Origin: Lachnospiraceae bacterium | GTDB taxonomy: Bacteria; Bacillota; Clostridia; Lachnospirales; Lachnospiraceae | Length of the DNA stretch: 64,000 nt | NCBI GenBank assembly: GCA_017626095.1 | Contig: JAGAJL010000014.1 | Location: 23,685 to 87,684 of the forward strand | Reading direction: 5' to 3' | Shown: piece after piece, positions 1 to 64,000 of the stretch | Layout: every line of letters begins with the position of its first letter | Numbering within the stretch: the stretch's first letter is position 1 | Notes under the pieces: model-generated | The model's database searches: none | The model's input: the letters and a program-made list of their open reading frames with translations, nothing else | What the model was told of the DNA's origin: nothing | Made by a program: the position numbers and the translations under genes

Positions 1-2
1 CC

Positions 3-1268
3 TATCATCAGAAAGTAAAGGTTGAATACAGCTGTTTTGGTACCAACGAAGAGCTTTACAATATGCTGACACTGGGGGATGAATATGATATAGTATGTCC
101 CTCCGAGTATATGATTATGAAGTTGATGACCGAAGATATGCTTGTTCCGTTTTCGGAAGATTTTTTTGATGAATCCATTGAGGAAAATTACTATATCAAA
201 GGGGTTTCTCCCTTTATTCGAAATGCCTTTGAAACCAATGAAATAAACGGAGAACCCTGGAGTAAATATGCGGCAGGATATATGTGGGGCATTACCGGTA
301 TTATTTATAATCCGGAAGAGGTAAGCTATGAGGAAGCTTCCACATGGAAAATTATGACCAATGAAAAATTTCATCGCCGCATTACCATCAAAGATAATGT
401 CAGAGATGCTTTTTTTGGTGCTGTCGGAGCGGTGAAAGCTGACAAACTGACATCCGATTCGTTTATAAACGATCCCGATTATGCCAAAAAACTGGCAGAA
501 GAGATGAATGATCTGTCTCCCGAGACACTCGAAAACGTTTTGGCTTACCTGCAGGAAACCAGAGATAACGTGTATTCTTTTGAAACCGACAGCGGAAAGG
601 CGGATATGATTTCCGGTAAAGTTGTTGCGGGATACCAGTGGTCCGGTGATGCGGTTTATGCCATGGATCAGGCGCAGGCAGATGATTTTTATTTAAATTT
701 TGCCGTGCCCAAAGAAAGCACCAACTTGTATTTTGACGGCTGGGTCATGCTCAAAAACGGTATTAAAGACGATGCGAAAAAACAACATGCTGCAGAGGCA
801 TTTATCAATTATATTTCCATGCCGGAAAATGTTGTCCGTAACATGTATTATATCGGTTACACCTCTGTCATTTCCGGAGGTGACAGTAACGAGGTTTTTG
901 ACTATCTGAATTACTGCTACGGCGCGGAAGAAGAGGAAGAAGATGTTGTGGAATATCCACTGGGATATTTCTTTTCCGGAGAGGCCGATGATGCCGATTA
1001 CATTATCCTGACGCAAAAGGAGCAGGTTGACAGACAGCTCGGTGCCCAGTATCCATCACAGGAAACTATGGAGCGAAGTGCTATTATGCGATACTTTGAT
1101 GCCGATGAAAATGCAGCAGTCAACCGGATGTGGATTGATGTTCGTTGCTATAATGTAAAAAACGTTCCGGTTTATGTCTGGATCATCATCGTGATTTCCC
1201 TGATTGTTGCTGCTGTATTTTTAATTCGTGGAAAAATTGTGGCAAACAGTATCCGACACCGTTTTTGA
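3..1268 (+). CDS. Polyamine-type ABC transporter substrate-binding protein (PotD-like), 5'-truncated by window edge
   Basis: The reading frame is open from base 3, so the gene starts outside the window and the first ATG at 63 is internal. The visible protein resembles PotD-type binding proteins: a GTNEELYNML stretch, then DIVCPSEYMI, a central WGITGIIYNPEE segment and a GYQWSGDAVYAM segment, in the family order. It probably captures spermidine/putrescine or a related cation for import. About 40-50 N-terminal residues appear to be missing. The C-terminus is unusual: residues after VKNVPVYV form a clear membrane helix followed by a positive stretch, so the domain is membrane-tethered at its C-terminus. 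This fits the permease/binding-protein fusions seen in Clostridia, where the permease half would lie upstream, but that half is not visible. Confidence 0.8.
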   Translation, partial: YHQKVKVEYSCFGTNEELYNMLTLGDEYDIVCPSEYMIMKLMTEDMLVPFSEDFFDESIEENYYIKGVSPFIRNAFETNEINGEPWSKYAAGYMWGITGIIYNPEEVSYEEASTWKIMTNEKFHRRITIKDNVRDAFFGAVGAVKADKLTSDSFINDPDYAKKLAEEMNDLSPETLENVLAYLQETRDNVYSFETDSGKADMISGKVVAGYQWSGDAVYAMDQAQADDFYLNFAVPKESTNLYFDGWVMLKNGIKDDAKKQHAAEAFINYISMPENVVRNMYYIGYTSVISGGDSNEVFDYLNYCYGAEEEEEDVVEYPLGYFFSGEADDADYIILTQKEQVDRQLGAQYPSQETMERSAIMRYFDADENAAVNRMWIDVRCYNVKNVPVYVWIIIVISLIVAAVFLIRGKIVANSIRHRF

Positions 1269-1337
1269 ATAAAAGTTTTTATTGTGTCAATACTAAAAAA
1301 GCAACCAAACATATTTAAAATAAGAGGAGGCTTTTAT

Positions 1338-1655
1338 ATGGCACAATTAACTTGTGGAGTTATTACCTGTGGTTACAACAAAGAGAAAAGCTGTTGCAAA
1401 GGTGACATTATGGTGGGCGGAGCATCTGCTGAAAACGAAAGGGATACCAGATGCGAATCATTCCGTCGTGAAAACTGCGATTGCTATACCAGTGCTTTAG
1501 ATCACCCCTGCCAGACAATCAGCATTGATTGTGAAGCAACCAAATGCAAATACAATTCCAATTACAAATGCTATGCGGAACGCGTCAGCATTGAAGGCAG
1601 CAGGGCTACCGAATGCCGCGATACTTTGTGCGGAACATTTGATAAAAATAAGTAA
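1338..1655 (+). CDS. DUF1540 domain protein, two copies
   Basis: A 105-residue Cys-rich protein with two copies of the DUF1540 pattern: LTCGVITCGYNKEKSCCKGDI and, later, SIDCEATKCKYNSNYKCYAE. Each is followed by an ECR/TRCESF-type Cys and a phenylalanine. Family members are small putative metal-binding proteins common in Clostridia and Bacilli; their role is unknown. The start at 1338 is chosen because GAGGAGG lies 7 bases upstream; an in-frame codon at 1284 has no ribosome binding site. The gene stands alone between the transporter gene and a strong terminator region. Confidence 0.85.
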   Translation: MAQLTCGVITCGYNKEKSCCKGDIMVGGASAENERDTRCESFRRENCDCYTSALDHPCQTISIDCEATKCKYNSNYKCYAERVSIEGSRATECRDTLCGTFDKNK

Positions 1656-1805
1656 TACAAAAATAAGTAACTAATCCAAAAGAGTTTCACGGTGAAATAA
1701 TTTTTAAGGTCATTGTTTATATGATGATATACCACTACCTATTTGGCAAGGGTCATATCAGAAAACAAGGAAGATTTTCTAGGTAAATGAGACAGTGCAA
1801 CGAAA

Positions 1806-1847
1806 GATGATAGAATCAGATAAAATCTGGTTCTATCATCTTTTTTT
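1806..1847 (+). terminator. Rho-independent terminator after the DUF1540 gene
   Basis: A 16-bp stem (GATGATAGAATCAGAT with ATCTGGTTCTATCATC, two G-T pairs or mismatches), a 3-base loop and seven T residues. It is about 150 bases downstream of the DUF1540 stop. The 1656-1805 stretch before it shows no gene. Confidence 0.85.
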
Positions 1848-1937
1848 ATGTATCAATATAATGGTTTTAGTAGGTTTACAGGTGTTGAAATGCGATTTTC
1901 AGGCACGCAAAGAAGGGCTTTTTCAAGCCCTTCAAAG

Positions 1938-3358
1938 TAAATGCACGAAAAATGATTGTTGTATTAAACCTGACGGTTTTTGTGTTTTAATAGAGATGAA
2001 GTCAGATTTACTTCTGTCTGCGGTACCGGCTCTAAACCTAATAAAAGAAAGGAATCATGTGGTATTAACCGCATGGCAAGGTCATAAGGTGACTGTCCGA
2101 AAAGGGATTTTCTACAGTAACTGTTGATATGATTGGTTACCAGTACCATATCTTCCTGAGAAAAACCATCAATACTTGTGCCTTTCGGTACGATATATCG
2201 GAAAATTTTATGATTGTTTTCACAGGCTCCTTTCTGGTCGGAACGGTTTGGCTCACAGAAGAAGATTTTTGTCCGTTTTCCGGTAGTGATGGAGGTTTCC
2301 ATCCCATCGATATCCCAGAATTCATGCCCGTTATCGGTCAGGATGACTTCAAATATCTGGGAGAATAACCGGCTTCCAAGTGCGCTTTCAATCATATCAA
2401 GAGTATCAACCACACCCTTTGCTGTATGCTCCGGCATGATGTAATAAAGCTGCATATGGAGTGATACAAAATGAAGTGTCAGTATGGCACAGACATCTTC
2501 CTGTTTCCCTTCCACACAATCCATTTCTATGACATTAACATCGTTTTCTTTTATGAATTGCACGTAATCTTCATACATCCGACCAGCCTTTAAAGGAGAT
2601 GTGATTTCACTGTGCATGACACATTGCTTCCTGCGGGGTTTTCTTTTTACTGCATCCCTTAAATCAAGGATACCTGCATCTAATTCATTTGCATTTATCA
2701 TGCGTCTTAACGTTGATTCACTGACACAGAGTCGGTTTCCAAGAGCCTGTTTGATGTGATAAGGGGACTGTCCTTTCTTTATCAGCGGGGAAACAAGCAG
2801 ATTAATTTCTTCCATCTGTTCTCCGGTTAAGTCGAAGCCGTTTCTCCTGCCGACCAGTATTTCCCGGTATTCGTGTTCTGCCACATCTGCCTTATACAGT
2901 TTCTTTTCAAGGGAGCAGTATGCGATTTTATGACAGCCGTTGCATAAACCGCGTTCTTCCAAATCTTCACAAAACATCTGTACATAATCCGGACAATACT
3001 TTTTGCATTTGTTGCAGGTCCTGCATTTCTTGGGACACGAATTACCGCCACATACATACCTATGGTGGCAGTCTTTTTTATTCAGGCAGTCGTTTTTATG
3101 GGATACCTGAATAAAGGAGTGTTTTTTGATTTCCCGGCTGACCGTGGACGGGGAACAGTCCAGTTTTTCGGCTATATAGCGTAAGGACTGCTTTTCATTT
3201 AACAGTGCTTCAATCGTACACCGTTTACTGAAAGAAAGGTGTCTGCCTTTCTGTTTTGGTGCAATGCGTACATTTTTTACCATGCGTTTTTCTCCTTTTC
3301 TTTTTTGCAATAAAACGCATAAAAACAGCACCCGCCTTGGAAAAATTGGGTGCATTTA
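1938..3358. mobile_element. IS30-family insertion sequence (candidate ends)
   Basis: The transposase gene is bracketed by an inverted TAAATGCAC (1938-1946) and GTGCATTTA (3350-3358). Beyond the 9-bp core the ends match only partly, so the exact borders and any target duplication are uncertain. A hairpin AAGGGCTT/AAGCCCTT at 1913-1932 lies just outside the left candidate end and may terminate transposase transcription. The element inserted between the DUF1540 terminator and the XRE regulator. Confidence 0.5.
1964..3283 (-). CDS. IS30-family transposase
   Basis: A 439-residue DDE transposase. The N-terminal part holds a helix-turn-helix (SFSKRCTIEALLNEKQSLRY, then DCSPSTVSREIKKH) typical of IS30. 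A Cys-rich stretch at about residues 65-120 (CGGNSCPKKCRTCNKCKKYC) may bind zinc. The C-terminal rve domain shows the catalytic triad context: VIEMDCVEG (D), LTDNGHEFWD (D) and ACENNHKIF (E). The start at 3283 follows an AAAGGAGAAAAACGC site; a 24-codon N-terminal extension to 3355 has no such site and would run into the candidate terminal repeat. The gene looks intact. Confidence 0.9.
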   Translation of the reverse strand: MVKNVRIAPKQKGRHLSFSKRCTIEALLNEKQSLRYIAEKLDCSPSTVSREIKKHSFIQVSHKNDCLNKKDCHHRYVCGGNSCPKKCRTCNKCKKYCPDYVQMFCEDLEERGLCNGCHKIAYCSLEKKLYKADVAEHEYREILVGRRNGFDLTGEQMEEINLLVSPLIKKGQSPYHIKQALGNRLCVSESTLRRMINANELDAGILDLRDAVKRKPRRKQCVMHSEITSPLKAGRMYEDYVQFIKENDVNVIEMDCVEGKQEDVCAILTLHFVSLHMQLYYIMPEHTAKGVVDTLDMIESALGSRLFSQIFEVILTDNGHEFWDIDGMETSITTGKRTKIFFCEPNRSDQKGACENNHKIFRYIVPKGTSIDGFSQEDMVLVTNHINSYCRKSLFGQSPYDLAMRLIPHDSFLLLGLEPVPQTEVNLTSSLLKHKNRQV

Positions 3359-3455
3359 ATAAGACCTTCAAATTCTGCTTGATTTTCACAGTCGTTTATA
3401 CTAAACTGTTCTTAACAGCATAATAGAAGGTGTGAATGCACACCGAACGTGTCAG

Positions 3456-3500
3456 GCATCGGTTTTGGATTGGGGAATCATGGAACCGGTGCTATTTTTA
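3456..3500 (+). terminator. Possible terminator-like hairpin
   Basis: GCATCGGTT (3456-3464) pairs with AACCGGTGC (3484-3492) with one mismatch, followed by TATTTTTA. No gene in this orientation ends just upstream, so it may be a leader hairpin or a relic cut off by the insertion sequence. The rest of 3359-3626 holds nothing I recognise. Confidence 0.35.
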
Positions 3501-3626
3501 TGCAGTTTTATAGGTTATATTATAAGGTTTTGATTTCTCGTTTTAAATTGTAAAAAACAGTTTTGATGAAATTTCGTGGAAAGGAATAAAAGTTGTGCAT
3601 CTCAAGCACATCTTTTGTTAACAATT

Positions 3627-4496
3627 ATGATTTCAGATGCTAAAAAGGAAGAAATTGTATCACATTTTTTAAAAACAACAGGAGAAACTATTCAGAAGAA
3701 AAGATTGCAGAAAAATATATCACAAAAGGAACTGGGAGAATGGATTGGTGTTGACCGGACCGCTGTGGCTCGTTATGAAAATGGTTCGTCCGATATGCCA
3801 ATCTCAAGACTTCCCCTGATCAGCGGTTGCTGTAATACTCCTGTCCGTGATTTCTTTCCTTTGGAAAAATCAGAAGAATTACTGGATACGTTTGCGCAGC
3901 TTGCCGGGTTTAAGGGAACACGGTACAGAAGACGGATAGACAAAACGCAGCAGTCTCAGGAAAGCCATCTGACGGCAAAGGTTTATGAAAGAAACGGAAA
4001 AGAATTCATTGTGCCTGTAAAAAGGAAAGAAGTGTCCATGAAACAGAAATACCGGGACTGTGAAATGCCGGATATGGGTGTGGAAGCCTTTTCTGATAAA
4101 GAGTTTGAGGAATACCTGCAATCGCTTCAAAAAGACGATTATTCAGCTAACCGGACCTTGGAAGCAGCAAGACAGATGTTTTTATGTATCGGAAATGCAA
4201 CGAATAAAGATACGGTAAAGAATGTCATTGCCGATTATGTGATAGACAGCATAATCATAGAGCCTGTCATGAAGAAACATAATCAGGATGCATTAAGAGC
4301 TTATGCCTATTACAAAAAACTGTTTTTAGGTGAAACGGATAGGGATGATTTTGAAGAACCGGTGGATACGGTATACTCTGAATGTGATAGAAAACCGGAT
4401 GAGGACTGCCCGTACAAAAAACGGTGTGATGAGCGTGTATATGAAGAACTTCCCCGTTTCTGTGATCTGCCGGACGATGATGATACCCTTGTTTAA
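3627..4496 (+). CDS. XRE-family transcriptional regulator with Cys-rich C-terminus
   Basis: 289 residues from the ATG at 3627. Residues about 15-73 form an XRE helix-turn-helix (IQKKRLQKNISQKELGEWIG, then VDRTAVARYENGSS). The rest has no family I recognise. It includes a basic segment (TRYRRRIDK), an acidic segment and a C-terminal Cys cluster (SECDRKPDEDCPYKKRC, then PRFC) that could bind metal. The start is uncertain: a GTG at 3576 in the same frame would add 17 residues, and neither has a strong ribosome site. It is the first gene after the IS30 element and may have lost its own upstream region to the insertion. Confidence 0.65.
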   Translation: MISDAKKEEIVSHFLKTTGETIQKKRLQKNISQKELGEWIGVDRTAVARYENGSSDMPISRLPLISGCCNTPVRDFFPLEKSEELLDTFAQLAGFKGTRYRRRIDKTQQSQESHLTAKVYERNGKEFIVPVKRKEVSMKQKYRDCEMPDMGVEAFSDKEFEEYLQSLQKDDYSANRTLEAARQMFLCIGNATNKDTVKNVIADYVIDSIIIEPVMKKHNQDALRAYAYYKKLFLGETDRDDFEEPVDTVYSECDRKPDEDCPYKKRCDERVYEELPRFCDLPDDDDTLV

Positions 4497-5046
4497 GGTT
4501 GCTTTTTAAAAGAAAATACAGTAAAATTAACACATAATTGTTATGTTTCTTTATTTCATTTTTCCGGCAGTGTTCGCTGGTGATCTGATAATTCCTGCGT
4601 GTAGTGGGTGAATTTATTACAAGGAGAAGAACTGCTTGCTTTTTAAACTTTTTATGGTAATATAATAATATATTCGTTAAATAAAATTTGTAAAAAGAAA
4701 TTTGTTAAAAAACACCCATTTATAGGTGTTTTTTCTGTTTTTACCAGTTGAAAAAACACATTTTATGGCATACTATAATAATAAGCATTGTTTCGTTTTG
4801 TATTGACGGATATTGTGCATGACACCGTTTTGTGTGTATGCGGTACGATGTTGTTCTGTTACGTAGAACAAATACAAAGGAGACAGTAATTATAATCGTA
4901 AAGGTTATATGATATTACTGTAATTGAATAAAAGGGCATATCCCTAATGAAGAAAATTCAACAGGGATAGCCGGAGCTTTCTCTGTTTTTATCATAGATG
5001 TAACTATTAACCATGAAATACGGAGAAAGGAAGGAAAAGAAATGTT
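4497..5046. other. Intergenic region, 550 bp without a gene
   Basis: AT-rich, no convincing coding frame. It holds a terminator at 4711-4736, a short perfect hairpin TTGTTCT/AGAACAA around 4852-4870, and a stretch at about 4935-4965 with an inverted CATATCCCTA/AGGGATAG pair. GGAGAAAGGAAGG at 5021-5034 precedes the Rpn gene. Confidence 0.5.
4711..4736 (+). terminator. Terminator downstream of the XRE regulator
   Basis: AACACC (4711-4716) pairs with GGTGTT (4725-4730), extended by flanking A and T runs, followed by T-rich sequence. The A tract on the other side would let it work in both directions. Confidence 0.65.
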
Positions 5047-5889
5047 ATGGGACAAAAAGACATTACGGAGAAAATTTTAGCTGATTACAATGATATTTTC
5101 GCTGATATAGTCAATGTGTTACTCTTTCATGGAGAAGAAACTGTGAAAGAGGATGAATTACAGGATCAGAATACCGTCAGTATGTATAAAGCTGAAAACA
5201 CTATCCACGAACAGGAAAGAGATGTTTCAAAAGTCTGGAAAAAAGGAGAAGTAAAAATATCCATCTTTGGTTTAGAACATCAGACAAAGAAAGATGTGTT
5301 AATGCCGTTACGAGTGATTGGGTATGACGGGATTTCTTATCGTTCGCAATGTTTGAGCGATGCAAAGGAATATTATCCTGTTATTACACTTGTATTAAAT
5401 TTTAGTAATACAAGATGGGATAAAAACAAGCGTTTATCAGAATGCTTTCATGTTCCGCAAGAATTAGAACCTTATTTTTCAGATTACAAAATCAATGTGT
5501 TTGATATAGCATATTTATCAGAGACAGAGGTTTCATTGTTTAAGAGTGATTTTCGCATTGTTGCAGATTATTTTGTACAGGTGCGAACAAATAAAACATA
5601 CAAACCGGATAAAGCTACCATAAAACATATTGATGAAGTTTTAAAACTGATGTCCGTTCTGACAGGCGATGTCAGATTTGAAGAAGTCCAAAAATCAGAA
5701 AGGAAGGTGACAAATATGTGTGAAGTAATTGACAAATTTGAGGCAAAGGGTAAAGTGGATGCATTACACTTTATAATCGGTTTACCGCCTTCTGAAATTG
5801 CAGAAAAAACAAATCTTTCTGTTAATGAGGTGCAATCTATTATTGATATGATTTTATCAGAAAAACAAGATAAAACTGAAAATAAATAG
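5047..5889 (+). CDS. Rpn-family recombination-promoting nuclease/putative transposase
   Basis: 280 residues matching the clostridial Rpn (PD-(D/E)XK nuclease family transposase) layout. It starts MGQKDITEKILADYNDIFAD, then has SMYKAENTIHEQERDVSKVW, ISIFGLEHQT with the catalytic E and Q context, a YDGISYRSQ segment and YPVITLVLNF. Known family members are DNases that promote RecA-independent recombination and are thought to spread between genomes. The C-terminal 70 residues (after VTNMCEVIDKF) are the variable helical tail usual in this family, here ending with a short HTH-like piece (SEIAEKTNLSVNEVQSII). The gene is monocistronic with a terminator 60 bp downstream. It looks intact. Confidence 0.85.
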   Translation: MGQKDITEKILADYNDIFADIVNVLLFHGEETVKEDELQDQNTVSMYKAENTIHEQERDVSKVWKKGEVKISIFGLEHQTKKDVLMPLRVIGYDGISYRSQCLSDAKEYYPVITLVLNFSNTRWDKNKRLSECFHVPQELEPYFSDYKINVFDIAYLSETEVSLFKSDFRIVADYFVQVRTNKTYKPDKATIKHIDEVLKLMSVLTGDVRFEEVQKSERKVTNMCEVIDKFEAKGKVDALHFIIGLPPSEIAEKTNLSVNEVQSIIDMILSEKQDKTENK

Positions 5890-5951
5890 TATTTCTGCTG
5901 TCATACAAAGGATGTATAGGTATTGATTGTGCCTATATACATGTAAAAATT

Positions 5952-5986
5952 AAGCTCTCAACCGTAATTGGTTGAGAGCTTTTTTC
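5952..5986 (+). terminator. Rho-independent terminator of the Rpn gene
   Basis: A perfect 12-bp stem AAGCTCTCAACC (5952-5963) with GGTTGAGAGCTT (5970-5981), a 6-base loop and a T run. Confidence 0.9.
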
Positions 5987-6033
5987 TTATTTTCCGTCAA
6001 AGTTATTGCAATATAAATTAGGTCGGAGAAAAT

Positions 6034-6048
6034 GCAACACAGTGTTGC
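6034..6048. promoter_or_regulatory. Perfect palindrome, candidate operator upstream of the structured RNA
   Basis: GCAACACAGTGTTGC is a perfect inverted repeat with 7-bp arms. It lies 55 bp upstream of the -35 box at 6104, the only promoter in sight, so it may bind a dimeric regulator. Confidence 0.4.
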
Positions 6049-6103
6049 GTTTAATTTGCAAATTATCCATATCAGAAAACAATGGCTGTTAAAAATTACT
6101 AGA

Positions 6104-6130
6104 TTGACAATCTGAATATAAATGTATAAT
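6104..6130 (+). promoter_or_regulatory. Strong sigma-A-type promoter for the structured RNA
   Basis: TTGACA (6104-6109), 15-bp spacer, TATAAT (6125-6130). Both boxes are consensus; the spacer is short. The predicted start is about 6137. Confidence 0.7.
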
Positions 6131-6137
6131 ATATTAT

Positions 6138-6318
6138 TAGAAGGTGACTTCTCGAGAAGCAGACTCGTAAAAATGTTTTCGTCTGTGAAGTGCAAGCCGT
6201 GATGGAAAGCGGTGAACATGGAGGCTCACAAAGGTGACAACTTACCATAATCCATCTAGCAAAAGCGAAAGAAAGTTGTATATTGATTAAAAAGCCTTGC
6301 TTAACTGCAAGGCTTTTT
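6138..6318 (+). ncRNA. Candidate structured small RNA upstream of the PBECR4-like gene
   Basis: About 180 nt between a consensus promoter and an intrinsic terminator (GCCTTGC 6294-6300, GCAAGGC 6307-6313, T run). No open frame of note. Visible helices: a self-complementary CTTCTCGAGAAG at 6148-6159; a long hairpin CAGAC...GTCTG (6160-6185) with an inner CG(T)AAAA/TTTTCG; GCC/GGC with GTGA/TCAC enclosing 6186-6229; and ACAACTT (6237-6243) with AAGTTGT (6273-6279). AAGGTGAC occurs twice (6141 and 6231). The terminator lies 27 bp before the start of the RNase-like gene, an order known from type III toxin-antitoxin loci (RNA, terminator, toxin), but I see no tandem repeat array, so that identification is only an inference. 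It does not match an RNA family I recognise. Confidence 0.55.
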
Positions 6319-6344
6319 AATGTATGAATGTAGCGGAGTTACAT

Positions 6345-6932
6345 ATGGAGAAAATTCAAGAGTGTGCACATAATTTTTTGCATCTGGTTTCTACAACTAA
6401 ATATGTGTTTCATGTTGCAAAACGAGGTGTGAAGGTTTTGATCTTGGATTTTGAACTGAAAGATTTTCATCATTTGGCTGGATTGAAATATTTAGATGAT
6501 ATAAATATTCCAAAAGATAAGAAGAAAACGATTGATTGGATTCTTTCTGAACAATCTCCTATTACGGATGCTTACTTAGCAAGTAGTAAACATTATAAAG
6601 GTAAAGTGAGTGATGAAAAGAATGTTGAGGAACGTATTTCTGAATTTAGATATATAGAACAATATTTGGATGTAGATAATTTTATTCGAATATATTCACC
6701 TAAAGATGGTCCACAAAATAATTCGATGATTCGATGTGATTACATAATAGAAAGTAAATTAAAACATTCCAATAAGGTTGTTTATATATTTATAAAACAT
6801 AGAAAGGGATTAGAGTCGCCTTGCTGTATTGTTTCGTTTGGTGTTAAGAAAAATACTGCATATGGAGGACAGAATTTATATTGGATGTTAAAAGATAAGA
6901 TTGTTTCTGGAAATAGGATCACGATATATTAA
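6345..6932 (+). CDS. PBECR4-like putative RNase (toxin-like) protein
   Basis: 195 residues. The order of segments (KIQECAHNFLHLVSTTKYVF, LILDFELKDFHHLAGLKYLD, DNFIRIYSPKD, a beta strand IRCDYIIESKL, VVYIFIKHRKG, CCIVSFGVKK and YGGQNLYWMLK) resembles the PBECR4 group, named for phage Barnase-EndoU-ColicinE5/D-RelE-like nucleases. These are thought to be RNases that act as toxins or effectors; activity here is not shown. The conserved DFHHL histidines could be catalytic. I chose the ATG at 6345 because GCGGAG lies just upstream and the family usually starts at MxKIQECA; an ATG at 6324 has no site. It follows a terminator-ended structured RNA, possibly its antitoxin or leader. Confidence 0.65.
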   Translation: MEKIQECAHNFLHLVSTTKYVFHVAKRGVKVLILDFELKDFHHLAGLKYLDDINIPKDKKKTIDWILSEQSPITDAYLASSKHYKGKVSDEKNVEERISEFRYIEQYLDVDNFIRIYSPKDGPQNNSMIRCDYIIESKLKHSNKVVYIFIKHRKGLESPCCIVSFGVKKNTAYGGQNLYWMLKDKIVSGNRITIY

Positions 6933-6970
6933 CATCCTAATTATACAGATGAACAAAAAATAGAAAATGA

Positions 6971-7008
6971 ATCTAAGATAGTATAAAAAATCTAAGATAG
7001 TATAAAAA
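6971..7008. repeat. Tandem 19-bp repeat just upstream of the infC promoter
   Basis: ATCTAAGATAGTATAAAAA occurs twice head to tail (6971-6989 and 6990-7008), ending 5 bp before the -35 box at 7014. It could be an UP-like A-rich element or a replication-slippage duplication. Confidence 0.7.
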
Positions 7009-7013
7009 ATCAG

Positions 7014-7042
7014 TTGACATTATCATAATACCATGGTAGGAT
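7014..7042 (+). promoter_or_regulatory. Promoter of the infC-rpmI-rplT operon
   Basis: TTGACA (7014-7019), 17-bp spacer, TAGGAT (7037-7042). Predicted start about 7049, giving a leader of roughly 185 nt before infC. Confidence 0.7.
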
Positions 7043-7048
7043 AACAAA

Positions 7049-7177
7049 TATGTGAAAACACGAGAAAGCAGAGTATCCACTCTCACCCTGCGGCAATCGG
7101 GCTTCAGGCGTCAGACATTTTTATTCGATAGTTTATGTTTGTCAGAGGTGGATATTTATGTATCCACCTTTTTTTGT
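7049..7177 (+). promoter_or_regulatory. L20-type autoregulatory leader with terminator
   Basis: The leader ends in a terminator, AGGTGGATA (7146-7154) with TATCCACCT (7161-7169) and a T run. The upstream TATCCAC (7074-7080) repeats the 3' arm of the terminator stem and can pair with GTGGATA instead, giving a visible antiterminator option. This matches the Firmicutes infC-rpmI-rplT leaders, where ribosomal protein L20 binds the leader RNA and promotes termination. Confidence 0.75.
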
Positions 7178-7234
7178 TGAAAAGGTTATAGTCGCGAAAA
7201 CTATCGATTGAATTCTTTATGGAGGTGCAAAACC

Positions 7235-7741
7235 ATTAACGATTTATTCATTAACGAACAGATTAGAGACAAAGAAGTACGTGTGGTTTCGGAAGACGGC
7301 GAACAGTTAGGTATTATGTCTGCCAAAGAAGCGCAGGATTTAGCTGATGAGGCAGGACTTGACCTTGTTAAGATTGCTCCAAATGCAAAACCCCCGGTTT
7401 GCAAAATTGTAGACTACAGCAAGTATAAGTATGAACAGGCCAGAAGAGAAAAAGAGGCTAAGAAAAAACAGAAAACAATCGAAATCAAAGAAATCCGTTT
7501 ATCTCCCAATATCGATACCAACGATTTGAATACCAAGATGAACGCGGCTAAAAAATTTATTACCAAAGGTGACAAAGTAAAAGTTACGCTTCGTTTCCGT
7601 GGTCGTGAGATGGCACATATGAACAGCAGCAAGCATATTCTGGATGATTTTGCAGAAGGTCTTGCAGAAATTGCAGTTGTGGAAAAACCTGCAAAAGTAG
7701 AAGGCAGAAGCATGACTATGGTGCTTGCCGAAAAACGTTAA
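7235..7741 (+). CDS. infC: Translation initiation factor IF-3
   Basis: 168 residues covering both IF-3 domains: the N-terminal INDLFINEQIRDKEVRVVSE, the GEQLGIMSAKEA strand, NAKPPVCKIVDYSKYKYEQA, the lysine-rich linker, and the C-terminal EIRLSPNID, KVTLRFRGREMAH and GRSMTMVLAEK segments. IF-3 keeps 30S subunits free and checks the start codon. The start is the rare codon ATT at 7235, placed by GGAGG at 7221-7225 and by the usual INDxxIN start; this is the classic AUU start through which IF-3 limits its own synthesis. The TTG at 7208 in frame has no ribosome site. First gene of the infC-rpmI-rplT operon. Confidence 0.95.
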   Translation: MNDLFINEQIRDKEVRVVSEDGEQLGIMSAKEAQDLADEAGLDLVKIAPNAKPPVCKIVDYSKYKYEQARREKEAKKKQKTIEIKEIRLSPNIDTNDLNTKMNAAKKFITKGDKVKVTLRFRGREMAHMNSSKHILDDFAEGLAEIAVVEKPAKVEGRSMTMVLAEKR

Positions 7742-7801
7742 TTAGTTTTTAACTGAATTTGTATACAGTTAAAATAGATACAAAACTAGGAGGGAATTAA
7801 G

Positions 7802-7999
7802 ATGCCAAAAATTAAAACAAACAGATCTGCAGCAAAACGTTTCAAAATTACAGGAACCGGAAAGTTAAAAAGAAACAAAGCTTATAAACGTCATATCTTA
7901 ACCAAAAAATCTGCAAAGACTAAGAGAAATCTTAGAAAACCTGCTATGACAGATGCAACAAACGTAAAGAATATGAAGAAGATTTTACCTTACATTTAA
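7802..7999 (+). CDS. rpmI: 50S ribosomal protein L35
   Basis: 65 residues, full length for L35: [20 protein letters not shown], then a Lys/Arg-rich middle with [14 protein letters not shown] strong AGGAGGGAATTAAG site precedes the ATG. Binds 23S rRNA in the large subunit. It is 60 bp after infC and 23 bp before rplT. Confidence 0.97.
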
Positions 8000-8022
8000 T
8001 GATTGGTTAGGAGGAAGAAAAA

Positions 8023-8379
8023 ATGGCAAGAATTAAAGGCGGTTTAAACGCAAAAAAGAAACATAACAGAGTATTAAAACTCGCTAAAGGATATAGAGGA
8101 GCAAGATCAAACCAGTACAGAGTTGCAAAACAGTCTGTCATGAGAGCGTTAACATCTGCTTATGCAGGACGTAAACAGAGAAAACGTCAGATGAGACAGT
8201 TATGGATTGCACGTATCAATGCAGCAGCAAGATTAAACGGATTAAGCTACAGCAAATTCATGTACGGTTTAAAATTAGCAGAAGTTGAAATCAACAGAAA
8301 AATGCTTGCAGAGATGGCAGTTAACGATGCTGATGGCTTTAAAGCTTTAGCAGAACTTGCAAAATCTAAAATTGCATAA
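8023..8379 (+). CDS. rplT: 50S ribosomal protein L20
   Basis: 118 residues, full length: [61 protein letters not shown]20 is needed for early 50S assembly and is the repressor that acts on the operon leader. AGGAGGAAGAAAA precedes the ATG. Last gene of the operon. Confidence 0.97.
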
Positions 8380-8401
8380 TTACAGCATTATGTGAGATAA
8401 T

Positions 8402-8433
8402 AGTCGCAGTGTCGCATGGCACTGCGACTTTTG
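8402..8433 (+). terminator. Terminator of the infC-rpmI-rplT operon
   Basis: A perfect 10-bp stem AGTCGCAGTG (8402-8411) with CACTGCGACT (8420-8429), followed by TTTTGC. Confidence 0.85.
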
Positions 8434-8436
8434 CAT

Positions 8437-8690
8437 TCGGAGGGGAAGATTTTGTAATATATATTTCATTCGAGTTAAAGTTACAATGCTTGTATTTGAC
8501 TAAGTATTTCACATATTTTTTGAAAGAAAACGGACGCAAAGGTGCACAAGGACATCCATGTCCAGGTGCACCTTTCGCAGCATCCATGCTGCGAATTGCT
8601 GATTATGAGTGAAATACTAAGTCAAATATCAGCATTTTCACAATAAACTCTCATTGAAATATATATTCCAAAATCTTTGTTATACCTCGG
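8437..8690. repeat. Large palindromic element 1, three-armed fold
   Basis: About 250 bp that folds on itself. The base stem pairs 8437-8513 with 8609-8690; for example AATATATATTTCA with TGAAATATATATT, and TATTTGACTAAGTATTTCAC with its near-perfect reverse complement at 8610-8629. The centre holds two short hairpins: AGGTGCAC...GTGCACCT with an inner GGACATCCATGTCC, then GCAGCATCCATGCTGC. Same plan, opposite orientation, as element 2 at 8733-9000. No protein-coding evidence. It may be a non-autonomous mobile repeat or encode a structured RNA. Confidence 0.75.
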
Positions 8691-8732
8691 AAGTAAAAAA
8701 TCGTCAGGTGCCATGCGTGGGGGAAAGACCCT

Positions 8733-9000
8733 TTTGGGGGAGTAGATATAGGGAATTTGGGATAAATAATCTCGATGAAAGACGATTTAGCAGTAGTTGG
8801 TTAGATAATCTTAATATTCTGCTATATTTTCAGCACTTCGCGACATGGATGTCGCGAAAGGTGCATTAAGACAGGATGTCTTTTATGCACCGTGCGCGTC
8901 AAGAAAAACTGTTTTCTGCAGAATATTTAGATTATCTTATCAACGGATGTATCGTCTGAAGCGAGATTATTTATCCCAAATTCCCGCCCCTCTCCCCGAT
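8733..9000. repeat. Large palindromic element 2, three-armed fold
   Basis: About 270 bp. GGGAATTTGGGATAAATAAT plus CTCG at 8751-8774 has a perfect reverse complement at 8962-8985. A second stem pairs TTAGATAATCTTAATATTCTGC with GCAGAATATTTAGATTATCTTA. The centre carries CGCGACATGGATGTCGCG (8840-8857), then GGTGCAT...ATGCACC around an inner AGACA/TGTCT. The reverse complement of element 1 has the same order of small hairpins (GCAGCATGGATGCTGC, then AGGTGCAC...). Basal stems differ in sequence between the two elements but fold alike. The right arm reaches to about 30 bp before pepD. Confidence 0.75.
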
Positions 9001-9028
9001 AGTCCAGTTGCTACAGAAAGGAAAGAGT

Positions 9029-10684
9029 ATGTTAGAGAATTATCAGCCGAAGAAAGTGTTTCAGTATTTTGAAGAGATTTGCCGGATACCGCATCCGTCC
9101 TATCATTGTGAGGCTATCAGCAATTATCTGATGGATTTTGCAAAGGAGCATGGGTTAGAGGCGTATCAGGATGAACTGTATAATGTCATTATAATAAAAG
9201 AAGCGGCCAAAGGAAAAGAAGGTGTGGAGCCGATTATGATACAGGGCCATATGGATATGGTTGCGGTAAAGGACGATGACTGCGAGAAAGATCTGTTAAA
9301 AGAAGATCTGGATTTAGCAGTCGATGGTGATTATCTTTATGCCAAAAAAACAAGTCTCGGAGGAGATGACGGTATTGCAGTTGCTTATGGTCTGGCGCTT
9401 CTATCCGATGATACTTTAAAACTGCCCAGAATCGAGCTTGTTATCACGACCGAAGAGGAAGTCGGCATGGAGGGAGCAACCGGAATTGATTTATCCGTTT
9501 GCAAGGCTAACCGCATGCTGAATCTGGATTCGGAAGAAGAGGGAGAATTTGTGGTTTCCTGCGCCGGAGGTGTTCGGGTACAGGCACATATGCCGTTTGA
9601 GCGAGTACCGGTTTTATTAACGGAAGATAAAGCCCTATACCATGTTGAAATCAGTAAATTGGCCGGAGGTCATTCCGGTACGGAAATCATTCATGGACGG
9701 GCGAATGCCGTTAAAATTCTGGGATGGGTTTTAAAAAATATACGGGAAGAGGTATCGATGAAACTGGTGGAGCTTGCCGGCGGAACCAAGGACAATGCAA
9801 TTCCGGTTTATGCAGATGCAGTCATTTTGGCATCCAAACAGAATTTTGAGACACTAAAAAAAGTTGAGGAAAGATTGCAGGATATATTTTTTCATCTATA
9901 TCATAAAACAGATGAACAGGGGCGCATTGATATACATGAGCTGACTTTTGATGAGACGAGAAAATATGTGCAAGAGATAAATGACGAAAATACAGAATGC
10001 AAAAATGAAATAATCGAAAAAGGGATAGAAAACAAAAATATAGAAATTGGAAAAGGGACAGAGCATATAAACGATGAGATGCAAAAAAAATCCGTGGAAT
10101 ATGGAGATGGTAAAAACCAGATCGACTGTATCCCGAACCACGCAGAAAATGGTAACACGATTTTCTGTATTGAAGAAGAACGCGCAAAAGATATCATCGC
10201 TTTTATATACAGAGCACCAAATGGCGTACAGGCAATGAGCAGGAGATTAGAAGGTCTTGTGGAAACATCTTTGAATCTCGGCATTATGGAATGTTCAAAA
10301 GAAGCGATTCGTTTTGTTTTTTCCCTAAGGAGCAGTATTTCACAGGAAAAAGATGCACTGCGACGGGAGCTTTGCGAACTCATACAAAAGCATGGAGGAA
10401 GTTTTGAATTGGCCGGTGAATATCCGGCATGGGAATATAAAGAAAAATCAGATTTGCGTGAGCATATGAAGAAGATTTATCAAAAGCAATATGGTAAGGC
10501 TCCGAAAGTATTGTCCATTCATGCAGGATTAGAATGCGGTATTCTTGCGGCAAAAAAACCGGGACTTGATTGTGTTGCGTGCGGACCGGACATTCTGGAT
10601 ATCCATACAACCAGAGAGCGTCTCAGTATTTCATCGGTGGAACGAGTATGGAAGTTTATAGTGGAGGTTTTGGAAACGTTATGA
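9029..10684 (+). CDS. pepD: Aminoacyl-histidine dipeptidase (PepD, M20 family) with an internal insertion
   Basis: 551 residues. Cytosolic metallopeptidase that hydrolyses Xaa-His dipeptides such as carnosine. Metal-site motifs: QGHMDMV (H74, D76), SLGGDDGIA (D113), TTEEEVG (E142-E144), NLDSEEEG (D167) and the C-terminal SIHAGLECG histidine. The lid domain contains GGHSGTEI. Family members are usually about 480-490 residues; here roughly residues 316-382 form an extra low-complexity stretch rich in E, N, K and I (for example ENKNIEIGKGTEHIND) inside the lid region. GAAAGGAAAGAGT precedes the ATG at 9029. The stop overlaps the next gene by 4 bases, so the two are translationally coupled. Confidence 0.9.
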   Translation: MLENYQPKKVFQYFEEICRIPHPSYHCEAISNYLMDFAKEHGLEAYQDELYNVIIIKEAAKGKEGVEPIMIQGHMDMVAVKDDDCEKDLLKEDLDLAVDGDYLYAKKTSLGGDDGIAVAYGLALLSDDTLKLPRIELVITTEEEVGMEGATGIDLSVCKANRMLNLDSEEEGEFVVSCAGGVRVQAHMPFERVPVLLTEDKALYHVEISKLAGGHSGTEIIHGRANAVKILGWVLKNIREEVSMKLVELAGGTKDNAIPVYADAVILASKQNFETLKKVEERLQDIFFHLYHKTDEQGRIDIHELTFDETRKYVQEINDENTECKNEIIEKGIENKNIEIGKGTEHINDEMQKKSVEYGDGKNQIDCIPNHAENGNTIFCIEEERAKDIIAFIYRAPNGVQAMSRRLEGLVETSLNLGIMECSKEAIRFVFSLRSSISQEKDALRRELCELIQKHGGSFELAGEYPAWEYKEKSDLREHMKKIYQKQYGKAPKVLSIHAGLECGILAAKKPGLDCVACGPDILDIHTTRERLSISSVERVWKFIVEVLETL

Positions 10685-11184
10685 ACATCATTTTAATCGG
10701 TATGCCCGGTGTGGGTAAAAGTACGGTCGGTGTTGTGCTGGCAAAAAAGCTTGGATTACAGTTTATGGATTCGGACCTTGTTATTCAGGAAAAAGAGGGA
10801 AAACTTTTGCATGAAATCATTGATGAAAAAGGATTGGAAGGCTTTTTAGCTGTTGAAGATGAAATTAATGCAAAGATACCATTAAATCAGACAGTTTTGG
10901 CAACCGGAGGTAGTGCGGTATACGGAGAACATGCCATGGAACATTTTGCAAAGTGCGGCACGATTGTCTATTTGCATCTGCCTTATGAAGAGCTCGCAGA
11001 ACGATTGGGAGATTTAAATGAAAGAGGCGTTGCCATTAAAAACGGGCAGACTTTGTATGATCTGATGGAGGAACGCCGGCCGCTCTATGAAAAATATGCT
11101 ATGGTAAAAATTGACTGCAGTCATAAACAAATTCGTGAAATCGTTGCCGAGATTGCAGAGAAAATATATAGTAATCATTCATAA
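10681..11184 (+). CDS. Shikimate kinase-like P-loop kinase
   Basis: 167 residues with the shikimate-kinase fold: Walker A GMPGVGKST (7-15), DSD (30-32), a GG motif TGGSAV (75-80) and the lid ERRPLYEKYA (131-140). Classical AroK uses an Arg in the FRxxE motif and a GGG motif to bind shikimate. Here the equivalent segment reads GFLAVEDE, with Leu in place of Arg, and GGG is GGS. The enzyme may therefore act on another small molecule or be a weak shikimate kinase. The ATG overlaps the pepD stop (ATGA), so it is coupled to a peptidase gene rather than to aromatic biosynthesis genes. Confidence 0.7.
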   Translation: MNIILIGMPGVGKSTVGVVLAKKLGLQFMDSDLVIQEKEGKLLHEIIDEKGLEGFLAVEDEINAKIPLNQTVLATGGSAVYGEHAMEHFAKCGTIVYLHLPYEELAERLGDLNERGVAIKNGQTLYDLMEERRPLYEKYAMVKIDCSHKQIREIVAEIAEKIYSNHS

Positions 11185-11185
11185 A

Positions 11186-12391
11186 TCACTTATTTTCCTC
11201 AGACAAAAACCTCGCACGCTTGACGGCATCTTTCCCATAGCGGTCACGAATCTGATCAATCGCAGCGTTTAATTTGCTGAACTTCTCATTCTGTTCGGAT
11301 TGAAACAAATCATATTGTACATAGTTTTCAGATGTGGCCTTTGAGGTCTGGATTCCTAACAAACGGATGGGAGAGGAATCCCAGAGCTCGTCAAAAAGCC
11401 TGCATGCATTCTGATAGATTTCTTCTGTGATGTCAGTTGTTGAAGGAAGGGAAATCTGTTTGGAGCTGTGTCTAAAATCCGCATCCACGATATTGACGCT
11501 GACAACGCTGATATAGGCGTGGTCTGCACGCAGTCTGGCACCGACGGTTTCGGATAAAGAGAGTAAAATCATGTGAGCCTGTTCACGGTCGGTCACATCT
11601 TTGGGAAGTGTGATGGAATTGCCATATCCTTTATTGGCATCTTCTTTATCACGCAAATTGGTCTCATCGATCCCATTTGCGGATTTCCACATGTCCTCGC
11701 CATGTTTTTTGAAATGATTTTTTAACAATTCAACGTCTGATTTTGCAAGGTCGCCAATTGTAAAAATCCCCAGATCATGTAGATGTCTGACGCTGGATTT
11801 TCCGACAAATAACAAATCGGAAACCGGAAGCGGCCACATTTTCTGCTCGATTTCATCTAAAAAAAGTGTGTGTACTTTATCCGGCTTTTCAAAGTCGGAA
11901 GCCATTTTGGCAAGAAGTTTATTGGACGAAATACCGATGTTTACAGTAAACCCCAGTTCCTCTTTAATCATATCTTTTAATTGATGCGCAAACAAAACGG
12001 GATCTCCGTAAAGAGCCTTTGTACCGGAGAAATCGCAGAAAGCCTCATCAATACTGAATTGTTCCACAACCGGCGCGAAACGGCGCAGCAAATCGATAAA
12101 TGCATTGGATTTTTCAACATATAAAGAAAAATTGGAGGGATAGACTTTGAGTCCGGGACATTTTCGCCTTGCCAAAGCCAAAGGTTCGGCTGTGCTTATG
12201 CCACATTTTTTGGCTGCATCGGATTTTGCAAGTACAATGCCGTGGCGCTTTTCTTCATCACCGCCGATGACGGAAGGTATGGTTCTGATATCAAGTTTTT
12301 CACCTAATGTTTCCAGACGGTAAACCGCTTCCCAGGATAGAAATGCGGAATTCACATCTACATGAAAAATTACGGGCTCTGCCATGCTCAT
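11186..12391 (-). CDS. dinB: Y-family DNA polymerase (DNA polymerase IV)
   Basis: 401 residues. Motifs: FHVDVNSAFLSWEAVYRL (metal-binding D, steric YF-like region), GIVLAKSDAAKKCGI, VEQFSIDEAFCDFSG (catalytic SIDE), NIGISSNKLLAKMASDFEKP, a helix-hairpin-helix (LLFVGKSSVRHLHDLGIFTI) and a little-finger domain. It carries out translesion synthesis. A C-terminal YDLFQSEQNEKF segment resembles a beta-clamp-binding peptide (QxxxLF type). The start at 12391 follows GAGGTACGA; an upstream ATG at 12418 lies inside the preceding gene. It overlaps no downstream gene; its stop is 2 bases from the convergent kinase-like gene. Confidence 0.92.
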   Translation of the reverse strand: MSMAEPVIFHVDVNSAFLSWEAVYRLETLGEKLDIRTIPSVIGGDEEKRHGIVLAKSDAAKKCGISTAEPLALARRKCPGLKVYPSNFSLYVEKSNAFIDLLRRFAPVVEQFSIDEAFCDFSGTKALYGDPVLFAHQLKDMIKEELGFTVNIGISSNKLLAKMASDFEKPDKVHTLFLDEIEQKMWPLPVSDLLFVGKSSVRHLHDLGIFTIGDLAKSDVELLKNHFKKHGEDMWKSANGIDETNLRDKEDANKGYGNSITLPKDVTDREQAHMILLSLSETVGARLRADHAYISVVSVNIVDADFRHSSKQISLPSTTDITEEIYQNACRLFDELWDSSPIRLLGIQTSKATSENYVQYDLFQSEQNEKFSKLNAAIDQIRDRYGKDAVKRARFLSEENK

Positions 12392-12398
12392 TCGTACC

Positions 12399-13121
12399 TC
12401 ATGTTTCTTTTTTTTCATTATACGTATATTTTATCAAACGATAAAGATAAATTTTGAGATAATTCCCATCTGCACACATTTTGCGTTCCGGATGCCATTG
12501 TAGTCCCAGAATGGGAAGCTCCCGATGAATAAAGCCTTCGATGGTTCCGTCCGATGCGTGCATAAAGGCATATAATTCAGGCGAGGTTTGTTTGATGCAT
12601 TGGTGATGGGCGCTATTGATGAAATTGGGCATCCGATTGTGAAAAATTGCCTCTAAAATCGGATATTGAGGTGAAATTTCGTAGTTACAGCTATGGTTGT
12701 TATCAAAACCGTTTTGCGACTGATGCAGTAAAAGACGATCCGGTGGCATATTCTGCAAAAGCGTTCCGCCAAGTGCTATATTGATTACCTGCAGGCCTTT
12801 ACAGATGCCGATAATCGGTTTTCTTTTATTTTTGAAATATTGAAAATAAGCAAGCTGCACATAATCGAGTTCTTCATCGATATTGCGACTTCCAAGGTTC
12901 GCTTCGCCAAGGATTTTGGGTGAAATATCGCCGCCGCCCGGTAAGATTAATAAATCAACCAGAGATAAAATGGGAGCGGTTTGGTCGTGATTGTTTTCCG
13001 CTTCATAAAGCAGATCCGTTTTATCTGTTACAATGGGGATGTAACCCGGAAACGCTATGGCCTGCGAATAGTTTTTGGTATCTTTTTCATGTCCGACAAT
13101 TAAGATAAAATGAATTGCCAT
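12399..13121 (-). CDS. Class I glutamine amidotransferase-like / gamma-glutamyl hydrolase (peptidase C26)
   Basis: 240 residues of the PuuD/C26 type: LLILPGGGDISPKILGE, the nucleophile elbow GICKGLQVIN with Cys, and GLQWHPE with His and Glu of the triad. Such enzymes split gamma-glutamyl bonds, for example in gamma-glutamyl-GABA or glutamine conjugates; the substrate here is unknown. The consensus elbow is usually GICRG; GICKG is a mild variant. Encoded just upstream of the Y-family polymerase; the polymerase start at 12391 lies 8 bp after this gene's stop. Confidence 0.85.
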   Translation of the reverse strand: MAIHFILIVGHEKDTKNYSQAIAFPGYIPIVTDKTDLLYEAENNHDQTAPILSLVDLLILPGGGDISPKILGEANLGSRNIDEELDYVQLAYFQYFKNKRKPIIGICKGLQVINIALGGTLLQNMPPDRLLLHQSQNGFDNNHSCNYEISPQYPILEAIFHNRMPNFINSAHHQCIKQTSPELYAFMHASDGTIEGFIHRELPILGLQWHPERKMCADGNYLKIYLYRLIKYTYNEKKET

Positions 13122-13242
13122 AAATTAGCCTTTTTTGATGAACTTATGTTAATATATGATGATTCTTAGTAAAAGTTGTGTTATACTTGTTGAAAAATAA
13201 AATGGACTGACGATTGTCAGCAGTAATTAGTAAAAAGAGGGT

Positions 13243-13548
13243 ATGGGTATGTTACAGGAAGTATTTGAATTAATGATGAAGATGCATGAGGGAATGCACA
13301 TTGTGACGATTGGTTTATTGGATGGTACGGCAATTGAGCGTAAGCATGATACCAAAGGAAGTAGTGATACGGTCGTGGAACTGAAGATGGAAAAGATGGA
13401 TGTTGGATTTGTTACATTCAGTAAGCATACTTGCAACAGTTATATCAACAATCAGGGACAGGTTACCAGTCAGACGGATTTCAACAGTATCCTTGCCATT
13501 CCGTACAGCAATATTTCCTATGTGGAATTTTCATATGATGAAGAATAA
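13243..13548 (+). CDS. Small protein of unknown function
   Basis: 101 residues, no signal or membrane segment, predicted mostly beta strands in the second half (VELKMEKMDVGFVTFSKHTC, then ILAIPYSNISYVEFSYDEE). A GAGGGT site precedes the ATG; a second ATG two codons on is also possible. The IPYSNISYVEF ending recalls small Sm- or PH-like folds, but that is only an impression. It is followed 14 bp later by another unknown gene and probably forms an operon with it. Confidence 0.65.
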   Translation: MGMLQEVFELMMKMHEGMHIVTIGLLDGTAIERKHDTKGSSDTVVELKMEKMDVGFVTFSKHTCNSYINNQGQVTSQTDFNSILAIPYSNISYVEFSYDEE

Positions 13549-13562
13549 GATAGGAATAATAC

Positions 13563-13955
13563 ATGACGATTGCGGATTATATAGCGATAAAAAAAGAACA
13601 GAATACAACTATGTGTGCGGCTGTTTTATACCCTGATGGAGAAATCGAAGAGTGTATCACAAGCCATCTCAAAACATTGATTGAACGGTTGGGAGAAGAT
13701 GCATGGGATCAAATTCCAAAGGATGAATCACCGCTGTTTTGGCTGACCGGACTTACGGGAGCGGTTCTGATTGATTATGAAAATCAGGTCTACAGCGAAG
13801 CACTGAGTGATGAGCAGGATGTCTGTTTAAAAAAGATGTATGCTTCCGGGATATTGACAGAGCATCCCTGTGTCATTCACTTTGGAAATGAACCGTTGGG
13901 AATCATGAAAGAAAATCAGGCGGAAGAAAAAAGAAAATCGGAAGAAGATATTTAG
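13563..13955 (+). CDS. Hypothetical protein
   Basis: 130 residues, soluble, acidic, with no domain I recognise. It ends in a charged tail (NQAEEKRKSEEDI). The hydrophobic segment LFWLTGLTGAVLIDYENQVY could be a core beta hairpin. Its start is 14 bp after the previous small gene and a strong terminator follows directly, so it is the last gene of a two-gene unit. Confidence 0.65.
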   Translation: MTIADYIAIKKEQNTTMCAAVLYPDGEIEECITSHLKTLIERLGEDAWDQIPKDESPLFWLTGLTGAVLIDYENQVYSEALSDEQDVCLKKMYASGILTEHPCVIHFGNEPLGIMKENQAEEKRKSEEDI

Positions 13956-13956
13956 A

Positions 13957-14003
13957 AAAAATCGTCCGGACTGTATGTGAGAATACAGTCCGGGCGATTT
14001 TTT
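13957..14003. terminator. Bidirectional-looking terminator
   Basis: AAAATCGTCCGGACTGTAT pairs with ATACAGTCCGGGCGATTTT (one mismatch) around a 6-base loop, with T tails on both strands. It serves the hypothetical operon on the plus strand and could also stop transcription from the minus-strand SleB gene. Confidence 0.9.
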
Positions 14004-14031
14004 ATATGTATCAATATTATTGTGCAGTTGT

Positions 14032-14090
14032 ATTACCAGCTAATTAACAAGTGCATCGGTAGGTAGTGTCGATTATATTACCAGCTAATT
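14032..14090. repeat. Short direct repeat at the 3' end of the SleB gene
   Basis: ATTACCAGCTAATT occurs at 14032-14045 and again at 14077-14090, the second copy containing the stop codon of the minus-strand gene. This looks like a slippage or small duplication trace next to the repetitive tail. Confidence 0.6.
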
Positions 14091-15533
14091 TGCCGGTGTA
14101 TTTGTTGTCGTATCTGCCGGTGTGTCAGTTGATGTATCGGATGGCGTATCCGCTGGTGTGTCCGTTGGCGTGTTCGCCGGATTGTCGGTTGGTGTGTCCG
14201 TTGGTGTGTCTGCCGGTGTATCGGCCGGCGTATCCGTAGGTGTATCTGACGGTGTCTCGATCGGTGCAGTGGGTTCAGGATCTTTGGTAACCCAGCGATA
14301 AAAGAATGCATGATTTCCAATCATGGTATATTCTGCAATCCGATAATAATCCGCATAATACTTTGTCATAAAAAACAGATAGTCTCCAACCCGTGCTCCG
14401 TTCAAGACTTCCTGTGCAGCCTGCATACAGGTGCTGTTGGGGCCTTTGGCGATAATGAGTTCTACTTTTCCGGAACGGTATGAGGCAAATTGGTTGGTCT
14501 GTGTGATAACCCCTACAATACTGTTGGGGAAGACCGAGCTTTTGACACGGTTCATGATTACGGTTCCGACCGCCAGTTTTCCGGTATAGGATTCACCGTC
14601 GGCTTCAGCCTGTATTGTGGCGGCAAGCCATTCCAATTCGGAAGCAGAAGCGGCATAAGAGCCGGAAAAGTCTTCTTTAATCCCGTTTGCCGCCATTTCA
14701 GCCTGCTGTTTTGCAATCTTTTGTGCCAGTTCTGCCTGTGCGGCGGCCTGTTGAGCCTGCAGACTGGCCATTTTTTTATCCAGTTGTTTCATCTGTTTAT
14801 CATAATCCTTGAGCTTTTCATTTTCGTTTGCAAGCTCATCGTTTGTGTCGGATAACTCACCTTTTACTTTCTGGGTGAGATCGGCAAGCTCGGATTGTTT
14901 ACCGTCCAGTTCGCTTTGATAACTGTCCAGTTGGGTTTGTCTTTCTTCCAGTTTTTCCGCCTTTTTGGAAATCTCATCCTGAATGGAACGATAAGAATCC
15001 ATTAAATTCCGCTCGTACTGGATAAAGGCAGAAACGTATTCGGCCTTTGTCAGAAAATCTTCCATGGAAGAACTGTTGTATAAAAGCATAATCATAGAAT
15101 CCCGGCTGCCGTTTTCATAAGAAGCCTTCAGGCATTTTTTCAGATTTTCATAAATCCGTTTTTCTTCTGCCTGAGCCTGAGACAGTTCATTGTTTAAAGA
15201 GACTATCTCCTGGGAGGTTTCCTGCAGGGATTCCTGTACTTTGGTTATTTCACTGTTGATGGTACTCATCTGCGATGCATAGTCTGCATAGATATTTTGC
15301 AGATCTTTCGACTGATCCGAAAGCTCATCAACATTGTCTTGTGCATTTTCCTGTTGTTTTTTTAATCGCTCCATCGCGTCCTGCGTTTCTTTTTGCTGCG
15401 CCTCTAAATCCGTAATGGTATCTTCCAATTCGGTGGCAAAAACAGGTGTGGCAGAGGCAGATGAAAAAGCCGATGACAAAGCCAACGCTGTAAGGATTGC
15501 GGTTAACCGGTATTTGTTAGAAATCTTATACAT
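14085..15533 (-). CDS. SleB-type cell wall hydrolase with coiled-coil N-terminus and TP(A/T)D repeat tail
   Basis: 482 residues. A signal peptide ends near SSASATPVFA. Residues about 35-290 form a long coiled coil rich in Q, E, L and K, like the CwlO/PcsB type regulators. A Hydrolase_2 (SleB) domain follows, at about 310-430: LEWLAATIQAEADGE, LAVGTVIMNRVKSSVFPNSI, TQTNQFASY, GNHAFFYRW. SleB domains cut peptidoglycan, with the Glu in QAEAD the likely catalytic acid. The last 50 residues are TPADTPTD-type repeats, probably a wall-spanning or flexible tail. The start at 15533 follows AAAGGAGTTGCC. Monocistronic. Confidence 0.85.
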   Translation of the reverse strand: MYKISNKYRLTAILTALALSSAFSSASATPVFATELEDTITDLEAQQKETQDAMERLKKQQENAQDNVDELSDQSKDLQNIYADYASQMSTINSEITKVQESLQETSQEIVSLNNELSQAQAEEKRIYENLKKCLKASYENGSRDSMIMLLYNSSSMEDFLTKAEYVSAFIQYERNLMDSYRSIQDEISKKAEKLEERQTQLDSYQSELDGKQSELADLTQKVKGELSDTNDELANENEKLKDYDKQMKQLDKKMASLQAQQAAAQAELAQKIAKQQAEMAANGIKEDFSGSYAASASELEWLAATIQAEADGESYTGKLAVGTVIMNRVKSSVFPNSIVGVITQTNQFASYRSGKVELIIAKGPNSTCMQAAQEVLNGARVGDYLFFMTKYYADYYRIAEYTMIGNHAFFYRWVTKDPEPTAPIETPSDTPTDTPADTPADTPTDTPTDNPANTPTDTPADTPSDTSTDTPADTTTNTPAN

Positions 15534-15702
15534 GGCAACTCCTTTGTTATATTTTAGTCGTTTTTCGTGTTTTTTGTCAAATTGCAACAAATATTAACAA
15601 AAAAGTTAAATAATGTTAATGGTAATTGGTGGTCTAAGGGAATTCTTCTTTGTATGATAGGTGTAAAGAAATGTTAAAAATAATTGCAAAGATGGGAAAA
15701 AT

Positions 15703-16779
15703 ATGAGAAAGTACTATTTAGACAACATCAGGTGGATGACCGTGGTATTGGTCGTCATTTATCATGTGATTTACATGTTTAACGGGGTTCAGCTTTTTGG
15801 AGTTATCGGACCATTTTCGAAAGTTCAGTATCAGGATGCTTTTCTGTATCTGGTATATCCCTGGTTTATGACACTGTTATTCGTCGTGTCCGGCATGAGC
15901 GCGAGATATTATCTGGAAAATCATTCCGTCAAAGAATTTATCAAGACGCGGACGCGCAAATTGCTGGTGCCTTCTACCATCGGCTTGTTTGTTTTTCAAT
16001 GGATTTTGGGATATTACAATATGAAAATAGGCGGTGCCATGGATTCTATGGCGGCAGTACCCAGGGTAGTCTTGTATTTTATCATGGTTATGAGCGGCAT
16101 CGGTGTTTTGTGGTATATCCAGACGCTCTGGGTTATATCTTTAGTGCTGGCATTGGTGAAAAAAATCGAAAAAGACCGCCTTTATAAACTGGGTGCTAAA
16201 TGTAATATCGGGGTTCTTTTACTATTCACAGTGCTCATCTATTTTGCCGCACAGGTTTTGAATACACCCATGATTACGGTCTATCGCTTTGGCATTTACG
16301 GAGCCGGATTTTTTATCGGCTATTTTGTCTTATCCCATGATGAAGTTATAGAGCGATTAACCAAATTTTGGCTTCCGCTTTCAATCGCAGCTTTCGGTTT
16401 AGGAATTGCCTATACGGTGATTTATTTTGGAGAAAACTATGCAGCAGAACCGGTTATCAACAATGTGTTGGCGTGTGTATTTTGCTGGATTGCCATTTTA
16501 GCAGTCTTGTCCGTTGTGAAAAAGTGGGGCGACAAGACCAATCCGTTGTGTGCATTCATGACGAAGAAATCCTGGGGATTATACATATTCCACTATCTTC
16601 CGATCGCGGTATTTGGTTATTATCAGCACAATTATTTCCCGAATATGCCGGTGATTTTGGTTTACCTGATTTCAGCCATTGCAGCATTTGGCGGAGCCTT
16701 GATCCTTTATGAAATCATCAGCAGAATCCCGGTTGTCAGATGGTGTGTACTTGGATTAAAGAAGCTTAAAGCAAAATAA
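15703..16779 (+). CDS. Acyltransferase 3 family membrane protein
   Basis: 358 residues with about ten membrane helices. The N-terminal YYLDNIRWMTVVLVVIYHVI has the His of the family active site, and SGMSARYYLENHSVKEFIKT with an Arg-rich loop (RTRKLLVPS) follows. Family members transfer acyl groups from cytosolic donors to surface sugars or peptidoglycan; the target here is unknown. Transcribed divergently from the SleB gene, which suggests but does not prove a cell-envelope link. Confidence 0.8.
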   Translation: MRKYYLDNIRWMTVVLVVIYHVIYMFNGVQLFGVIGPFSKVQYQDAFLYLVYPWFMTLLFVVSGMSARYYLENHSVKEFIKTRTRKLLVPSTIGLFVFQWILGYYNMKIGGAMDSMAAVPRVVLYFIMVMSGIGVLWYIQTLWVISLVLALVKKIEKDRLYKLGAKCNIGVLLLFTVLIYFAAQVLNTPMITVYRFGIYGAGFFIGYFVLSHDEVIERLTKFWLPLSIAAFGLGIAYTVIYFGENYAAEPVINNVLACVFCWIAILAVLSVVKKWGDKTNPLCAFMTKKSWGLYIFHYLPIAVFGYYQHNYFPNMPVILVYLISAIAAFGGALILYEIISRIPVVRWCVLGLKKLKAK

Positions 16780-16803
16780 GATAATTTTTACAATTGTATT
16801 CTC

Positions 16804-16937
16804 ACGAAATTTGCATATTCCATCACAGACGCGTTTTCACTTGTATGACAACGTAACAGTACTAAATTCGCAATAAATTGCTCATTAAGTGCTGACGTTG
16901 TCATACAGTCTGTGAGTAGAATATGCAAACTTTCGTT
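16804..16937. repeat. Long imperfect inverted repeat (about 134 bp hairpin)
   Basis: ACGAAATTTGCATATTC and TGTATGACAACGT on the left match ACGTTGTCATACA and GAATATGCAAACTTTCGT on the right. CACAGAC pairs with GTCTGTG, and the core CAGTACT/AGTGCTG and GCAAT/ATTGC continues the stem. The left arm has about 13 extra bases. It sits between the acyltransferase and the XRE-AbrB gene, with no T run, so it is not a simple terminator. It could be a relic of a small mobile palindrome. Confidence 0.7.
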
Positions 16938-16989
16938 GGAAAGACAGTTTTAAAAATGGAGATATAAAAAATAGACGGAGGATGGAACC

Positions 16990-17403
16990 ATGTTTTGTGA
17001 GAACTTATCCTATTTAAGAAAAATGAATAAACTCAGTCAGGAAGAACTGGCGGAAAGACTGGATGTTTCCAGACAGACCTTGTCCAAATGGGAAACGGGT
17101 GAATCGCTTCCCGATATTGAAAAATGTCAGCTCTTAGCCTCTATCTTTGATGTTTCCTTAGATGAATTGGTCAGCTATGATTCGGAGCGGAGCGGTTTGC
17201 CGATACCGCCCAAAGGAAAGCATGTTTTTGGAATCGTTACGGTCGGAGACAAGGGACAGATTGTAATACCGGCAAAAGCCAGAAAAATATTTCAGATTGA
17301 ATCCGGAGATCATCTGATTGTGTTGGGAGATGAAGGCTCGGGGATTGCGATTATCAAAGAAAAAGAATTTCTTGCCATGGTGAAGCTTTTTCAGAAAAAG
17401 TAA
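16990..17403 (+). CDS. XRE helix-turn-helix fused to an AbrB/SpoVT-type swapped-hairpin domain
   Basis: 137 residues. Residues 1-60 form an XRE domain (LRKMNKLSQEELAERLDVSR, then QTLSKWETGESLPD). Residues about 78-125 form an AbrB-like domain (FGIVTVGDKGQIVIPAKARK, then GDHLIVLGDEGSG). AbrB domains dimerise and bind DNA, so this regulator carries two DNA-binding modules. It likely controls its own promoter or nearby envelope genes. GACGGAGGATGGAACC precedes the ATG. Confidence 0.85.
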   Translation: MFCENLSYLRKMNKLSQEELAERLDVSRQTLSKWETGESLPDIEKCQLLASIFDVSLDELVSYDSERSGLPIPPKGKHVFGIVTVGDKGQIVIPAKARKIFQIESGDHLIVLGDEGSGIAIIKEKEFLAMVKLFQKK

Positions 17404-17550
17404 TAAAGACAGCTGAAACCGGTCATTATTTTTGTTCGCTTATGCCGAAACGGGCTTGTCTCTGTATTGGTTTGGTGTAAAATAGGAGTTGGAGTTTTAT
17501 AGTATCATGGAAAATTCAATGGACAAAATAAATCGAATGAAGACGATCGG

Positions 17551-17766
17551 ATGGAAGACGAACTGATAAAAGAAGAACAGATAAAAGAAGACCGCAAAAA
17601 AGCGGAATGGGCAAAAATAGAACAGAAAAAAGAAGAGCGAAAAAAAGAAAAAGAAGAGTTGCATGAAGAACTGCTTGTAGGAAAAAAGGAATTAAAAAAA
17701 GCATTTGCCGAGACCATTGATCCTAACGGAGATAAAAAAAATATCGTTACAGGAAATTTTCGGTGA
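17551..17766 (+). CDS. Short charged helical ORF, possibly the N-terminus of the DUF389 protein
   Basis: 71 residues, almost entirely E, K, R, D and Q (for example KKEERKKEKEELHEELL), a predicted coiled coil. No good ribosome site precedes the ATG; an upstream ATG at 17507 with GGAGTT spacing is in another frame and stops after 20 codons. Near its end an eight-A run (17734-17741) lies where the reading switches: skipping one A would join it in frame to residues ISLQEIFGEMFS that resemble the usual N-terminal part of DUF389 proteins. It may thus be part of the next gene, joined by slippage or split by a frameshift. Confidence 0.45.
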   Translation: MEDELIKEEQIKEDRKKAEWAKIEQKKEERKKEKEELHEELLVGKKELKKAFAETIDPNGDKKNIVTGNFR

Positions 17767-17767
17767 G

Positions 17768-18763
17768 ATGTTTTCAATCAAAAAAGATGTGGATGATAAA
17801 GCGCAGATCAGAGAAAGTCTGGTAAGCGGCGGGCATGTATCAGGAACGAATATGTGTCTGTTAGTTCTTGCTATCCTGATTGCTTCTATCGGATTAAATG
17901 TCAACTCTACGGCTGTGATTATCGGAGCGATGCTGGTTTCACCATTAATGGGGACCATACATGCATTTGCTTACGGAACGGCAACTTCGGATTACGTACT
18001 GGCTATGCGTTCTATGCTGGGATTTTTGATGCAGATTTTAATCAGTCTCTGCGCATCTACCCTGTATTTTTTGATTTCCCCTTTATCGGACGCTACTTCG
18101 GAATTGCTGGCGAGGACACAGCCTACCATCTGGGATGTGATGATTGCCATTTGTGGTGGTATTGCCGGCATTATCGGCGTTACCCGTAAGGAAAAAACAA
18201 ATTTCATCCCCGGTGTCGCAATCGCAACGGCATTGATGCCGCCGCTTTGTACCTGTGGATACAGCATTGCACACGGTCAATGGAGAATGCTATTGGGAGC
18301 GGGCTATTTATTTGCGGCTAATTCTTATTTTATTTATTTGTCGGCTCTTATCATTCTGATTATTCTGGGCGTGCCCAAGGTAAAAAACATTGATCCCAAA
18401 CGTGCGAAAAAAAGGAAACGGGCTTTAATCAGAAATACTATTATCATGATTTTGCCAAGTATCCCGGTTGCCTATCTGATGTTGGAGGAAGCTGCGGAGG
18501 ATGAAAAGACGTTGACCGGTTTTGAAACAGCCATAGATATCCAAGAGCTGACGGATGAAATGACCGTTCTTTTCCCGGAAATAACCGGTATTTCTATCGG
18601 ACAGCTTGAGGAACTGGACGAAGACGGCAATCTGGTACAGAAAAAAGTGATTATACTGGAAACCGATGCCGATCCGGAAACGGAAGAATATCAGCAGGAT
18701 GTTGCACAAATCAAGAGCTGGCTGGCGGCAAGATATGAAGATTATGTGGTTGAGATGAGATAA
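17768..18763 (+). CDS. DUF389 family membrane protein
   Basis: 331 residues from the ATG at 17768. The DUF389 signature is clear: a helix ending in IASIGLNVNSTAVIIGAMLV, then SPLMGTI, later GITRKEK-like GVTRKEKTNFIPGVAIATAL and MPPLCTCGYSIA. About six membrane helices are followed by a C-terminal soluble domain (TGFETAIDIQELTDEMTVLF). The function of DUF389 is unknown; transport has been suggested. The similarity extends about 15 codons upstream of the ATG, so the real start may be earlier or lie in the charged ORF at 17551. Confidence 0.8.
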   Translation: MFSIKKDVDDKAQIRESLVSGGHVSGTNMCLLVLAILIASIGLNVNSTAVIIGAMLVSPLMGTIHAFAYGTATSDYVLAMRSMLGFLMQILISLCASTLYFLISPLSDATSELLARTQPTIWDVMIAICGGIAGIIGVTRKEKTNFIPGVAIATALMPPLCTCGYSIAHGQWRMLLGAGYLFAANSYFIYLSALIILIILGVPKVKNIDPKRAKKRKRALIRNTIIMILPSIPVAYLMLEEAAEDEKTLTGFETAIDIQELTDEMTVLFPEITGISIGQLEELDEDGNLVQKKVIILETDADPETEEYQQDVAQIKSWLAARYEDYVVEMR

Positions 18764-18768
18764 GAAAA

Positions 18769-19263
18769 ATGAGCAGAAATCTTACGACTTTGTGTTACAT
18801 AGAAAAGAATCAACAATATCTGATGTTACACAGAATCAAAAAAGAACAGGATATTAATAAGGACAAATGGATCGGTATCGGCGGACATTTTGAAGAAGAT
18901 GAAACACCTGAAGAATGCCTTTTACGTGAGGTAAAGGAGGAGACGGGGTTAATTTTAACAAAATGGAAGCTGAGGGGAATCATTACCTTTATGTCCGATG
19001 AATTTCACACGGAATATATGTTTCTTTATACTGCCGATGCTTTTACGGGAGAACTGGCAGAGTGTGACGAAGGTGTGCTGGAATGGGTTGACAAATCGGA
19101 GGTTTTTCATTTGCCAATCTGGGAAGGCGACAAGATATTTTTCAAATTGCTGGAGACTTCTTCGGAGTTTTTTTCATTAAAACTGAGATATGAAGGAGAA
19201 AAACTGGTGGAAGCGATATTAAACGGCGCAGAAGATCTGATTGGAGATAAAAATGATACGTAA
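18769..19263 (+). CDS. Nudix hydrolase
   Basis: 164 residues with a complete Nudix box: GIGGHFEEDETPEECLLREV followed by KEETGL. The N-terminal LTTLCYIEKNQQYLMLHRIK and the later DKWIGIGGHF are typical of the MutT/8-oxo-dGTP diphosphatase subgroup in Firmicutes, which clears oxidised nucleotides; the substrate is inferred. It starts 5 bp after the DUF389 stop and overlaps the following GNAT gene by 11 bp, so the three are probably one operon. Confidence 0.85.
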   Translation: MSRNLTTLCYIEKNQQYLMLHRIKKEQDINKDKWIGIGGHFEEDETPEECLLREVKEETGLILTKWKLRGIITFMSDEFHTEYMFLYTADAFTGELAECDEGVLEWVDKSEVFHLPIWEGDKIFFKLLETSSEFFSLKLRYEGEKLVEAILNGAEDLIGDKNDT

Positions 19264-19771
19264 CATGCGAAACGAAGAATTTGATTTCGTTTACTCTTTT
19301 ATGGAAAAAAGTTTTCCTTTAGATGAATACAGACCTTATGAGGAGCAGAAAGCATTGCTTTCTGACAAAAGATATGCCTGCTATGTTTTGACCGATGTTG
19401 AAAACGATGAGATACAGGGATTTGCCATGATCTGGCGATTTAATGATTTTGCTTTTATCGAGCATTTGGCAGTAAACCCCGAATTGCGAAATCGGGGCTT
19501 GGGTGCTATGCTGCTAAAAGAACTCGAGGCATTGCTGGATTGTACGATATGTTTGGAAGTGGAATTGCCGGAAACGGAAATGGCAAAGAGAAGGATTGGT
19601 TTTTATCAACGCAACGGCTTTTTCTATAATGATTATCCCTATGTGCAGCCGCCGATATCAAAAGGTCGCAATCCCATTGAACTGCGCATTATGACATGGG
19701 GAAAAGAAATCTTAGAGGATGAATTTTTGCATATGAAGACGCTGATACACAGAGAAGTTTATAAAGTCTGA
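19253..19771 (+). CDS. GNAT family N-acetyltransferase
   Basis: 172 residues. The acetyl-CoA loop is seen in HLAVNPELRNRGLGAMLLKE (R/QxxGxG/A form RNRGLG). The C-terminal strand contains RRIGFYQRNGFFYND. It would transfer acetyl groups to an amine or protein N-terminus; the substrate is unknown. The ATG at 19253 follows TTGGAGATAAAA; an upstream TTG at 19241 is less likely. It overlaps the Nudix gene. Confidence 0.85.
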   Translation: MIRNMRNEEFDFVYSFMEKSFPLDEYRPYEEQKALLSDKRYACYVLTDVENDEIQGFAMIWRFNDFAFIEHLAVNPELRNRGLGAMLLKELEALLDCTICLEVELPETEMAKRRIGFYQRNGFFYNDYPYVQPPISKGRNPIELRIMTWGKEILEDEFLHMKTLIHREVYKV

Positions 19772-19844
19772 TTGTGTAAAACGAGAATATTATAATCTGG
19801 AAAATGTAAAATAGTAAATAGCATAATATAGGAGAGGTGTCGAC

Positions 19845-20177
19845 ATGGCAGAATTAATGAAAAATATTAATAAAGCAGAAGTATTAAGATTAAAGGATGA
19901 AATTGCCTATGGACAAGGACAGGTAGTCAGCAAGACCCTGGTGCAAAACGAGGCAGTCAGTGTAACACTCTTTGCCTTTTGGGAAGGCGAGGAAATCAGC
20001 ACTCACGAATCAAAAGGCGATGCTTTTGTGACTTGTATTGATGGTGTCGGCGAAGTGACCATCGACGGAGTAAACTATGGACTGACAGAGGGTGATTCGA
20101 TTGTTATGCCTGCAAATCATCCGCATGCAGTCAGAGGCAAGGAAAATTTCAAAATGCTTTTAGTGGTTATTTTCTAG
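19845..20177 (+). CDS. Small cupin-domain protein
   Basis: 110 residues forming a single cupin barrel. Motif 1 is partly kept (EGEEISTHESKGDAFVTCID) and motif 2 reads DSIVMPANHPHAV. His residues for a metal site are present at HES and HPHAV. Such proteins are common single-domain cupins with unknown ligand. A GGAGAGGTGTCGAC site precedes the ATG. Monocistronic. Confidence 0.85.
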   Translation: MAELMKNINKAEVLRLKDEIAYGQGQVVSKTLVQNEAVSVTLFAFWEGEEISTHESKGDAFVTCIDGVGEVTIDGVNYGLTEGDSIVMPANHPHAVRGKENFKMLLVVIF

Positions 20178-20387
20178 CGCACTTTTTGGAAATAAAAACT
20201 TTTTTATACTTATTTTATTGTATTTGCTATATTATTGGCATAAGATATTAGTAATGAGAATTGTTTTGGAGAGATATGTTTATTAGAAATAATGAATATA
20301 TCAAATTATAAAACTCTATTTGAGTTAAAAGAAAAAAAGGATTGCATATCCTATTGGTATTTTCAATTAAGGATATGCATGTGGCAG

Positions 20388-20426
20388 CTTTCCTTAATTG
20401 TTTATATATTAAATTGTTAAGGAAAG
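20388..20426. promoter_or_regulatory. Inverted repeat that can mask a ribosome binding site
   Basis: CTTTCCTTAA (20388-20397) is the perfect complement of TTAAGGAAAG (20417-20426). The right arm overlaps the GGAAAGGAG site of the gene starting at 20438, so RNA folding would hide it; as DNA the repeat could be an operator. Just upstream, GCATATCC and GGATATGC (20344-20378) form a second inverted repeat. Confidence 0.55.
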
Positions 20427-20437
20427 GAGTGTTCGCG

Positions 20438-20641
20438 ATGAAAGGAAGAAATATGTATAAAAGATTAAGTTATGACGAACAAGCTGAATTGCTTTGTAAA
20501 GTGTTAAGAAAAGAAATTGATCAACTTAATACTTTGCCAAGAGAAGAAGCAAAGAAAGTTGCACATAGCAATCTGATTGAAATTGGCTTTTTGACAAAAG
20601 ATGGAAAAGTTGCAAAACCTTATCTCGCAACAAATAACTGA
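20438..20641 (+). CDS. Small protein, candidate antitoxin/partner of the next gene
   Basis: 67 residues, helical, with many Lys and Glu (RLSYDEQAELLCKVLRKEID). It ends GFLTKDGKVAKPYLATNN. The pattern of a small soluble protein overlapping or touching a larger ADP-ribosyltransferase-like gene suggests an antitoxin or regulator, but that is context only. The start at 20438 follows AAGGAAAGGAGTGTTCGCG. Its stop is 2 bp before the TTG start of the next gene. Confidence 0.6.
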   Translation: MKGRNMYKRLSYDEQAELLCKVLRKEIDQLNTLPREEAKKVAHSNLIEIGFLTKDGKVAKPYLATNN

Positions 20642-20643
20642 TT

Positions 20644-21258
20644 TTGTATAGCAGAAAAACTACATTGGTTATTGGATTTCATGGATGCGATAAGTCTGTT
20701 AGAGATGCTGTAATAAATGGAGAAAACTTAAAACCTAGTCAAAACGATTATGATTGGTTAGGGAATGGTATTTATTTTTGGGAAGCTGATCCGTATAGAG
20801 CATATGAATGGGCTGTTGAAGCATCAAAGAGAAAAGATAGTTCGGTAAAAGAACCTGCTGTTTTAGGAGCAGTTCTTGATTTGGGACATTGTTTGGACTT
20901 GATGAAAAGAAGCTCTATTGATTTCTTAAAATTGGGATATGAATGGCTTCAGCAACAATGTGAAATAGATGGATTACCTCTTCCTCAAAATAGAAATTTA
21001 AAAAATAATACCGATTTTTTATTTAGGAATTTAGATTGTGCTGTAATACAAAAGTTACATAAAACAATTTTGGAGAATCCAGATATTTGTTTTGAACCAT
21101 TTGATTCAGTAAGAGGTTTATTTATTGAAGGTAATGAAGTATATATGGGTTCGACTTTCAAAGAAAAAAATCATATTCAAATATGTGTTGTAAATCCTAA
21201 TTGTATAAAGGGATTTTTCTTACCTAGAGAACTTGATGTTAATTATCCAATTCCATAA
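20644..21258 (+). CDS. Putative ART-like (ADP-ribosyltransferase-fold) protein
   Basis: 204 residues. The N-terminal LVIGFHGCDKSVRDAVINGE, then SQNDYDWLGNGIYFWEADPY, resembles ART/PARP-like folds: a His in FHG, a G-xYFxE-like motif (GIYFWE), and DSVRGLF plus KNHIQICVVNPNCIKGFF near the end. This is a family I know only as conserved hypothetical proteins in many bacteria; ADP-ribosyl transfer is inferred from the motif order. The first codon appears to be TTG at 20644, with no clear ribosome site, suggesting coupling to the small upstream gene. Possibly a toxin of a toxin-antitoxin pair. Confidence 0.6.
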   Translation: MYSRKTTLVIGFHGCDKSVRDAVINGENLKPSQNDYDWLGNGIYFWEADPYRAYEWAVEASKRKDSSVKEPAVLGAVLDLGHCLDLMKRSSIDFLKLGYEWLQQQCEIDGLPLPQNRNLKNNTDFLFRNLDCAVIQKLHKTILENPDICFEPFDSVRGLFIEGNEVYMGSTFKEKNHIQICVVNPNCIKGFFLPRELDVNYPIP

Positions 21259-21280
21259 TAATTATATGCCACAAAGCAAT

Positions 21281-21314
21281 AAGCTCTCTCTGTTATTGGG
21301 AGGGCTTATTTTTT
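21281..21314 (+). terminator. Terminator after the ART-like gene
   Basis: AAGCTCTCTC (21281-21290) pairs with GGGAGGGCTT (21298-21307), using G-T pairs, followed by ATTTTTTATT. Confidence 0.75.
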
Positions 21315-21431
21315 ATTGCACTTAAAACTGTCTATGGTGATTATTTTCATTGCCTTTTTTGAGAAAATGATATAAAGTATTTGCGGAAGATATGAAATGA
21401 AAGAGACAAAAAGAATAAAGAGGGTTTTGAC

Positions 21432-21836
21432 ATGTTAAAGCAATTATCAATTTATGCAGAAAACAAAAAAGGTAATCTGCAACATATCACAAGAATATTG
21501 GCAGATGAAAATATCAATATCTGGGGATCAGTAACCAATGACAGTGCAGAGTATGGCATTATCAGAATGGTTGTTTCCGATGCAGAAAAGGCAAAAGATG
21601 CTTTGGAGAAAGAAAACTTCCTGTGCCGTTTAACCGATATTATCGGTGTTGAAATGGATGATGAGGTAGGAAATTTGAACCGTTTGCTTCAGACACTTTC
21701 TGAGAGTAATATTAATGTCGATTATATTTATCTGTCTTTTAACCGCGAATCCGGAAAGCCGGTTTTGGTATTCCACGCAGACGAGACCGCAGAAGTTGAA
21801 GCATGCATCGCTGCAAAAGGGTATAAAGTGGTGTAA
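21432..21836 (+). CDS. Tandem ACT-domain protein
   Basis: 134 residues made of two ACT domains (about 1-68 and 70-134). The first starts KQLSIYAENKKGNLQHITRI with LADENINIWG; the second has GNLNRLLQTLSESNINVDYI. ACT pairs bind amino acids and regulate enzymes or transport. No catalytic domain is attached, so a regulatory role sensing an amino acid is likely. An AGAGGGTTTTGAC site precedes the ATG. Located just upstream of the tRNA-Leu pair. Confidence 0.85.
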   Translation: MLKQLSIYAENKKGNLQHITRILADENINIWGSVTNDSAEYGIIRMVVSDAEKAKDALEKENFLCRLTDIIGVEMDDEVGNLNRLLQTLSESNINVDYIYLSFNRESGKPVLVFHADETAEVEACIAAKGYKVV

Positions 21837-21863
21837 TTTCATGGTGTAATTTCAAAAAAAGGG

Positions 21864-21892
21864 TTGACACAACAACCAAAAAAAGATAGAAT
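21864..21892 (+). promoter_or_regulatory. Promoter of the tRNA-Leu pair
   Basis: TTGACA (21864-21869), 17-bp spacer, TAGAAT (21887-21892). The first tRNA starts 12 bp later, as expected for a stable-RNA promoter. Confidence 0.85.
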
Positions 21893-21903
21893 AACACTTG
21901 CGT

Positions 21904-21987
21904 GCAGGAATGGCGGAACTGGCAGACGCGCAGGCTTCAGGTGCCTGTGGTAGCAATATCGTGAGGGTTCAAATCCCTTTTCCTGCA
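21904..21987 (+). tRNA. tRNA-Leu, anticodon CAG
   Basis: 84 nt with a long variable arm, as expected for Leu. Acceptor GCAGGAA pairs with TTCCTGC, discriminator A. Anticodon stem CAGGC/GCCTG with loop TTCAGGT, giving CAG. T loop GGTTCAAATC. No encoded CCA. Confidence 0.95.
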
Positions 21988-22009
21988 TCCAAATGGAAAA
22001 CCTATATAC

Positions 22010-22094
22010 GCGGAAGTGTCGGAACTGGCAGACGAGCAAGACTAAGGATCTTGTGGCTATTGCAGTCGTGTGGGTTCAAGTCCCATCTTCCGCA
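22010..22094 (+). tRNA. tRNA-Leu, anticodon AAG
   Basis: 85 nt, class II with a long variable arm. Acceptor GCGGAAG pairs with CTTCCGC, discriminator A. Anticodon stem CAAGA/TCTTG with loop CTAAGGA, giving AAG (A34 probably read as inosine or via wobble). It is the last normal gene before the accessory island and the likely integration target. Confidence 0.93.
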
Positions 22095-22106
22095 CTGGTT
22101 AGGAAG

Positions 22107-22149
22107 TCTCTCAAATCTTGATTTTACAAGGCTTTGAGAGATTTTTTTT
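22107..22149 (+). terminator. Terminator of the tRNA-Leu unit
   Basis: TCTCTCAAA (22107-22115) pairs with TTTGAGAGA (22133-22141), plus an inner CTTG/CAAG, followed by eight T. Its right arm overlaps the stop end of the integrase relic on the other strand. Confidence 0.9.
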
Positions 22150-22308
22150 GTTGAAAATCTATTACATTATTGGGTGTAATAGGGTGTAAAGCATCTAATT
22201 TTGCTTTAACATCATTGATATTACTAGCTTTTTCTTCAGAAGTTGCATATGGATTAAACGTGTAATACTTCAGATTTGTTTTTGGAGAATGTCCTAAAAG
22301 ATAGGCTC
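22124..22308 (-). pseudogene. C-terminal relic of a phage/ICE tyrosine integrase
   Basis: Read on the minus strand the last 60 codons give AYLLGHSPKTNLKYYTFNPY followed by ATSEEKASNINDVKAKLDAL and a stop. LGHSxxTxxxxYY is the C-terminal box with the nucleophile Tyr of tyrosine recombinases. Everything upstream of about 22308 is gone, replaced by another relic. The fragment lies against tRNA-Leu, the normal place of an integrase in a tRNA-targeted island. Confidence 0.75.
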
Positions 22309-22317
22309 TTGTGGCTA

Positions 22318-22509
22318 AAATTCAAAGGGTTCATTCGCACTTTGGGAAAGCAGGACGGTTTAATTGAAGAATTTGATGCTGTGATTTGGAACAGCCTTGT
22401 GCAGGAAGTAATTGTCAAAGCCAGGGACGATATAGTGTTTAAATTTAATAATGGTTTTGAAGTAATGTGTTTGCTGCTGGAATATGCTAATAAAGGAACT
22501 ATTATCTAG
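22318..22509 (+). pseudogene. C-terminal relic of a large serine recombinase
   Basis: The frame FKGFIRTLGKQDGLIEEFDA, then IWNSLVQEVIVKARDDIVFK and FNNGFEV, matches the C-terminal end of clostridial resolvase-type recombinases (the LIEEFDxxLW...V...DxxxFxFxDGxE pattern). The N-terminal catalytic domain is absent. It is joined directly to the opposite-strand integrase relic, a scar of successive rearrangements. Confidence 0.65.
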
Positions 22510-22575
22510 TAATAGATGAGGAAAATTTGGGGAACAGTTTAGTAGGTAATCAAGCAAAGTTCTTTTGCTAAGCGC

Positions 22576-22697
22576 TTGATTGCGGTGAATAATTGTGCTA
22601 ATATGTGCATATGATATAGATGTAGTGAGCTACATCTTTTGGGCTGGTCGAAAGACCCGGGTCCACCAAACGGCGGGTAAGACACCCGCCATTTTTT
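22576..22697 (+). ncRNA. Small-RNA module E (antitoxin-like, toxin lost)
   Basis: Promoter TTGATT (22576-22581), 17 bp, TAATAT (22599-22604). The transcript, about 22611-22697, has a hairpin GATGTAGTGAGCTACATC, a GGGCTGGTCGAAAGACCC hairpin, and a terminator GGCGGGT/ACCCGCC with a T run. The terminator end ATTTTTTATGTGAAATCTTG is shared with modules A, B and D, and it matches the 3' end of the holin-like toxin gene read on the other strand. The rest of the toxin gene is missing here. It borders the first cassette of the island. Confidence 0.6.
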
Positions 22698-22767
22698 ATG
22701 TGAAATCTTGTAAAAAGGAGAGCTTGTAACATATAATCAAATTGAATTAAAAAAGGAGTTGTTTTAA

Positions 22768-23313
22768 ATGGCTCATACCAGTTGTTATAACAAACATGGT
22801 ATGTGGAATGGGGATGGGAAACCGGTTGTTTATGCATATAGAATTGGTTTCTTAGTTGAGTATATGAATAGGCATCCGGACTTTAAATTGTGTGTGCCTA
22901 CAACTGAAAATAAATATGGATATGATATATTTGATATAGAAGATGAACTTGCTAGTGAATTTCCCAAGGATAGTCTTGACATCTGGTATTGTGATGAGTG
23001 TGGATGCCTGGTTGTTTTTTATTCGGATTACAGAATTGATTATGAACCGATAAAAGATTTGTCACAGATTTCATATGAAGATATTAAAGAATGGACAGAT
23101 TATATAGCATGTAGGGAAAAAGAATTTGAAGAGTTTCAGAACTATTATGAAGAAATGAACCCTGTTAATGCGGCAATGAATTTTCAGTTTAAATGCAGAT
23201 ATAAAGTATCCGTTGATATGAAGTATATATATGGTTATGATTCAAATTACAACATAGTGCTCGGATTTGAATTGAAACAAGATAGGGCGTTGAACAAGGA
23301 TATGCATGTTTAG
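22768..23313 (+). CDS. Conserved protein of unknown function, copy 1
   Basis: 181 residues, acidic, rich in Tyr and Asp, starting MAHTSCYNKHGMWNGDGKPV. One CDECGC motif could bind zinc. No family recognised. A second, almost identical copy lies at 32067-32612; the upstream 60 bp with the AAAAAAGGAGTTG site are also duplicated. The next gene encodes a BFD-like protein, present as a relic after copy 2. Confidence 0.75.
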   Translation: MAHTSCYNKHGMWNGDGKPVVYAYRIGFLVEYMNRHPDFKLCVPTTENKYGYDIFDIEDELASEFPKDSLDIWYCDECGCLVVFYSDYRIDYEPIKDLSQISYEDIKEWTDYIACREKEFEEFQNYYEEMNPVNAAMNFQFKCRYKVSVDMKYIYGYDSNYNIVLGFELKQDRALNKDMHV

Positions 23314-23342
23314 AACCATTTGAGAAGTATTAGGAGCGGAAA

Positions 23343-23537
23343 ATGAAACGAGAAAAGATAGCTTGTAATTGCAAAAATATTACTTACGGAATGATTGAGG
23401 ATGCAATCGCAAATGGTGCGTCCTCATATGAAGAAGTGGAAGCACAGTTAAAATTTGGGACAGGCTGTGGACAGTGCAAGGAATTTATTCATTTCCTGAT
23501 TCGGGATATTCTTGAAGAGCAGGGAAAAGGGTTTTGA
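23343..23537 (+). CDS. BFD-like [2Fe-2S]-binding domain protein
   Basis: 64 residues. CNC at 8-10 and CGQC at 42-45 supply the four Cys in the spacing of bacterioferritin-associated ferredoxin domains (IACNCKNITYGMIEDAIANG, then GTGCGQC). Such domains carry a [2Fe-2S] cluster and often accompany NifU- or nitrite-reductase-like proteins; here the partner is unclear. An AGGAGCGGAAA site precedes the ATG. Confidence 0.8.
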   Translation: MKREKIACNCKNITYGMIEDAIANGASSYEEVEAQLKFGTGCGQCKEFIHFLIRDILEEQGKGF

Positions 23538-23565
23538 TAATTTGGTCGGTAATGAAGGAGAATGC

Positions 23566-24651
23566 ATGAGCTTATTGGACGTATTCATTAGGAAAAGAAA
23601 AAGTGAAAATGGTAATTCATCAGTAATTGAAAATACTTATGAATATTGTCCACGTTGTGATGCAAATTTAACATTGCAGAAAGGATATAGTAATGAACTT
23701 CCTTACTGGAGTTGTAGAGGTTGTGGAGAAATGCTAATTAATCCTGAAATTGATGTGGAAGATGATATTTCATGGATTTGTGATGGCTGCGGTTGCATGC
23801 TTAATATACAAGATGAGTTTTCAAGTGATTGTGGTAAATGGAAATGTACCAAATGTGGATTTGTTAATAAAATAGATGAATCGGAAATGTACTTATCTGA
23901 AGATGAATTTCAACAGAGTCTTCACAATCCATATAAGGGGTTATCTGACGCAGAGGTACTAGAACTTTCAATATATGAAGAAATAGATACAATTGGTGGC
24001 AGGTCAGATATTATTCTGGTAAAGAATCGAGAAAATGAAGAGCTATATGTAAAGAAGATTCTAAAAGATTATGACCTCAGCGTATATAGACATCTTCAAG
24101 AAAATTCTGTAGCATTTATGCCTCGATTAGTGGGTCTATTTGAGGGCAATAATAATCTTGTGATTGTTGAGGAATATATCGAAGGAAGAAGCTTATCTGA
24201 AATACTATCTGATGAATGTCTATCCATTGAATGCGCAATAGATATCGCAAAGTGCTTATGCAAAATACTGATTGAACTTCATGGAAAGAAGATTATTCAT
24301 AGAGATATTAAACCGTCCAATATTATCATAGGAAATGATGGAAAACCATATCTGTTGGATATTAGCGTTGCTAAATGGTATAAGCCGGAAGAAGTGGAGG
24401 ATACGAAGCTTTATGGAACACTTTACTATGCAGCGCCAGAACAGTTTGGATATGGATTTTCGGCATCTTCAGAAAAAACGGATATTTATGCAGTAGGGAT
24501 TCTTCTTAATGTCATGATAACTGGTAAACTACCTAAGGAAGAAAGAGTAACAGGTGCGGTATGGAATATTATTGAGAAATGTATTAGTTTAGAACCGGAG
24601 AAACGTTATTCTTCGGCTGAGCTAATTGATGCTCTTGAAAGGATTGGATAG
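23566..24651 (+). CDS. Zinc-ribbon Ser/Thr protein kinase-like protein
   Basis: 361 residues. The N-terminal 100 residues hold two zinc ribbons (YCPRCDANL/WSCRGCGEML and WICDGCGCML/WKCTKCGFVN). A protein kinase domain follows: ELYVKKILKDYD (Lys), VIVEEYIEGRSLSEIL (hinge), IIHRDIKPSNIIIGNDGKPY (HRD, residues about 245-247), and GTLYYAAPEQFG. The magnesium-binding DFG is DIS (LLDISVAKWY), a departure, so activity may be altered. Start at 23566 follows AAGGAGAATGC. Five bases separate its stop from the XRE-like partner. A similar kinase-partner pair, in another arrangement, lies at 28.4-30.0 kb. Confidence 0.8.
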   Translation: MSLLDVFIRKRKSENGNSSVIENTYEYCPRCDANLTLQKGYSNELPYWSCRGCGEMLINPEIDVEDDISWICDGCGCMLNIQDEFSSDCGKWKCTKCGFVNKIDESEMYLSEDEFQQSLHNPYKGLSDAEVLELSIYEEIDTIGGRSDIILVKNRENEELYVKKILKDYDLSVYRHLQENSVAFMPRLVGLFEGNNNLVIVEEYIEGRSLSEILSDECLSIECAIDIAKCLCKILIELHGKKIIHRDIKPSNIIIGNDGKPYLLDISVAKWYKPEEVEDTKLYGTLYYAAPEQFGYGFSASSEKTDIYAVGILLNVMITGKLPKEERVTGAVWNIIEKCISLEPEKRYSSAELIDALERIG

Positions 24652-24656
24652 ATGCG

Positions 24657-25106
24657 ATGCAGGAAAAAAGTACAGATGAGATTGAGAAACTTCTTGAAAG
24701 TATGAAGCCAAATCAATTGGATGTTTTTTATAAAGAAAATGATAAGTATATGGATGATGACAAAAAAGCATTTTATTATTACATGAAAAATACTTTAGAA
24801 TCAAAAAATATTTTTTTAAAGGACATGTATATTTTTGCAGGATTATCTGAGACTTATGGAGAAAAAATAATTAGAATGGAGAAACATACAAAGGATAGAA
24901 ATTTGATTATTCGATTGTGTGTTGCCGGTCATTTTTCCTTAGTTGAAGTGAATAAAGCACTTAAGCTATATGGCATGAATACACTTTATGCAAAGGATAA
25001 GAGAGATGCTTGTCTTATAGTGGCAATAAATAATAGAATATATGATTTTGGTATTATTGATAGCATGATGGAAAAACAGGGATTACAGAAATTATCAGCA
25101 GAATAA
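24657..25106 (+). CDS. XRE-like partner of the upstream kinase
   Basis: 149 residues. The middle resembles an XRE-like bundle: YYYMKNTLESKNIFLKDMYI, then FAGLSETYGEKIIRMEKHTK, IIRLCVAGHFSLVEVNKALK, LYGMNTLYAKDKRDACLIVA. The same series recurs in the protein at 29588-30049 and, more distantly, at the C-terminus of the macrodomain protein at 54300. It likely binds DNA or pairs with the kinase as a substrate; this is inference from the conserved neighbourhood. A good terminator follows at 25117. Confidence 0.7.
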   Translation: MQEKSTDEIEKLLESMKPNQLDVFYKENDKYMDDDKKAFYYYMKNTLESKNIFLKDMYIFAGLSETYGEKIIRMEKHTKDRNLIIRLCVAGHFSLVEVNKALKLYGMNTLYAKDKRDACLIVAINNRIYDFGIIDSMMEKQGLQKLSAE

Positions 25107-25116
25107 TAATTGATTT

Positions 25117-25148
25117 ATATCCTCACCTTTTTGGTGAGGATATTTCTT
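25117..25148 (+). terminator. Terminator of kinase/partner unit 1
   Basis: A perfect 11-bp stem ATATCCTCACC (25117-25127) with GGTGAGGATAT (25133-25143), then TTCTTTG. It separates the kinase unit from the ExbB/ExbD unit. Confidence 0.8.
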
Positions 25149-25279
25149 TGACTACAGTGATATTCTTATATAAGTGATAAGAATGTTTGCACTGCGTAAG
25201 AAAAAGTTATTTAAGTATTAGTAGTGCAGATAACAAGAGGCTGCAAACAAATTGTATTTAATATCTGGAGGAAAAAGTT

Positions 25280-25492
25280 ATGGGATATGTATGGGAAATA
25301 ATATTTAGTGACGGTGAATCAGTTCTTTCTAATAAAGTAATTGAAAAAGTGTATGATACATATAAAGAGGCAGAAGAAGCTGGTAAGTTTTTTGGCTCGT
25401 GTTATTATAAAGGAAAAAAATACATTGAAGAAGAAACAGATTTTGAAGCAAGTGATGCAATAATAGAAGAAATAAAAATAGTTCATATTTGA
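25280..25492 (+). CDS. Small protein of unknown function
   Basis: 70 residues, acidic (GYVWEIIFSDGESVLSNKVI, then EEETDFEASDAIIEEIKIVH). CTGGAGGAAAAAGTT precedes the ATG. It resembles small DUF-type proteins with a beta hairpin and helix. No function proposed. The following 190 bp to the ExbB-like gene contain only a 23-codon frame at 25594-25665 that I do not trust. Confidence 0.6.
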   Translation: MGYVWEIIFSDGESVLSNKVIEKVYDTYKEAEEAGKFFGSCYYKGKKYIEEETDFEASDAIIEEIKIVHI

Positions 25493-25685
25493 AAATAGAA
25501 AGTATCTTTTTCATATTAAACTTCATATTGATATTCCTTGTTCGTGCGCGTAAAATGATAATTAGTAATAATTTGTTTGAATAAGACGACTATATGACAA
25601 TCAAAGAAGCAACTGAGAATGGAAATTATCTGTTCTCAGAATATGGAAAATATGCTTCTGAATAATTTTGCTGAGGAAGAGATAA

Positions 25686-26189
25686 ATGAATTTACTGGAA
25701 CAGGTTGTGAGTATATTAATAGAGAATTTTTTGGGGTTGGATATGATTATTATAGGATTAGCAGTTGCTAATGCATTGTTCTTCTATCTGCCAACAAAAA
25801 TAAATACTGATAAGATTTATTCTCATTTCAATAAAACGGATAAGACGAGCAATCTGAATAATTATTCAAAAAAGGCATTTGGCATTTTACCGAAGGAAGA
25901 AAAATTAAGTGTGGATAAGCTTCTTGATTATCGAGAAAAAATGAATAAATCATATTCTTATTTTTCGAATATTTCAACTATGTTTCCTTTGTTTGGAATG
26001 TTAGGAACAGTTATGTCTTTGATGCCAATTGTGGGAAGTGCGGATGCGAATTTTTTTGAAGCATTAACATCTACATTCTGGGGAATTGTGTTTGCTATTA
26101 TTTTCAAGGCTTTGGATGCAGGAATATCATATAAAATAGACGATAATGAAAAACATATGGATTATTTCTTTAATCCAAGTAATATGTGA
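25686..26189 (+). CDS. ExbB/TolQ/MotA-like ion-channel subunit
   Basis: 167 residues with three membrane helices: about 18-36, and a pair within residues 94-148. The key block FPLFGMLGTVMSLMPIV, then EALTSTFWGIVFAIIFKALD, is the MotA/TolQ/ExbB signature (GLLGTVxGLxxxF ... AL.TT..GL..AI). Such subunits form a five-fold ring that uses the proton or sodium gradient to drive a partner dimer. It is shorter than ExbB and much shorter than ZorA. First gene of a four-gene unit with overlapping or adjacent starts. In a Gram-positive host without an outer membrane this is unexpected. Confidence 0.75.
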   Translation: MNLLEQVVSILIENFLGLDMIIIGLAVANALFFYLPTKINTDKIYSHFNKTDKTSNLNNYSKKAFGILPKEEKLSVDKLLDYREKMNKSYSYFSNISTMFPLFGMLGTVMSLMPIVGSADANFFEALTSTFWGIVFAIIFKALDAGISYKIDDNEKHMDYFFNPSNM

Positions 26190-26196
26190 GGTATGT

Positions 26197-26865
26197 ATGA
26201 AAAAAAGAAACTTGATTCTTGATTTTACTTCACTTTTAGATGTTATTATGATTATTCTATTTGCTGTTTTGTCTCAACAAAAAGGGGCATTTAATGAGCA
26301 GACAAAGCAACTTGAAAATGTGCAGGAACAATATGAAAGTCAAATTGAGGTATATGAAGAACTTGCCAGTGAAAACATTGAACTTACGGATCGAATAAGT
26401 GAACTGGAAGAAGAAACAAAGGAACTTCGGTATGCTGCCGGAAGGTACGGAAGTACTGACAGAGAACAAACATATGATGATGTGATGGGTGAACTAATCA
26501 CTATTAAATTACTAATTGGTACACATATTAATGAAAATACAAATAGTTCTGAAGCAGAGATAAGTGTTTTTATGAAAGAAAATTCCGATGAGGAAATTGT
26601 AGTTGATAAGTTTGTTATTTCGCATGATACTGGGTTGGATGATGAGCAAAGAAAGCAGGCGATTTCAAAAGCAAAGAATGATTTTACGAATACTTTGTAT
26701 GAGTTATTGCTTGAGCGCGAAGGTGAATTATTCTTATTTACAATCGAATACAATTATGATGATCCGGCAGTATCATCAAAAGATTTTGAAATAATAGAGT
26801 ATTCAATCAATGAGTTAGGCAGAAAGTTAGATAAAAAGTGCTATATCGAAAAAGTGAAAAAATGA
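26197..26865 (+). CDS. ExbD/MotB-like stator partner with coiled coil
   Basis: 222 residues. The N-terminal MKKRNLILDFTSLLDVIMII has the short cytoplasmic start, a membrane helix and the conserved Asp just before it (DFTSLLDVIM), as in ExbD/TolR and MotB. A coiled coil follows (residues about 30-80, EELASENIELTDRISELEEE), then a globular outside domain of about 130 residues. No OmpA-type peptidoglycan-binding motif is seen. GAGGT precedes the ATG at 26197, 7 bp after the ExbB-like stop. Probably a dimer that sits in the ExbB-like ring. Confidence 0.7.
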   Translation: MKKRNLILDFTSLLDVIMIILFAVLSQQKGAFNEQTKQLENVQEQYESQIEVYEELASENIELTDRISELEEETKELRYAAGRYGSTDREQTYDDVMGELITIKLLIGTHINENTNSSEAEISVFMKENSDEEIVVDKFVISHDTGLDDEQRKQAISKAKNDFTNTLYELLLEREGELFLFTIEYNYDDPAVSSKDFEIIEYSINELGRKLDKKCYIEKVKK

Positions 26866-26882
26866 TATACGGGGGATATGAA

Positions 26883-27296
26883 ATGATGTGCTCAAAAATG
26901 AAAAATGCTGGAAATGATTTAATAAAATTATTGATTGGTATCGCTGTGCTGGTTATTGTCGCTTTGCTTATTATTCTTTTATTTAAAGGATTTGGATTCG
27001 GCTTTGGAAAAGGAAATGGCGAAGGCGATGGTACCGGAAATGCTGTTGAAACAATGGCACAAAATAGCGATAATATTGAAGAACAAGAAGAGAATGATGT
27101 ATTAACTATTGAAGTAAAAGAAAACAAGTATTATGTAGATGATAAAGCGGTTACGATATCAGAAATAAAAGAGCTTTGTACAAATGGCGATGTTAAGGAG
27201 CCGATTTTCATAATAAATAATTATGCGTCTGCGAAAGAATGGGATGCATTAAAAGATTGTTTAGGAGAACTTAATGTCTCGTTTCAAGAGAAGTAA
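26883..27296 (+). CDS. Second ExbD/TolR-like protein (membrane anchor plus periplasmic-type domain)
   Basis: 137 residues. A membrane helix (LIKLLIGIAVLVIVALLIIL) is followed by a Gly-rich linker (GFGFGKGNGEGDGTGN) and a domain whose sequence VLTIEVKENKYYVDDKAVTI, then SEIKELC and EPIFIINNYASAKEWDALKD, follows the ExbD/TolR periplasmic fold (strand, turn, strand, helix, strand, helix). The N-terminal membrane Asp of ExbD is not obvious. It may be the output domain of the complex. GGGGGATATGAA precedes the ATG at 26883. Overlaps the DUF1232 gene by 23 bp. Confidence 0.6.
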   Translation: MMCSKMKNAGNDLIKLLIGIAVLVIVALLIILLFKGFGFGFGKGNGEGDGTGNAVETMAQNSDNIEEQEENDVLTIEVKENKYYVDDKAVTISEIKELCTNGDVKEPIFIINNYASAKEWDALKDCLGELNVSFQEK

Positions 27297-27777
27297 AGAA
27301 ATAGCTAATTACACATGTCAATACGGAGATAAGAAATGCTGCAAAGATTCCACGGAAATTGCTGGTAGGTGGATTTTAGAATCGTTTGTATGTGCGAGGA
27401 AAACTGAAATGTCTGATAAACTAAAAGCAAGAGCAAAGCAATTAAAGAATGATGTTCCTACTGTTTTTTTATCGCTTAAGGATAAGGATACGCCTGTTGT
27501 TGCAAAAATAGTTGCTGCTATTACAGTTGCATATGCTTTATCCCCGATAGATTTGATCCCGGATTTTGTACCGGTACTCGGTTATCTGGATGATGTCATT
27601 TTACTTCCCGCATTAATCGCATGGACGATTCGGTTGATACCGAAAGACATCTGGGAAAAAAATAAACAAAATGCAGAAGATATGTGGAAGGATGGACGAC
27701 CAAAGAAATGGTTCTGTGCTATTCCGATAATTCTTTTGTGGGTTTTGATAATTTGGTTGATAATGAAGGCTGTTTGA
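27274..27777 (+). CDS. DUF1232 (YkvA-like) membrane protein
   Basis: 167 residues. The DUF1232 core is clear: AKIVAAITVAYALSPIDLIP, DFVPVLGYLDDVILLPALIA. The N-terminal 50 residues with CQYGDKKCC could bind metal. A C-terminal membrane helix (FCAIPIILLWVLIIWLIMKA) is added. Function of the family is unknown. The ATG at 27274 follows AGGAGAACTTA. Last gene of the ExbB/ExbD unit. Its 3' end (27740-27769) shares 28 of 30 bases with 23529-23558, downstream of the BFD-like gene, a likely recombination trace. Confidence 0.8.
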   Translation: MSRFKRSKEIANYTCQYGDKKCCKDSTEIAGRWILESFVCARKTEMSDKLKARAKQLKNDVPTVFLSLKDKDTPVVAKIVAAITVAYALSPIDLIPDFVPVLGYLDDVILLPALIAWTIRLIPKDIWEKNKQNAEDMWKDGRPKKWFCAIPIILLWVLIIWLIMKAV

Positions 27778-27785
27778 TGGGAAGA

Positions 27786-27829
27786 ATATCGTATCATAAT
27801 AGTAATTTTATCGTATCATAATAGTAATT
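27786..27829. repeat. Tandem 22-bp repeat before small-RNA module A
   Basis: ATCGTATCATAATAGTAATTTT occurs twice head to tail, ending a few bases before the -35 box of module A. Confidence 0.8.
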
Positions 27830-27833
27830 TTAT

Positions 27834-27953
27834 TTGACGAAATAAGATAAAGTGCTATAATATAATCACAAAGGCATTACCGATAGACGGTTGCCCCAAA
27901 TATAGTAATTAAAAAATAATCGCTAGTTTGTTAGGCTCGGCGATTATTTTTTA
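27834..27953 (+). ncRNA. Small-RNA module A, antitoxin of the holin-like toxin
   Basis: Promoter TTGACG (27834-27839), 16 bp, TATAAT (27856-27861). Transcript about 27868-27953, ending in terminator ATAATCGC (27916-27923) with GCGATTAT (27940-27947) and a T run. It contains CCGATAGACGGTTGCCCC, conserved in modules B and D and, in variant form, C. Its 3' end overlaps the 3' end of the toxin gene on the opposite strand, the layout of txpA/RatA and bsrG/SR4 type I systems. Confidence 0.7.
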
Positions 27954-28030
27954 TGTGAAATCTTGTAAACAAGACCGATGATAGTGACAATGAGTATTCC
28001 AAGCTGGAATAAAGCATCATATGTAACCAT
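27944..28030 (-). CDS. Holin-like type I toxin (28 aa)
   Basis: 28 codons: MVTYDALFQLGILIVTIIGL, then VYKISHKK. A single membrane helix with a basic tail, the MVTYxAL start and length of the putative holin-like toxin family (type I toxins such as TxpA relatives). GAGGGTGATGCC precedes the ATG. The mRNA leader carries GGTAGGCGGTTGCCC (complement of 28079-28093), which can pair with its own 3' region, the complement of 27882-27896. A TATAAT-like box is seen on the minus strand near 28125. Likely a membrane-damaging peptide held off by the overlapping RNA. Confidence 0.75.
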   Translation of the reverse strand: MVTYDALFQLGILIVTIIGLVYKISHKK

Positions 28031-28241
28031 GGCATCACCCTCTTTCATAAAGTCAGAGGGACACATGCCCTCTGCTGAGGGCAACCGCCTACCGTGTCTG
28101 ATAATACCTTTGCTTAAACTAAATTATAGTAATAAGTGCTCGAAAAATCAACATGGCATTTTGAACAAATAATTCTATGTGATGTCGAGACAACAAATGC
28201 TGGTAACGGATATAATGGTCTAAAATTCGTAGGCATTTATA

Positions 28242-28313
28242 TATACGAGTCATCTTTTGAAGGAGCCTAAAATAGAACAGTTTATTGTGAATCTGGATAT
28301 TTCCGGTTTGTAG
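28242..28313 (+). pseudogene. 3' relic of the DUF4143 ATPase gene
   Basis: The last 23 codons and about 23 bp beyond are almost identical to the end of the ATPase gene at 32831-34177 (SHLLKEPKIEQFIVNLDISG, then stop). The upstream part is missing. The sequence 28188-28240 before it resembles 31945-32000, another sign of mosaic exchange. Confidence 0.75.
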
Positions 28314-28333
28314 ATATTTATGAGATTATTTAC

Positions 28334-28371
28334 ACCAAGGAGCAGTCTTATGTCTGCTCCTTGGTATTTTT
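28334..28371 (+). terminator. Strong terminator after the ATPase relic
   Basis: A perfect 12-bp stem ACCAAGGAGCAG (28334-28345) with CTGCTCCTTGGT (28354-28365) and ATTTTT. In the intact ATPase copy the homology stops at TTTACACC (about 34196), just before this terminator would begin. Confidence 0.85.
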
Positions 28372-28446
28372 ATGTGCATTATGACAAAATTCAAATTCTG
28401 CCACCGCTAAGGTGGTAACGCCTGTACCTCAAATTTGATATAATGA

Positions 28447-29529
28447 TTATGAAATGATGGAAACAATAAGAACCATTATAGTCATAAACGCAAAGAAAAT
28501 GAGTACATCAAAAAGTAGGACAGCCAATATCCTAAGCGGAAGTTTCTTGGTCCGGCAGGGAGGAAACTGTGACTGGACATTTCTATAATTTGCTGTACAA
28601 AAAATAATGGAAAGAATCATCAGTAAACAAAAGATTCTCTCGAAAAGCAATGCCGCAGGTGTAGTGTCTTCTACCTCTAAGGTAAGGCATAACCAAAAGA
28701 GAAAAGCATAACCGGCCCCGGATAAAAGCATATTAATCGGGGATAATTTTTGAAATCCCGGCGGAAGATAACTCGTCCAGGAAGGTAATTTGCCGGCAGG
28801 TTCCATTGAAGTAGATTCGTTTTTGCAAAGGATGCGGAGGATGGAATTTACATCTTTGTATCTTTCGCTTGCGTTTAACTTAGTACATTTTGTAATAATG
28901 GAAGTAAACTCATTCTTTTGCCTGCTTTCAAGATATGCCGGGCAAGAAGTCAGCTCCTTTAGCAGCATGCCGATTGCATAAATATCCGTCTGGGTTGTGG
29001 AAACACCAAATCCATATTGTTCCGGGGCAGCATAGCCTTTGGTGCCTAATAAAGTGGTGTCTTCTTCCTTGTAGTCAGAGTGATATTTTGCGGCATTAAA
29101 ATCCAAAAGGAATAGTTCACCGGAAGGTGAAAGGATGATATTTGATGGTTTAATGTCGCGATGAATGATGGAAGGAACGCAATCGTGAAGTTCTTTTACA
29201 ATGGTGCAGAGTTGAATTGCGATATCCCGTATTTTTTCATTTGAAAAAGACATGTTGCTTTCCAATAGTTGCTCCATCGTATCACCGGAAATGTATTCTT
29301 CGATAATGTATAATTGGTTTACTTCCTCATACACTTCATAAATCCTTGGAGTATGGGGAATGGGATTGTTGCGAAGATGTTCATAGACGGACTTATTGTA
29401 TATATCTAAAATTTTTTTAATATAAATCTTATTTGTTTCCATGTGCTGAACAACATATATTTTATGTGCTTCGCTAATGGTAGCAATCGGTTTGTAAAAT
29501 GATATGGATAACCTCGATTCAATATCCAT
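28447..29529 (-). CDS. Membrane-anchored Ser/Thr protein kinase-like protein
   Basis: 360 residues. Kinase domain: KIYIKKILDIYN (Lys), LYIIEEYISGDTMEQLLE (hinge), IIHRDIKPSNIILSPSGELF (HRD), LLDFNAAKYH (DFG present as DFN) and GTKGYAAPEQYG, which ends at about residue 245. After a short linker, three or four membrane helices follow (NMLLSGAGYAFLFWLCLTLE; RIFCLLMILSIIFCTANY; ILAVLLFDVLIFFAFMTIMV). The ATG at 29529 follows GGGTGGATACT; a GTG three codons upstream is possible. It is divergent from its XRE-like partner with about 58 bp between them, and is related to the kinase at 23566, which has a zinc ribbon instead of membrane helices. Confidence 0.8.
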   Translation of the reverse strand: MDIESRLSISFYKPIATISEAHKIYVVQHMETNKIYIKKILDIYNKSVYEHLRNNPIPHTPRIYEVYEEVNQLYIIEEYISGDTMEQLLESNMSFSNEKIRDIAIQLCTIVKELHDCVPSIIHRDIKPSNIILSPSGELFLLDFNAAKYHSDYKEEDTTLLGTKGYAAPEQYGFGVSTTQTDIYAIGMLLKELTSCPAYLESRQKNEFTSIITKCTKLNASERYKDVNSILRILCKNESTSMEPAGKLPSWTSYLPPGFQKLSPINMLLSGAGYAFLFWLCLTLEVEDTTPAALLFERIFCLLMILSIIFCTANYRNVQSQFPPCRTKKLPLRILAVLLFDVLIFFAFMTIMVLIVSIIS

Positions 29530-29587
29530 AGTATCCACCCTTTCTCGTTACGTATACGAATTCATTATAGCAGAGGAGCAAGAAAGA
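29530..29587. promoter_or_regulatory. Divergent control region of kinase 2 and its partner
   Basis: The 58-bp gap holds a CGTATACG palindrome (within TTACGTATACGAAT, about 29547-29560), a natural site for a shared regulator such as the XRE-like partner. GAGGAGCAAGAAAG serves the plus-strand gene. Confidence 0.4.
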
Positions 29588-30049
29588 ATGAATAAAAAAA
29601 GTACAGAGGAATTAGAAAAGATTTTAGGAACAACCCATATCGAAGACATCGATGGATATCTTTCTGAAAATGCTGAGAGTATTTTGTCTTCGTACAGACC
29701 TTTTTCCGATTACATTCGATCTATCATAAAAGAAAAAGGCTTACGTCAACAAGATATTTTTTTGGATGCGGATATTCCGGAAAGATACGGATACAAATTG
29801 ATAACAGAGGAAAAACGTACTCGTCAAAGGGATGTTATCATACGGATTTGCTATGCGGCTCACATGAATCTTGATGAAACACAAAGGGCACTAAAGTACT
29901 ATCGGATGCCGGAGCTGTATGCGAAGGTTCCAAGGGATGCCTTAATCATGATTGCCATTAATGAAAGACCCGGTAGCATTCTTGATGTGAATAGTTTTCT
30001 TAAGAAAAATGGGATGGAAACATTACGATCAAGCGGGGTACAGGAATAA
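29588..30049 (+). CDS. XRE-like partner of kinase 2
   Basis: 153 residues. Same architecture as the protein at 24657: N-terminal MNKKSTEELEKILG (as QEKSTDEIEKLLE), then FSDYIRSIIKEKGLRQQDIF, PERYGYKLITEEKRTRQRDV, IIRICYAAHMNLDETQRALK, YYRMPELYAKVPRDALIMIA. The RTxxRDVIIR and ETQxALKYY blocks are the most conserved. The first part looks like an XRE-type bundle that binds DNA or acts as a kinase substrate. GAGGAGCAAGAAAG precedes the ATG. Confidence 0.75.
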   Translation: MNKKSTEELEKILGTTHIEDIDGYLSENAESILSSYRPFSDYIRSIIKEKGLRQQDIFLDADIPERYGYKLITEEKRTRQRDVIIRICYAAHMNLDETQRALKYYRMPELYAKVPRDALIMIAINERPGSILDVNSFLKKNGMETLRSSGVQE

Positions 30050-30078
30050 TACCACTGTTACGGTGGGAACGCTTTGAA

Positions 30079-30615
30079 ATGAAGTGTGCTATCATAAAAT
30101 TGCTTATGAAAAAATCATTTTTTATTTTCAATGTGATAGTCCCTTTATTAATAGGAGCAATAATTTACTACGTCTTCTTTCCGGAAACGATATTTGTAAA
30201 ATGCCTTGATAAACTGCTCGACATTTCCTATCAAATACCATTAAAACCTGAAAATGTTTTTGCTAAGGGAATAAGATTTTATTTTCTGGATTTTCTCTGG
30301 GCATATGCTTTGATGAGTTTTGTGGTCTGGCTATTTGGATATGAAAGAAAAATAGTCATAATGATTGTGCTATTTGAAGTGTTGATGGAGTTGGTTCAAT
30401 TATTTCCGGGAATAAAAGGGACTTTCGATGTTTGTGATATTGGAATTGAAATAATCGCAAACATCCCAGTAATTTTATTTTCCAGGAGGGGATTTAACAA
30501 TGAAAAAGATGAAAGCAATCGGATTGATGGCGACCATGCTTGTATTTGGGATGATGTCACTCGGAAGCGGTTCAAGCACCGATACAGAAACAAAAGAGAT
30601 TGTGACAGACAGTGA
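30079..30615 (+). CDS. VanZ-like membrane protein
   Basis: 178 residues. Four helices: FFIFNVIVPLLIGAIIYYVF, FYFLDFLWAYALMSFVVWLF, IVIMIVLFEVLMELVQLF, and IGIEIIANIPVILF. The ELVQLFPGIKGTFDVCDIGI segment fits the VanZ-like E-x-x-Q ... D-x-x-D pattern. VanZ-like proteins are linked with teicoplanin resistance but most are uncharacterised. The C-terminal 35 residues are polar and overlap the next gene by 116 bp, which suggests the real stop of the ancestral gene may have been nearer 30485. Confidence 0.6.
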   Translation: MKCAIIKLLMKKSFFIFNVIVPLLIGAIIYYVFFPETIFVKCLDKLLDISYQIPLKPENVFAKGIRFYFLDFLWAYALMSFVVWLFGYERKIVIMIVLFEVLMELVQLFPGIKGTFDVCDIGIEIIANIPVILFSRRGFNNEKDESNRIDGDHACIWDDVTRKRFKHRYRNKRDCDRQ

Positions 30616-31420
30616 TACGGAGGCTGACGCACAAGAGGTGGCTGCTTCTAGCAGTGAGACAACGGCAGGTAATGCGACGGATATTACGATTGAGGAGCAG
30701 GTTTTATTTGAAAAGGATGGATTGAAAGTTACCGCAACCGAATATGTAGTTGATTCGTTTTGGGGTGATGGAATTAAATTGTTGATTGAAAACAATGGTG
30801 CATCGGATATCGGCATAGGTTGCACCGCATTGATTGTAAATGACTACATGATTTCAGATTTGTTTTCTACTACTGTTGCGGCAGGAAAAAAAGCGAATGA
30901 AACCCTGTATCTTTCTAATTCGGGATTGCAGGCAGCCGGAATTGAAAATGTCGGAAAGGTTGAGGTTTATTTCCATACATTCGATTCAGACTCCTATATG
31001 ACCATTTCGGACATTGGCTGTGTGACAATTCAGACTTCGGAATTTGATTCCATGGATTCGACGCCCAATGATGAGGGACAAGAGCTATATAATGAGAATG
31101 GTATCAGAATTGTCGGCAAGTATGTAGATGAGAATAGTTTTTGGGGTGCTGCGGTGCTTCTTTACATTGAAAACAACAGTGGAAAAAATCGCATCATTCA
31201 ATGTGATGACATGTCCATCAACGGATTTATGATTACTCCATATTTCTCGTCAACGGTATATGACGGGAAGAAGGCTATTGATGAAATTACACTTATGTCA
31301 TCGGATTTAGAGGAAAATGGAATCACAAGCATTGAGGATATCGAACTGAAATTCAATATTATGGATGAAGATTTCATGAATAATGTAGAAACTGACGCAA
31401 TTAGTTTCTCAGCAAAATAG
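30500..31420 (+). CDS. Secreted two-domain protein
   Basis: 306 residues. A signal-like N-terminus (KKMKAIGLMATMLVFGMMSL) is followed by a Ser/Thr/Glu-rich linker. Lipoproteins of this type normally have a Cys at the cleavage site (LxxC); here the segment reads MSLGSGSS without Cys, so it may be secreted rather than lipid-anchored. Two similar beta-rich domains follow, about 75-185 and 200-300 (VVDSFWGDGIKLLIENNGAS versus VDENSFWGAAVLLYIENNSG; AAGKKANETLYL versus YDGKKAIDEITL), like DUF4352-type folds. GGAGGGGATTTAACA precedes the ATG. Confidence 0.7.
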   Translation: MKKMKAIGLMATMLVFGMMSLGSGSSTDTETKEIVTDSDTEADAQEVAASSSETTAGNATDITIEEQVLFEKDGLKVTATEYVVDSFWGDGIKLLIENNGASDIGIGCTALIVNDYMISDLFSTTVAAGKKANETLYLSNSGLQAAGIENVGKVEVYFHTFDSDSYMTISDIGCVTIQTSEFDSMDSTPNDEGQELYNENGIRIVGKYVDENSFWGAAVLLYIENNSGKNRIIQCDDMSINGFMITPYFSSTVYDGKKAIDEITLMSSDLEENGITSIEDIELKFNIMDEDFMNNVETDAISFSAK

Positions 31421-31444
31421 AGTGATTCAAGGAGGTACGAAAGA

Positions 31445-31801
31445 ATGAAAGTATGGAAGTTAGTTTCGGGTATTATATCCATTGTTTTATGTTTGATTAT
31501 TGAATTGCAGTCATGTGCGGCAGGCGTAGTGAATACCATTGAGGAGAATGGTGGGTCTTCCGGATCGGTTGGATTTCTTTGTGGAATTCTGATTCTTGCA
31601 GGTGGTATTGTTTCCATCGCATCGAGAAAGTCCGCTAAAAATGGTGGAAATATTGCATTGATTGTATTGTTTGGCCTTGCAGCATTACTTGGATTTACCG
31701 GTTATGGGAACTACAGCGATTTGGTTATTTGGTCAATATGGGCACTGGTAAATGCGGTCCTTGCAGTTGTGGCGCTTGTAAAGAATAAGAATAGTATTTG
31801 A
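31445..31801 (+). CDS. Small membrane protein
   Basis: 118 residues, four predicted membrane helices (LVSGIISIVLCLIIELQSCA; VGFLCGILILAGGIVSIASR; IALIVLFGLAALLGFTG; LVIWSIWALVNAVLAVVALV). It resembles small TMEM-like proteins of Firmicutes with unknown function. GGAGGTACGAAAGA precedes the ATG. The stop codon overlaps the -35 box of small-RNA module B. Confidence 0.65.
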   Translation: MKVWKLVSGIISIVLCLIIELQSCAAGVVNTIEENGGSSGSVGFLCGILILAGGIVSIASRKSAKNGGNIALIVLFGLAALLGFTGYGNYSDLVIWSIWALVNAVLAVVALVKNKNSI

Positions 31802-31912
31802 TGAAATAAGAGAAAGTGCTATAGAATAATCACAAAGGCATTACCGATAGACGGTTGCCCCAAATATAGTAATTAAAAAATAATCGCTAGTTAGGCTCAG
31901 CGATTATTTTTT
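31798..31912 (+). ncRNA. Small-RNA module B (toxin gene truncated)
   Basis: Promoter TTGATG (31798-31803), 16 bp, TATAGA (31820-31825). The transcript from about 31832 has the same ACCGATAGACGGTTGCCCC core and terminator TAATCGC/GCGATTA with T run as module A, but lacks six bases (GTTTGTTAGG is GTTAGG). On the minus strand the toxin frame keeps only its C-terminal part (VTIIGLVYMISHKK) and has no start codon. The sequence then joins the duplicated leader of the second 181-aa gene. Confidence 0.65.
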
Positions 31913-32066
31913 ATGTGAAATCATGTAAACAAGACCGATGATAGTGACAACAAATACTGTTGACAGATATAGTGGTCTAAATTGCGCAGGATTTTTATTG
32001 GATATCTTGTAAAATGGAGAGATTGTAACATATAATCAAATGGAATTAAAAAAGGAGTTGTTTTAA

Positions 32067-32612
32067 ATGGCTCATACCAGTTGTTATAACAAACATAGTA
32101 TGTGGAATGGGGATGGGAAACCGGTTGTTTATGCATATAGAATTGGTTTCTTGGTTGAGTATATGAATAGGCACCCGGACTTTAAATTGTGTGTGCCTAC
32201 AACTGAAAATGAATATGGATATGATATATTTGATGTAGAAGATGAACTTGCTGATGAATTTCCAAAGGATAGTCTTGATATCTGGTATTGTGATGAGTGT
32301 GGATGTCTGGTTGTTTTTTATTCGGATTCCAGAGCTGATTATACACCGATAAAAGATTTGTCACAGATCTCATATGAAGATGTTAAGGAATGGACAGATT
32401 ATATAGCATGTAGGGAAAAAGAATTTGAAGAGTTTCAGGACTATTATGAAGAAATGAACCCTGTTGATGCGGCAATGAATTTTCAGTTTCAATACAGATA
32501 TAAAGTATCTGTTGATATGAAGTATATATATGGTTATGATTCAAATTACAACATAGTGCACGGATTTGAGTTGAAACAAGATAGAGTGTTGAACCTTGAT
32601 GTGCGTTTTTAG
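32067..32612 (+). CDS. Conserved protein of unknown function, copy 2
   Basis: 181 residues, near-identical to the product of 22768-23313 with scattered changes (for example KHSMWN for KHGMWN, ENEYGY for ENKYGY, FQYRYK for FKCRYK). Both keep the CDECGC motif and the same leader with AAAAAAGGAGTTG. Conserved duplication suggests it is functional, though both might only be passengers of a recombining cassette. Confidence 0.75.
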   Translation: MAHTSCYNKHSMWNGDGKPVVYAYRIGFLVEYMNRHPDFKLCVPTTENEYGYDIFDVEDELADEFPKDSLDIWYCDECGCLVVFYSDSRADYTPIKDLSQISYEDVKEWTDYIACREKEFEEFQDYYEEMNPVDAAMNFQFQYRYKVSVDMKYIYGYDSNYNIVHGFELKQDRVLNLDVRF

Positions 32613-32644
32613 AACTATTTGGGAAGTATTAGGAGAGAGCAGAA

Positions 32645-32698
32645 AATATTCATTTCCTGCTTCGGAATATTCTGGAAGAGCAGGGAAAAGGAGTTTGA
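32645..32698 (+). pseudogene. 3' relic of the BFD-like gene
   Basis: IHFLLRNILEEQGKGV and a stop match the end of the BFD-like protein at 23343-23537 (IHFLIRDILEEQGKGF). The first 48 codons are lost. So copy 2 of the 181-aa gene was once followed by the same neighbour. Confidence 0.8.
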
Positions 32699-32719
32699 TA
32701 ATTTTTGTATTTAAATAAT

Positions 32720-32799
32720 AAAACGGGGCAAAAACAAAGAAATAATTATTAAAAAACGGGGCAAAATATATGCAATACAAATTGAAAAACGGGGCAAAA
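32720..32799. promoter_or_regulatory. Three iterons with exact 33-bp period upstream of the DUF4143 ATPase
   Basis: AAAACGGGGCAAAA occurs at 32720-32733, 32753-32766 and 32786-32799. The starts are 33 bp apart each time, about three helical turns, so the sites face the same side of the DNA. The last copy lies about 30 bp before the ATG of the ATPase. This spacing points to cooperative binding of a regulator. Confidence 0.75.
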
Positions 32800-32830
32800 T
32801 GATATATAATCTATTTGGAGGTAAGAGTTC

Positions 32831-34177
32831 ATGTTTAGAAAAGACTCAATTACAATAAAAGAATGGCTGGAAAATTCTAATAAAGCCCTATTAGTAACCG
32901 GCGCCAGACAGATAGGAAAGACCTGGCTAATCAGAGATGAGATTGATAAAAGCGGATTAAAGAGATTCGAAATCAATTTTATTGATCAGCCGGATATGGT
33001 AAATTATCTAAATGCTGAAATGAGTGCAGAGGATTTTCTGGTTAAATTAAAAATGATTATGCCCGAGGAATATAAAATACACGAGACTGTTGTCTTTTTT
33101 GATGAAATACAAAAATGTCCGGAAATTGTGACAAAGATAAAATTTCTCGTTGATGAAGGCAGTTTTAGATATGCAATGAGCGGATCTTTGTTAGGAGTTG
33201 AACTCAAGGGTATTTCATCCGCTCCGGTTGGATACTTATCGATTATTAGAATGTATCCAATGGATTTTGAAGAGTTCATGATAGCAAATGGTATTTCAAA
33301 AACAACTTTAGATATGCTTAAGGATAAATTTGAGACATGTCAGCCGGTAGATGATTTTATTCACCAGAAGCTTTTGTCACTATTCTTTGTGTATCTCATT
33401 GTTGGGGGAATGCCTGACGCTGTTAAAAAGTATATTGAGACAAAGGATATCCGTGAGGTTGATAAGATTCAGCGGGATATTGTGGAACTGTATAAGGAAG
33501 ATTTCTCTCAATACGAGCATGAAGATAAAAAACTTAAGCTGAAATCAATATATGAGATAGTGCCGGCTGAACTGAACAAACAAAATAAGAAGTTTGTTTT
33601 TACAATGCTTGACAAGGAACTCAAATTTGACAGATATGAAAACAGCTTTTTATGGCTGAAGGATGCGGGCGTAGTCATACCGGTTTATAATGCTGATTCT
33701 CCAGTAATACCACTTTTAGCGAGCAAGAGTAGCAATGTGTTCAGACTCTTTTCAAGTGACATTGGGTTGCTTACAAGTGCTTATCCGGCAGAAACAAAGA
33801 TAGAGTTAATCAGTCAAAATGGAGAAGTAAACAATGGCGCTCACTTTGAAAATGCCGTTGCACAGCAATTGTTAGCGAATGGATTTGAACCGTATTTTTG
33901 TAAAAAGAAAAACGTGGGGGAATTGGACTTTTTGATTGAGATGGGAGGAAAGGTTGTTCCTATTGAGGTTAAGTCCGGCAAAAATTATAAGTCCCATAAA
34001 GCTTTGGACAATTATTTGGATGTTTCGGAATATCATCTTGAGAGAGCATATGTATTCTCAACTTCTAATGTGGAAAAAGAAGGAAACATCATATATCTTC
34101 CAATATATATGAGTTATCTTTTGAAGGAGCCTAAAATAGAACAGTTAATTGTGAATCTGGATATTTCCGGTTTGTAG
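32831..34177 (+). CDS. AAA ATPase with DUF4143 and nuclease-like C-terminus
   Basis: 448 residues. Walker A GARQIGKTWL (about 24-33), Walker B VVFFDEIQKC (about 87-96), sensor-like MSGSLLGVEL. The C-terminal DUF4143 region contains GELDFLIEMGGKVVPIEVKS, a PD-(D/E)XK-like E...D...E-x-K pattern. The family is widespread in Bacteroidetes and Clostridia and has unknown function; a role in defence or mobile-element conflict is often suggested. GGAGGTAAGAGTTC precedes the ATG. A relic of a second copy's 3' end lies at 28242. Confidence 0.8.
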   Translation: MFRKDSITIKEWLENSNKALLVTGARQIGKTWLIRDEIDKSGLKRFEINFIDQPDMVNYLNAEMSAEDFLVKLKMIMPEEYKIHETVVFFDEIQKCPEIVTKIKFLVDEGSFRYAMSGSLLGVELKGISSAPVGYLSIIRMYPMDFEEFMIANGISKTTLDMLKDKFETCQPVDDFIHQKLLSLFFVYLIVGGMPDAVKKYIETKDIREVDKIQRDIVELYKEDFSQYEHEDKKLKLKSIYEIVPAELNKQNKKFVFTMLDKELKFDRYENSFLWLKDAGVVIPVYNADSPVIPLLASKSSNVFRLFSSDIGLLTSAYPAETKIELISQNGEVNNGAHFENAVAQQLLANGFEPYFCKKKNVGELDFLIEMGGKVVPIEVKSGKNYKSHKALDNYLDVSEYHLERAYVFSTSNVEKEGNIIYLPIYMSYLLKEPKIEQLIVNLDISGL

Positions 34178-34228
34178 ATATTTATAAGATAATTTACACC
34201 AATACGCTATCCTTTTTTGTGAAATTTT

Positions 34229-34351
34229 TTGACATATTCATAGCAGGGTGCTAATATAATTATAAAAAGGTGCTACCGATAGACGGTTAGCCCTGATATG
34301 ATTGGTTAAAATAACCGCTTAGTCTGGCAGGACAATGGGCGGTTATTTTTG
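34229..34351 (+). ncRNA. Small-RNA module C, antitoxin of the second holin-like toxin
   Basis: Promoter TTGACA (34229-34234), 17 bp, TAATAT (34252-34257). Transcript about 34264-34351 with core ACCGATAGACGGTTAGCCC and terminator ATAACCGC (34311-34318) with GCGGTTAT (34339-34346) plus T run. Diverged from module A throughout but with the same layout and the same overlap with the toxin 3' end. Confidence 0.7.
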
Positions 34352-34438
34352 TGTCTTGTGGCATCCGATGGTATATCCAAGGCCGAAACAGGTCAGACAT
34401 AAGCTGATAACTGCAATCAGACCTTCAATAGTCAACAT
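34343..34438 (-). CDS. Holin-like type I toxin, diverged copy (31 aa)
   Basis: 31 codons beginning MLTIEGLIAVISLCLTCFGL and ending GYTIGCHKTQK. One membrane helix, polar tail, GGAGGGGATGCTT ribosome site. Sequence is different from the first toxin but size, helix position, strand relation to the RNA and leader are alike. The mRNA leader has GGTAGGCGGTTAGTCC (complement of 34522-34537), able to pair with the 3' region of the same mRNA. Confidence 0.75.
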   Translation of the reverse strand: MLTIEGLIAVISLCLTCFGLGYTIGCHKTQK

Positions 34439-34607
34439 AAGCATCCCCTCCTTTATCAAGATTTCCGTCAGACAAGCTGGGGATTTCTATGTAAACAGAG
34501 GGTCACAGTCCCTCTGGAGAAGGACTAACCGCCTACCGTGAATGGCAGCACCCATAAAAGTAGTGTAGCAGAATAATTAAACATATACAATAGAAAAAGA
34601 ACAACTA

Positions 34608-34733
34608 ATGAACGAAATAACGATAGAAAGATTTGATAAGCAGGTATTAGTATTATCATATAATGCATGGAAATATGGTAATTGTCGCGGCAAAATTGAG
34701 AGAATACGTCCGACAGTTAAAGAATCATTTTAA
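34608..34733 (+). CDS. Short ORF, uncertain
   Basis: 41 codons (MNEITIERFDKQVLVLSYNA, then WKYGNCRGKIERIRPTVKES). No clear ribosome site. It could be a relic of a larger gene. No other gene is seen in 34439-34936 besides this and the toxin leader. Confidence 0.25.
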   Translation: MNEITIERFDKQVLVLSYNAWKYGNCRGKIERIRPTVKESF

Positions 34734-34884
34734 TTTTATCATAGTTAAAAATAATTATATCATTTTGGGTGCAAATGATATAATTGAATGTGAGACTGTT
34801 TGATGGGAAGAATAATAATAGTTCTTCCCACTTTTTTGTATTAATCAAACAGAAATATTATAAAATAACATAAAAAATTGAAAA

Positions 34885-34927
34885 GTAACATAAAATATGT
34901 TATTATAAACAAAAATATGTTACAAGG
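34885..34927. promoter_or_regulatory. Candidate operator of nucleotidyltransferase pair 1
   Basis: GTAACATAAAATATGTTAT (34885-34903) is an inverted repeat, and AAAATATGTTACAAGG (34914-34927) repeats the right half-site just before the ribosome site. The same motif (GTAAC...AATATGTTACAA) precedes the second pair at 57211, so the wHTH partner may bind it. Confidence 0.55.
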
Positions 34928-34936
34928 AGACGCCAT

Positions 34937-35887
34937 ATGAAAAAGCAATTAGAGAAGTATTTCGGCTGCAAAGTAAAAATAGCAGAATATAAAAATAAAT
35001 TACCATTGCCGATTTTTATGACTATGCGTGATATTACAATGGTTGAAATATATGGTGTTAACTTTGCCATAATAGATGTTATGAAGGAAGCGGAGCTAAG
35101 TGTTGCTGCCATGAAAAAGCAGAAGGCAAAGTATGAGGAGACATTGCAGTGTCCTGTAGCATATAAAATAGTGCTAAACAGCGTATCCATGAGAAATGCT
35201 CTGGTGAGGAGTGGAGTTCCATTTGTGGATTTGCCGGGAAATGTATTCTTACCATTTATGGGAATCGTATTGCAGGATGTGTATCGCAAACAGCTTGTCA
35301 AAACAGATAAGATGATGCCGGCAACGCAGATGGTGTTCTTGGAACTTTTATATATGGAGGATGATGAATCTGTGTTAAAAAGCAAAGTTGCGAACAAGCT
35401 GAATCTTACCAAAACGTCTATTACAAGGGCAACAGCCCAATTAGAGGAAATGGGACTCATCCGGCAGGTTAAATCAGGGACAGAGATTGCGATTAGGAGG
35501 AATTACTCACGCAAAGAGTATTATGAGAATGCAAAAGCATATTTGGTTAATCCGGTTCAAAAAGAAATTACAATTATGCGATATGAAGCAACCTTTGAAT
35601 CATTTAGCGCAGGTGAAACCGCTCTTAGCCAAAAGACAGAATTGAATCCACCAAGAATAGAGGAACGCGCAATCTACAAGGGTGAGGAAGTTGTTGATCA
35701 GTTGGAAATTGTGGATGCCAGATTCGAAGACCCTGACGACTGCTTGAAGATACAATTATGGAAGTATAATCCTTCTTATTTTGCAAGAGAAGGGCGTGTT
35801 GATCCTGTTTCACTGGCATGTACATTCAAAGGTAACGAAGACGAAAGAATAGAAATGAGTGTTGAGGAACTGTTGGAGGAATTATAA
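34937..35887 (+). CDS. Winged-helix partner of a nucleotidyltransferase (antitoxin-like), pair 1
   Basis: 316 residues. Residues about 133-190 form a MarR-like winged helix (VFLELLYMEDDESVLKSKVA, NKLNLTKTSITRATAQLEEM, GLIRQVKSGTEIAI). N- and C-terminal parts have no family I know. A homologue lies at 57249-58199, again directly before a nucleotidyltransferase, so the pair is fixed. In AbiEi/AbiEii and related type IV systems the HTH protein represses the operon. The stop touches the ATG of the next gene without a gap. Confidence 0.7.
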   Translation: MKKQLEKYFGCKVKIAEYKNKLPLPIFMTMRDITMVEIYGVNFAIIDVMKEAELSVAAMKKQKAKYEETLQCPVAYKIVLNSVSMRNALVRSGVPFVDLPGNVFLPFMGIVLQDVYRKQLVKTDKMMPATQMVFLELLYMEDDESVLKSKVANKLNLTKTSITRATAQLEEMGLIRQVKSGTEIAIRRNYSRKEYYENAKAYLVNPVQKEITIMRYEATFESFSAGETALSQKTELNPPRIEERAIYKGEEVVDQLEIVDARFEDPDDCLKIQLWKYNPSYFAREGRVDPVSLACTFKGNEDERIEMSVEELLEEL

Positions 35888-36646
35888 ATGGTACCCGGAA
35901 TAGACTCTTTCAGAGAAAAATTTAAAGATTATACGGATTATTACACTATTATCGGTGGAACTGCCTGTGATATTTTGCTCACAGAGGCCGATCTGCCATT
36001 TCGAGCAACAAAAGATATTGATATGATCCTGATTATGGAGGATAACTTCCCGGAATTTGCAGATATATTTTGGGAATACATAAAAGAAGGAGGTTATAAG
36101 TGCGGATGGAAGAATGAAGATAATATGCACTTTTACCGTTTCACAGAAGGTAAACTCGGTTATCCTACTATGATTGAGTTGTTCTCAAGAAAGCCGGGCT
36201 ATCATCTTGAAATAGAAGAGGGAATCATTCCGATTCATATTGATGATGATACTTCCAGTTTATCAGCGATTCTTCTGAACGATGACTTCTATAAATTTAT
36301 GATGTCCGGACGCAGAGTGGTTGATGGTATTGGTGTTCTGGGAGCAGAGCATCTGATTCCATTCAAAATGTATGCGTGGATTAACCTTTTAGAACGAAAG
36401 AGAGCCGGTGTGCATGTCAATGAAAAGGATCTAAAGAAGCATAAGTACGATGTATTTCGCTTGCTGCAGATTGCCACATCAGGAATAAAAGTCGAATCAG
36501 AAGGATTGGTGAAAGAAAGTATTTATAGATACATTGAGGAAATCAGTGCAGTAGATGAATCGGAAGTAAGACTTTTGCAGATGGGAATGCCTTTTGATAG
36601 AGATAGGGGCGTGGAGTTGTTTAAGGAGATTTATTTGACGAAATAA
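35888..36646 (+). CDS. Nucleotidyltransferase-fold toxin-like protein (AbiEii-like), pair 1
   Basis: 252 residues. The MNT core reads IIGGTACDILL (GG at about 22-23), then RATKDIDMILI (D-x-D metal site). LSAILLNDDFYKFM and a C-terminal helical part follow. AbiEii- and MNT-type toxins transfer nucleotides to tRNA or proteins and arrest growth when phage or loss of partner relieves them. Whether this one is active is not known. Its last codons overlap the -35 box of small-RNA module D. Confidence 0.75.
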   Translation: MVPGIDSFREKFKDYTDYYTIIGGTACDILLTEADLPFRATKDIDMILIMEDNFPEFADIFWEYIKEGGYKCGWKNEDNMHFYRFTEGKLGYPTMIELFSRKPGYHLEIEEGIIPIHIDDDTSSLSAILLNDDFYKFMMSGRRVVDGIGVLGAEHLIPFKMYAWINLLERKRAGVHVNEKDLKKHKYDVFRLLQIATSGIKVESEGLVKESIYRYIEEISAVDESEVRLLQMGMPFDRDRGVELFKEIYLTK

Positions 36647-36754
36647 GATAAAGTGCCATAATATAATCACAAAGGTGTTACCGATAGACGGTTGCCCTAA
36701 ATATAGTAATTAATAAATAATCGCTAGTTTGTCAGGCTCGGCGATTATTTTTTA
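36635..36754 (+). ncRNA. Small-RNA module D (toxin gene truncated)
   Basis: Promoter TTGACG (36635-36640), 16 bp, CATAAT (36657-36662). The transcript from about 36669 keeps ACCGATAGACGGTTGCCC and terminator AATCGC/GCGATT with a T run. On the minus strand the toxin frame is cut off shortly after IGLVYKISHKK. The remaining stretch to 36907 holds no gene. Confidence 0.65.
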
Positions 36755-36907
36755 TGTGAAATTTTATAAACAAGACCGATGAATAAAACAAAAGTGCTAT
36801 TTATTGGACATCAAATCTGCCATTCTTGTATTAGATAAAAGCACCAGAAATGGAAAAATTACCAGATAAACAATAAATCAATTAAAAAACAGAAAGGCGG
36901 GATTAAC

Positions 36908-37168
36908 ATGAGTGAACATGGATTTGGAGATGGCGGACATTGTCCGGAATGCGGTGGAAGCGACGGCTTACATTTTAGTGATTGCATATACGATGGAACA
37001 GATGAGGGAAGAGGTTATTATTCCCATTCAAAAGGAAGTTCCGATGGAACAGGCGGAAAAGTATGGCTCTTTTATATCTTCGCTCTTATTGTTGGATATG
37101 GGATTAATGAGCTGTTGGGAACCATCTTATTGATTGGAATGATATTTTGGCTGCTTGTATGCAAATAA
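36908..37168 (+). CDS. Small membrane protein with zinc-ribbon-like start
   Basis: 86 residues: MSEHGFGDGGHCPECGGSDG with CPEC and a further Cys, then GRGYYSHSKGSSDGTGGK, and a C-terminal double membrane helix (WLFYIFALIVGYGINELLGT, then ILLIGMIFWLLVCK). AGAAAGGCGGGATTAAC precedes the ATG. Unknown function. Next gene 30 bp on. Confidence 0.65.
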   Translation: MSEHGFGDGGHCPECGGSDGLHFSDCIYDGTDEGRGYYSHSKGSSDGTGGKVWLFYIFALIVGYGINELLGTILLIGMIFWLLVCK

Positions 37169-37198
37169 GAACGGTATGAAACAAAGGAGGGCACGGTT

Positions 37199-37681
37199 AT
37201 GAATCAAAATTCAAATGGAGTGAGTACAGGAATGGCAATTGTATGCACAATCGGAATTATGCTTTTCATCGGTCTGATCATAGACCTTAATACACCAAAG
37301 TGCATCAAAAGTGGATGTGACAATGATGCAAAAGACGGAAGCAGTTATTGTTACCTGCATGATGACAGTTCCTATCGGTACAAGAGTAACCGCACTTCTT
37401 ACAGTGGTAGCACCAATAGTTCCGGTAGCTCGTCAAGCGCAAAGAGTAGCAATACATCTTCGAGTGAAAAGAGTGGTGGCACTTCTTCAAGCGGCAAGAA
37501 ATCTTATTCATCAGGTTCATCCGGTAATCGTTCATCAAAGAAGAAAAGCAGTTCTACAGATTCGTATGATGATGGCTATAATGCAGTTTATGAAGATGAT
37601 GATTACGACTGGGACCGCTATAGGAGCGATGATGACTATGCTGCCGGTGTGGATGATGCGATGGAGGATGAAGAATGGTAA
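37199..37681 (+). CDS. Membrane protein with Ser-rich linker and acidic C-terminus
   Basis: 160 residues. One N-terminal helix (MAIVCTIGIMLFIGLIIDLN), a CIKSGCDNDAKDGSSYCYLH motif that may bind metal, about 55 residues of Ser/Lys/Gly/Thr low complexity, and an acidic end (DDGYNAVYEDDDYDWDRYRS, then DDDYAAGVDDAMEDEEW). The DDGYxAVYxDDDYDWxRYxxD ending recurs in Lachnospiraceae proteins of unknown role. GGAGGGCACGGTT precedes the ATG. Confidence 0.65.
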   Translation: MNQNSNGVSTGMAIVCTIGIMLFIGLIIDLNTPKCIKSGCDNDAKDGSSYCYLHDDSSYRYKSNRTSYSGSTNSSGSSSSAKSSNTSSSEKSGGTSSSGKKSYSSGSSGNRSSKKKSSSTDSYDDGYNAVYEDDDYDWDRYRSDDDYAAGVDDAMEDEEW

Positions 37682-37801
37682 AAATAGCAATAACACTTTT
37701 GGTTAAAATGGTAGTACAATGGGTGTAGATATGTTGTTGACGAAATAAAAGATTCAAAAGAAAAACAAGAATTATATGTATTTGCTTTGAGGGGAATTGT
37801 T

Positions 37802-40800
37802 ATGCAAGAGATGAATATTAAGGTACTGATGCCAAAAGTGGAATTAGTGGACAGTACAATGTTTATAACAATTGATGTTGTATTAAAGACAGATGAAACA
37901 CTCAGTATTGCCCTTGATTACGTTTGTTTTATTAATCGTTTTGGCGAAAAGTTTGAAGAGCATAACAATAAGAGCGAATATTATGCAAACTTGACTGAAG
38001 GTTGCAGAATACAGAAGGAGATTTATCTTGGAAGTAGGAAGCAGTCTTTGACGAATTCACAGCTAATATTATGTTTTACAAATATTACAGAGGATAAAGA
38101 ATATACAATTTTCTATACTAGATTTAATGATTTATGGAGGATTGAAAAAACAAGTGTTAAAGCAGTTGAAAAAAAGAAGATATATCAGAATGTAATTGCA
38201 AATGTAAAAAAAGTGCGTCAAAGACCAGTTGCCAGACTTGCAACAAGGACTAATGAGAATGAAATAAAAGAAACTACATTTCGAAAGATGGAAATCGAGG
38301 AACATAAGGATTTAATACAAGCGGATGAATTATCTGATGAGGAAATCGTAAAAAAAGCACCGACTTCTATAAAGAGTTATGTGAAAGCAATATTTCGAGA
38401 AATGTACTATATTCGAGAAAAGGGTGGAAGAAAATATAGGGTTACTAATGGAAAGTACTTAAAATTAATCAAAAATCAATATGTTTATATATTTGATATT
38501 GATTCAGAAATTTATATTGCTGAAGATTCCCCGGTTCGTGTTGAAGTATTTGGTAAGATTGTGGAGGGAAGTGTATTTTATACTGATGGCTTTCAGATTA
38601 TGATAGCTATCAAGGAAGATGTTGGAAAAGTGGTTTCCAGTGGTTTTATTATGGTAGAGCCTTGGAAACTGTTGAGACAGTTAGGAAAAGCTGTATCAGA
38701 ATTGTCATATACAAATAATCCTATTGCTATGGAGTTATTAGAAAAAGGTCCACAGTTAGCGGACAAAGATAAAAGGTCGGTTATTCGAAAAGGGCAGAAT
38801 GAAGCAATTCATTATACACTCAATAATAAGATTAGCATAATATGGGGACCACCTGGAACGGGAAAATCGACTGTGATGGCAGAAATGACCAGAAAGTTTG
38901 TAAAAGACGGAAAGCGGGTTTTACTTGTATCACATAGTAACATTTCTGTGGATGTTGTAATAAATAGAATTGAAGAGCAATGCTATGAGCAAAATGAGAA
39001 AGAGTATTTTGAGGAAGGGAAAATCCTTAGATACGGTTTTGTAAGAGATCCAAATTTAAGAAAAGATGAGTATGCATCCTCTTATAATTATGCACTAAAA
39101 CATGCTTCACATCTAAAGCAAAAAATGGAGGAACTTGAAAGAAGAAAAGAGCAAATTCAGAAAAAAAGTGGAATAGACAGTGGCGAATTTGTGAGTGTTA
39201 TTCAGGAGATGCGTGAAGTGCGAAAACTGATAGCTGACGAAGAGAGTCAAAATATAAAAAAAGCAATGGTTGTCGGTACAACTATTTCAAAGCTTTTGGT
39301 TGATACACATATTAATGATATGAAATATGATGTCGTAATGTTTGACGAAGCAAGCATGGCATATCTTGGACAAATTGCTGTAGCAGCAGGACATGCACTG
39401 AGAAAATTTATTTGTGTAGGCGATTTTAATCAGTTAGCACCAATATGTCAGTCTGAACAGAAGAGCATTCTTGAACAGGATATTTTCAGCTATTTAAATG
39501 TCGTGACAAGTTCGGGCGATGTAAATTATCATCCATGGCTTACCATGCTTGATGAGCAAAGAAGAACACATCCGGATATCGCGAATTTTTCTAGTAAATA
39601 TATATATCACAATTTATTGCGTACGCATCCCGATATAAAGGATAAGGTTGAGGAAATTACTAAAAAAGCGCCATTTGAAAGAGAGCCATTGATATTTATT
39701 GATTTGGCTGGAACATATGGTGTTGCTGATAGTAACGATAGTAATTCCAGATATAATATTTTGAGTGCAACGATTGCGATTATGGTGGCGAACAAAGCAA
39801 TTTGTGAATGTGAGACTGTCGGTATTATTACACCGTATGCGGCACAGGCACGATTGATAAGGGCTATGATTGTGGATATCGGTGATGAAAAACTGAGAAA
39901 CATAAAATGTGCTACGGTTCATCAGTTTCAGGGATCAGAATGTGATGTCATTATTTTTGATACGGTTGAGAACTATCCATTTACAAGGCCTGGAATATTG
40001 TTAACGGACAACCACAATCGCAATGTAAGTAGATTAGTAAATGTTGCCGTAACAAGAGCAAAATCAAAGTTCATTATGATTGCCAATAGCAGATTTTGGA
40101 AAGATACAATGGGTGAAACACAGAATACAATGTATCAGTTGCTAAAATACATGTTGTCTAAAGGAAAGGTGATTGATTATTCCACCGGAGTGTTACAAAA
40201 ATTGTGCGAAAAGTTTTCCATGCTGACGCCTATGATATTTTCTGATGAAGAAGATTTGATGCAGTTATTTGATAAGGACTTATCTAACGCCAAAGAAGTC
40301 TCTGTATGCATTCCGGATGGAGTTTTGAAAGGAAATCATGAAAAGTTTGTCAATATGATTTTGAAAAAACAGAATTCTATATCATTTGGAATTAAGTGTG
40401 GCGCTAAGACGTTTTCAGAATTACCAGATTTATGGAAAAAGATTTCCAAAGGAACGGATAATGCTGTTTTCCCTCTTGTTTCGATTGATAATAAAGAGTT
40501 GTGGTATGGAATACCGTTTGCACGAGGATTGCTAAAAGGTAAGAATAAGGATTACTTTACGGTCTGTCCGGTCTGTTTTCGATATGTAGGAGAAAAAGCC
40601 ATAGAAATTATTGATATGTTTAGTCAGTTGCATATGATTGTTGCCGGAAATAACCAAAGACCGTTAATTTCAGCTGCTCATAAAATGGTTATGAAGGATC
40701 GAAAAAATACGCTTTCTGATTATGTGACGGAGCACTGTGATTGTAAAATGTGTCATGGAATGGCGGAATTAAAAAAGAGTGGAAGAGGAAGGTTTTATTT

Positions 40801-40981
40801 GAAATGTGCCGAATGCGGAGAAATGTCATATTTGGATCCAAAAGATGTGAACGATTATATTGAAGAAACTGGGGCGTGTTGCCAGAAACATAAGAGTGGA
40901 ATTGTGGCGAAAGTAAGTCAGTTTGGCATTTATGCATGGTGTATTGAAGGAGCACATTCAATTGATTTGTTTGACCTTTAG
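37802..40981 (+). CDS. SF1 (UPF1-like) DNA/RNA helicase with C-terminal zinc-binding part
   Basis: 1059 residues. Helicase motifs: IIWGPPGTGKSTVMAEMTRK (I, about 347), VVMFDEASMAYLG (II, about 513), VGDFNQLAPI (III), MLDEQRRTHPDI (IV), VGIITPYAAQARLI, ATVHQFQGSECDVIIFD (V) and VNVAVTRAKSKFIMI (VI). The first 340 residues are beta-rich and unassigned. After the helicase come about 180 residues of phospholipase-D-like shape without an evident HKD motif, then Cys pairs (CKMCHG, CAECGE, ACCQKHK). UPF1-like helicases appear in several defence systems. Start at 37802 follows GAGGGGAATTGTT. No nuclease gene is adjacent. Confidence 0.8.
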   Translation: MQEMNIKVLMPKVELVDSTMFITIDVVLKTDETLSIALDYVCFINRFGEKFEEHNNKSEYYANLTEGCRIQKEIYLGSRKQSLTNSQLILCFTNITEDKEYTIFYTRFNDLWRIEKTSVKAVEKKKIYQNVIANVKKVRQRPVARLATRTNENEIKETTFRKMEIEEHKDLIQADELSDEEIVKKAPTSIKSYVKAIFREMYYIREKGGRKYRVTNGKYLKLIKNQYVYIFDIDSEIYIAEDSPVRVEVFGKIVEGSVFYTDGFQIMIAIKEDVGKVVSSGFIMVEPWKLLRQLGKAVSELSYTNNPIAMELLEKGPQLADKDKRSVIRKGQNEAIHYTLNNKISIIWGPPGTGKSTVMAEMTRKFVKDGKRVLLVSHSNISVDVVINRIEEQCYEQNEKEYFEEGKILRYGFVRDPNLRKDEYASSYNYALKHASHLKQKMEELERRKEQIQKKSGIDSGEFVSVIQEMREVRKLIADEESQNIKKAMVVGTTISKLLVDTHINDMKYDVVMFDEASMAYLGQIAVAAGHALRKFICVGDFNQLAPICQSEQKSILEQDIFSYLNVVTSSGDVNYHPWLTMLDEQRRTHPDIANFSSKYIYHNLLRTHPDIKDKVEEITKKAPFEREPLIFIDLAGTYGVADSNDSNSRYNILSATIAIMVANKAICECETVGIITPYAAQARLIRAMIVDIGDEKLRNIKCATVHQFQGSECDVIIFDTVENYPFTRPGILLTDNHNRNVSRLVNVAVTRAKSKFIMIANSRFWKDTMGETQNTMYQLLKYMLSKGKVIDYSTGVLQKLCEKFSMLTPMIFSDEEDLMQLFDKDLSNAKEVSVCIPDGVLKGNHEKFVNMILKKQNSISFGIKCGAKTFSELPDLWKKISKGTDNAVFPLVSIDNKELWYGIPFARGLLKGKNKDYFTVCPVCFRYVGEKAIEIIDMFSQLHMIVAGNNQRPLISAAHKMVMKDRKNTLSDYVTEHCDCKMCHGMAELKKSGRGRFYLKCAECGEMSYLDPKDVNDYIEETGACCQKHKSGIVAKVSQFGIYAWCIEGAHSIDLFDL

Positions 40982-41060
40982 TATGCGCATTTTTAATAAA
41001 AATAAATTATTTGAAATGCTGCCTTGAAACTTTCATTTACAATTATATCAAAATGTGTTT

Positions 41061-41127
41061 AATTTTATCAAAATAAGACAAAATGATAAAATTGAAAATT
41101 GACAATGATATTATTGAATATTATACT
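41061..41127 (+). promoter_or_regulatory. Promoter and operator of the Fic-hsd operon
   Basis: AATTTTATCA (41061-41070) and TGATAAAATT (41084-41093) form a perfect inverted repeat. It lies just upstream of TTGACA (41099-41104), 17 bp, TATACT (41122-41127). The repeat sits where a regulator would block or assist the polymerase. Confidence 0.7.
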
Positions 41128-41182
41128 GTATTATACCAAATAGTATCTGAATGATATATTTACAAAATTTTGAGGTTGCTAA

Positions 41183-42244
41183 ATGAGAAACATTAATTAT
41201 ACAAATCAATGGAGTAAAATGCTTACTCCGGAGATAGTGGGAATGCTGACCACTATTCATGAATTCAAAGGAGAACAAAATCTGTTTATTGAGGCTCATG
41301 CGGATGAATTAACTGAGCTTATGGAAATTGCAAAAATTCAGAGCACAGAGGCTTCTAATAGAATTGAGGGTATTCTCACTTCGGATGAACGGTTGAAAAA
41401 ATTGGTGATGGATAAGACGACGCCTAAAAACCGTGCTGAACAAGAAATTGCAGGGTATAGAGATGTGCTCAATACAATTCATGATAATTATGATTATATA
41501 CAGATAAAGCCGGGAATTATTCTTCAACTGCATAGAGATTTATATCGATTTATGGGACCGGGAACTGGTGGATATTTTAAAACAACGGATAATGTTATTG
41601 CAGAGATAGATAATGCAGGAAATAGAAAAGTTAGATTTGTGCCCGTTCCGGCATGGGAAACACCGGGCGCAATTGATAAACTTTGCGATGCATTTGATGA
41701 AGTGATTCGTGATGAAACAATAGATCCGTTAATTGTGATTCCTATGTTTGTAATGGATTTTTTGTGTATTCATCCTTTTAACGATGGAAATGGAAGAATG
41801 AGCCGATTGCTCACACTTCTGTTACTTTATCGTAGTGGTTATATAGTTGGAAAGTATATCAGTATAGAAAAGATGATTGAGTCGACGAAAGAAACTTATT
41901 ACGAGACATTACAAGCAAGTTCTGCAGGATGGCATGAAGAAGAAAATGATTACATCCCCTTTGTTACCTACATGCTTGGAATTGTGGTGGCATCTTATAG
42001 AGAATTTTCTTCAAGAGTAAAATTGTTGACAACGGCAGGGCTCACAAAGGCTGATCGAATAGGTGCAATAATTAAGCAGACCATTGGCACAATTACCAAA
42101 GCTGAAATTATGAAGAAATGCCCTGATGTCAGTCAGATTACAATACAGAGGGCGCTAATTGAACTTCAAGAACAAGGAAAGATAATCAAAATCGGTGGCG
42201 GTCGCTATACAAAATATACATGGAATTGGGATAAGGAGAATTAA
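41183..42244 (+). CDS. Fic family AMP-transferase with C-terminal winged helix
   Basis: 353 residues. The Fic motif HPFNDGNGRMSR (about 197-208) is complete. An N-terminal inhibitory helix is suggested by STEASNRIEGI (about 54-64), as in class II Fic proteins. A winged helix follows at the end (AEIMKKCPDVSQITIQRALI, ELQEQGKIIKIG). Fic enzymes attach AMP or other nucleotides to target proteins. Fic genes are common partners of type I restriction loci. Three bases separate its stop from hsdM, so it leads the operon and may regulate it. Confidence 0.85.
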   Translation: MRNINYTNQWSKMLTPEIVGMLTTIHEFKGEQNLFIEAHADELTELMEIAKIQSTEASNRIEGILTSDERLKKLVMDKTTPKNRAEQEIAGYRDVLNTIHDNYDYIQIKPGIILQLHRDLYRFMGPGTGGYFKTTDNVIAEIDNAGNRKVRFVPVPAWETPGAIDKLCDAFDEVIRDETIDPLIVIPMFVMDFLCIHPFNDGNGRMSRLLTLLLLYRSGYIVGKYISIEKMIESTKETYYETLQASSAGWHEEENDYIPFVTYMLGIVVASYREFSSRVKLLTTAGLTKADRIGAIIKQTIGTITKAEIMKKCPDVSQITIQRALIELQEQGKIIKIGGGRYTKYTWNWDKEN

Positions 42245-42247
42245 AAG

Positions 42248-43750
42248 ATGATTACAGGCGAATTAAAGAATCGAATCGATAGTTTATGGGAAATATTTTG
42301 GACCGGAGGACTTACAAATCCTTTGGATGTCATCGAGCAGATGACATATCTTATGTTTATTCATGATCTGGATGTTACTGATAATATACATGCAAAGGCA
42401 AGTGCTATGCTTGGACTTCCTTATGAAAGTGTCTTTGCCAAAGAAGTAAAACTTGGAGAAAGAATAATTGATGGTACACAGCTTAAATGGTCTGTGTTTC
42501 GAGATTATCCTGCGGACAGAATGTATTCTGTAATGCAGGAAATGGTATTTCCGTTCATTAAAAATCTACATGCCAATAAAGACAGTGCATTTTCAAAATA
42601 TATGGATGATGCAATCTTTAAACTGCCTACACCGCTTATGCTTTCAAAAGTTGTAGACGCAATGGATGAACTTTATACACAGATGGACAAGCTAAAGGAT
42701 TCTGATGCCAGAGGAGATGTGTATGAATATCTTCTTTCAAAGCTTGCAACTGCCGGTGTAAATGGCCAGTTTAGGACACCACGTCATATCATTAAAATGA
42801 TGGTAGAACTGATGGAGCCTAAAGCTGATGATGTGATTTGCGATCCAAGCTGTGGTACTGCCGGATTTCTTGTTGAGGCAGGAGAATACTTATGGAGAAA
42901 CAAAAAAGAAGAAATCTTCTATGATAAGCAGAAGAAAGATCACTTTATGAATCATATGTTCCACGGATTTGATATGGATAGAACCATGTTGCGTATTGGT
43001 GCCATGAATATGATGAATCATAGGGTAGAAAGTCCTTTTATTGAATATAGAGACAGTTTGTCGGATCAGAATCCAGACAAAGATAAGTATACTTTGATAT
43101 TAGCAAATCCTCCTTTTAAGGGAAGCCTGGATTCAGATATTGTTTCAGCTGATTTGTTAAAGGTATGCAGCACAAAAAAGACAGAATTACTATTCTTAGC
43201 ATTGTTTATTCGTATGCTTAAAATAGGTGGAAGATGTGCATGTATCGTTCCGGATGGTGTATTGTTTGGTTCATCAAAGGCGCACAAGGATATCAGAAAA
43301 GAAATTGTTGAAAATCAAAGATTGGAAGCAGTTATTTCAATGCCTTCCGGTGTGTTTAAACCATATGCCGGAGTATCTACAGCAATTTTGATATTTACCA
43401 AAACAGAGCATGGTGGAACCGATAATGTATGGTTTTATGATATGACTGCAGATGGATTTAGTCTGGATGATAAGCGTTCCGTTGTAGCTGATAATGATAT
43501 TCCTGATATTATCGAGAGATTCAAAAATCTGGCAGGGGAAAGGGATAGAAAACGAACAGATAAATCATTCATGGTTCCCAAGCAAGAAATTGCAGATAAT
43601 GATTATGACCTCAGTATTAATAAGTATAAAGAGGTTGAATATGTTGCGGTAGAGTATCCACCTACATCAGAGATTATGGCCAATATTCGCGAAATTGAGA
43701 TGGAGATTGGCAAAGAGATGGAAGAGTTGGAGAGATTACTTAATTTGTAG
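42248..43750 (+). CDS. hsdM: Type I restriction-modification methyltransferase subunit
   Basis: 500 residues. N-terminal HsdM bundle, then the N6-adenine methylase domain: VICDPSCGTAGFLVEAGE (SAM, about 199), LANPPFKGSLD (catalytic NPPF, about 286), and LKIGGRCACIVPDGVLFGSS. Together with HsdS it methylates the recognised DNA; with HsdR it forms the restriction enzyme. GGAGAATTAAAAG precedes the ATG. Confidence 0.93.
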   Translation: MITGELKNRIDSLWEIFWTGGLTNPLDVIEQMTYLMFIHDLDVTDNIHAKASAMLGLPYESVFAKEVKLGERIIDGTQLKWSVFRDYPADRMYSVMQEMVFPFIKNLHANKDSAFSKYMDDAIFKLPTPLMLSKVVDAMDELYTQMDKLKDSDARGDVYEYLLSKLATAGVNGQFRTPRHIIKMMVELMEPKADDVICDPSCGTAGFLVEAGEYLWRNKKEEIFYDKQKKDHFMNHMFHGFDMDRTMLRIGAMNMMNHRVESPFIEYRDSLSDQNPDKDKYTLILANPPFKGSLDSDIVSADLLKVCSTKKTELLFLALFIRMLKIGGRCACIVPDGVLFGSSKAHKDIRKEIVENQRLEAVISMPSGVFKPYAGVSTAILIFTKTEHGGTDNVWFYDMTADGFSLDDKRSVVADNDIPDIIERFKNLAGERDRKRTDKSFMVPKQEIADNDYDLSINKYKEVEYVAVEYPPTSEIMANIREIEMEIGKEMEELERLLNL

Positions 43751-43796
43751 AAAGGATATGCAAATTTCATAAATTGATGTTTGCGGGGATGATGAT

Positions 43797-44018
43797 ATGA
43801 CTGAAAAAGAGTTAAAGGTGCCATTTTCTGCACCATTGAATGAATTAGATACAGAAGAGCAGACTTATGGTTGCAGAGCCAATAATTCAGATATTTGTGC
43901 CAATAATTCTATTAAAGGAGTCTGTGCTTTTACTTCAGATGATTGTATCTGCCGTAAACCTTCAAGAGCTTGGAAGAAACAGTATATCAAGTTGAAAGAG
44001 GGTGAACTGAATGGTTAA
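43797..44018 (+). CDS. Small Cys-rich protein between hsdM and hsdS
   Basis: 73 residues with six Cys (YGCRANNSDICANN, then KGVCAFTSDDCICRKPS), likely metal- or cluster-binding. The C-terminus (SRAWKKQYIKLKEGELNG) overlaps hsdS by 8 bp. Unknown function. GGGGATGATGAT precedes the ATG. Confidence 0.65.
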   Translation: MTEKELKVPFSAPLNELDTEEQTYGCRANNSDICANNSIKGVCAFTSDDCICRKPSRAWKKQYIKLKEGELNG

Positions 44019-45126
44019 GGACGTGATTAAACTTGGAGATGTTGCAACCTATATCAACGGTTATGCTTTCAAACCTGAAGATAGAGGCGAGGTGGGATTG
44101 CCAATTATTCGTATTCAAGACCTTACTGGTAATGCGTATGATTTGGGATTTTATGATGGTGAGTATCCAGAGAAAATAGAAATAAATGATGGCGATGTAT
44201 TGATATCTTGGTCTGCAAGTTTAGGTGTATATATTTGGAACAGAGGTAAAGCTTTATTAAATCAGCATATTTTTAAAGTAGTGTTTGATAAAGTAGATAT
44301 TGACAAGAACTATTTTGTATATGCTGTTCGTCAGAAGTTAGATGAAATGGGAATGAAAACTCATGGTGCAACTATGAAGCATATCGTAAAGAAGGATTTT
44401 GATGCGACGTTGATCCCATATCCATCATTAAATAAGCAGGCAGAGATAGCTACTAATTTAAATATAGTTTTCAGAGTTATAGAAGCGCGTAAACAAGAAA
44501 TACAGTTACTAGACGACCTTATCAAAGCCCGATTTGTCGAGATGTTTGTTGATAAAGGTTATCCTTTGGTAGCCCTTGATGATTTGGCTATGGGTAAGGG
44601 GGAATACGGAGCACAATCTGCTTCTATAGAATATGACCCAATGCGTCCTCGATATGTCAGAATAACTGATATTAATGATGATGGAACATTAAATGATGAC
44701 GTGGTTTCATCGGCAAATGTTGAAGACGATGAGCAGTATAAACTTAGTTATGGAGACTTTATGTTTGCTCGTATGGGAGCAACAGTAGGTAAGACTTACG
44801 CATATAAGAGTGGTAATCAGATTTTCGCAGGATACTTAATTCGTTACAAATTGAATCTTGGGAAAATTATGCCTGAATATTTGTATACGTACACAAAGTT
44901 AGATGAATATAAGAATTGGGTTGTACTGAATCAAAGTGGAGCGGCTCAGCCAGGTATTAATGCAAAGAAATATGGTTCTTTACAGATTCCGGTCGCTCCG
45001 TTGGAGGAGCAAAGAAAATTTGCCAACTTCGTCCACCAAGTCGACAAATCAAAAGTTGCAGTGCAAAAGGCTCTTGAGGAAACACAGTTATTGTTTGATA
45101 GCATGATGCAAAAATACTTTGGCTAA
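44011..45126 (+). CDS. hsdS: Type I restriction specificity subunit, first copy
   Basis: 371 residues with the two-target-domain layout of HsdS: TRD1 (VIKLGDVATYINGYAFKPED, to IPYPSLNKQAEIA), a central helix (LQLLDDLIKARFVEMF), TRD2 (GKGEYGAQSASIEYDPMRPR, to IPVAPLEEQRKFA) and a final helix (FVHQVDKSKVAVQKALEETQ). It sets the DNA site recognised by HsdM/HsdR. Full length. It shares 18-bp identities with the second hsdS at the central helix and near the 3' end. Confidence 0.9.
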   Translation: MVKDVIKLGDVATYINGYAFKPEDRGEVGLPIIRIQDLTGNAYDLGFYDGEYPEKIEINDGDVLISWSASLGVYIWNRGKALLNQHIFKVVFDKVDIDKNYFVYAVRQKLDEMGMKTHGATMKHIVKKDFDATLIPYPSLNKQAEIATNLNIVFRVIEARKQEIQLLDDLIKARFVEMFVDKGYPLVALDDLAMGKGEYGAQSASIEYDPMRPRYVRITDINDDGTLNDDVVSSANVEDDEQYKLSYGDFMFARMGATVGKTYAYKSGNQIFAGYLIRYKLNLGKIMPEYLYTYTKLDEYKNWVVLNQSGAAQPGINAKKYGSLQIPVAPLEEQRKFANFVHQVDKSKVAVQKALEETQLLFDSMMQKYFG

Positions 45127-45157
45127 TGATCTATGGAGAAATGAGGGAGATATAACT

Positions 45158-45472
45158 ATGATTTGTTATTTAGATTTACTGAAAAGCTTTGAAAACAATC
45201 CACGCGATATAATAACAATACCGATAACAAAAAGAGAGGGAAAGTGGTTTTATGTTTATGCAGAAAATGGCCGTGTTATTGTAACTGGGGCAAAGGAAAA
45301 GTTTCCAAAGTGTTCAATTAGTAAGAATAGAATCCTTCAAGAGAAAGAGTGTGAAGTGATGTATGAGCTTTATTTGTTGAGGAAACAAGGAAAACAAATA
45401 TCTGCAGAGGCTATGCAAAGCAGTAGGAATCAGGTTTATTGGTATGGTATTTTTAGCGATTTAGGTTATTGA
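45158..45472 (+). CDS. Small protein of unknown function inside the hsd locus
   Basis: 104 residues (MICYLDLLKSFENNPRDIIT, IPITKREGKWFYVYAENGRV). It has a beta strand-rich first half and an alpha second half. No family recognised. GAGGGAGATATAACT precedes the ATG at 45158. It sits between hsdS-1 and the recombinase. Confidence 0.55.
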   Translation: MICYLDLLKSFENNPRDIITIPITKREGKWFYVYAENGRVIVTGAKEKFPKCSISKNRILQEKECEVMYELYLLRKQGKQISAEAMQSSRNQVYWYGIFSDLGY

Positions 45473-45535
45473 TTTGTGTATTTAATATATTTTTGGTTGT
45501 AAGATGTTGGTACATTTTGAAAGGAGTGTATCAAC

Positions 45536-46504
45536 ATGGAAGAAAAAATTGTAAAAGTACTAAATGAAATGTCGGGGTATTTATCAATCACTCAAATGAA
45601 GAAACTGCAGGAGGTAATTATTAAAACTTTTGCAGAGAATGAATCTGAGAAGATAAGCATTTCAAATGATGAATTTTTGAAAATGTTTTTGGCGGCAAAA
45701 AGAGTGGAAGGATGCTCTGAAAGAACAATCCAATATTATAGGGTGACAGTGAATCATATGTTTACACAAATTGATTCGGAAGTCCGTAAAATTACTACAG
45801 AAGATATTAGAGCATATCTGGCTAATTATCAGCGGAGAAATCGTTGTTCTAATGTGACGGTTGATAATGTTAGAAGAAATATTTCAAGTTTTTTCTCATG
45901 GCTTGAGGAAGAAGATTATATTTTAAAAAGTCCGATGAGACGGATCCATAAAATAAAAACAAAGACGGTTGTGAAGAACACTATTTCCGATGAAGGAATT
46001 GAAAAACTTCGAGATGGTTGCAGCGAAATTCGAGATCTGGCAATGATTGATTTATTATATTCCACGGGAATAAGAGTAGGAGAGTTAGTAAATCTAAATA
46101 TAGAAGACATTGATTTAGAAGAACGTGAATGTGTTGTGTACGGAAAGGGAGATAAGGAAAGAAAAGTATATTTTGATGCGAAGGCAAAAGTGCATCTTCG
46201 GAAATATATTGAAAGTCGAGATGATAATAATTCAGCTCTGTTTGTGACCTTGGATGCGCCATATGACAGATTAAAGATAAGCGGTGTTGAAATTAGGCTG
46301 CGTCAGCTTGGTAGAAAACTGGATATAGAAAGAGTCCATCCGCATAAGTTCCGGCGAACGATGGCAACCAGGGCAATTGATAAAGGAATGCCAATTGAGC
46401 AGGTTCAGAAGATTTTAGGACATTCTCAAATTGATACAACAATGCAGTATGCAATGGTAAATCAGAGTAATGTAAAAACATCCCATCAGAAATACATGGC
46501 GTGA
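45536..46504 (+). CDS. Tyrosine recombinase (XerC/D-like) in the hsd locus
   Basis: 322 residues. SAM-like N-terminal DNA-binding domain (EFLKMFLAAKRVEGCSERTI) and a complete catalytic domain: STGIRVGELVNL (R), HPHKFRRTMATR (H-x-x-R), LGHSQIDTTMQYAMV (H and nucleophile Tyr, about 305). Such recombinases sit in hsd loci and shuffle hsdS alleles by site-specific exchange. AAAGGAGTGTATCAAC precedes the ATG. Confidence 0.88.
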   Translation: MEEKIVKVLNEMSGYLSITQMKKLQEVIIKTFAENESEKISISNDEFLKMFLAAKRVEGCSERTIQYYRVTVNHMFTQIDSEVRKITTEDIRAYLANYQRRNRCSNVTVDNVRRNISSFFSWLEEEDYILKSPMRRIHKIKTKTVVKNTISDEGIEKLRDGCSEIRDLAMIDLLYSTGIRVGELVNLNIEDIDLEERECVVYGKGDKERKVYFDAKAKVHLRKYIESRDDNNSALFVTLDAPYDRLKISGVEIRLRQLGRKLDIERVHPHKFRRTMATRAIDKGMPIEQVQKILGHSQIDTTMQYAMVNQSNVKTSHQKYMA

Positions 46505-46568
46505 GAAAATCAAATTGATGTTTGTCGTGCAGATGGCAAGCGTTTATTCGGATTTGTAGGGATGATAG

Positions 46569-47699
46569 ATGAGAGTAAAACTTGGAGATATATTTGAAAT
46601 TGGTTCAGGTGGAACACCTTCAAAGTCACACTCTGAGTATTATGGTGGTAATATTCCTTGGGTTAAAACTGGTGACCTGAAAAATGAATATTTATATGAA
46701 GTCGAAGATTTCATAACGGAAGAAGGATTGAATAATTCATCTGCTAAAATGTATGAAGAAGATACAGTATTAATAGCTATGTATGGTGCTACAATAGGTG
46801 CAACTTCTATTTTGAAAATGAAAGCATGCACAAATCAAGCATGTGCAGCATTTAGGAAGAATGAACAGGTAATACCAGAATATCTATATTATTTTCTTCG
46901 AAGTCAAAAAGAAAAATTTGTTAAAGATGGAGTTGGAGGAGCACAGCCTAATATTTCAGCAGGATACATAAAAAAGGTTGAAATGGAGTTGCCGTCTTTA
47001 GATGAGCAAAAAGTAATAGTAGACATTCTTGATAAAATTTCGGATGTAGTTTGTAAAAGAAGTTTTGAACTTCAGTCCTTAGATGATCTCATAAAAGCCC
47101 GATTTGTCGAGCTGTTTGGTACGCTTCATGATAATGAAAATGGATTTGATGTAGTTACTATTGAGGATGTGTGTTCTTTGGTTAAAGATGGTACACATCA
47201 GACTCCTCAGTATACCGAAGATAGAGAAGAAGGATTTAAGTTTTTATCTTCAAAAGATGTTATGTCACAGAAAATAGATTGGACTGATATCAAGTATATT
47301 CCAGCTGAGTTACATGAAAAGTTGTACGCAACAATTAAACCTCAAAGGAATGACATTTTGATGTCAAAAAATGGCGTTAATTATGGTGTTGCTGCAGTTA
47401 ATGATACGGATGAAGTGTTTGATATTTATGTAAGTCTTGCACTATTAAGGCCTAAAGAAATAATAGATCCAGTTTTCTTTAGGTGTGTAATTAATAATCC
47501 TGAAACAAAGAGGCAATTTGACTCTAGTATAAAAGGTATCGGAGTTCCTAATTTGCACTTGGGAGAGATAAAGAAAACGAAGATATTTCTGCCACCGATG
47601 GAACTTCAAAATGAGTTTGTTGCCTTTGTAGAACAAGTCGACAAATCAAAATTTATGAAAATAGATTACATAAACAAAACAAGGAGGTTTCCACTATGA
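46569..47699 (+). CDS. hsdS: Type I restriction specificity subunit, second copy with short C-terminus
   Basis: 376 residues. TRD1 (VKLGDIFEIGSGGTPSKSHS), central helix (LQSLDDLIKARFVELF), TRD2 (VVTIEDVCSLVKDGTHQTPQ), and EQVDKSK near the end. After DKSK it reads FMKIDYINKTRRFPL, so the usual C-terminal helix (as in copy 1) is missing. It overlaps hsdR by 4 bases (ATGA). It might be a fully working variant or an edited donor. Confidence 0.85.
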   Translation: MRVKLGDIFEIGSGGTPSKSHSEYYGGNIPWVKTGDLKNEYLYEVEDFITEEGLNNSSAKMYEEDTVLIAMYGATIGATSILKMKACTNQACAAFRKNEQVIPEYLYYFLRSQKEKFVKDGVGGAQPNISAGYIKKVEMELPSLDEQKVIVDILDKISDVVCKRSFELQSLDDLIKARFVELFGTLHDNENGFDVVTIEDVCSLVKDGTHQTPQYTEDREEGFKFLSSKDVMSQKIDWTDIKYIPAELHEKLYATIKPQRNDILMSKNGVNYGVAAVNDTDEVFDIYVSLALLRPKEIIDPVFFRCVINNPETKRQFDSSIKGIGVPNLHLGEIKKTKIFLPPMELQNEFVAFVEQVDKSKFMKIDYINKTRRFPL

Positions 47700-50600
47700 C
47701 CAACTTTGATTTTTTAAAACAAGAGCCAAAATTTAATAGTTTTTCAGATGTAGCTATAGCTGCTGAAAAAATCTTAAAAATTGACATTGCGGCCAGTGTA
47801 ATCAATTGTCGTAGAGCAATGGAATTTGCTATTAAGTGGATGTATTCCGTGGATAAAGCGCTAGAAATGCCGTATCAGGATAATCTAATCAGTTTGATGA
47901 GCACAGAAGATTTTCATGACTTGGTAGATGATGCATTATGGAAACGTCTCGATTTGATTCGCAAGATTGGAAACCGTGCGGCGCATAACGGCAGAAAAAT
48001 TATAGAGGATGAGGCGATTCTATGCCTGCAGAACCTTTTTATTTTCATGGATTATGTTTCATATTGTTATTCCGATTATTATGAGGAAAGACAGTATAAT
48101 GTGAATTTATTGACTTGCACAGGCAAAGAACCTGTTGTAGTGAAGTCTTCAGATGAAGATGTGGATTTGCAGGCATTGATTGCTGAGAATAAAGCTCTTA
48201 AAGAAGAACTGACAGCAAAACGTGCAGAACAACAGCAGACATATGTACCCAAACCTCTTGATTTATCAGAATACAAGACCAGAAAGATTTATATTGATTC
48301 GATGCTTTTGGATGCAGGTTGGACAGAGGGTAAGGATTGGATTAACGAAGTTGAACTTCCCGGAATGCCGAATAAGTCAGAAGTGGGATATGCAGATTAT
48401 GTGTTATATGATGACACTCATAAACCGCTGGCTATTATAGAGGCAAAACGTACTTGCGTAGATGTTGCTAAGGGAAGGCAACAGGCAAAATTGTATGCGG
48501 ATTTGTTGGAGGCAAAATATAAGAGAAGACCAGTTGTATTCCTTACAAATGGTTTTGAGACGCGAATTATTGATAATCAATATCCCGAAAGAAAAGTTGC
48601 AACCATCTATTCTAAGAGAGATTTAGAAAAACTTTTTAATCTTCAGACGATGAAGACAAGCTTAAGTCATATTTCCGTAGATAAGAAAATTGCCGGTCGT
48701 TATTATCAGGAAGGAGCCATTAAAGCTGTATGTGACAGCTTTGATAAGCGTAATCGTAGAAAAGCACTTCTTGTAATGGCAACAGGATCCGGTAAGACAA
48801 GAACGGTCATAGCTTTATGCAAGGTGTTATTAGATGCGGGATGGGTTAAAAACATTTTGTTTTTAGCGGATAGAAATTCTCTTGTTACACAGGCAAAAAG
48901 AAACTTTGTGAATCTTTTGCCTGATTTGTCATGCTCTAATTTGGTAGAGGAGAAAGATAACTATACGGCACACTGTATTTTTTCTACCTACCAGACCATG
49001 ATGAATTGTATTGATTCGGTAAAAGATGATAGCGGAAAATTATTTACTTGTGGACATTTTGATTTAGTAATCTGTGATGAGGCACACAGGTCAATCTATA
49101 ATAAGTATCGAGACATATTTAATTATTTTGATGCAATATTAGTTGGGTTAACAGCGACTCCTAAGGATGAAATTGATAAGAATACTTATGGTGTTTTTGA
49201 TTTGGAAAACGGTGTTCCGACCTATGGTTATGAACTTGCACAGGCGGTTAAAGATGGATATCTTGTAGATTTTACTACTGTAGAAACAAAGCTTAAATTC
49301 ATAGAGGAAGGCATAGTATATGATGAGCTTTCTGAAGAGGATAAAGCAGTATATGAGGCTACTTTTGAATTTGAAGACGGAGAATTGCCGGAAAGAATCA
49401 ATTCTTCGGATCTCAATACATGGATTTTTAATGAGGACACGATTAAGCAGGTATTGAACATTCTTATGAAGGATGGTCTTAAGGTGGACTATGGTCAAAA
49501 GATTGGTAAAACAATTATTTTTGCCAAAAATCATGACCATGCAGAAAAGATTTTGGAAGTATTTAATAAGCAATATCCTGAACTTAGTAAGAATGGACAA
49601 TCTTTTGCCAAAGTAATTGATAATTATATGACCTATGCGCAAAGTGCTATTGATGAATTCTCAGATTCGAAGAAAATGCCACAGATTGCCATCTCTGTTG
49701 ATATGCTCGATACCGGTATTGATGTACCGGAAGTATTGAATCTTGTATTCTTTAAGAAGGTTATGAGTAAAGCAAAATTTTGGCAGATGATAGGTCGCGG
49801 AACCAGACTTTGCCCTGCTCTTATGGATGGAGAAGATAAGAGTAAATTCTATATCTTTGATTTTTGCGGAAACTTTGAATTCTTCCGTATGAATCAGGGA
49901 AGACCTACTGCAAATATGATTGCCCTTCAAGGTGCGATATTCTCATTAAAGTTTGAAATTGCATATAAACTTCAGAATCTGGAGTATCAGATTGACGGAT
50001 TGATTGCATACAGAAACAAGCTTGTCGAAATGATGACCGGTAAAGTGCAGGAATTAAATCGCGAGAATTTTGCAGTTAGGCAGCATTTAAAATATGTAGA
50101 TACTTATTCTGTATCAACCAACTATAATTCCATATCATTTGAAGATACTTTGATGGTTCGTCAAGAGTTGGCACCACTTATTCAACCAGATGGTGATGAA
50201 GCAAGTGCAGTTCGTTTTGATGCACTAATATATGCAATGGAATTGGCTCTTCTTGCATGCAAAGGTTATGGACGCCATAAAAGCGATTTGTTTAGAAAAG
50301 TTGAAGGTATTGCAAGTGTTGCAAATATTCCGGAGATTCAGATGCAGTCTGAACTAATTAATAAGATTCTTCATACAGATTATGTGGATAATGCCGGTAT
50401 TGATGAATTTGAACATATTCGAAAAAGTCTTCGCGGATTAATGAAATACGTTCCTAAGAATGTTCTTAAGTATGTTACAGATTTTACAGATGAAGTCCTT
50501 TCGACAGAGTGGAATGATTCGGAGCTTGAGAATGATGAACTTAAGAATTATAAGGCGAAGGCGGAATTCTATGTTCGTCAACACCAGGATAATATCGTGA

Positions 50601-51001
50601 TTGCAAAGCTTAAGACGAATAAACCATTAACAGAAACAGATATAGAATGTCTTGAGCAGATTCTTTGGAAAGAAGTTGGTTCCAAGGACGACTATGAAAA
50701 GGAATATGGTCAAAAGCCTTTGGGAGAATTCGTTCGCGAAATAGTAGGACTTGATATGAATGCTGCAAAGGAAGCATTTTCAGAGTTTCTTAATGATACA
50801 AATCTTGACAGCAGGCAGATATATTTTGTGAATCAGATTGTTGAATATATTGTTCACAATGGTATGATGAAGGATTTGTCAGTGTTACAGGAATCACCAT
50901 TCACAGACAAGGGAAGTGTAGTAGAAATATTCACGGACATGACTGTGTGGATGGGAATTAGAAAGGTTATTGATCAGATTAATGCGAATGCGGTAGCGTA
51001 G
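47696..51001 (+). CDS. hsdR: Type I restriction endonuclease subunit HsdR
   Basis: 1101 residues. N-terminal DUF4145-like domain (SVINCRRAMEFAIKWMYSVD), HSDR_N nuclease (EVGYADYVLYDDTHKPLAII, then EAKRTC; D...E-x-K), SF2 helicase (ATGSGKT about 362, VICDEAHRS about 459, VGLTATP, IGRGTRLCP) and a C-terminal helical part. It cuts DNA after ATP-driven translocation. AAGGAGGTTTCCACT precedes the ATG. Full length. Confidence 0.93.
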   Translation: MTNFDFLKQEPKFNSFSDVAIAAEKILKIDIAASVINCRRAMEFAIKWMYSVDKALEMPYQDNLISLMSTEDFHDLVDDALWKRLDLIRKIGNRAAHNGRKIIEDEAILCLQNLFIFMDYVSYCYSDYYEERQYNVNLLTCTGKEPVVVKSSDEDVDLQALIAENKALKEELTAKRAEQQQTYVPKPLDLSEYKTRKIYIDSMLLDAGWTEGKDWINEVELPGMPNKSEVGYADYVLYDDTHKPLAIIEAKRTCVDVAKGRQQAKLYADLLEAKYKRRPVVFLTNGFETRIIDNQYPERKVATIYSKRDLEKLFNLQTMKTSLSHISVDKKIAGRYYQEGAIKAVCDSFDKRNRRKALLVMATGSGKTRTVIALCKVLLDAGWVKNILFLADRNSLVTQAKRNFVNLLPDLSCSNLVEEKDNYTAHCIFSTYQTMMNCIDSVKDDSGKLFTCGHFDLVICDEAHRSIYNKYRDIFNYFDAILVGLTATPKDEIDKNTYGVFDLENGVPTYGYELAQAVKDGYLVDFTTVETKLKFIEEGIVYDELSEEDKAVYEATFEFEDGELPERINSSDLNTWIFNEDTIKQVLNILMKDGLKVDYGQKIGKTIIFAKNHDHAEKILEVFNKQYPELSKNGQSFAKVIDNYMTYAQSAIDEFSDSKKMPQIAISVDMLDTGIDVPEVLNLVFFKKVMSKAKFWQMIGRGTRLCPALMDGEDKSKFYIFDFCGNFEFFRMNQGRPTANMIALQGAIFSLKFEIAYKLQNLEYQIDGLIAYRNKLVEMMTGKVQELNRENFAVRQHLKYVDTYSVSTNYNSISFEDTLMVRQELAPLIQPDGDEASAVRFDALIYAMELALLACKGYGRHKSDLFRKVEGIASVANIPEIQMQSELINKILHTDYVDNAGIDEFEHIRKSLRGLMKYVPKNVLKYVTDFTDEVLSTEWNDSELENDELKNYKAKAEFYVRQHQDNIVIAKLKTNKPLTETDIECLEQILWKEVGSKDDYEKEYGQKPLGEFVREIVGLDMNAAKEAFSEFLNDTNLDSRQIYFVNQIVEYIVHNGMMKDLSVLQESPFTDKGSVVEIFTDMTVWMGIRKVIDQINANAVA

Positions 51002-51013
51002 GGAAGTGGATGA

Positions 51014-53557
51014 ATGGATATTTGGAAGCAATCACAAAAACGAATAAAGCATTTGGAAGTGATAGCGGTAGTTGTTGCTATAGTTGCCTTGTTTTTTGGA
51101 GGAATTTGTGATGTTTTGGTTAGAAAAGGGATAATATTTATTGTTGTTGATAATATTGAAGGTGTTTCACTAACTTTATTACAAATCCAGGGCACAATTA
51201 CTACGTTGACACTGATGATCATTGCTCTTCTCTCTGGAAATGTATCAGAATCTTATATGGGGATTTCAATTAGCCAGTATTATCTCGAAAAAAGACCGTT
51301 TCTGTTAAAGCAATCTCGAGTAATTTTGGCTGAGTTTGTATGTTTATTTATTAGTATATGGGGACATATTTTGGCAACGTACAATCTTGTTATTGCTTTT
51401 TTTATGGTTGCTTTGCTACTAATAGTGATTTCCATTTTTGAAATATATACGATATTTAATGGAAGAAGAAATAGAAGTAATGAAATTGCTCAATATGTTA
51501 TTCATCAGTTACAGAGTGGTAAGGATTATAAAGATGTTATAGTATCATTTATGGAGGATTGGAAACAGATCGCCATAATACAGTCATCTGAAGATTTTGA
51601 TAGATATTTTAAGCTTTTTATGATTGCTATAGAACGGAGTCTGGATGAAGAAGCAAGTACTGAAAATATCAACAGAATAAGTGAGGATATTGCTGTTTAT
51701 CTATTGAGTCATGAAAGCAAAATGGGGCATTTGCGTGGGTTATATCTAATTAATGATTATTACGAGTGCTTGTGGCATTGGATAGAAAAAAATAAAGAAA
51801 AAGCTAAAACTGTTAAAGGTCAGATTCATTTGATTGATAGGTTGGCACATGAGTGGTATCTGGCGATGGATTCGCTTGATGCAGAAACGCTTGAAAAAAA
51901 TATGAAATGGAATATTTTTTCTGAAAGTGTTATAAGGGTATCAACGTGGATAGGTAAACAATCTAATGATGAATTGAGTGAAGTGGCAGTAATCAACAGT
52001 CTTGGAAGAACATTTGGCGGTTATATTGCAAAGCAACATAAAAAAGGAAATATAGTAAATTTAAGTTGGTGGGAGCATTTAATTAATAATAGATTTGGAT
52101 ATGGGGCGTATGGAATACCGGAGGAATTTGCAGATTATTATAGAGAAGCGCTAGCTATAAGGGACTTCAATGTCTGCTATGGGTACTTATTGAATGGTCA
52201 GGCTAATTTAGTGAAAAATTCATTTTTTCTGGATGAGATAGGAAATACATATATTATCGAATATACGGAACAAGTTTTTAAAGCTATGCTGATACATTGT
52301 TTTATGTACTATCTAGGATTTCGAGAGAGTGTGAATTGTATTGATGAAGAACTTCAGAAGGAAGTTGTAGCAATTTTGCGAGATAAACAAGTTGTAAATG
52401 CAATAAATTATTTCTATTATAGAGTTATCGAAGAAAATATTCACTTAACTGAAAGTTTTGAAGATAGGATGGAATCTGTTCTTGAACGATATGAACTATT
52501 TCCAAAGCATTCAAATGGTAAATCGATTATTCTTGAGGATATTGTTAAAGAATATTTCCTGTATGTTGCATTGATTGTAGAGAGAGATTCGTATAAGCGA
52601 GACGCTTTGGGAGAGGTGCTAAATGTAGATAAATATCAATCTTATTTATTTACACCAAAACATCAAATAGTGAGAAAACATTTTGCAGAATTAGGGCAGT
52701 TGTTTGAATATGGAGAACATACTGAAGAAGATAATCTTAAAAAAGCCGATGCTATGATGGCTGTGTTTGATTCAGTAATGAAGGAAAAATATAAGATAAG
52801 TATTATTAATACAGCGGCAGAGAGTCAGAGAGAATTTGAAGAAAAAGGTGTTAAGTCTACTACTGAAGAAGAGATAAAGAAGGTAATACAAGAAAAATTT
52901 GATTTTTTATTTGGAAATATGTCTAAAAATTTAAAAGGAGTAAAAAAATACAAAAAAATTCATGTTTTTCGTTGTACTGATTACACTAGGTGGTTAGGAG
53001 AAGATTTAAGAAAAGCATATTCGGATTATCCATTTGGAAATTTTAGCAATTGGTTAATGCATGAGCTTGAAATAAGCTTTGGCGTTAAGGCTGTTGAGCG
53101 AGATTCAAAATTTGCATCTGATAAAGAATTTAGAGAATTCTTAAAAGAAAAAGGATATAAAGTCCTTATTGGATCACAATATGTATTTGGTTGTGAAAAT
53201 CATGAAGAGTATAGAGAACACTCAGACTTTTTGAGTAAAAATATCTGTGTATTTACACCGACATCTCATGAGGGTATTGCATGTTCTGAAGATGCTTTAT
53301 GTATTAAGCTTGATGATATAAGTGTAAATATTTATTCTCCAAATCTCGATGATGTCGATGTCAAAATAAATGAAAAAACTGGATTGATTTCGTATTCTCC
53401 CACTGCAGACTTATCAATTGATTTTGAAGAATATGAATTAAAAGAATATCTTCATAATGAAAGAAAGGTTGTTGATATTTTCTTTAGTATTACGCTTGGT
53501 GTAAAGAAAGACTTATGTGTTATTCTAACAAGAAATAATAGAGATATTTTTGAATAG
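51014..53557 (+). CDS. Large membrane protein of unknown function downstream of hsdR
   Basis: 847 residues. Four membrane helices in the first 155 residues (VIAVVVAIVALFFGGICDVL; TLTLMIIALLSG; VILAEFVCLFISIWGHILAT; IAFFMVALLLIVISIFEIYT). The other 690 residues are predicted cytosolic and helical, with a possible compact C-terminal domain (YKVLIGSQYVFGCENHEEYR, ICVFTPTSHEGIACSEDALC). No family recognised. Its ATG is 12 bp after the hsdR stop, with GGAAGTGG upstream, so it is in the hsd operon. Context suggests a defence role, perhaps as a membrane effector. Confidence 0.7.
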   Translation: MDIWKQSQKRIKHLEVIAVVVAIVALFFGGICDVLVRKGIIFIVVDNIEGVSLTLLQIQGTITTLTLMIIALLSGNVSESYMGISISQYYLEKRPFLLKQSRVILAEFVCLFISIWGHILATYNLVIAFFMVALLLIVISIFEIYTIFNGRRNRSNEIAQYVIHQLQSGKDYKDVIVSFMEDWKQIAIIQSSEDFDRYFKLFMIAIERSLDEEASTENINRISEDIAVYLLSHESKMGHLRGLYLINDYYECLWHWIEKNKEKAKTVKGQIHLIDRLAHEWYLAMDSLDAETLEKNMKWNIFSESVIRVSTWIGKQSNDELSEVAVINSLGRTFGGYIAKQHKKGNIVNLSWWEHLINNRFGYGAYGIPEEFADYYREALAIRDFNVCYGYLLNGQANLVKNSFFLDEIGNTYIIEYTEQVFKAMLIHCFMYYLGFRESVNCIDEELQKEVVAILRDKQVVNAINYFYYRVIEENIHLTESFEDRMESVLERYELFPKHSNGKSIILEDIVKEYFLYVALIVERDSYKRDALGEVLNVDKYQSYLFTPKHQIVRKHFAELGQLFEYGEHTEEDNLKKADAMMAVFDSVMKEKYKISIINTAAESQREFEEKGVKSTTEEEIKKVIQEKFDFLFGNMSKNLKGVKKYKKIHVFRCTDYTRWLGEDLRKAYSDYPFGNFSNWLMHELEISFGVKAVERDSKFASDKEFREFLKEKGYKVLIGSQYVFGCENHEEYREHSDFLSKNICVFTPTSHEGIACSEDALCIKLDDISVNIYSPNLDDVDVKINEKTGLISYSPTADLSIDFEEYELKEYLHNERKVVDIFFSITLGVKKDLCVILTRNNRDIFE

Positions 53558-53713
53558 TGTGGTAAAGGTGTAAAAGTGAATTTCCTATTATCTGTCTTGT
53601 AAGAGGAATTGTGGAAAGAGTTAATGGGCTACTTCTAATGAATGGTCTACTAAATAAAATAAAACTAAGCTGACAGAAATGGTTTAGAACATGTAAAAAG
53701 GGGAGGAACCAAC

Positions 53714-53914
53714 ATGGACTGGATGGATTTCAACCACGACGGAAAAGTGGATGCAATGGAACAATATATGGGTATGGAATTGCTCTGTGGCAGCAAAGAG
53801 GAGCATGAGGCATTGTTTGGCGATGCCGGCGATTTTGATGACGAAGAGGAAGACGACGATGACTTCGATTCCGATGACTTCGATTCCGACGACTTTGATT
53901 CGGATGACTTCTAA
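53714..53914 (+). CDS. Small EF-hand-like acidic protein
   Basis: 66 residues. DFNHDGKVDAMEQ is a calcium-binding EF-hand-like loop (D-x-N-x-D-G ... E). The second half is an acidic repeat of DFDSDD. Such proteins are frequent in Lachnospiraceae and unstudied. GGGGAGGAACCAAC precedes the ATG. 22 bp before the ArsC-like gene. Confidence 0.7.
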   Translation: MDWMDFNHDGKVDAMEQYMGMELLCGSKEEHEALFGDAGDFDDEEEDDDDFDSDDFDSDDFDSDDF

Positions 53915-53936
53915 GCAGTATTGATGGGAGAACATA

Positions 53937-54278
53937 ATGAACATACAAATTTTCGGCACAAAAAAGTGCAACGATACAAAGAAAGCCCAGCGTTATTTCA
54001 AGGAGCGGGGCATCAAGTTTCAGTTTATTGATTTAAGCGAAAAGGAAATGAGCAAAGGTGAATTCCGTAGCGTCAGCCAGAAAGTAGGCGGTATCAATGC
54101 AATGATTAATGAAAATTGCAAAGATAAGGATGCCCTGGCATTGGTAAAGTATATTTCAGAGGACGAACGGGAAGAGAAACTTTTAGCAAATCAGCAGGTG
54201 CTAAAGACTCCCATTGTGAGGAATGGAAATCAGGCCAGCATTGGATATGCACCGGAGATTTGGAAGAGCTGGAATTGA
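53937..54278 (+). CDS. ArsC/Spx-family protein
   Basis: 113 residues. Thioredoxin-like fold: NIQIFGTKKCNDTKKAQRYF (single N-terminal Cys), FQFIDLSEKEM, and a conserved TPIVRNGN (Arg) near the end. It may be an arsenate reductase-like or Spx-like redox regulator; a CxxC is absent. 21 bp before the macrodomain gene. Confidence 0.8.
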   Translation: MNIQIFGTKKCNDTKKAQRYFKERGIKFQFIDLSEKEMSKGEFRSVSQKVGGINAMINENCKDKDALALVKYISEDEREEKLLANQQVLKTPIVRNGNQASIGYAPEIWKSWN

Positions 54279-54299
54279 TAGATAGAGGGAGGTGCCACG

Positions 54300-55346
54300 A
54301 TGCCCTTTAAGATTGTTCGTAACGACATAACCAGGGTAAAGGCAGATGCGATTGTTAATACAGCGAACCCGGATCCGATTTGTGCCAGTGGCACAGATTT
54401 GGCTATTTATGAAGCAGCAGGGAAGGAACAGCTTCTTGTGGAAAGAGCCGGGATTGGAAAGATCGCAAGAGGAGAAGTGGCTGTTACCGGAGCGTATAAC
54501 CTGGATGCAAAGTACATCATACATACGGTCGGTCCGATATGGGAAGATGGTGAACATCACGAATTTGAAATTTTGGAAAGTTGCTACAGGAAGTCCTTAC
54601 AAAAAGCAGTAGAGTTAAAGTGTGAGAGCATTGCATTTCCGTTAATATCAAGCGGAGTATATGGTTTTCCAAAGGATAAGGCATTGCAGATAGCGGTATC
54701 TGTTTTCAGCAGTTTTCTTTTGGAAAATGATATGCAGATTATTCTTGTGGTGTTTGATAAGAAATCGTTTCAGCTTTCCGCGCAGATTGTCGGAGAGATT
54801 GATTCTTACATAGATGCAAATTATATCAGGGAAAGACGCACAAAAGAATATCCTGTACACAGAAGGTCAGCCGGAACATATAATAATTCCCGGACAAGGA
54901 AATTATTAGAAAGAGAACGATATGAGGAAGAGACTGCCAAATGTTCTTTAGAAGAGCTCGGTATGTTGCCGGCAGATATGTCTTTAGAGGAAGAGTTGGC
55001 CAATGTGGGTGCCTCTTTTCGTGATAAGCTGTTTGAGTTGATAGATGCCGCTCATCTGGATAATAAAGATGTCTGGAAACGGGCAAATCTTGACCGTAAG
55101 CATTTTTCCAAAATTCAATGTGATGTAAATTATCATCCTAAGAAGAAAACGGTAATGGCACTTTGCATTGCCTTGAAGCTGGATTTAGAGCAGTCAAAGG
55201 ATTTGCTTGCAAGAGCAGACTGGGCTTTTAGTCCGAGCAGTAAGGTGGATTTGATTGTGCAGAAAGCAATTATAGATAAGCAGTATGATATCATGCAGCT
55301 GAATTTGACATTGTTTAAGTATACAAATGAGATATTGGGAATATAG
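54300..55346 (+). CDS. Macrodomain protein with C-terminal XRE-like domain
   Basis: 348 residues. Macrodomain (about 1-175): FKIVRNDITRVKADAIVNTA, NPDPICASGTDLAIYEAAGK (GTD-type in place of GVD), GEVAVTGAYNL, and AFPLISSGVYGFPKDKALQI. Macrodomains bind or remove ADP-ribose. The C-terminal 150 residues (FRDKLFELIDAAHLDNKDVW, KRANLDRKHFSKIQCDVNYH, PKKKTVMALCIALKLDLEQS) resemble the partner proteins of the two kinases. An ADP-ribosylglycohydrolase gene follows. Together they suggest ADP-ribose-based signalling or reversal. Confidence 0.82.
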   Translation: MPFKIVRNDITRVKADAIVNTANPDPICASGTDLAIYEAAGKEQLLVERAGIGKIARGEVAVTGAYNLDAKYIIHTVGPIWEDGEHHEFEILESCYRKSLQKAVELKCESIAFPLISSGVYGFPKDKALQIAVSVFSSFLLENDMQIILVVFDKKSFQLSAQIVGEIDSYIDANYIRERRTKEYPVHRRSAGTYNNSRTRKLLERERYEEETAKCSLEELGMLPADMSLEEELANVGASFRDKLFELIDAAHLDNKDVWKRANLDRKHFSKIQCDVNYHPKKKTVMALCIALKLDLEQSKDLLARADWAFSPSSKVDLIVQKAIIDKQYDIMQLNLTLFKYTNEILGI

Positions 55347-55508
55347 TCATATGTAAAAATCGGAAGCGCCAGTACAAAAGTACCGGTGCTTTTTTATATC
55401 GGAAAGTGTCGCCAAACAAGCGACCATTTTATGCGTCCGGCCAGATATACTTTATTTGTAATCAAGAGAAATGCAATACCGGAGCATTTCCGGGGACAGG
55501 AGGCAGTT

Positions 55509-56315
55509 ATGTATGGAGCAATTTTAGGAGATATTATTGGAAATCCATTTGAATTTGACATGGGGGACAAGACAAAAGAATTTGATCTGTTTACCAGAGG
55601 TTGCACATTTACAGACGATTCAGTTATGACAATAGCTGTGGCAGAAGCTTTGCTTGCTGTCGGACCGGATGCAAGTGAAATGCAGATTGAGGAGGCTGTA
55701 GTTGCCGGCATGCGGAATTGGGGCAAAGATTATCCTTACGCAGGATACGGAGGAAGATTTGGTTGCTGGTTGACATCAAGTAATCCTAAGCCATATGGAA
55801 GTTATGGCAATGGTTCCGCTATGCGGGTATCAGCGGCAGGCTGGTTATATCCCACAATCGAGAGAACCAGGGAAGTGGCAAAAGCAACGGCAGCAGTTAC
55901 CCATAATCATCCGGAAGGAATCAAGGGAGCAGTTGCAACAGCAAGTTGTATCTTTCTTGCAAGAAATGGAGCAACCAAGAAAGAAATCAAACAGTATGTT
56001 GAGAAAGAATTTCATTATAATCTTAGTAGGACTTTAGATGAGATCAGGCCGCTATATCATCATGTGGAAAGCTGTCAGCAGACAGTACCGGAAGCAATTA
56101 CAGCATTTTTAGAGGCAGAGAATTTTGAAGATGCAGTGAGGAATGCGGTGTCTCTTGGCGGGGATACAGATACTCTTGCGGCTATCGCCGGAAGTATCGC
56201 GGAGGCATATTTTGGCATACCTGCGTATCTGAAAGCGGAATGCAGAAACAGAATTGATTCGGAAATGCTTCGGATACTTGATACGTTTGATGAAGCATTG
56301 GGAAGAAAACTTTAA
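55509..56315 (+). CDS. ADP-ribosylglycohydrolase family protein
   Basis: 268 residues. ARH fold: YGAILGDIIGNPFEFDMGDK, metal site CTFTDDSVMT, SYGNGSAMRVSAAGWLY, and VSLGGDTDTLAAIAGSIAEA. These enzymes remove ADP-ribose from proteins or small molecules. GGACAGGAGGCAGTT precedes the ATG at 55509; upstream sequence in frame lacks a site. It follows the macrodomain gene (163 bp) and could reverse modification by an ADP-ribosyltransferase; an ART-like gene lies at 20644. Confidence 0.88.
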   Translation: MYGAILGDIIGNPFEFDMGDKTKEFDLFTRGCTFTDDSVMTIAVAEALLAVGPDASEMQIEEAVVAGMRNWGKDYPYAGYGGRFGCWLTSSNPKPYGSYGNGSAMRVSAAGWLYPTIERTREVAKATAAVTHNHPEGIKGAVATASCIFLARNGATKKEIKQYVEKEFHYNLSRTLDEIRPLYHHVESCQQTVPEAITAFLEAENFEDAVRNAVSLGGDTDTLAAIAGSIAEAYFGIPAYLKAECRNRIDSEMLRILDTFDEALGRKL

Positions 56316-56359
56316 AAAATGAGATTTTGAACATTAAAGAATATGGAGGATGAGCAATT

Positions 56360-57025
56360 ATGGAAAGAACAATCAGAGTAACAGGAAAAGGAAAGATATC
56401 CGTAAAACCGGATACCATAAGGCTTCGAATTAGTCTTGAAGACATGTATAGAGAATATGAAAATGCATTAAAACAGTCCGCTGACGGTGTGGAAATACTA
56501 AAGGACGTGCTGGAAAAACTCGGATATGACAGGAAGGAACTCAAAACAGTGTATTTTAACATCAATACAGAATATGAGCGTTATCAGGACGATGACAATT
56601 GCTGGAAGAGTCGGTTTGAGGGATATAAGTATACGCACCGCATGAAATTGGAATTTCCGGCAGATAATCAGAGGTTAGGTAAGGTATTGTATGCACTGGC
56701 GCACTGTCCGATATCACCGGAATTTTCTATTGAGTATACGGTTGCAAATCCGGAAGCTGCAAAAAATGAGCTTCTTGGTGAGGCGGTAAAGGATTCCATG
56801 AAAAAAGCCAATATACTTGCAACGGCAGTAGGCGTGAAGTTGGGGGATATTGCAAATATTGATTATTCATGGGGAGAGGTGGAATTAATTTCAAGACCTT
56901 TGGAGGATTTATCCTTGCGATGCTGCAAGGCAGATGCATGCGAATCGAATTCTTATCTTATGGACATTGAACCGGATGATATTGACGTGACAGATACGGT
57001 AACAGTTGTCTGGAATATTTCTTAA
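56360..57025 (+). CDS. SIMPL-domain (DUF541) protein
   Basis: 221 residues: RTIRVTGKGKISVKPDTIRL, then RISLEDMYREYENALKQSAD, and DVLEKLGYDRKELKTVYFNI. SIMPL domains are found in small proteins of unclear role, sometimes linked to stress or signalling. No signal peptide, so cytosolic here. The last 25 bases are repeated at 58944-58969, which shows that the DNA between was inserted at this gene's 3' end. Confidence 0.85.
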   Translation: MERTIRVTGKGKISVKPDTIRLRISLEDMYREYENALKQSADGVEILKDVLEKLGYDRKELKTVYFNINTEYERYQDDDNCWKSRFEGYKYTHRMKLEFPADNQRLGKVLYALAHCPISPEFSIEYTVANPEAAKNELLGEAVKDSMKKANILATAVGVKLGDIANIDYSWGEVELISRPLEDLSLRCCKADACESNSYLMDIEPDDIDVTDTVTVVWNIS

Positions 57026-57026
57026 T
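57001..57026. repeat. Left 26-bp direct repeat flanking the second nucleotidyltransferase cassette
   Basis: AACAGTTGTCTGGAATATTT plus CTTAAT. The right copy (58944-58969) differs at one base (AACGG for AACAG). The left copy is the real 3' end of the SIMPL gene; both share its stop. Confidence 0.85.
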
Positions 57027-57034
57027 ATCATCTT

Positions 57035-57132
57035 ACAAAGTCTGGACTGAACAGTTAATGCGCGTTGGTATTTCTGATCGGGCAATTGCAGTACAGGCTC
57101 TTGTTGCAATGGGAGTTGAAGTTAAAGAGTAG
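57035..57132 (+). pseudogene. Short protein-coding relic in the inserted cassette
   Basis: The frame KVWTEQLMRVGISDRAIAVQ, then ALVAMGVEVKE and a stop, reads like the end of a protein, but has no start and no family I recognise. Confidence 0.3.
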
Positions 57133-57210
57133 TTTTTTCTTATTACAGAACAGAGAAAAATATAATGGTTAATAGATTGATTTTGTATATAAAACATGTT
57201 ATTTTTTATT

Positions 57211-57231
57211 TGTAACCCAAAATATGTTACA
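57211..57231. promoter_or_regulatory. Candidate operator of nucleotidyltransferase pair 2
   Basis: TGTAACCCAAAATATGTTACA is an inverted GTAAC/GTTAC repeat 18 bp before the ATG. It shares AAAATATGTTACAA with the region upstream of pair 1 (34914-34927). Confidence 0.5.
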
Positions 57232-57248
57232 AATAAAAAGGCGGATTT

Positions 57249-58199
57249 ATGAAAGAATATATTGAAAAGTGTTTAAGACGAACAATTACAATTGAATCAA
57301 ATACAGAACTATTTGAAAAGTTGCCATTGATGTATAAAGGAAACTATAATTTATATTCTGTGTTTCAGGATGGTATAGAGTGGATTATTGCACAGCCCAA
57401 AGTGGAATTGCGTTTGAACAGAATGCGTTATGATCGTAATCAGATAGAGAAAGTATCCGGGTTAAATTGTGCTTTGTTTTTTACAAAGTTGAATTATTAT
57501 TCGAAGGATACAATGATGAATGAAGGGATACCGTTTATTATAGCTGATAAGCAAATGTTTCTACCGTTTTTAGGGATGGTTTTATCAGAAAAAAATGATA
57601 GAAAACTGAAACCCGTTCATACAATTTCATTTTTAACGCAGAAACTTTTATTGTGTGCCCTATATGAAAAATGGCAGGAAATGACTGTGACGAAAATCGC
57701 AGAGCGATTTGGTGTTTCTAAAATGTCTATAAGCAGATGTATGGATGAAATCGAATATCTGGATATAGATATTCTTAATGTTTCAGAGAAAACAAGAAAA
57801 GTATCTGTTAATGAAGAACCAAAGATCTTGTGGGAAAAAATTAAGCCGATTCTTAGAAATCCTGTTATAGCAAGATTTCAGTTAGCTGAGGATATTGAAT
57901 TGAAGAAACGGGCTGGTATTTCGGCTTTGTGTGAATACTCAATGTTGTCTGACAATCATTATCCGACTTATGGGATTACGAAAAAGGAGTTACAGGAGAC
58001 CAATTTGAAATCTTTAAGGCAAATATCCAAAGGGGAAGAAATAGGATGTGAGGTTTTGGAACTGGGATATTTTATAGATTTTCATGATAAACAGGTGCAG
58101 GATCCATTGAGTGTGTTGTTATCAATATCTGAAGAAGATGTACAGGATGAGCGTGTAGAGAGCTGTATAGATGAAATGCTGGAGGATTATGTATGGTGA
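57249..58199 (+). CDS. Winged-helix partner of a nucleotidyltransferase (antitoxin-like), pair 2
   Basis: 316 residues, the same length as its homologue at 34937. Winged helix at about 133-185 (LLLCALYEKWQEMTVTKIAE, RFGVSKMSISRCMDEIEYLD). Both share the FLPF(M/L)G(I/M)VL segment before it. It overlaps the next gene by 7 bp. Likely represses the pair and may neutralise the toxin. Confidence 0.7.
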   Translation: MKEYIEKCLRRTITIESNTELFEKLPLMYKGNYNLYSVFQDGIEWIIAQPKVELRLNRMRYDRNQIEKVSGLNCALFFTKLNYYSKDTMMNEGIPFIIADKQMFLPFLGMVLSEKNDRKLKPVHTISFLTQKLLLCALYEKWQEMTVTKIAERFGVSKMSISRCMDEIEYLDIDILNVSEKTRKVSVNEEPKILWEKIKPILRNPVIARFQLAEDIELKKRAGISALCEYSMLSDNHYPTYGITKKELQETNLKSLRQISKGEEIGCEVLELGYFIDFHDKQVQDPLSVLLSISEEDVQDERVESCIDEMLEDYVW

Positions 58200-58945
58200 A
58201 AGGGTTAGATAGATTTAGAGATTTTTTTGCCGGATTTGAGCAGCAGTATGTGCTGATTGGTGGTGCAGCATGTGATATTTTGTTTTCAAGTAATGAAGGT
58301 CAATTCAGAGCAACAAGGGACCTTGATATGGTGCTGATTGTCGAGGCACTTACTCCGGAATTTGGCAAAAAATTATGGGAGTTTATTGAAATAGGACAAT
58401 ATAGAAATAAAGCTACTAATGAGGGAACACCTCAATTTTATCGATTTGATAAACCGGAAAAAGATGATTATCCCAAAATGATCGAGTTGTTTGCACGAAC
58501 CGATTTCGAATTAAGAGAAATGTCAGGATTGACACCAATACATATTGATGATTCTGTATCAAGTCTTTCAGCAATTCTCTTGAATGATGATTATTATAGG
58601 ATTTTACTCGATGGAAAAATCGTTGTTGATGGGTTATCTGTTTTGCGACTGGAATATATTATTCTTTTCAAGGCAAAGGCATATTTAGATTTAAAAATAA
58701 AAAAAGAAAATGGTGAGAATGTTGATTCTCGCGATATTAAGAAGCATAGAAATGATATCTTGAGAATTGTTGCTGAGTTCTTGTTGGAGCCGGTACATAT
58801 GTTATCAGAAACTGTACTTATGGATGTCAAGGAGTTTATCAGAGGATTGGAAGAAGAACCGTTCGATGATGTTTTGGTACAGAATTATGGATTAGAAAAA
58901 GGAGAACTGGTAGAAAGACTTCGACACATATATGGAATTCTGTAA
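58193..58945 (+). CDS. Nucleotidyltransferase-fold toxin-like protein (AbiEii-like), pair 2
   Basis: 250 residues. LIGGAACDILF (GG), RATRDLDMVLI (D-x-D), then LSAILLNDDYYRILL and a helical C-terminus, matching pair 1 along its whole length (HIDDSVSSLSAILLNDDYY versus HIDDDTSSLSAILLNDDFY). Catalytic residues are kept. The stop lies inside the right direct repeat. Confidence 0.75.
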   Translation: MVKGLDRFRDFFAGFEQQYVLIGGAACDILFSSNEGQFRATRDLDMVLIVEALTPEFGKKLWEFIEIGQYRNKATNEGTPQFYRFDKPEKDDYPKMIELFARTDFELREMSGLTPIHIDDSVSSLSAILLNDDYYRILLDGKIVVDGLSVLRLEYIILFKAKAYLDLKIKKENGENVDSRDIKKHRNDILRIVAEFLLEPVHMLSETVLMDVKEFIRGLEEEPFDDVLVQNYGLEKGELVERLRHIYGIL

Positions 58946-58969
58946 CGGTTGTCTGGAATATTTCTTAAT
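58944..58969. repeat. Right 26-bp direct repeat flanking the second nucleotidyltransferase cassette
   Basis: AACGGTTGTCTGGAATATTT plus CTTAAT, 25 of 26 bases identical to 57001-57026. The stop codon of the nucleotidyltransferase (58943-58945) falls at its left edge. It restores what would have been the SIMPL 3' end next to purA. Confidence 0.85.
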
Positions 58970-59095
58970 GAGGAATACATAACATTCAGTTATAACCACA
59001 ACTTATGACATATATAACAAATAACAATTTTCATTATGTCCAATAATAGGATATAATCATTTCGTAAGATATTGTTTCTAGTATTGGAGGAATAA

Positions 59096-60388
<1,293 letters not shown>

Positions 60389-60459
60389 ACGATAGTGCAC
60401 ATACTATTCGGGATTACATTTATGATCATATTTCGGACCATTTTATATAGTTAAATTTT

Positions 60460-60490
60460 AGGGGCTGCATTTTTGCAACCCCTTTATTTT
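60460..60490 (+). terminator. Terminator of purA
   Basis: AGGGG and TGCA (60460-60469) pair with TGCA and CCCCT (60474-60483) with one bulged base on each side, followed by TTATTTT. Confidence 0.75.
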
Positions 60491-60906
60491 ATCTTCCTTT
60501 GCATTATTCTGTGGGTGGGAAAGTCTGCGTTTCTATTCATCAACACCGTGTTTTATTCTCATCTATACCTTGTTTTATTATTTACATTTTTTGCATATTC
60601 CGTCATAATAACAATGTAAATTGTTGCGAAAAAATGCATAAATTAGAGTGTAAAACAGAGAAATTGGTAAAGTATCTAAAAAAGAAAGCGGAACTATAGT
60701 GTCAGACGGCACATTGTGGGAGGCGCAAACCGCACTTTGATTTCGGTGGAAACACCTCTCCGATTGTGCCGTATCGGCACTTGCCGCAGACTCTCCGCGG
60801 GTTGACCGGAGATTGTCGTAGCCTTGTTTGAAAGGCAGCTGATGCTGCTTTTGAAATAAGGCCATGACAGGAGTCACAGCCTTAAAAGTGTACTTTGAAA
60901 ACTTCA
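60491..60906. other. Region between purA and the transposon genes, no gene
   Basis: 416 bp. ATTTACATT and AATGTAAAT (about 60579-60622) form an inverted pair around a TTTGCATATTCC that resembles the arm of the hairpin at 16804. From 60700 the GC content visibly rises and ACGGCACA (60705-60712) pairs with TGTGCCGT (60765-60772). This GC-rich stretch probably belongs to the transposon left end. Confidence 0.5.
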
Positions 60907-61713
60907 TCAGTAAAGTCCCTGATTATCTACGGCAGCGCGGATGATCTCTGCATCGATGACTTTCTTGTCCTGCTGGGAGCCAAGAGTCAGGGCATCCGTC
61001 ATCAGGTTGTCAATGAGACGCGGATTCCCCTGCGTAAAGCTGTGCACGGCAGCAAGTGCCGCCGGATCAATGATCGTAGAAGCGGCTCCGGCCAGCTGGA
61101 TCTTGTGCAGGATGTATTTTGAGACTTCATCATCGGACAGCCCGGCATAGTTATAATGGACGGTGATCCGCTGGCGCAGAGCTTCGTGTGCCGGCTTGCG
61201 GAGCGTGTCGTTAAGATATGTTTCTCCGCACAGGATCAGTGTAAAGTAGTTCACGGAATCATAGCCGTAGTTCATGAGCATCTTGATGTCATTGAGAATG
61301 CCGGTGTTCAGATACTGGGCTTCATCAATGGCGAGGAGGAGCGGCTGGCGTTTCTCCTTGTAGAGATAGGTGATCTGTTCCTGGATCGCCTGAAACATAC
61401 CAGTCTTTCCGCCTTTGTCAGAGACACCGAGAATGGCGCAGAGCTGTTTGTAAAAGTCGGCAACGCTGATTGTGGAGAGGCACAGGTATTCCATGTGATA
61501 CAGGCTGGGATTTAAGCCTGCGGCAAAACAGCGCAGGGCGTAAGACTTTCCCATTCCGGGTCTGGCGGTAAACACTCCGATGCCCCGGATATCCTTGAGA
61601 TAGTTCAGCCGATTGGTCATTTCGGTAAAGTCCCGGGAAATGAAGTGGTCTTTTTCTTTCAGCTGCTGTTTGTCAAAGGGATTGAAGGACAGACCATAGT
61701 AGGAGTTGTACAT
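60907..61713 (-). CDS. ExeA/TniB-like AAA ATPase of a transposon
   Basis: 268 residues. Starts MYNSYYGLSFNPFDKQQLKE as in ExeA-type ATPases. Walker A ARPGMGKSYALR (about 50-61), Walker B LLLAIDEAQYLN, sensor TLILCGETYLN, and QGNPRLIDNL near the end. Such proteins help choose or hand over target DNA in Mu- and Tn7-like elements. The ATG overlaps the transposase stop by one base, so it is translated next. Confidence 0.85.
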   Translation of the reverse strand: MYNSYYGLSFNPFDKQQLKEKDHFISRDFTEMTNRLNYLKDIRGIGVFTARPGMGKSYALRCFAAGLNPSLYHMEYLCLSTISVADFYKQLCAILGVSDKGGKTGMFQAIQEQITYLYKEKRQPLLLAIDEAQYLNTGILNDIKMLMNYGYDSVNYFTLILCGETYLNDTLRKPAHEALRQRITVHYNYAGLSDDEVSKYILHKIQLAGAASTIIDPAALAAVHSFTQGNPRLIDNLMTDALTLGSQQDKKVIDAEIIRAAVDNQGLY

Positions 61714-62981
61714 CAGGATGCACCTCCTGCCTTTGAATAATCAATTGCCGGAAGATTGTTCCGCTTCGTGTGGCAGTTGTCATTGCGGTTGGTCTGGTGG
61801 ATGGGAAACTTTTCACCGTCAAATAGGATGTAGGCTGATGACATGTCATCCGGAAGATAGCGGATATCCACTTTTGCAGAGATGAACTGCATGGGAACAT
61901 CATAGCAGACTTTATCGATAGTAATGGTGGAATCCTTGCGGACTTTGCGTGTGATGCGGTTGTAAAAACAGTCATCGAGCCACTGTCTGGACTGCGGTTT
62001 TCTGGGATGATCCTTGGAGTTCTGATAGCGCTCCAGAGGGATCCCGTCAATGCCCCTGTGGAAGGTGGTATTGTAGGAACGCATGTAGTCTTTGAGCATT
62101 CCGTTGAACTGTGACAGGGAAGAGATCGCACTTATATCCAGGGTATAAAGCCAGCGTTCCTTGAGCGTACGGAAATGCCGCTCGACCTTACCCTTGCTGG
62201 CGCCATCACGGATTTTCGTGTGGAGAAGCAGAACGCCGAGGGACACACAGATCATGGAAAGCTGCTCATTGGAGTAGCTGCAGCCATTGTCTACATAGAG
62301 TTTATCGGGAATTCCATAGGTGGCGATGGCATCTTTTAACACCTTCTGGAAGTTGCAGGCATTGTCATTGTAGAATAACTGTCCGCCTACCAGAAGCCGG
62401 GAATGGTCGTCAATGATCATGATGCAGTAGACGCGTCTTGTCCGCCCGTCCTCAGTGATATGTGGAAGATAGCAGGTATCAGCCTGCCAGATCTTTCCGA
62501 ATGCATCTTCCTCGTACGCTTTGCGGTCGCGGAGATTCGGGTTTCTGGCGGCTTTGAGGTCATTGTGTCTGATAAAGCGCTGGACGCAGTCAACGCTGAC
62601 CGTAGCTGGGATAAACGATTCCCGGATCAGATGATCATGGATCTGCGTGGCATTCATGCGCGGGTGTTCTTCCTTGATTCGGTAGATCTCGGCGATGGCA
62701 TCCTCATTTAAGGCACGCGGAATGCCCTTATCAGACCTTGCATTCGGCATCAGGGCATCCAGCCCGCCAATGGTGTAGAGGGATTTCCACTTTTCCAGTG
62801 TTTTGTAGCTGTAGGTGATAGTGGATCCGTCCGGAAGGGTCAGTGGAGATGCGGTCACACGTTTGTAGTAGGCAGTCGCTGACGCATCAGGAAAAAGCCC
62901 CTGGACGACAGGGGCAATGAGTGCGAAACGGAACTGGGCAATTTCGGCATCATTTCTGGTTGTTTCAGTATCTTTGCTCAT
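61713..62981 (-). CDS. rve-domain DDE transposase
   Basis: 422 residues. N-terminal helix-turn-helix (RIKEEHPRMNATQIHDHLIR), then the integrase core: IWQADTCYLPHITEDGRTRR (D), DKLYVDNGCSYSNEQL (D), and GASKGKVERHFRTLKERW (E), with a C-terminal Mu-type beta domain (VDIRYLPDDMSSAYILFDGE). It catalyses strand transfer of the element. Start ATG at 62981 with GGAGGACTTTTGCC. Full length. Confidence 0.88.
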   Translation of the reverse strand: MSKDTETTRNDAEIAQFRFALIAPVVQGLFPDASATAYYKRVTASPLTLPDGSTITYSYKTLEKWKSLYTIGGLDALMPNARSDKGIPRALNEDAIAEIYRIKEEHPRMNATQIHDHLIRESFIPATVSVDCVQRFIRHNDLKAARNPNLRDRKAYEEDAFGKIWQADTCYLPHITEDGRTRRVYCIMIIDDHSRLLVGGQLFYNDNACNFQKVLKDAIATYGIPDKLYVDNGCSYSNEQLSMICVSLGVLLLHTKIRDGASKGKVERHFRTLKERWLYTLDISAISSLSQFNGMLKDYMRSYNTTFHRGIDGIPLERYQNSKDHPRKPQSRQWLDDCFYNRITRKVRKDSTITIDKVCYDVPMQFISAKVDIRYLPDDMSSAYILFDGEKFPIHQTNRNDNCHTKRNNLPAIDYSKAGGAS

Positions 62982-63056
62982 GGCAAAAGTCCTCCTTCTT
63001 ATGTTTTCTTAATCATAAGCGGAGAAATCACTGTCCGCCATCCCATGGTCGTGTGG

Positions 63057-63689
63057 TCAGAAGATGGAGATATCCGGAGCAAAAACAGTCTGATGATACC
63101 GTGCGTTTTTCGGGGATCGTGGAACCGGATTCCTGTGTGATTGGAGAAAGGAGCGTGAAGAACGCTGTATAAACTCCATGGAGAAGGATGAGTAGCTGCC
63201 AGCAAATGAAAGGTTCTTCAGGAATGAAAGATCGGAAATCTCTGCATCAGCCAGAAGACCGAGCCATTCCTGCTTGTGGGCCTTGAAAAGGGCAACCCAT
63301 TTGAAAAGCTGGTTTTGAGAGATTCCATATCTTTCGCAGAGCTGTTCAATGGTGGAAAGTCCGGCAAAGTATTCCCCGAGGATGCGCAGGACAAAGAGCA
63401 GACTGTAGCTGGAGTAAGGGATGATGATATCCGGAAGGATAGCGTGCGCATGACAGCAACTGTCACAGAAAACCCGCATGACACAGAGATTTGATTTTTC
63501 CGGTATGCCGGAATTAAAGTCAATGATGGATCTGCCGTAGTAGTCATGGATGTGGCAGTTTCCGGTGCTTCCGCAGATGGGGCAGGTTTCAAGTTCAGGC
63601 CGAAACAGCGCCATGTAGGACTCAAAAAGAGATTTTGATGAAGTTTTTATACGAATTATCTTGCATAAAAGTAAGTTTTTTCTTATCAT
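63057..63689 (-). CDS. DUF6431-like zinc-finger/HTH helper protein
   Basis: 210 residues. CPICGSTGNCHIHDYYGRSI and VMRVFCDSCCHAHAILPDII supply two zinc-binding clusters. A helix-turn-helix follows (STIEQLCERYGISQNQLFKW). This resembles the DUF6431 group found next to rve transposases in Lachnospiraceae. Role inferred: DNA binding at transposon ends or regulation. The start may instead be the in-frame ATG at 63614 (MALFRPELETCPICGS); no strong ribosome site is seen at either. Confidence 0.7.
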   Translation of the reverse strand: MIRKNLLLCKIIRIKTSSKSLFESYMALFRPELETCPICGSTGNCHIHDYYGRSIIDFNSGIPEKSNLCVMRVFCDSCCHAHAILPDIIIPYSSYSLLFVLRILGEYFAGLSTIEQLCERYGISQNQLFKWVALFKAHKQEWLGLLADAEISDLSFLKNLSFAGSYSSFSMEFIQRSSRSFLQSHRNPVPRSPKNARYHQTVFAPDISIF

Positions 63690-64000
63690 AAGTATTGCAT
63701 AACAATGCGAAGTGACTGCTTATATGACAGGCAACCATTTATTGGGGCATGACCCTGCACCGGACCTGCTTTGCAGCACTTGAATTGGTGAAGAGAAAGA
63801 ACGAACTTTGGTCAGGGCTGTTCTTTCTCTTTTTCTATTGGTTACGAAAAGACTATATGGGAAAGAATGGGAATGGTCAATAGTGCAGATAAAAACGTGC
63901 CGTAAAAAACAGCATGTTCGAATAGATGATAGGAAGGAGAGGTCAGATTTAATCTGCGGTAAAGCTGCCGTAGGTAGGAACTATAATTCGACGCATGACA
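63690..64000. other. Right-hand intergenic region to the window edge
   Basis: No gene. It holds a strong terminator at 63791-63833, a candidate transposon end near 63896-63910, and AGGAAGGAGAGG at about 63931-63942, which may belong to a gene starting beyond the window. Confidence 0.5.
63791..63833 (+). terminator. Intrinsic terminator
   Basis: AAGAGAAAGAAC pairs with GTTCTTTCTCTT around a 17-base loop, followed by TTTCT. No plus-strand gene in the window ends just before it. Confidence 0.75.

Follow-up and report, generated by a model that had tools for sequence, protein, structure and literature searches.

Three adjacent genes in the window (the whole stretch of 64,000 nucleotides that was analysed, from a Lachnospiraceae bacterium) probably encode an ExbB-type ion-driven motor for single-membrane cells, in which the role of ExbD would be split over two proteins; we favour this reading with some reservation. 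ExbB/ExbD-type ion-powered motors are known mainly from two-membrane bacteria. The genes are designated P1 (channel protein), P2 (axle-type protein), and P3 (outer-domain protein).

Gene content and surroundings of the locus

P1 (25686..26189, forward strand) encodes an ExbB/TolQ/MotA-type channel protein of 167 aa (Pfam PF01618). P2 (26197..26865, forward strand), with its start 7 bases downstream of the end of P1, encodes an axle-type protein of 222 aa with a putative ExbD-type Asp helix, coiled coil, and outer domain. P3 (26883..27296, forward strand) encodes an ExbD-like outer-domain protein of 137 aa with a single membrane helix and a glycine-rich stretch; its preferred start at 26883 is preceded by a G-rich, possible ribosome-binding stretch (by eye), the ATG at 26862 being the alternative. 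P4 (27409..27777, forward strand; likelier start judged by eye) encodes a DUF1232 protein (Pfam E 1e-13) and is a neighbour outside the unit. All four genes are present where the initial annotation had placed them. Helices and coiled coil were assigned by eye or by scripted hydropathy.

The trio lies between two kinase/partner modules, inside a 9-kb accessory block bounded by two 93.6% identical direct repeat copies of a 181-aa gene (left copy, 22693..23336; right copy, 31992..32635; both forward strand). The upstream module consists of KIN1 (23512..24651, forward strand; Pkinase E 5.9e-28), a Ser/Thr kinase with a cysteine-rich N-terminus, and the adjoining PART1 (24657..25106, forward strand), a 149-aa protein with relatives near ExbB-type genes; both are possible partners only. 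The other module consists of KIN2 (28447..29538, reverse strand; Pkinase E 7.7e-29), a second kinase in which hydrophobic stretches were noted by eye at the C-terminus, and a second partner protein, PART2 (29504..30049, forward strand; 36% identity to PART1). The block is located downstream of two tRNA-Leu genes, and the surrounding island carries type I restriction genes, Fic, a helicase-type AAA protein, and a tyrosine recombinase. In the relative G791 (~95% identical; compared at this site only), a single repeat copy is followed directly by an AAA/DUF4143 gene and the block is missing.

Recurrence and distribution of the trio

Relatives were collected by scanning genome contigs with the P1 alignment, the best 80 of 382 being kept; with the window they make up 81 loci. 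P1, P2, and P3 are a real unit, their order recurring beyond chance: P2 lies behind P1 in 79/81 loci (in L117 and L121 after inserted genes), and P3, called by position, size, and the presence of one helix, was found in 75/81 by script and in 76/81 with L111 added by eye. Stricter BLAST clustering gave P1, P2, and P3 clusters from 73, 68, and 56 of the 81 loci, respectively. Four of the five loci lacking P3 end early (L167 and L119, 129 and 773 bases after P1; L118 and L121, 49 and 217 bases after P2); the fifth, L172, with 417 bases after P2 and nothing P3-like in the three frames read, is a possible exception. For these three genes, the genome search for the neighbourhood that the initial annotation had suggested thus gave a recurring order. 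The identity of its DUF1232 protein stood as well, but not the place of that protein in the recurring unit: no DUF1232 relative was found beside the trio in 111 loci (phmmer, 1e-5), a set with some duplicates (e.g., L024 and L169, L092 and L180) and with a few loci that belong to MotA or are unrelated. P4 was therefore discarded as a fourth component and looks like a chance neighbour. Outside the trio no conserved fourth gene or partner was found, the commonest neighbour family occurring in 21/81 loci.

By their titles, 41 of the 80 relatives are Ruminococcus (own count) and most others Lachnospiraceae or unplaced Clostridia; the remaining titles are two Erysipelotrichaceae or Solobacterium and one Bacteroides. 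Named isolates with relatives are Ruminococcus bicirculans 80/3, R. flavefaciens XPD3002, and Ruminococcus sp. FC2018, which puts experiments on the family within reach. In a sample of Lachnospiraceae-like genomes, the window type was present in 10/397 at E <1e-45 (own genome included), some relative was present in 27/397 at 1e-8, and the trio was absent from both same-genus genomes. An even draw over the class gave the window type in 1/340 other genomes at 1e-20; the family is thus concentrated in few lineages. The titles and abstract openings listed in the literature search contained no description of the trio family.

The channel protein P1 and its phylogeny

The assignment of P1 to the MotA/TolQ/ExbB type, made in the initial annotation, agrees with Pfam, where the protein passes the MotA_ExbB model (PF01618; E 1.3e-9, 38.3 bits vs a cut-off of 22.9), as do five of five other P1 tested (four from family A, to which the window belongs, and one from type B). 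Three hydrophobic stretches were recognized by eye, and window P1 stops shortly past the final one, without a long tail. T108 and T130, which we take to be the equivalents of the ExbB channel threonines, are invariant in all 81 P1 (80 relatives and the window), as are G104, G107, V109, and A126-T130. In a PDB profile search, P1 hit structures of MotA, with a best E of 7.8e-7, and up to E 0.1 neither ExbB nor TolQ was among the matches.

A phage or plasmid origin of P1 was considered and rejected: phage, plasmid, and viral-contig collections held no P1 relatives, and the 52 pattern matches in viral contigs contained none.

Two related types were distinguished from family A. Type B comprises 11 loci with an extra conserved gene of ~330 aa after the P1, P2, and P3-like genes; two clustered P3-like genes occur in 9/11 of these loci, and in five an AIM24-type gene adjoins P1 (the two examined with Pfam were confirmed as AIM24). 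Type C comprises six loci without the ~330-aa gene, some having the same three-gene order and others P3 first. A P3-like protein was found in 17/18 loci (17 loci of the other types and the window), with 26 members in total. In a tree of 86 sequences, which took in 26 of the 81 family-A P1, a single clade of 43 members (UFBoot 82) unites types A, B, and C and contains no other sampled sequence; type A by itself has UFBoot 97. With moderate confidence, this P1 clade would lie outside the sampled ExbB/TolQ and MotA. Set against the MotA-only PDB matches, the placement leaves the closest known relative of P1 unsettled.

These data also bear on the view that the trio is a leftover of a Ton/Tol system, decayed or displaced, that serves no function in a monoderm. 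The superfamily is treated in PMC12505986 and PMC12204202, and the latter, in the portion used here, deems Ton systems in monoderms likely non-functional, which would favour a remnant. Residue invariance throughout the 81 P1 argues for selection, P1 stands apart from the ExbB/TolQ sequences sampled, and P3 accompanies the other genes in all but five loci, four of them ending too early to tell; a remnant is thus very improbable.

P2 and P3 as probable parts of a divided ExbD

Read from 26197, window P2 gives DFTSLLDVIMIILF and then a coiled-coil-like stretch; the overall layout is one helix with DFTSLLDVI, the coiled-coil-like stretch, and an outer domain. The initial annotation had described a DFTSLLDVIM helix plus coiled coil; the Asp helix was confirmed, the coiled coil being assigned by eye or hydropathy. 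When the next gene after P1 was picked by position alone, without a motif, Asp was found in 75/76, the sole exception being an unrelated gene inserted in L121; this pick gave no gene in 5/81 loci, because of an insertion in L117, the end of the contig in L119 and L167, and a start beyond the allowed distance in L151 and L163. A first pick had used a motif containing Asp, and its 79/79 Asp therefore proves nothing. P2 ranges from 177 to 488 aa, one stretch being very variable in length.

P3 consists of one hydrophobic helix, a glycine-rich stretch, and a small outer domain. At least five glycines lie around the helix end in 73/75 P3, and K/R are commoner before than after the helix in 73/75, which fits a cytoplasmic N-terminus. 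An acid is present in the helix centre of 75/75 P2 (same pick as used for P3); for P3 the count is 0/75 in the helix centre and 1/75 over the full 19 residues. Because the helix centre lacks an acid in 75/75, P3 is not expected to be a second axle.

In Pfam, window P2 falls below every cut-off, that of ExbD (PF02472) included, and window P3 gives E 0.34 with ExbD, also below the cut-off. Among members hand-chosen from 58 P2 and 66 P3 (43 and 47 rows, window included), 17/43 P2 and 6/47 P3 match PF02472 at E <=0.1 (best 1.1e-5 and 0.0044, respectively). No OmpA-like family was found at E 1 for window P2 or P3; for other members this check covers the 25 most matched Pfam families.

The best PDB profile match of P2 is a coiled coil (E 0.16) and that of P3 is TatA (E 5.4e-4); ExbD/TolR is not among the matches listed at E 10 or better for either protein. 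This absence counts against a split ExbD.

The canonical set used for profile-profile comparison combined ExbD and TolR of E. coli with 27 of 30 ExbD-type proteins taken from other Bacillota. For P2, alignment with canonical ExbD is confined to the channel helix (P 5e-5; reversed control, 0.034). The outer domain of P3 finds its match in the canonical periplasmic domain (P 9.2e-6; reversed controls, 0.016 and 0.034), in line with the membrane anchor and ExbD-like outside domain that the initial annotation had proposed for P3. A narrower canonical set (9 of 30 sequences) gave P 1.4e-5 for P2 and 1.2e-4 for P3. The P2 outer domain matches ExbD weakly (P 0.0065), below what can be claimed. By these profiles, each protein matches a separate half of canonical ExbD, P2 with its helix and P3 with its outer domain, and the best reading is that the ExbD role is split over two proteins, with P2 as the likely provider of the channel helix and P3 of the outer domain.

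A regulated ion channel or leak valve that does no mechanical work, with P3 as its lid, would likewise have conserved channel residues and a P3 helix without the acid of a second axle, and no force-transducing partner was found. Against it, P2 retains a stretch of very variable length, which would suit a lever that has to span walls of different thickness, and the sections of PMC9389320 consulted describe functionally characterized relatives of the complex as motors; we consider such a valve quite unlikely.

Cell type and proposed mechanism

Neither ExbD (PF02472) nor Omp85 (PF01103) gave a match in the window's genome, which fits a single-membrane cell and the lack of an outer membrane asserted in the initial annotation; as the genome is 86.6% complete, these absences are not final. 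As model controls, ExbD matches 5/14 and Omp85 7/14 control genomes, E. coli included.

For the preferred split-ExbD motor, which would be suited to a thick-walled cell with a single membrane, the following mechanism is suggested, with ring assembly, ion flow, and movement inferred from relatives. P1 would form a channel ring, and the aspartate helix of P2 would be the axle inside it. Ion entry past the P2 aspartate would move P2, whose coiled coil would pass the motion outward. P3, with its acid-free helix and glycine-rich hinge, would add an ExbD-like outer domain beside P2. Together the proteins would exert force on a target at the wall or surface, or act as a sensor of it; what that target might be is a guess.

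Genomic context and the question of phage defence

Zorya pairs a MotA/ExbB-type channel with an Asp-bearing protein and is located in accessory islands. The window trio shares this pairing and the location in such an island; it differs in that P1-P4 match none of the PADLOC models at E 1 and in that window P1 has no long tail. On the PADLOC result, membership of Zorya was rejected; the initial annotation had noted the lack of ZorC/D/E.

The PADLOC scan of neighbours took a single representative from each of 137 of the 279 neighbour families, and thus says nothing about recurrence. It matched 52 models at 1e-20, each as a single member and with no background rate; a type I specificity subunit and several helicases are included. 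For lack of that background it neither proves nor excludes defence enrichment. The commonest neighbour families of the relatives are metallophosphoesterase-like (21/81), patatin-like (18/81), and M20-type peptidase (17/81; names by eye); these recurrent neighbours look like ordinary chromosomal genes in shared Ruminococcus synteny (by eye). Relatives of HsdM, HsdR, integrase, and AAA_14 of the window were found in 0/111 loci (1e-5), and a relative of its Fic gene in 1/111. The expected recurrence in defence islands was thus not borne out: none was seen among the 81 loci by eye, and the restriction genes of the window have no counterpart in the 111, again with no background rate.

The kinase/partner genes, which the initial annotation had listed as neighbours, have some statistical support beside type B but not in the trio's own family. 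Relatives of the pair lie beside three type-B operons (L028, L029, L035) among the 111 loci, and no relatives of kinases or partners were found near the 80 family-A loci in the stretches fetched (up to 8 kb per side, many shorter; 1e-5). Counted alone, the partner protein has 41 places in 27 genomes with an ExbB-type gene, or 39 places in 26 genomes with the window's genome removed. In 4/26 genomes the distance from the partner to an ExbB-type gene is at most 15 kb, with 0.40 expected (Poisson P about 8e-4), all four being type B (G052, G116, G135, G193), and in 3/26 it is at most 10 kb, with 0.27 expected (P 0.003); the link was spotted before testing in the same genomes, and the 15-kb limit was fixed after the places were seen. 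It was not replicated, a second family search returning nearly the same genomes (three new among 29 matches). The association of kinase/partner genes with type B is a lead.

These results allow the trio to be weighed as an anti-phage or envelope-stress alarm, whose channel would sense damage to wall or membrane and pass the signal to kinase/partner modules, in a role parallel to that of Zorya. The two modules flanking the window trio, the absence of the 9-kb block from G791, the type I restriction and Fic genes of the island, the patchy presence within the family, and the excess of partner genes near type-B ExbB genes all point in that direction. They are offset by the lack of relatives of the kinases, partners, HsdM, HsdR, integrase, and AAA_14 at the 80 family-A loci, by the same ordinary-looking neighbours in up to 21/81 loci, by the absence of a PADLOC model for P1-P4, and by the post hoc nature of the unreplicated kinase link. 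An alarm of this kind is unlikely, the defence reading is weak, and we think an envelope task more likely than phage defence. Of the new-type motor put forward in the initial annotation, the motor part gains from the separate P1 clade and the apparently split ExbD, but the defence role found no recurrent defence neighbour. A broader proposal, namely that gut Clostridia hold a third, undescribed motor lineage with a split ExbD that in some lineages has been wired to Ser/Thr kinase/partner modules as an alarm for wall damage or phage entry, is doubtful, and is offered as speculation.

Comparison with known motor systems

The preferred reading, an ExbB-type motor with a divided ExbD, places the trio near ExbB-ExbD and TolQ-TolR: P1 belongs to the PF01618 superfamily, and profile matches link the Asp-bearing helix of P2 to that of ExbD and the outer domain of P3 to the periplasmic part of ExbD. 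It differs from them in that the putative ExbD halves are on two proteins and P1 appears to fall outside the sampled ExbB/TolQ group, and from Ton in that the window's genome (86.6% complete) has no Omp85 or canonical ExbD match.

ExbB-family proteins in Gram-positives are mentioned in the passages of PMC9389320 used here, with cases named from S. aureus and C. sporogenes, and this review of 5:2 motors states there that function with a thick wall and without ExbD is still to be tested. By their description in those passages, these cases are set apart from the trio, which has two ExbD-type partners below the Pfam cut-off. The trio family may offer a testable answer to the question raised in these parts of the review, in that ExbD may be divided rather than missing, with both proteins falling below the usual detection limits.

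The gliding motor AglR-AglQ-AglS of Myxococcus consists of one TolQ-type and two TolR-type gene products (PMC3169522, as excerpted), and, according to PMC9389320 as excerpted, AglRQ and AglRS can each form a proton channel and have a conserved aspartate in the helix. As far as these excerpts go, the window trio resembles it in having one TolQ-type and two TolR-type genes, and differs in that P3, the second TolR-like protein, has no helix-centre acid (0/75; control P2, 75/75).

MotA-MotB is approached through P1, which finds MotA in the PDB profile search; the differences are the shortness of P1, the lack of an OmpA-like Pfam family in window P2 and P3, and the position of the trio outside a flagellar locus. 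The window's genome has a separate motA-type gene (L001/L042).

Variation among related operons

Relatives of P1, the MotA/TolQ/ExbB-type channel protein, carry a long and variable tail in some Ruminococcus (L139, L160, L165, L170, L175, and L183); as read by eye, the C-terminal end of these tails is a short recurring leucine/isoleucine-pair motif, often followed by GDD, and this motif may be a docking peptide. The operon can be interrupted between P1 and P2, the protein with the axle-type Asp helix, because unrelated genes are inserted there in two relatives (L117, 8880–9563; L121, 8560–9594). At L172, sequence resembling P3, the protein with the ExbD-like outer domain, is absent from the 417 bases after P2 (after 9589), and this locus is possibly a trio without the third gene or a broken copy.

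The type-B operons considered (L028, L029, L030, L033, L035, L102, and L103) close with a gene whose product, roughly 330 aa long, is conserved; no Pfam match was found for this protein in the two tested (L028, L033). P1 is adjoined by an AIM24-type gene in L029, L033, L035, L102, and L103, and by a vWA-like gene in L030 (vWA match below the cut-off); in L033, an MCP-domain gene lies farther upstream.

Genes surrounding the trio in the window

The trio is flanked on both sides by kinase and partner modules of one family (23512–25106 and 28447–30049). Among the 27 genomes with an ExbB-type gene, that of the window included, the partner family is found at 41 places, about 1.5 per genome. A repeat of 150–170 bp is present in three copies (27820–27990, 31784–31950, and 36630–36782), the first of which overlaps the gene for a Hol_Tox-type peptide of 28 aa (27944–28030, minus strand; Pfam E 4.4e-7).

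Type I restriction genes occupy 42248–51001, with a tyrosine recombinase gene (45536–46504) between two specificity genes; from this gene arrangement, the locus looks like a phase-variable specificity switch. An ADP-ribosylglycohydrolase gene adjoins a Macro-domain gene (54300–56315), an adjacency that suggests a pair for the reversal of ADP-ribosylation.
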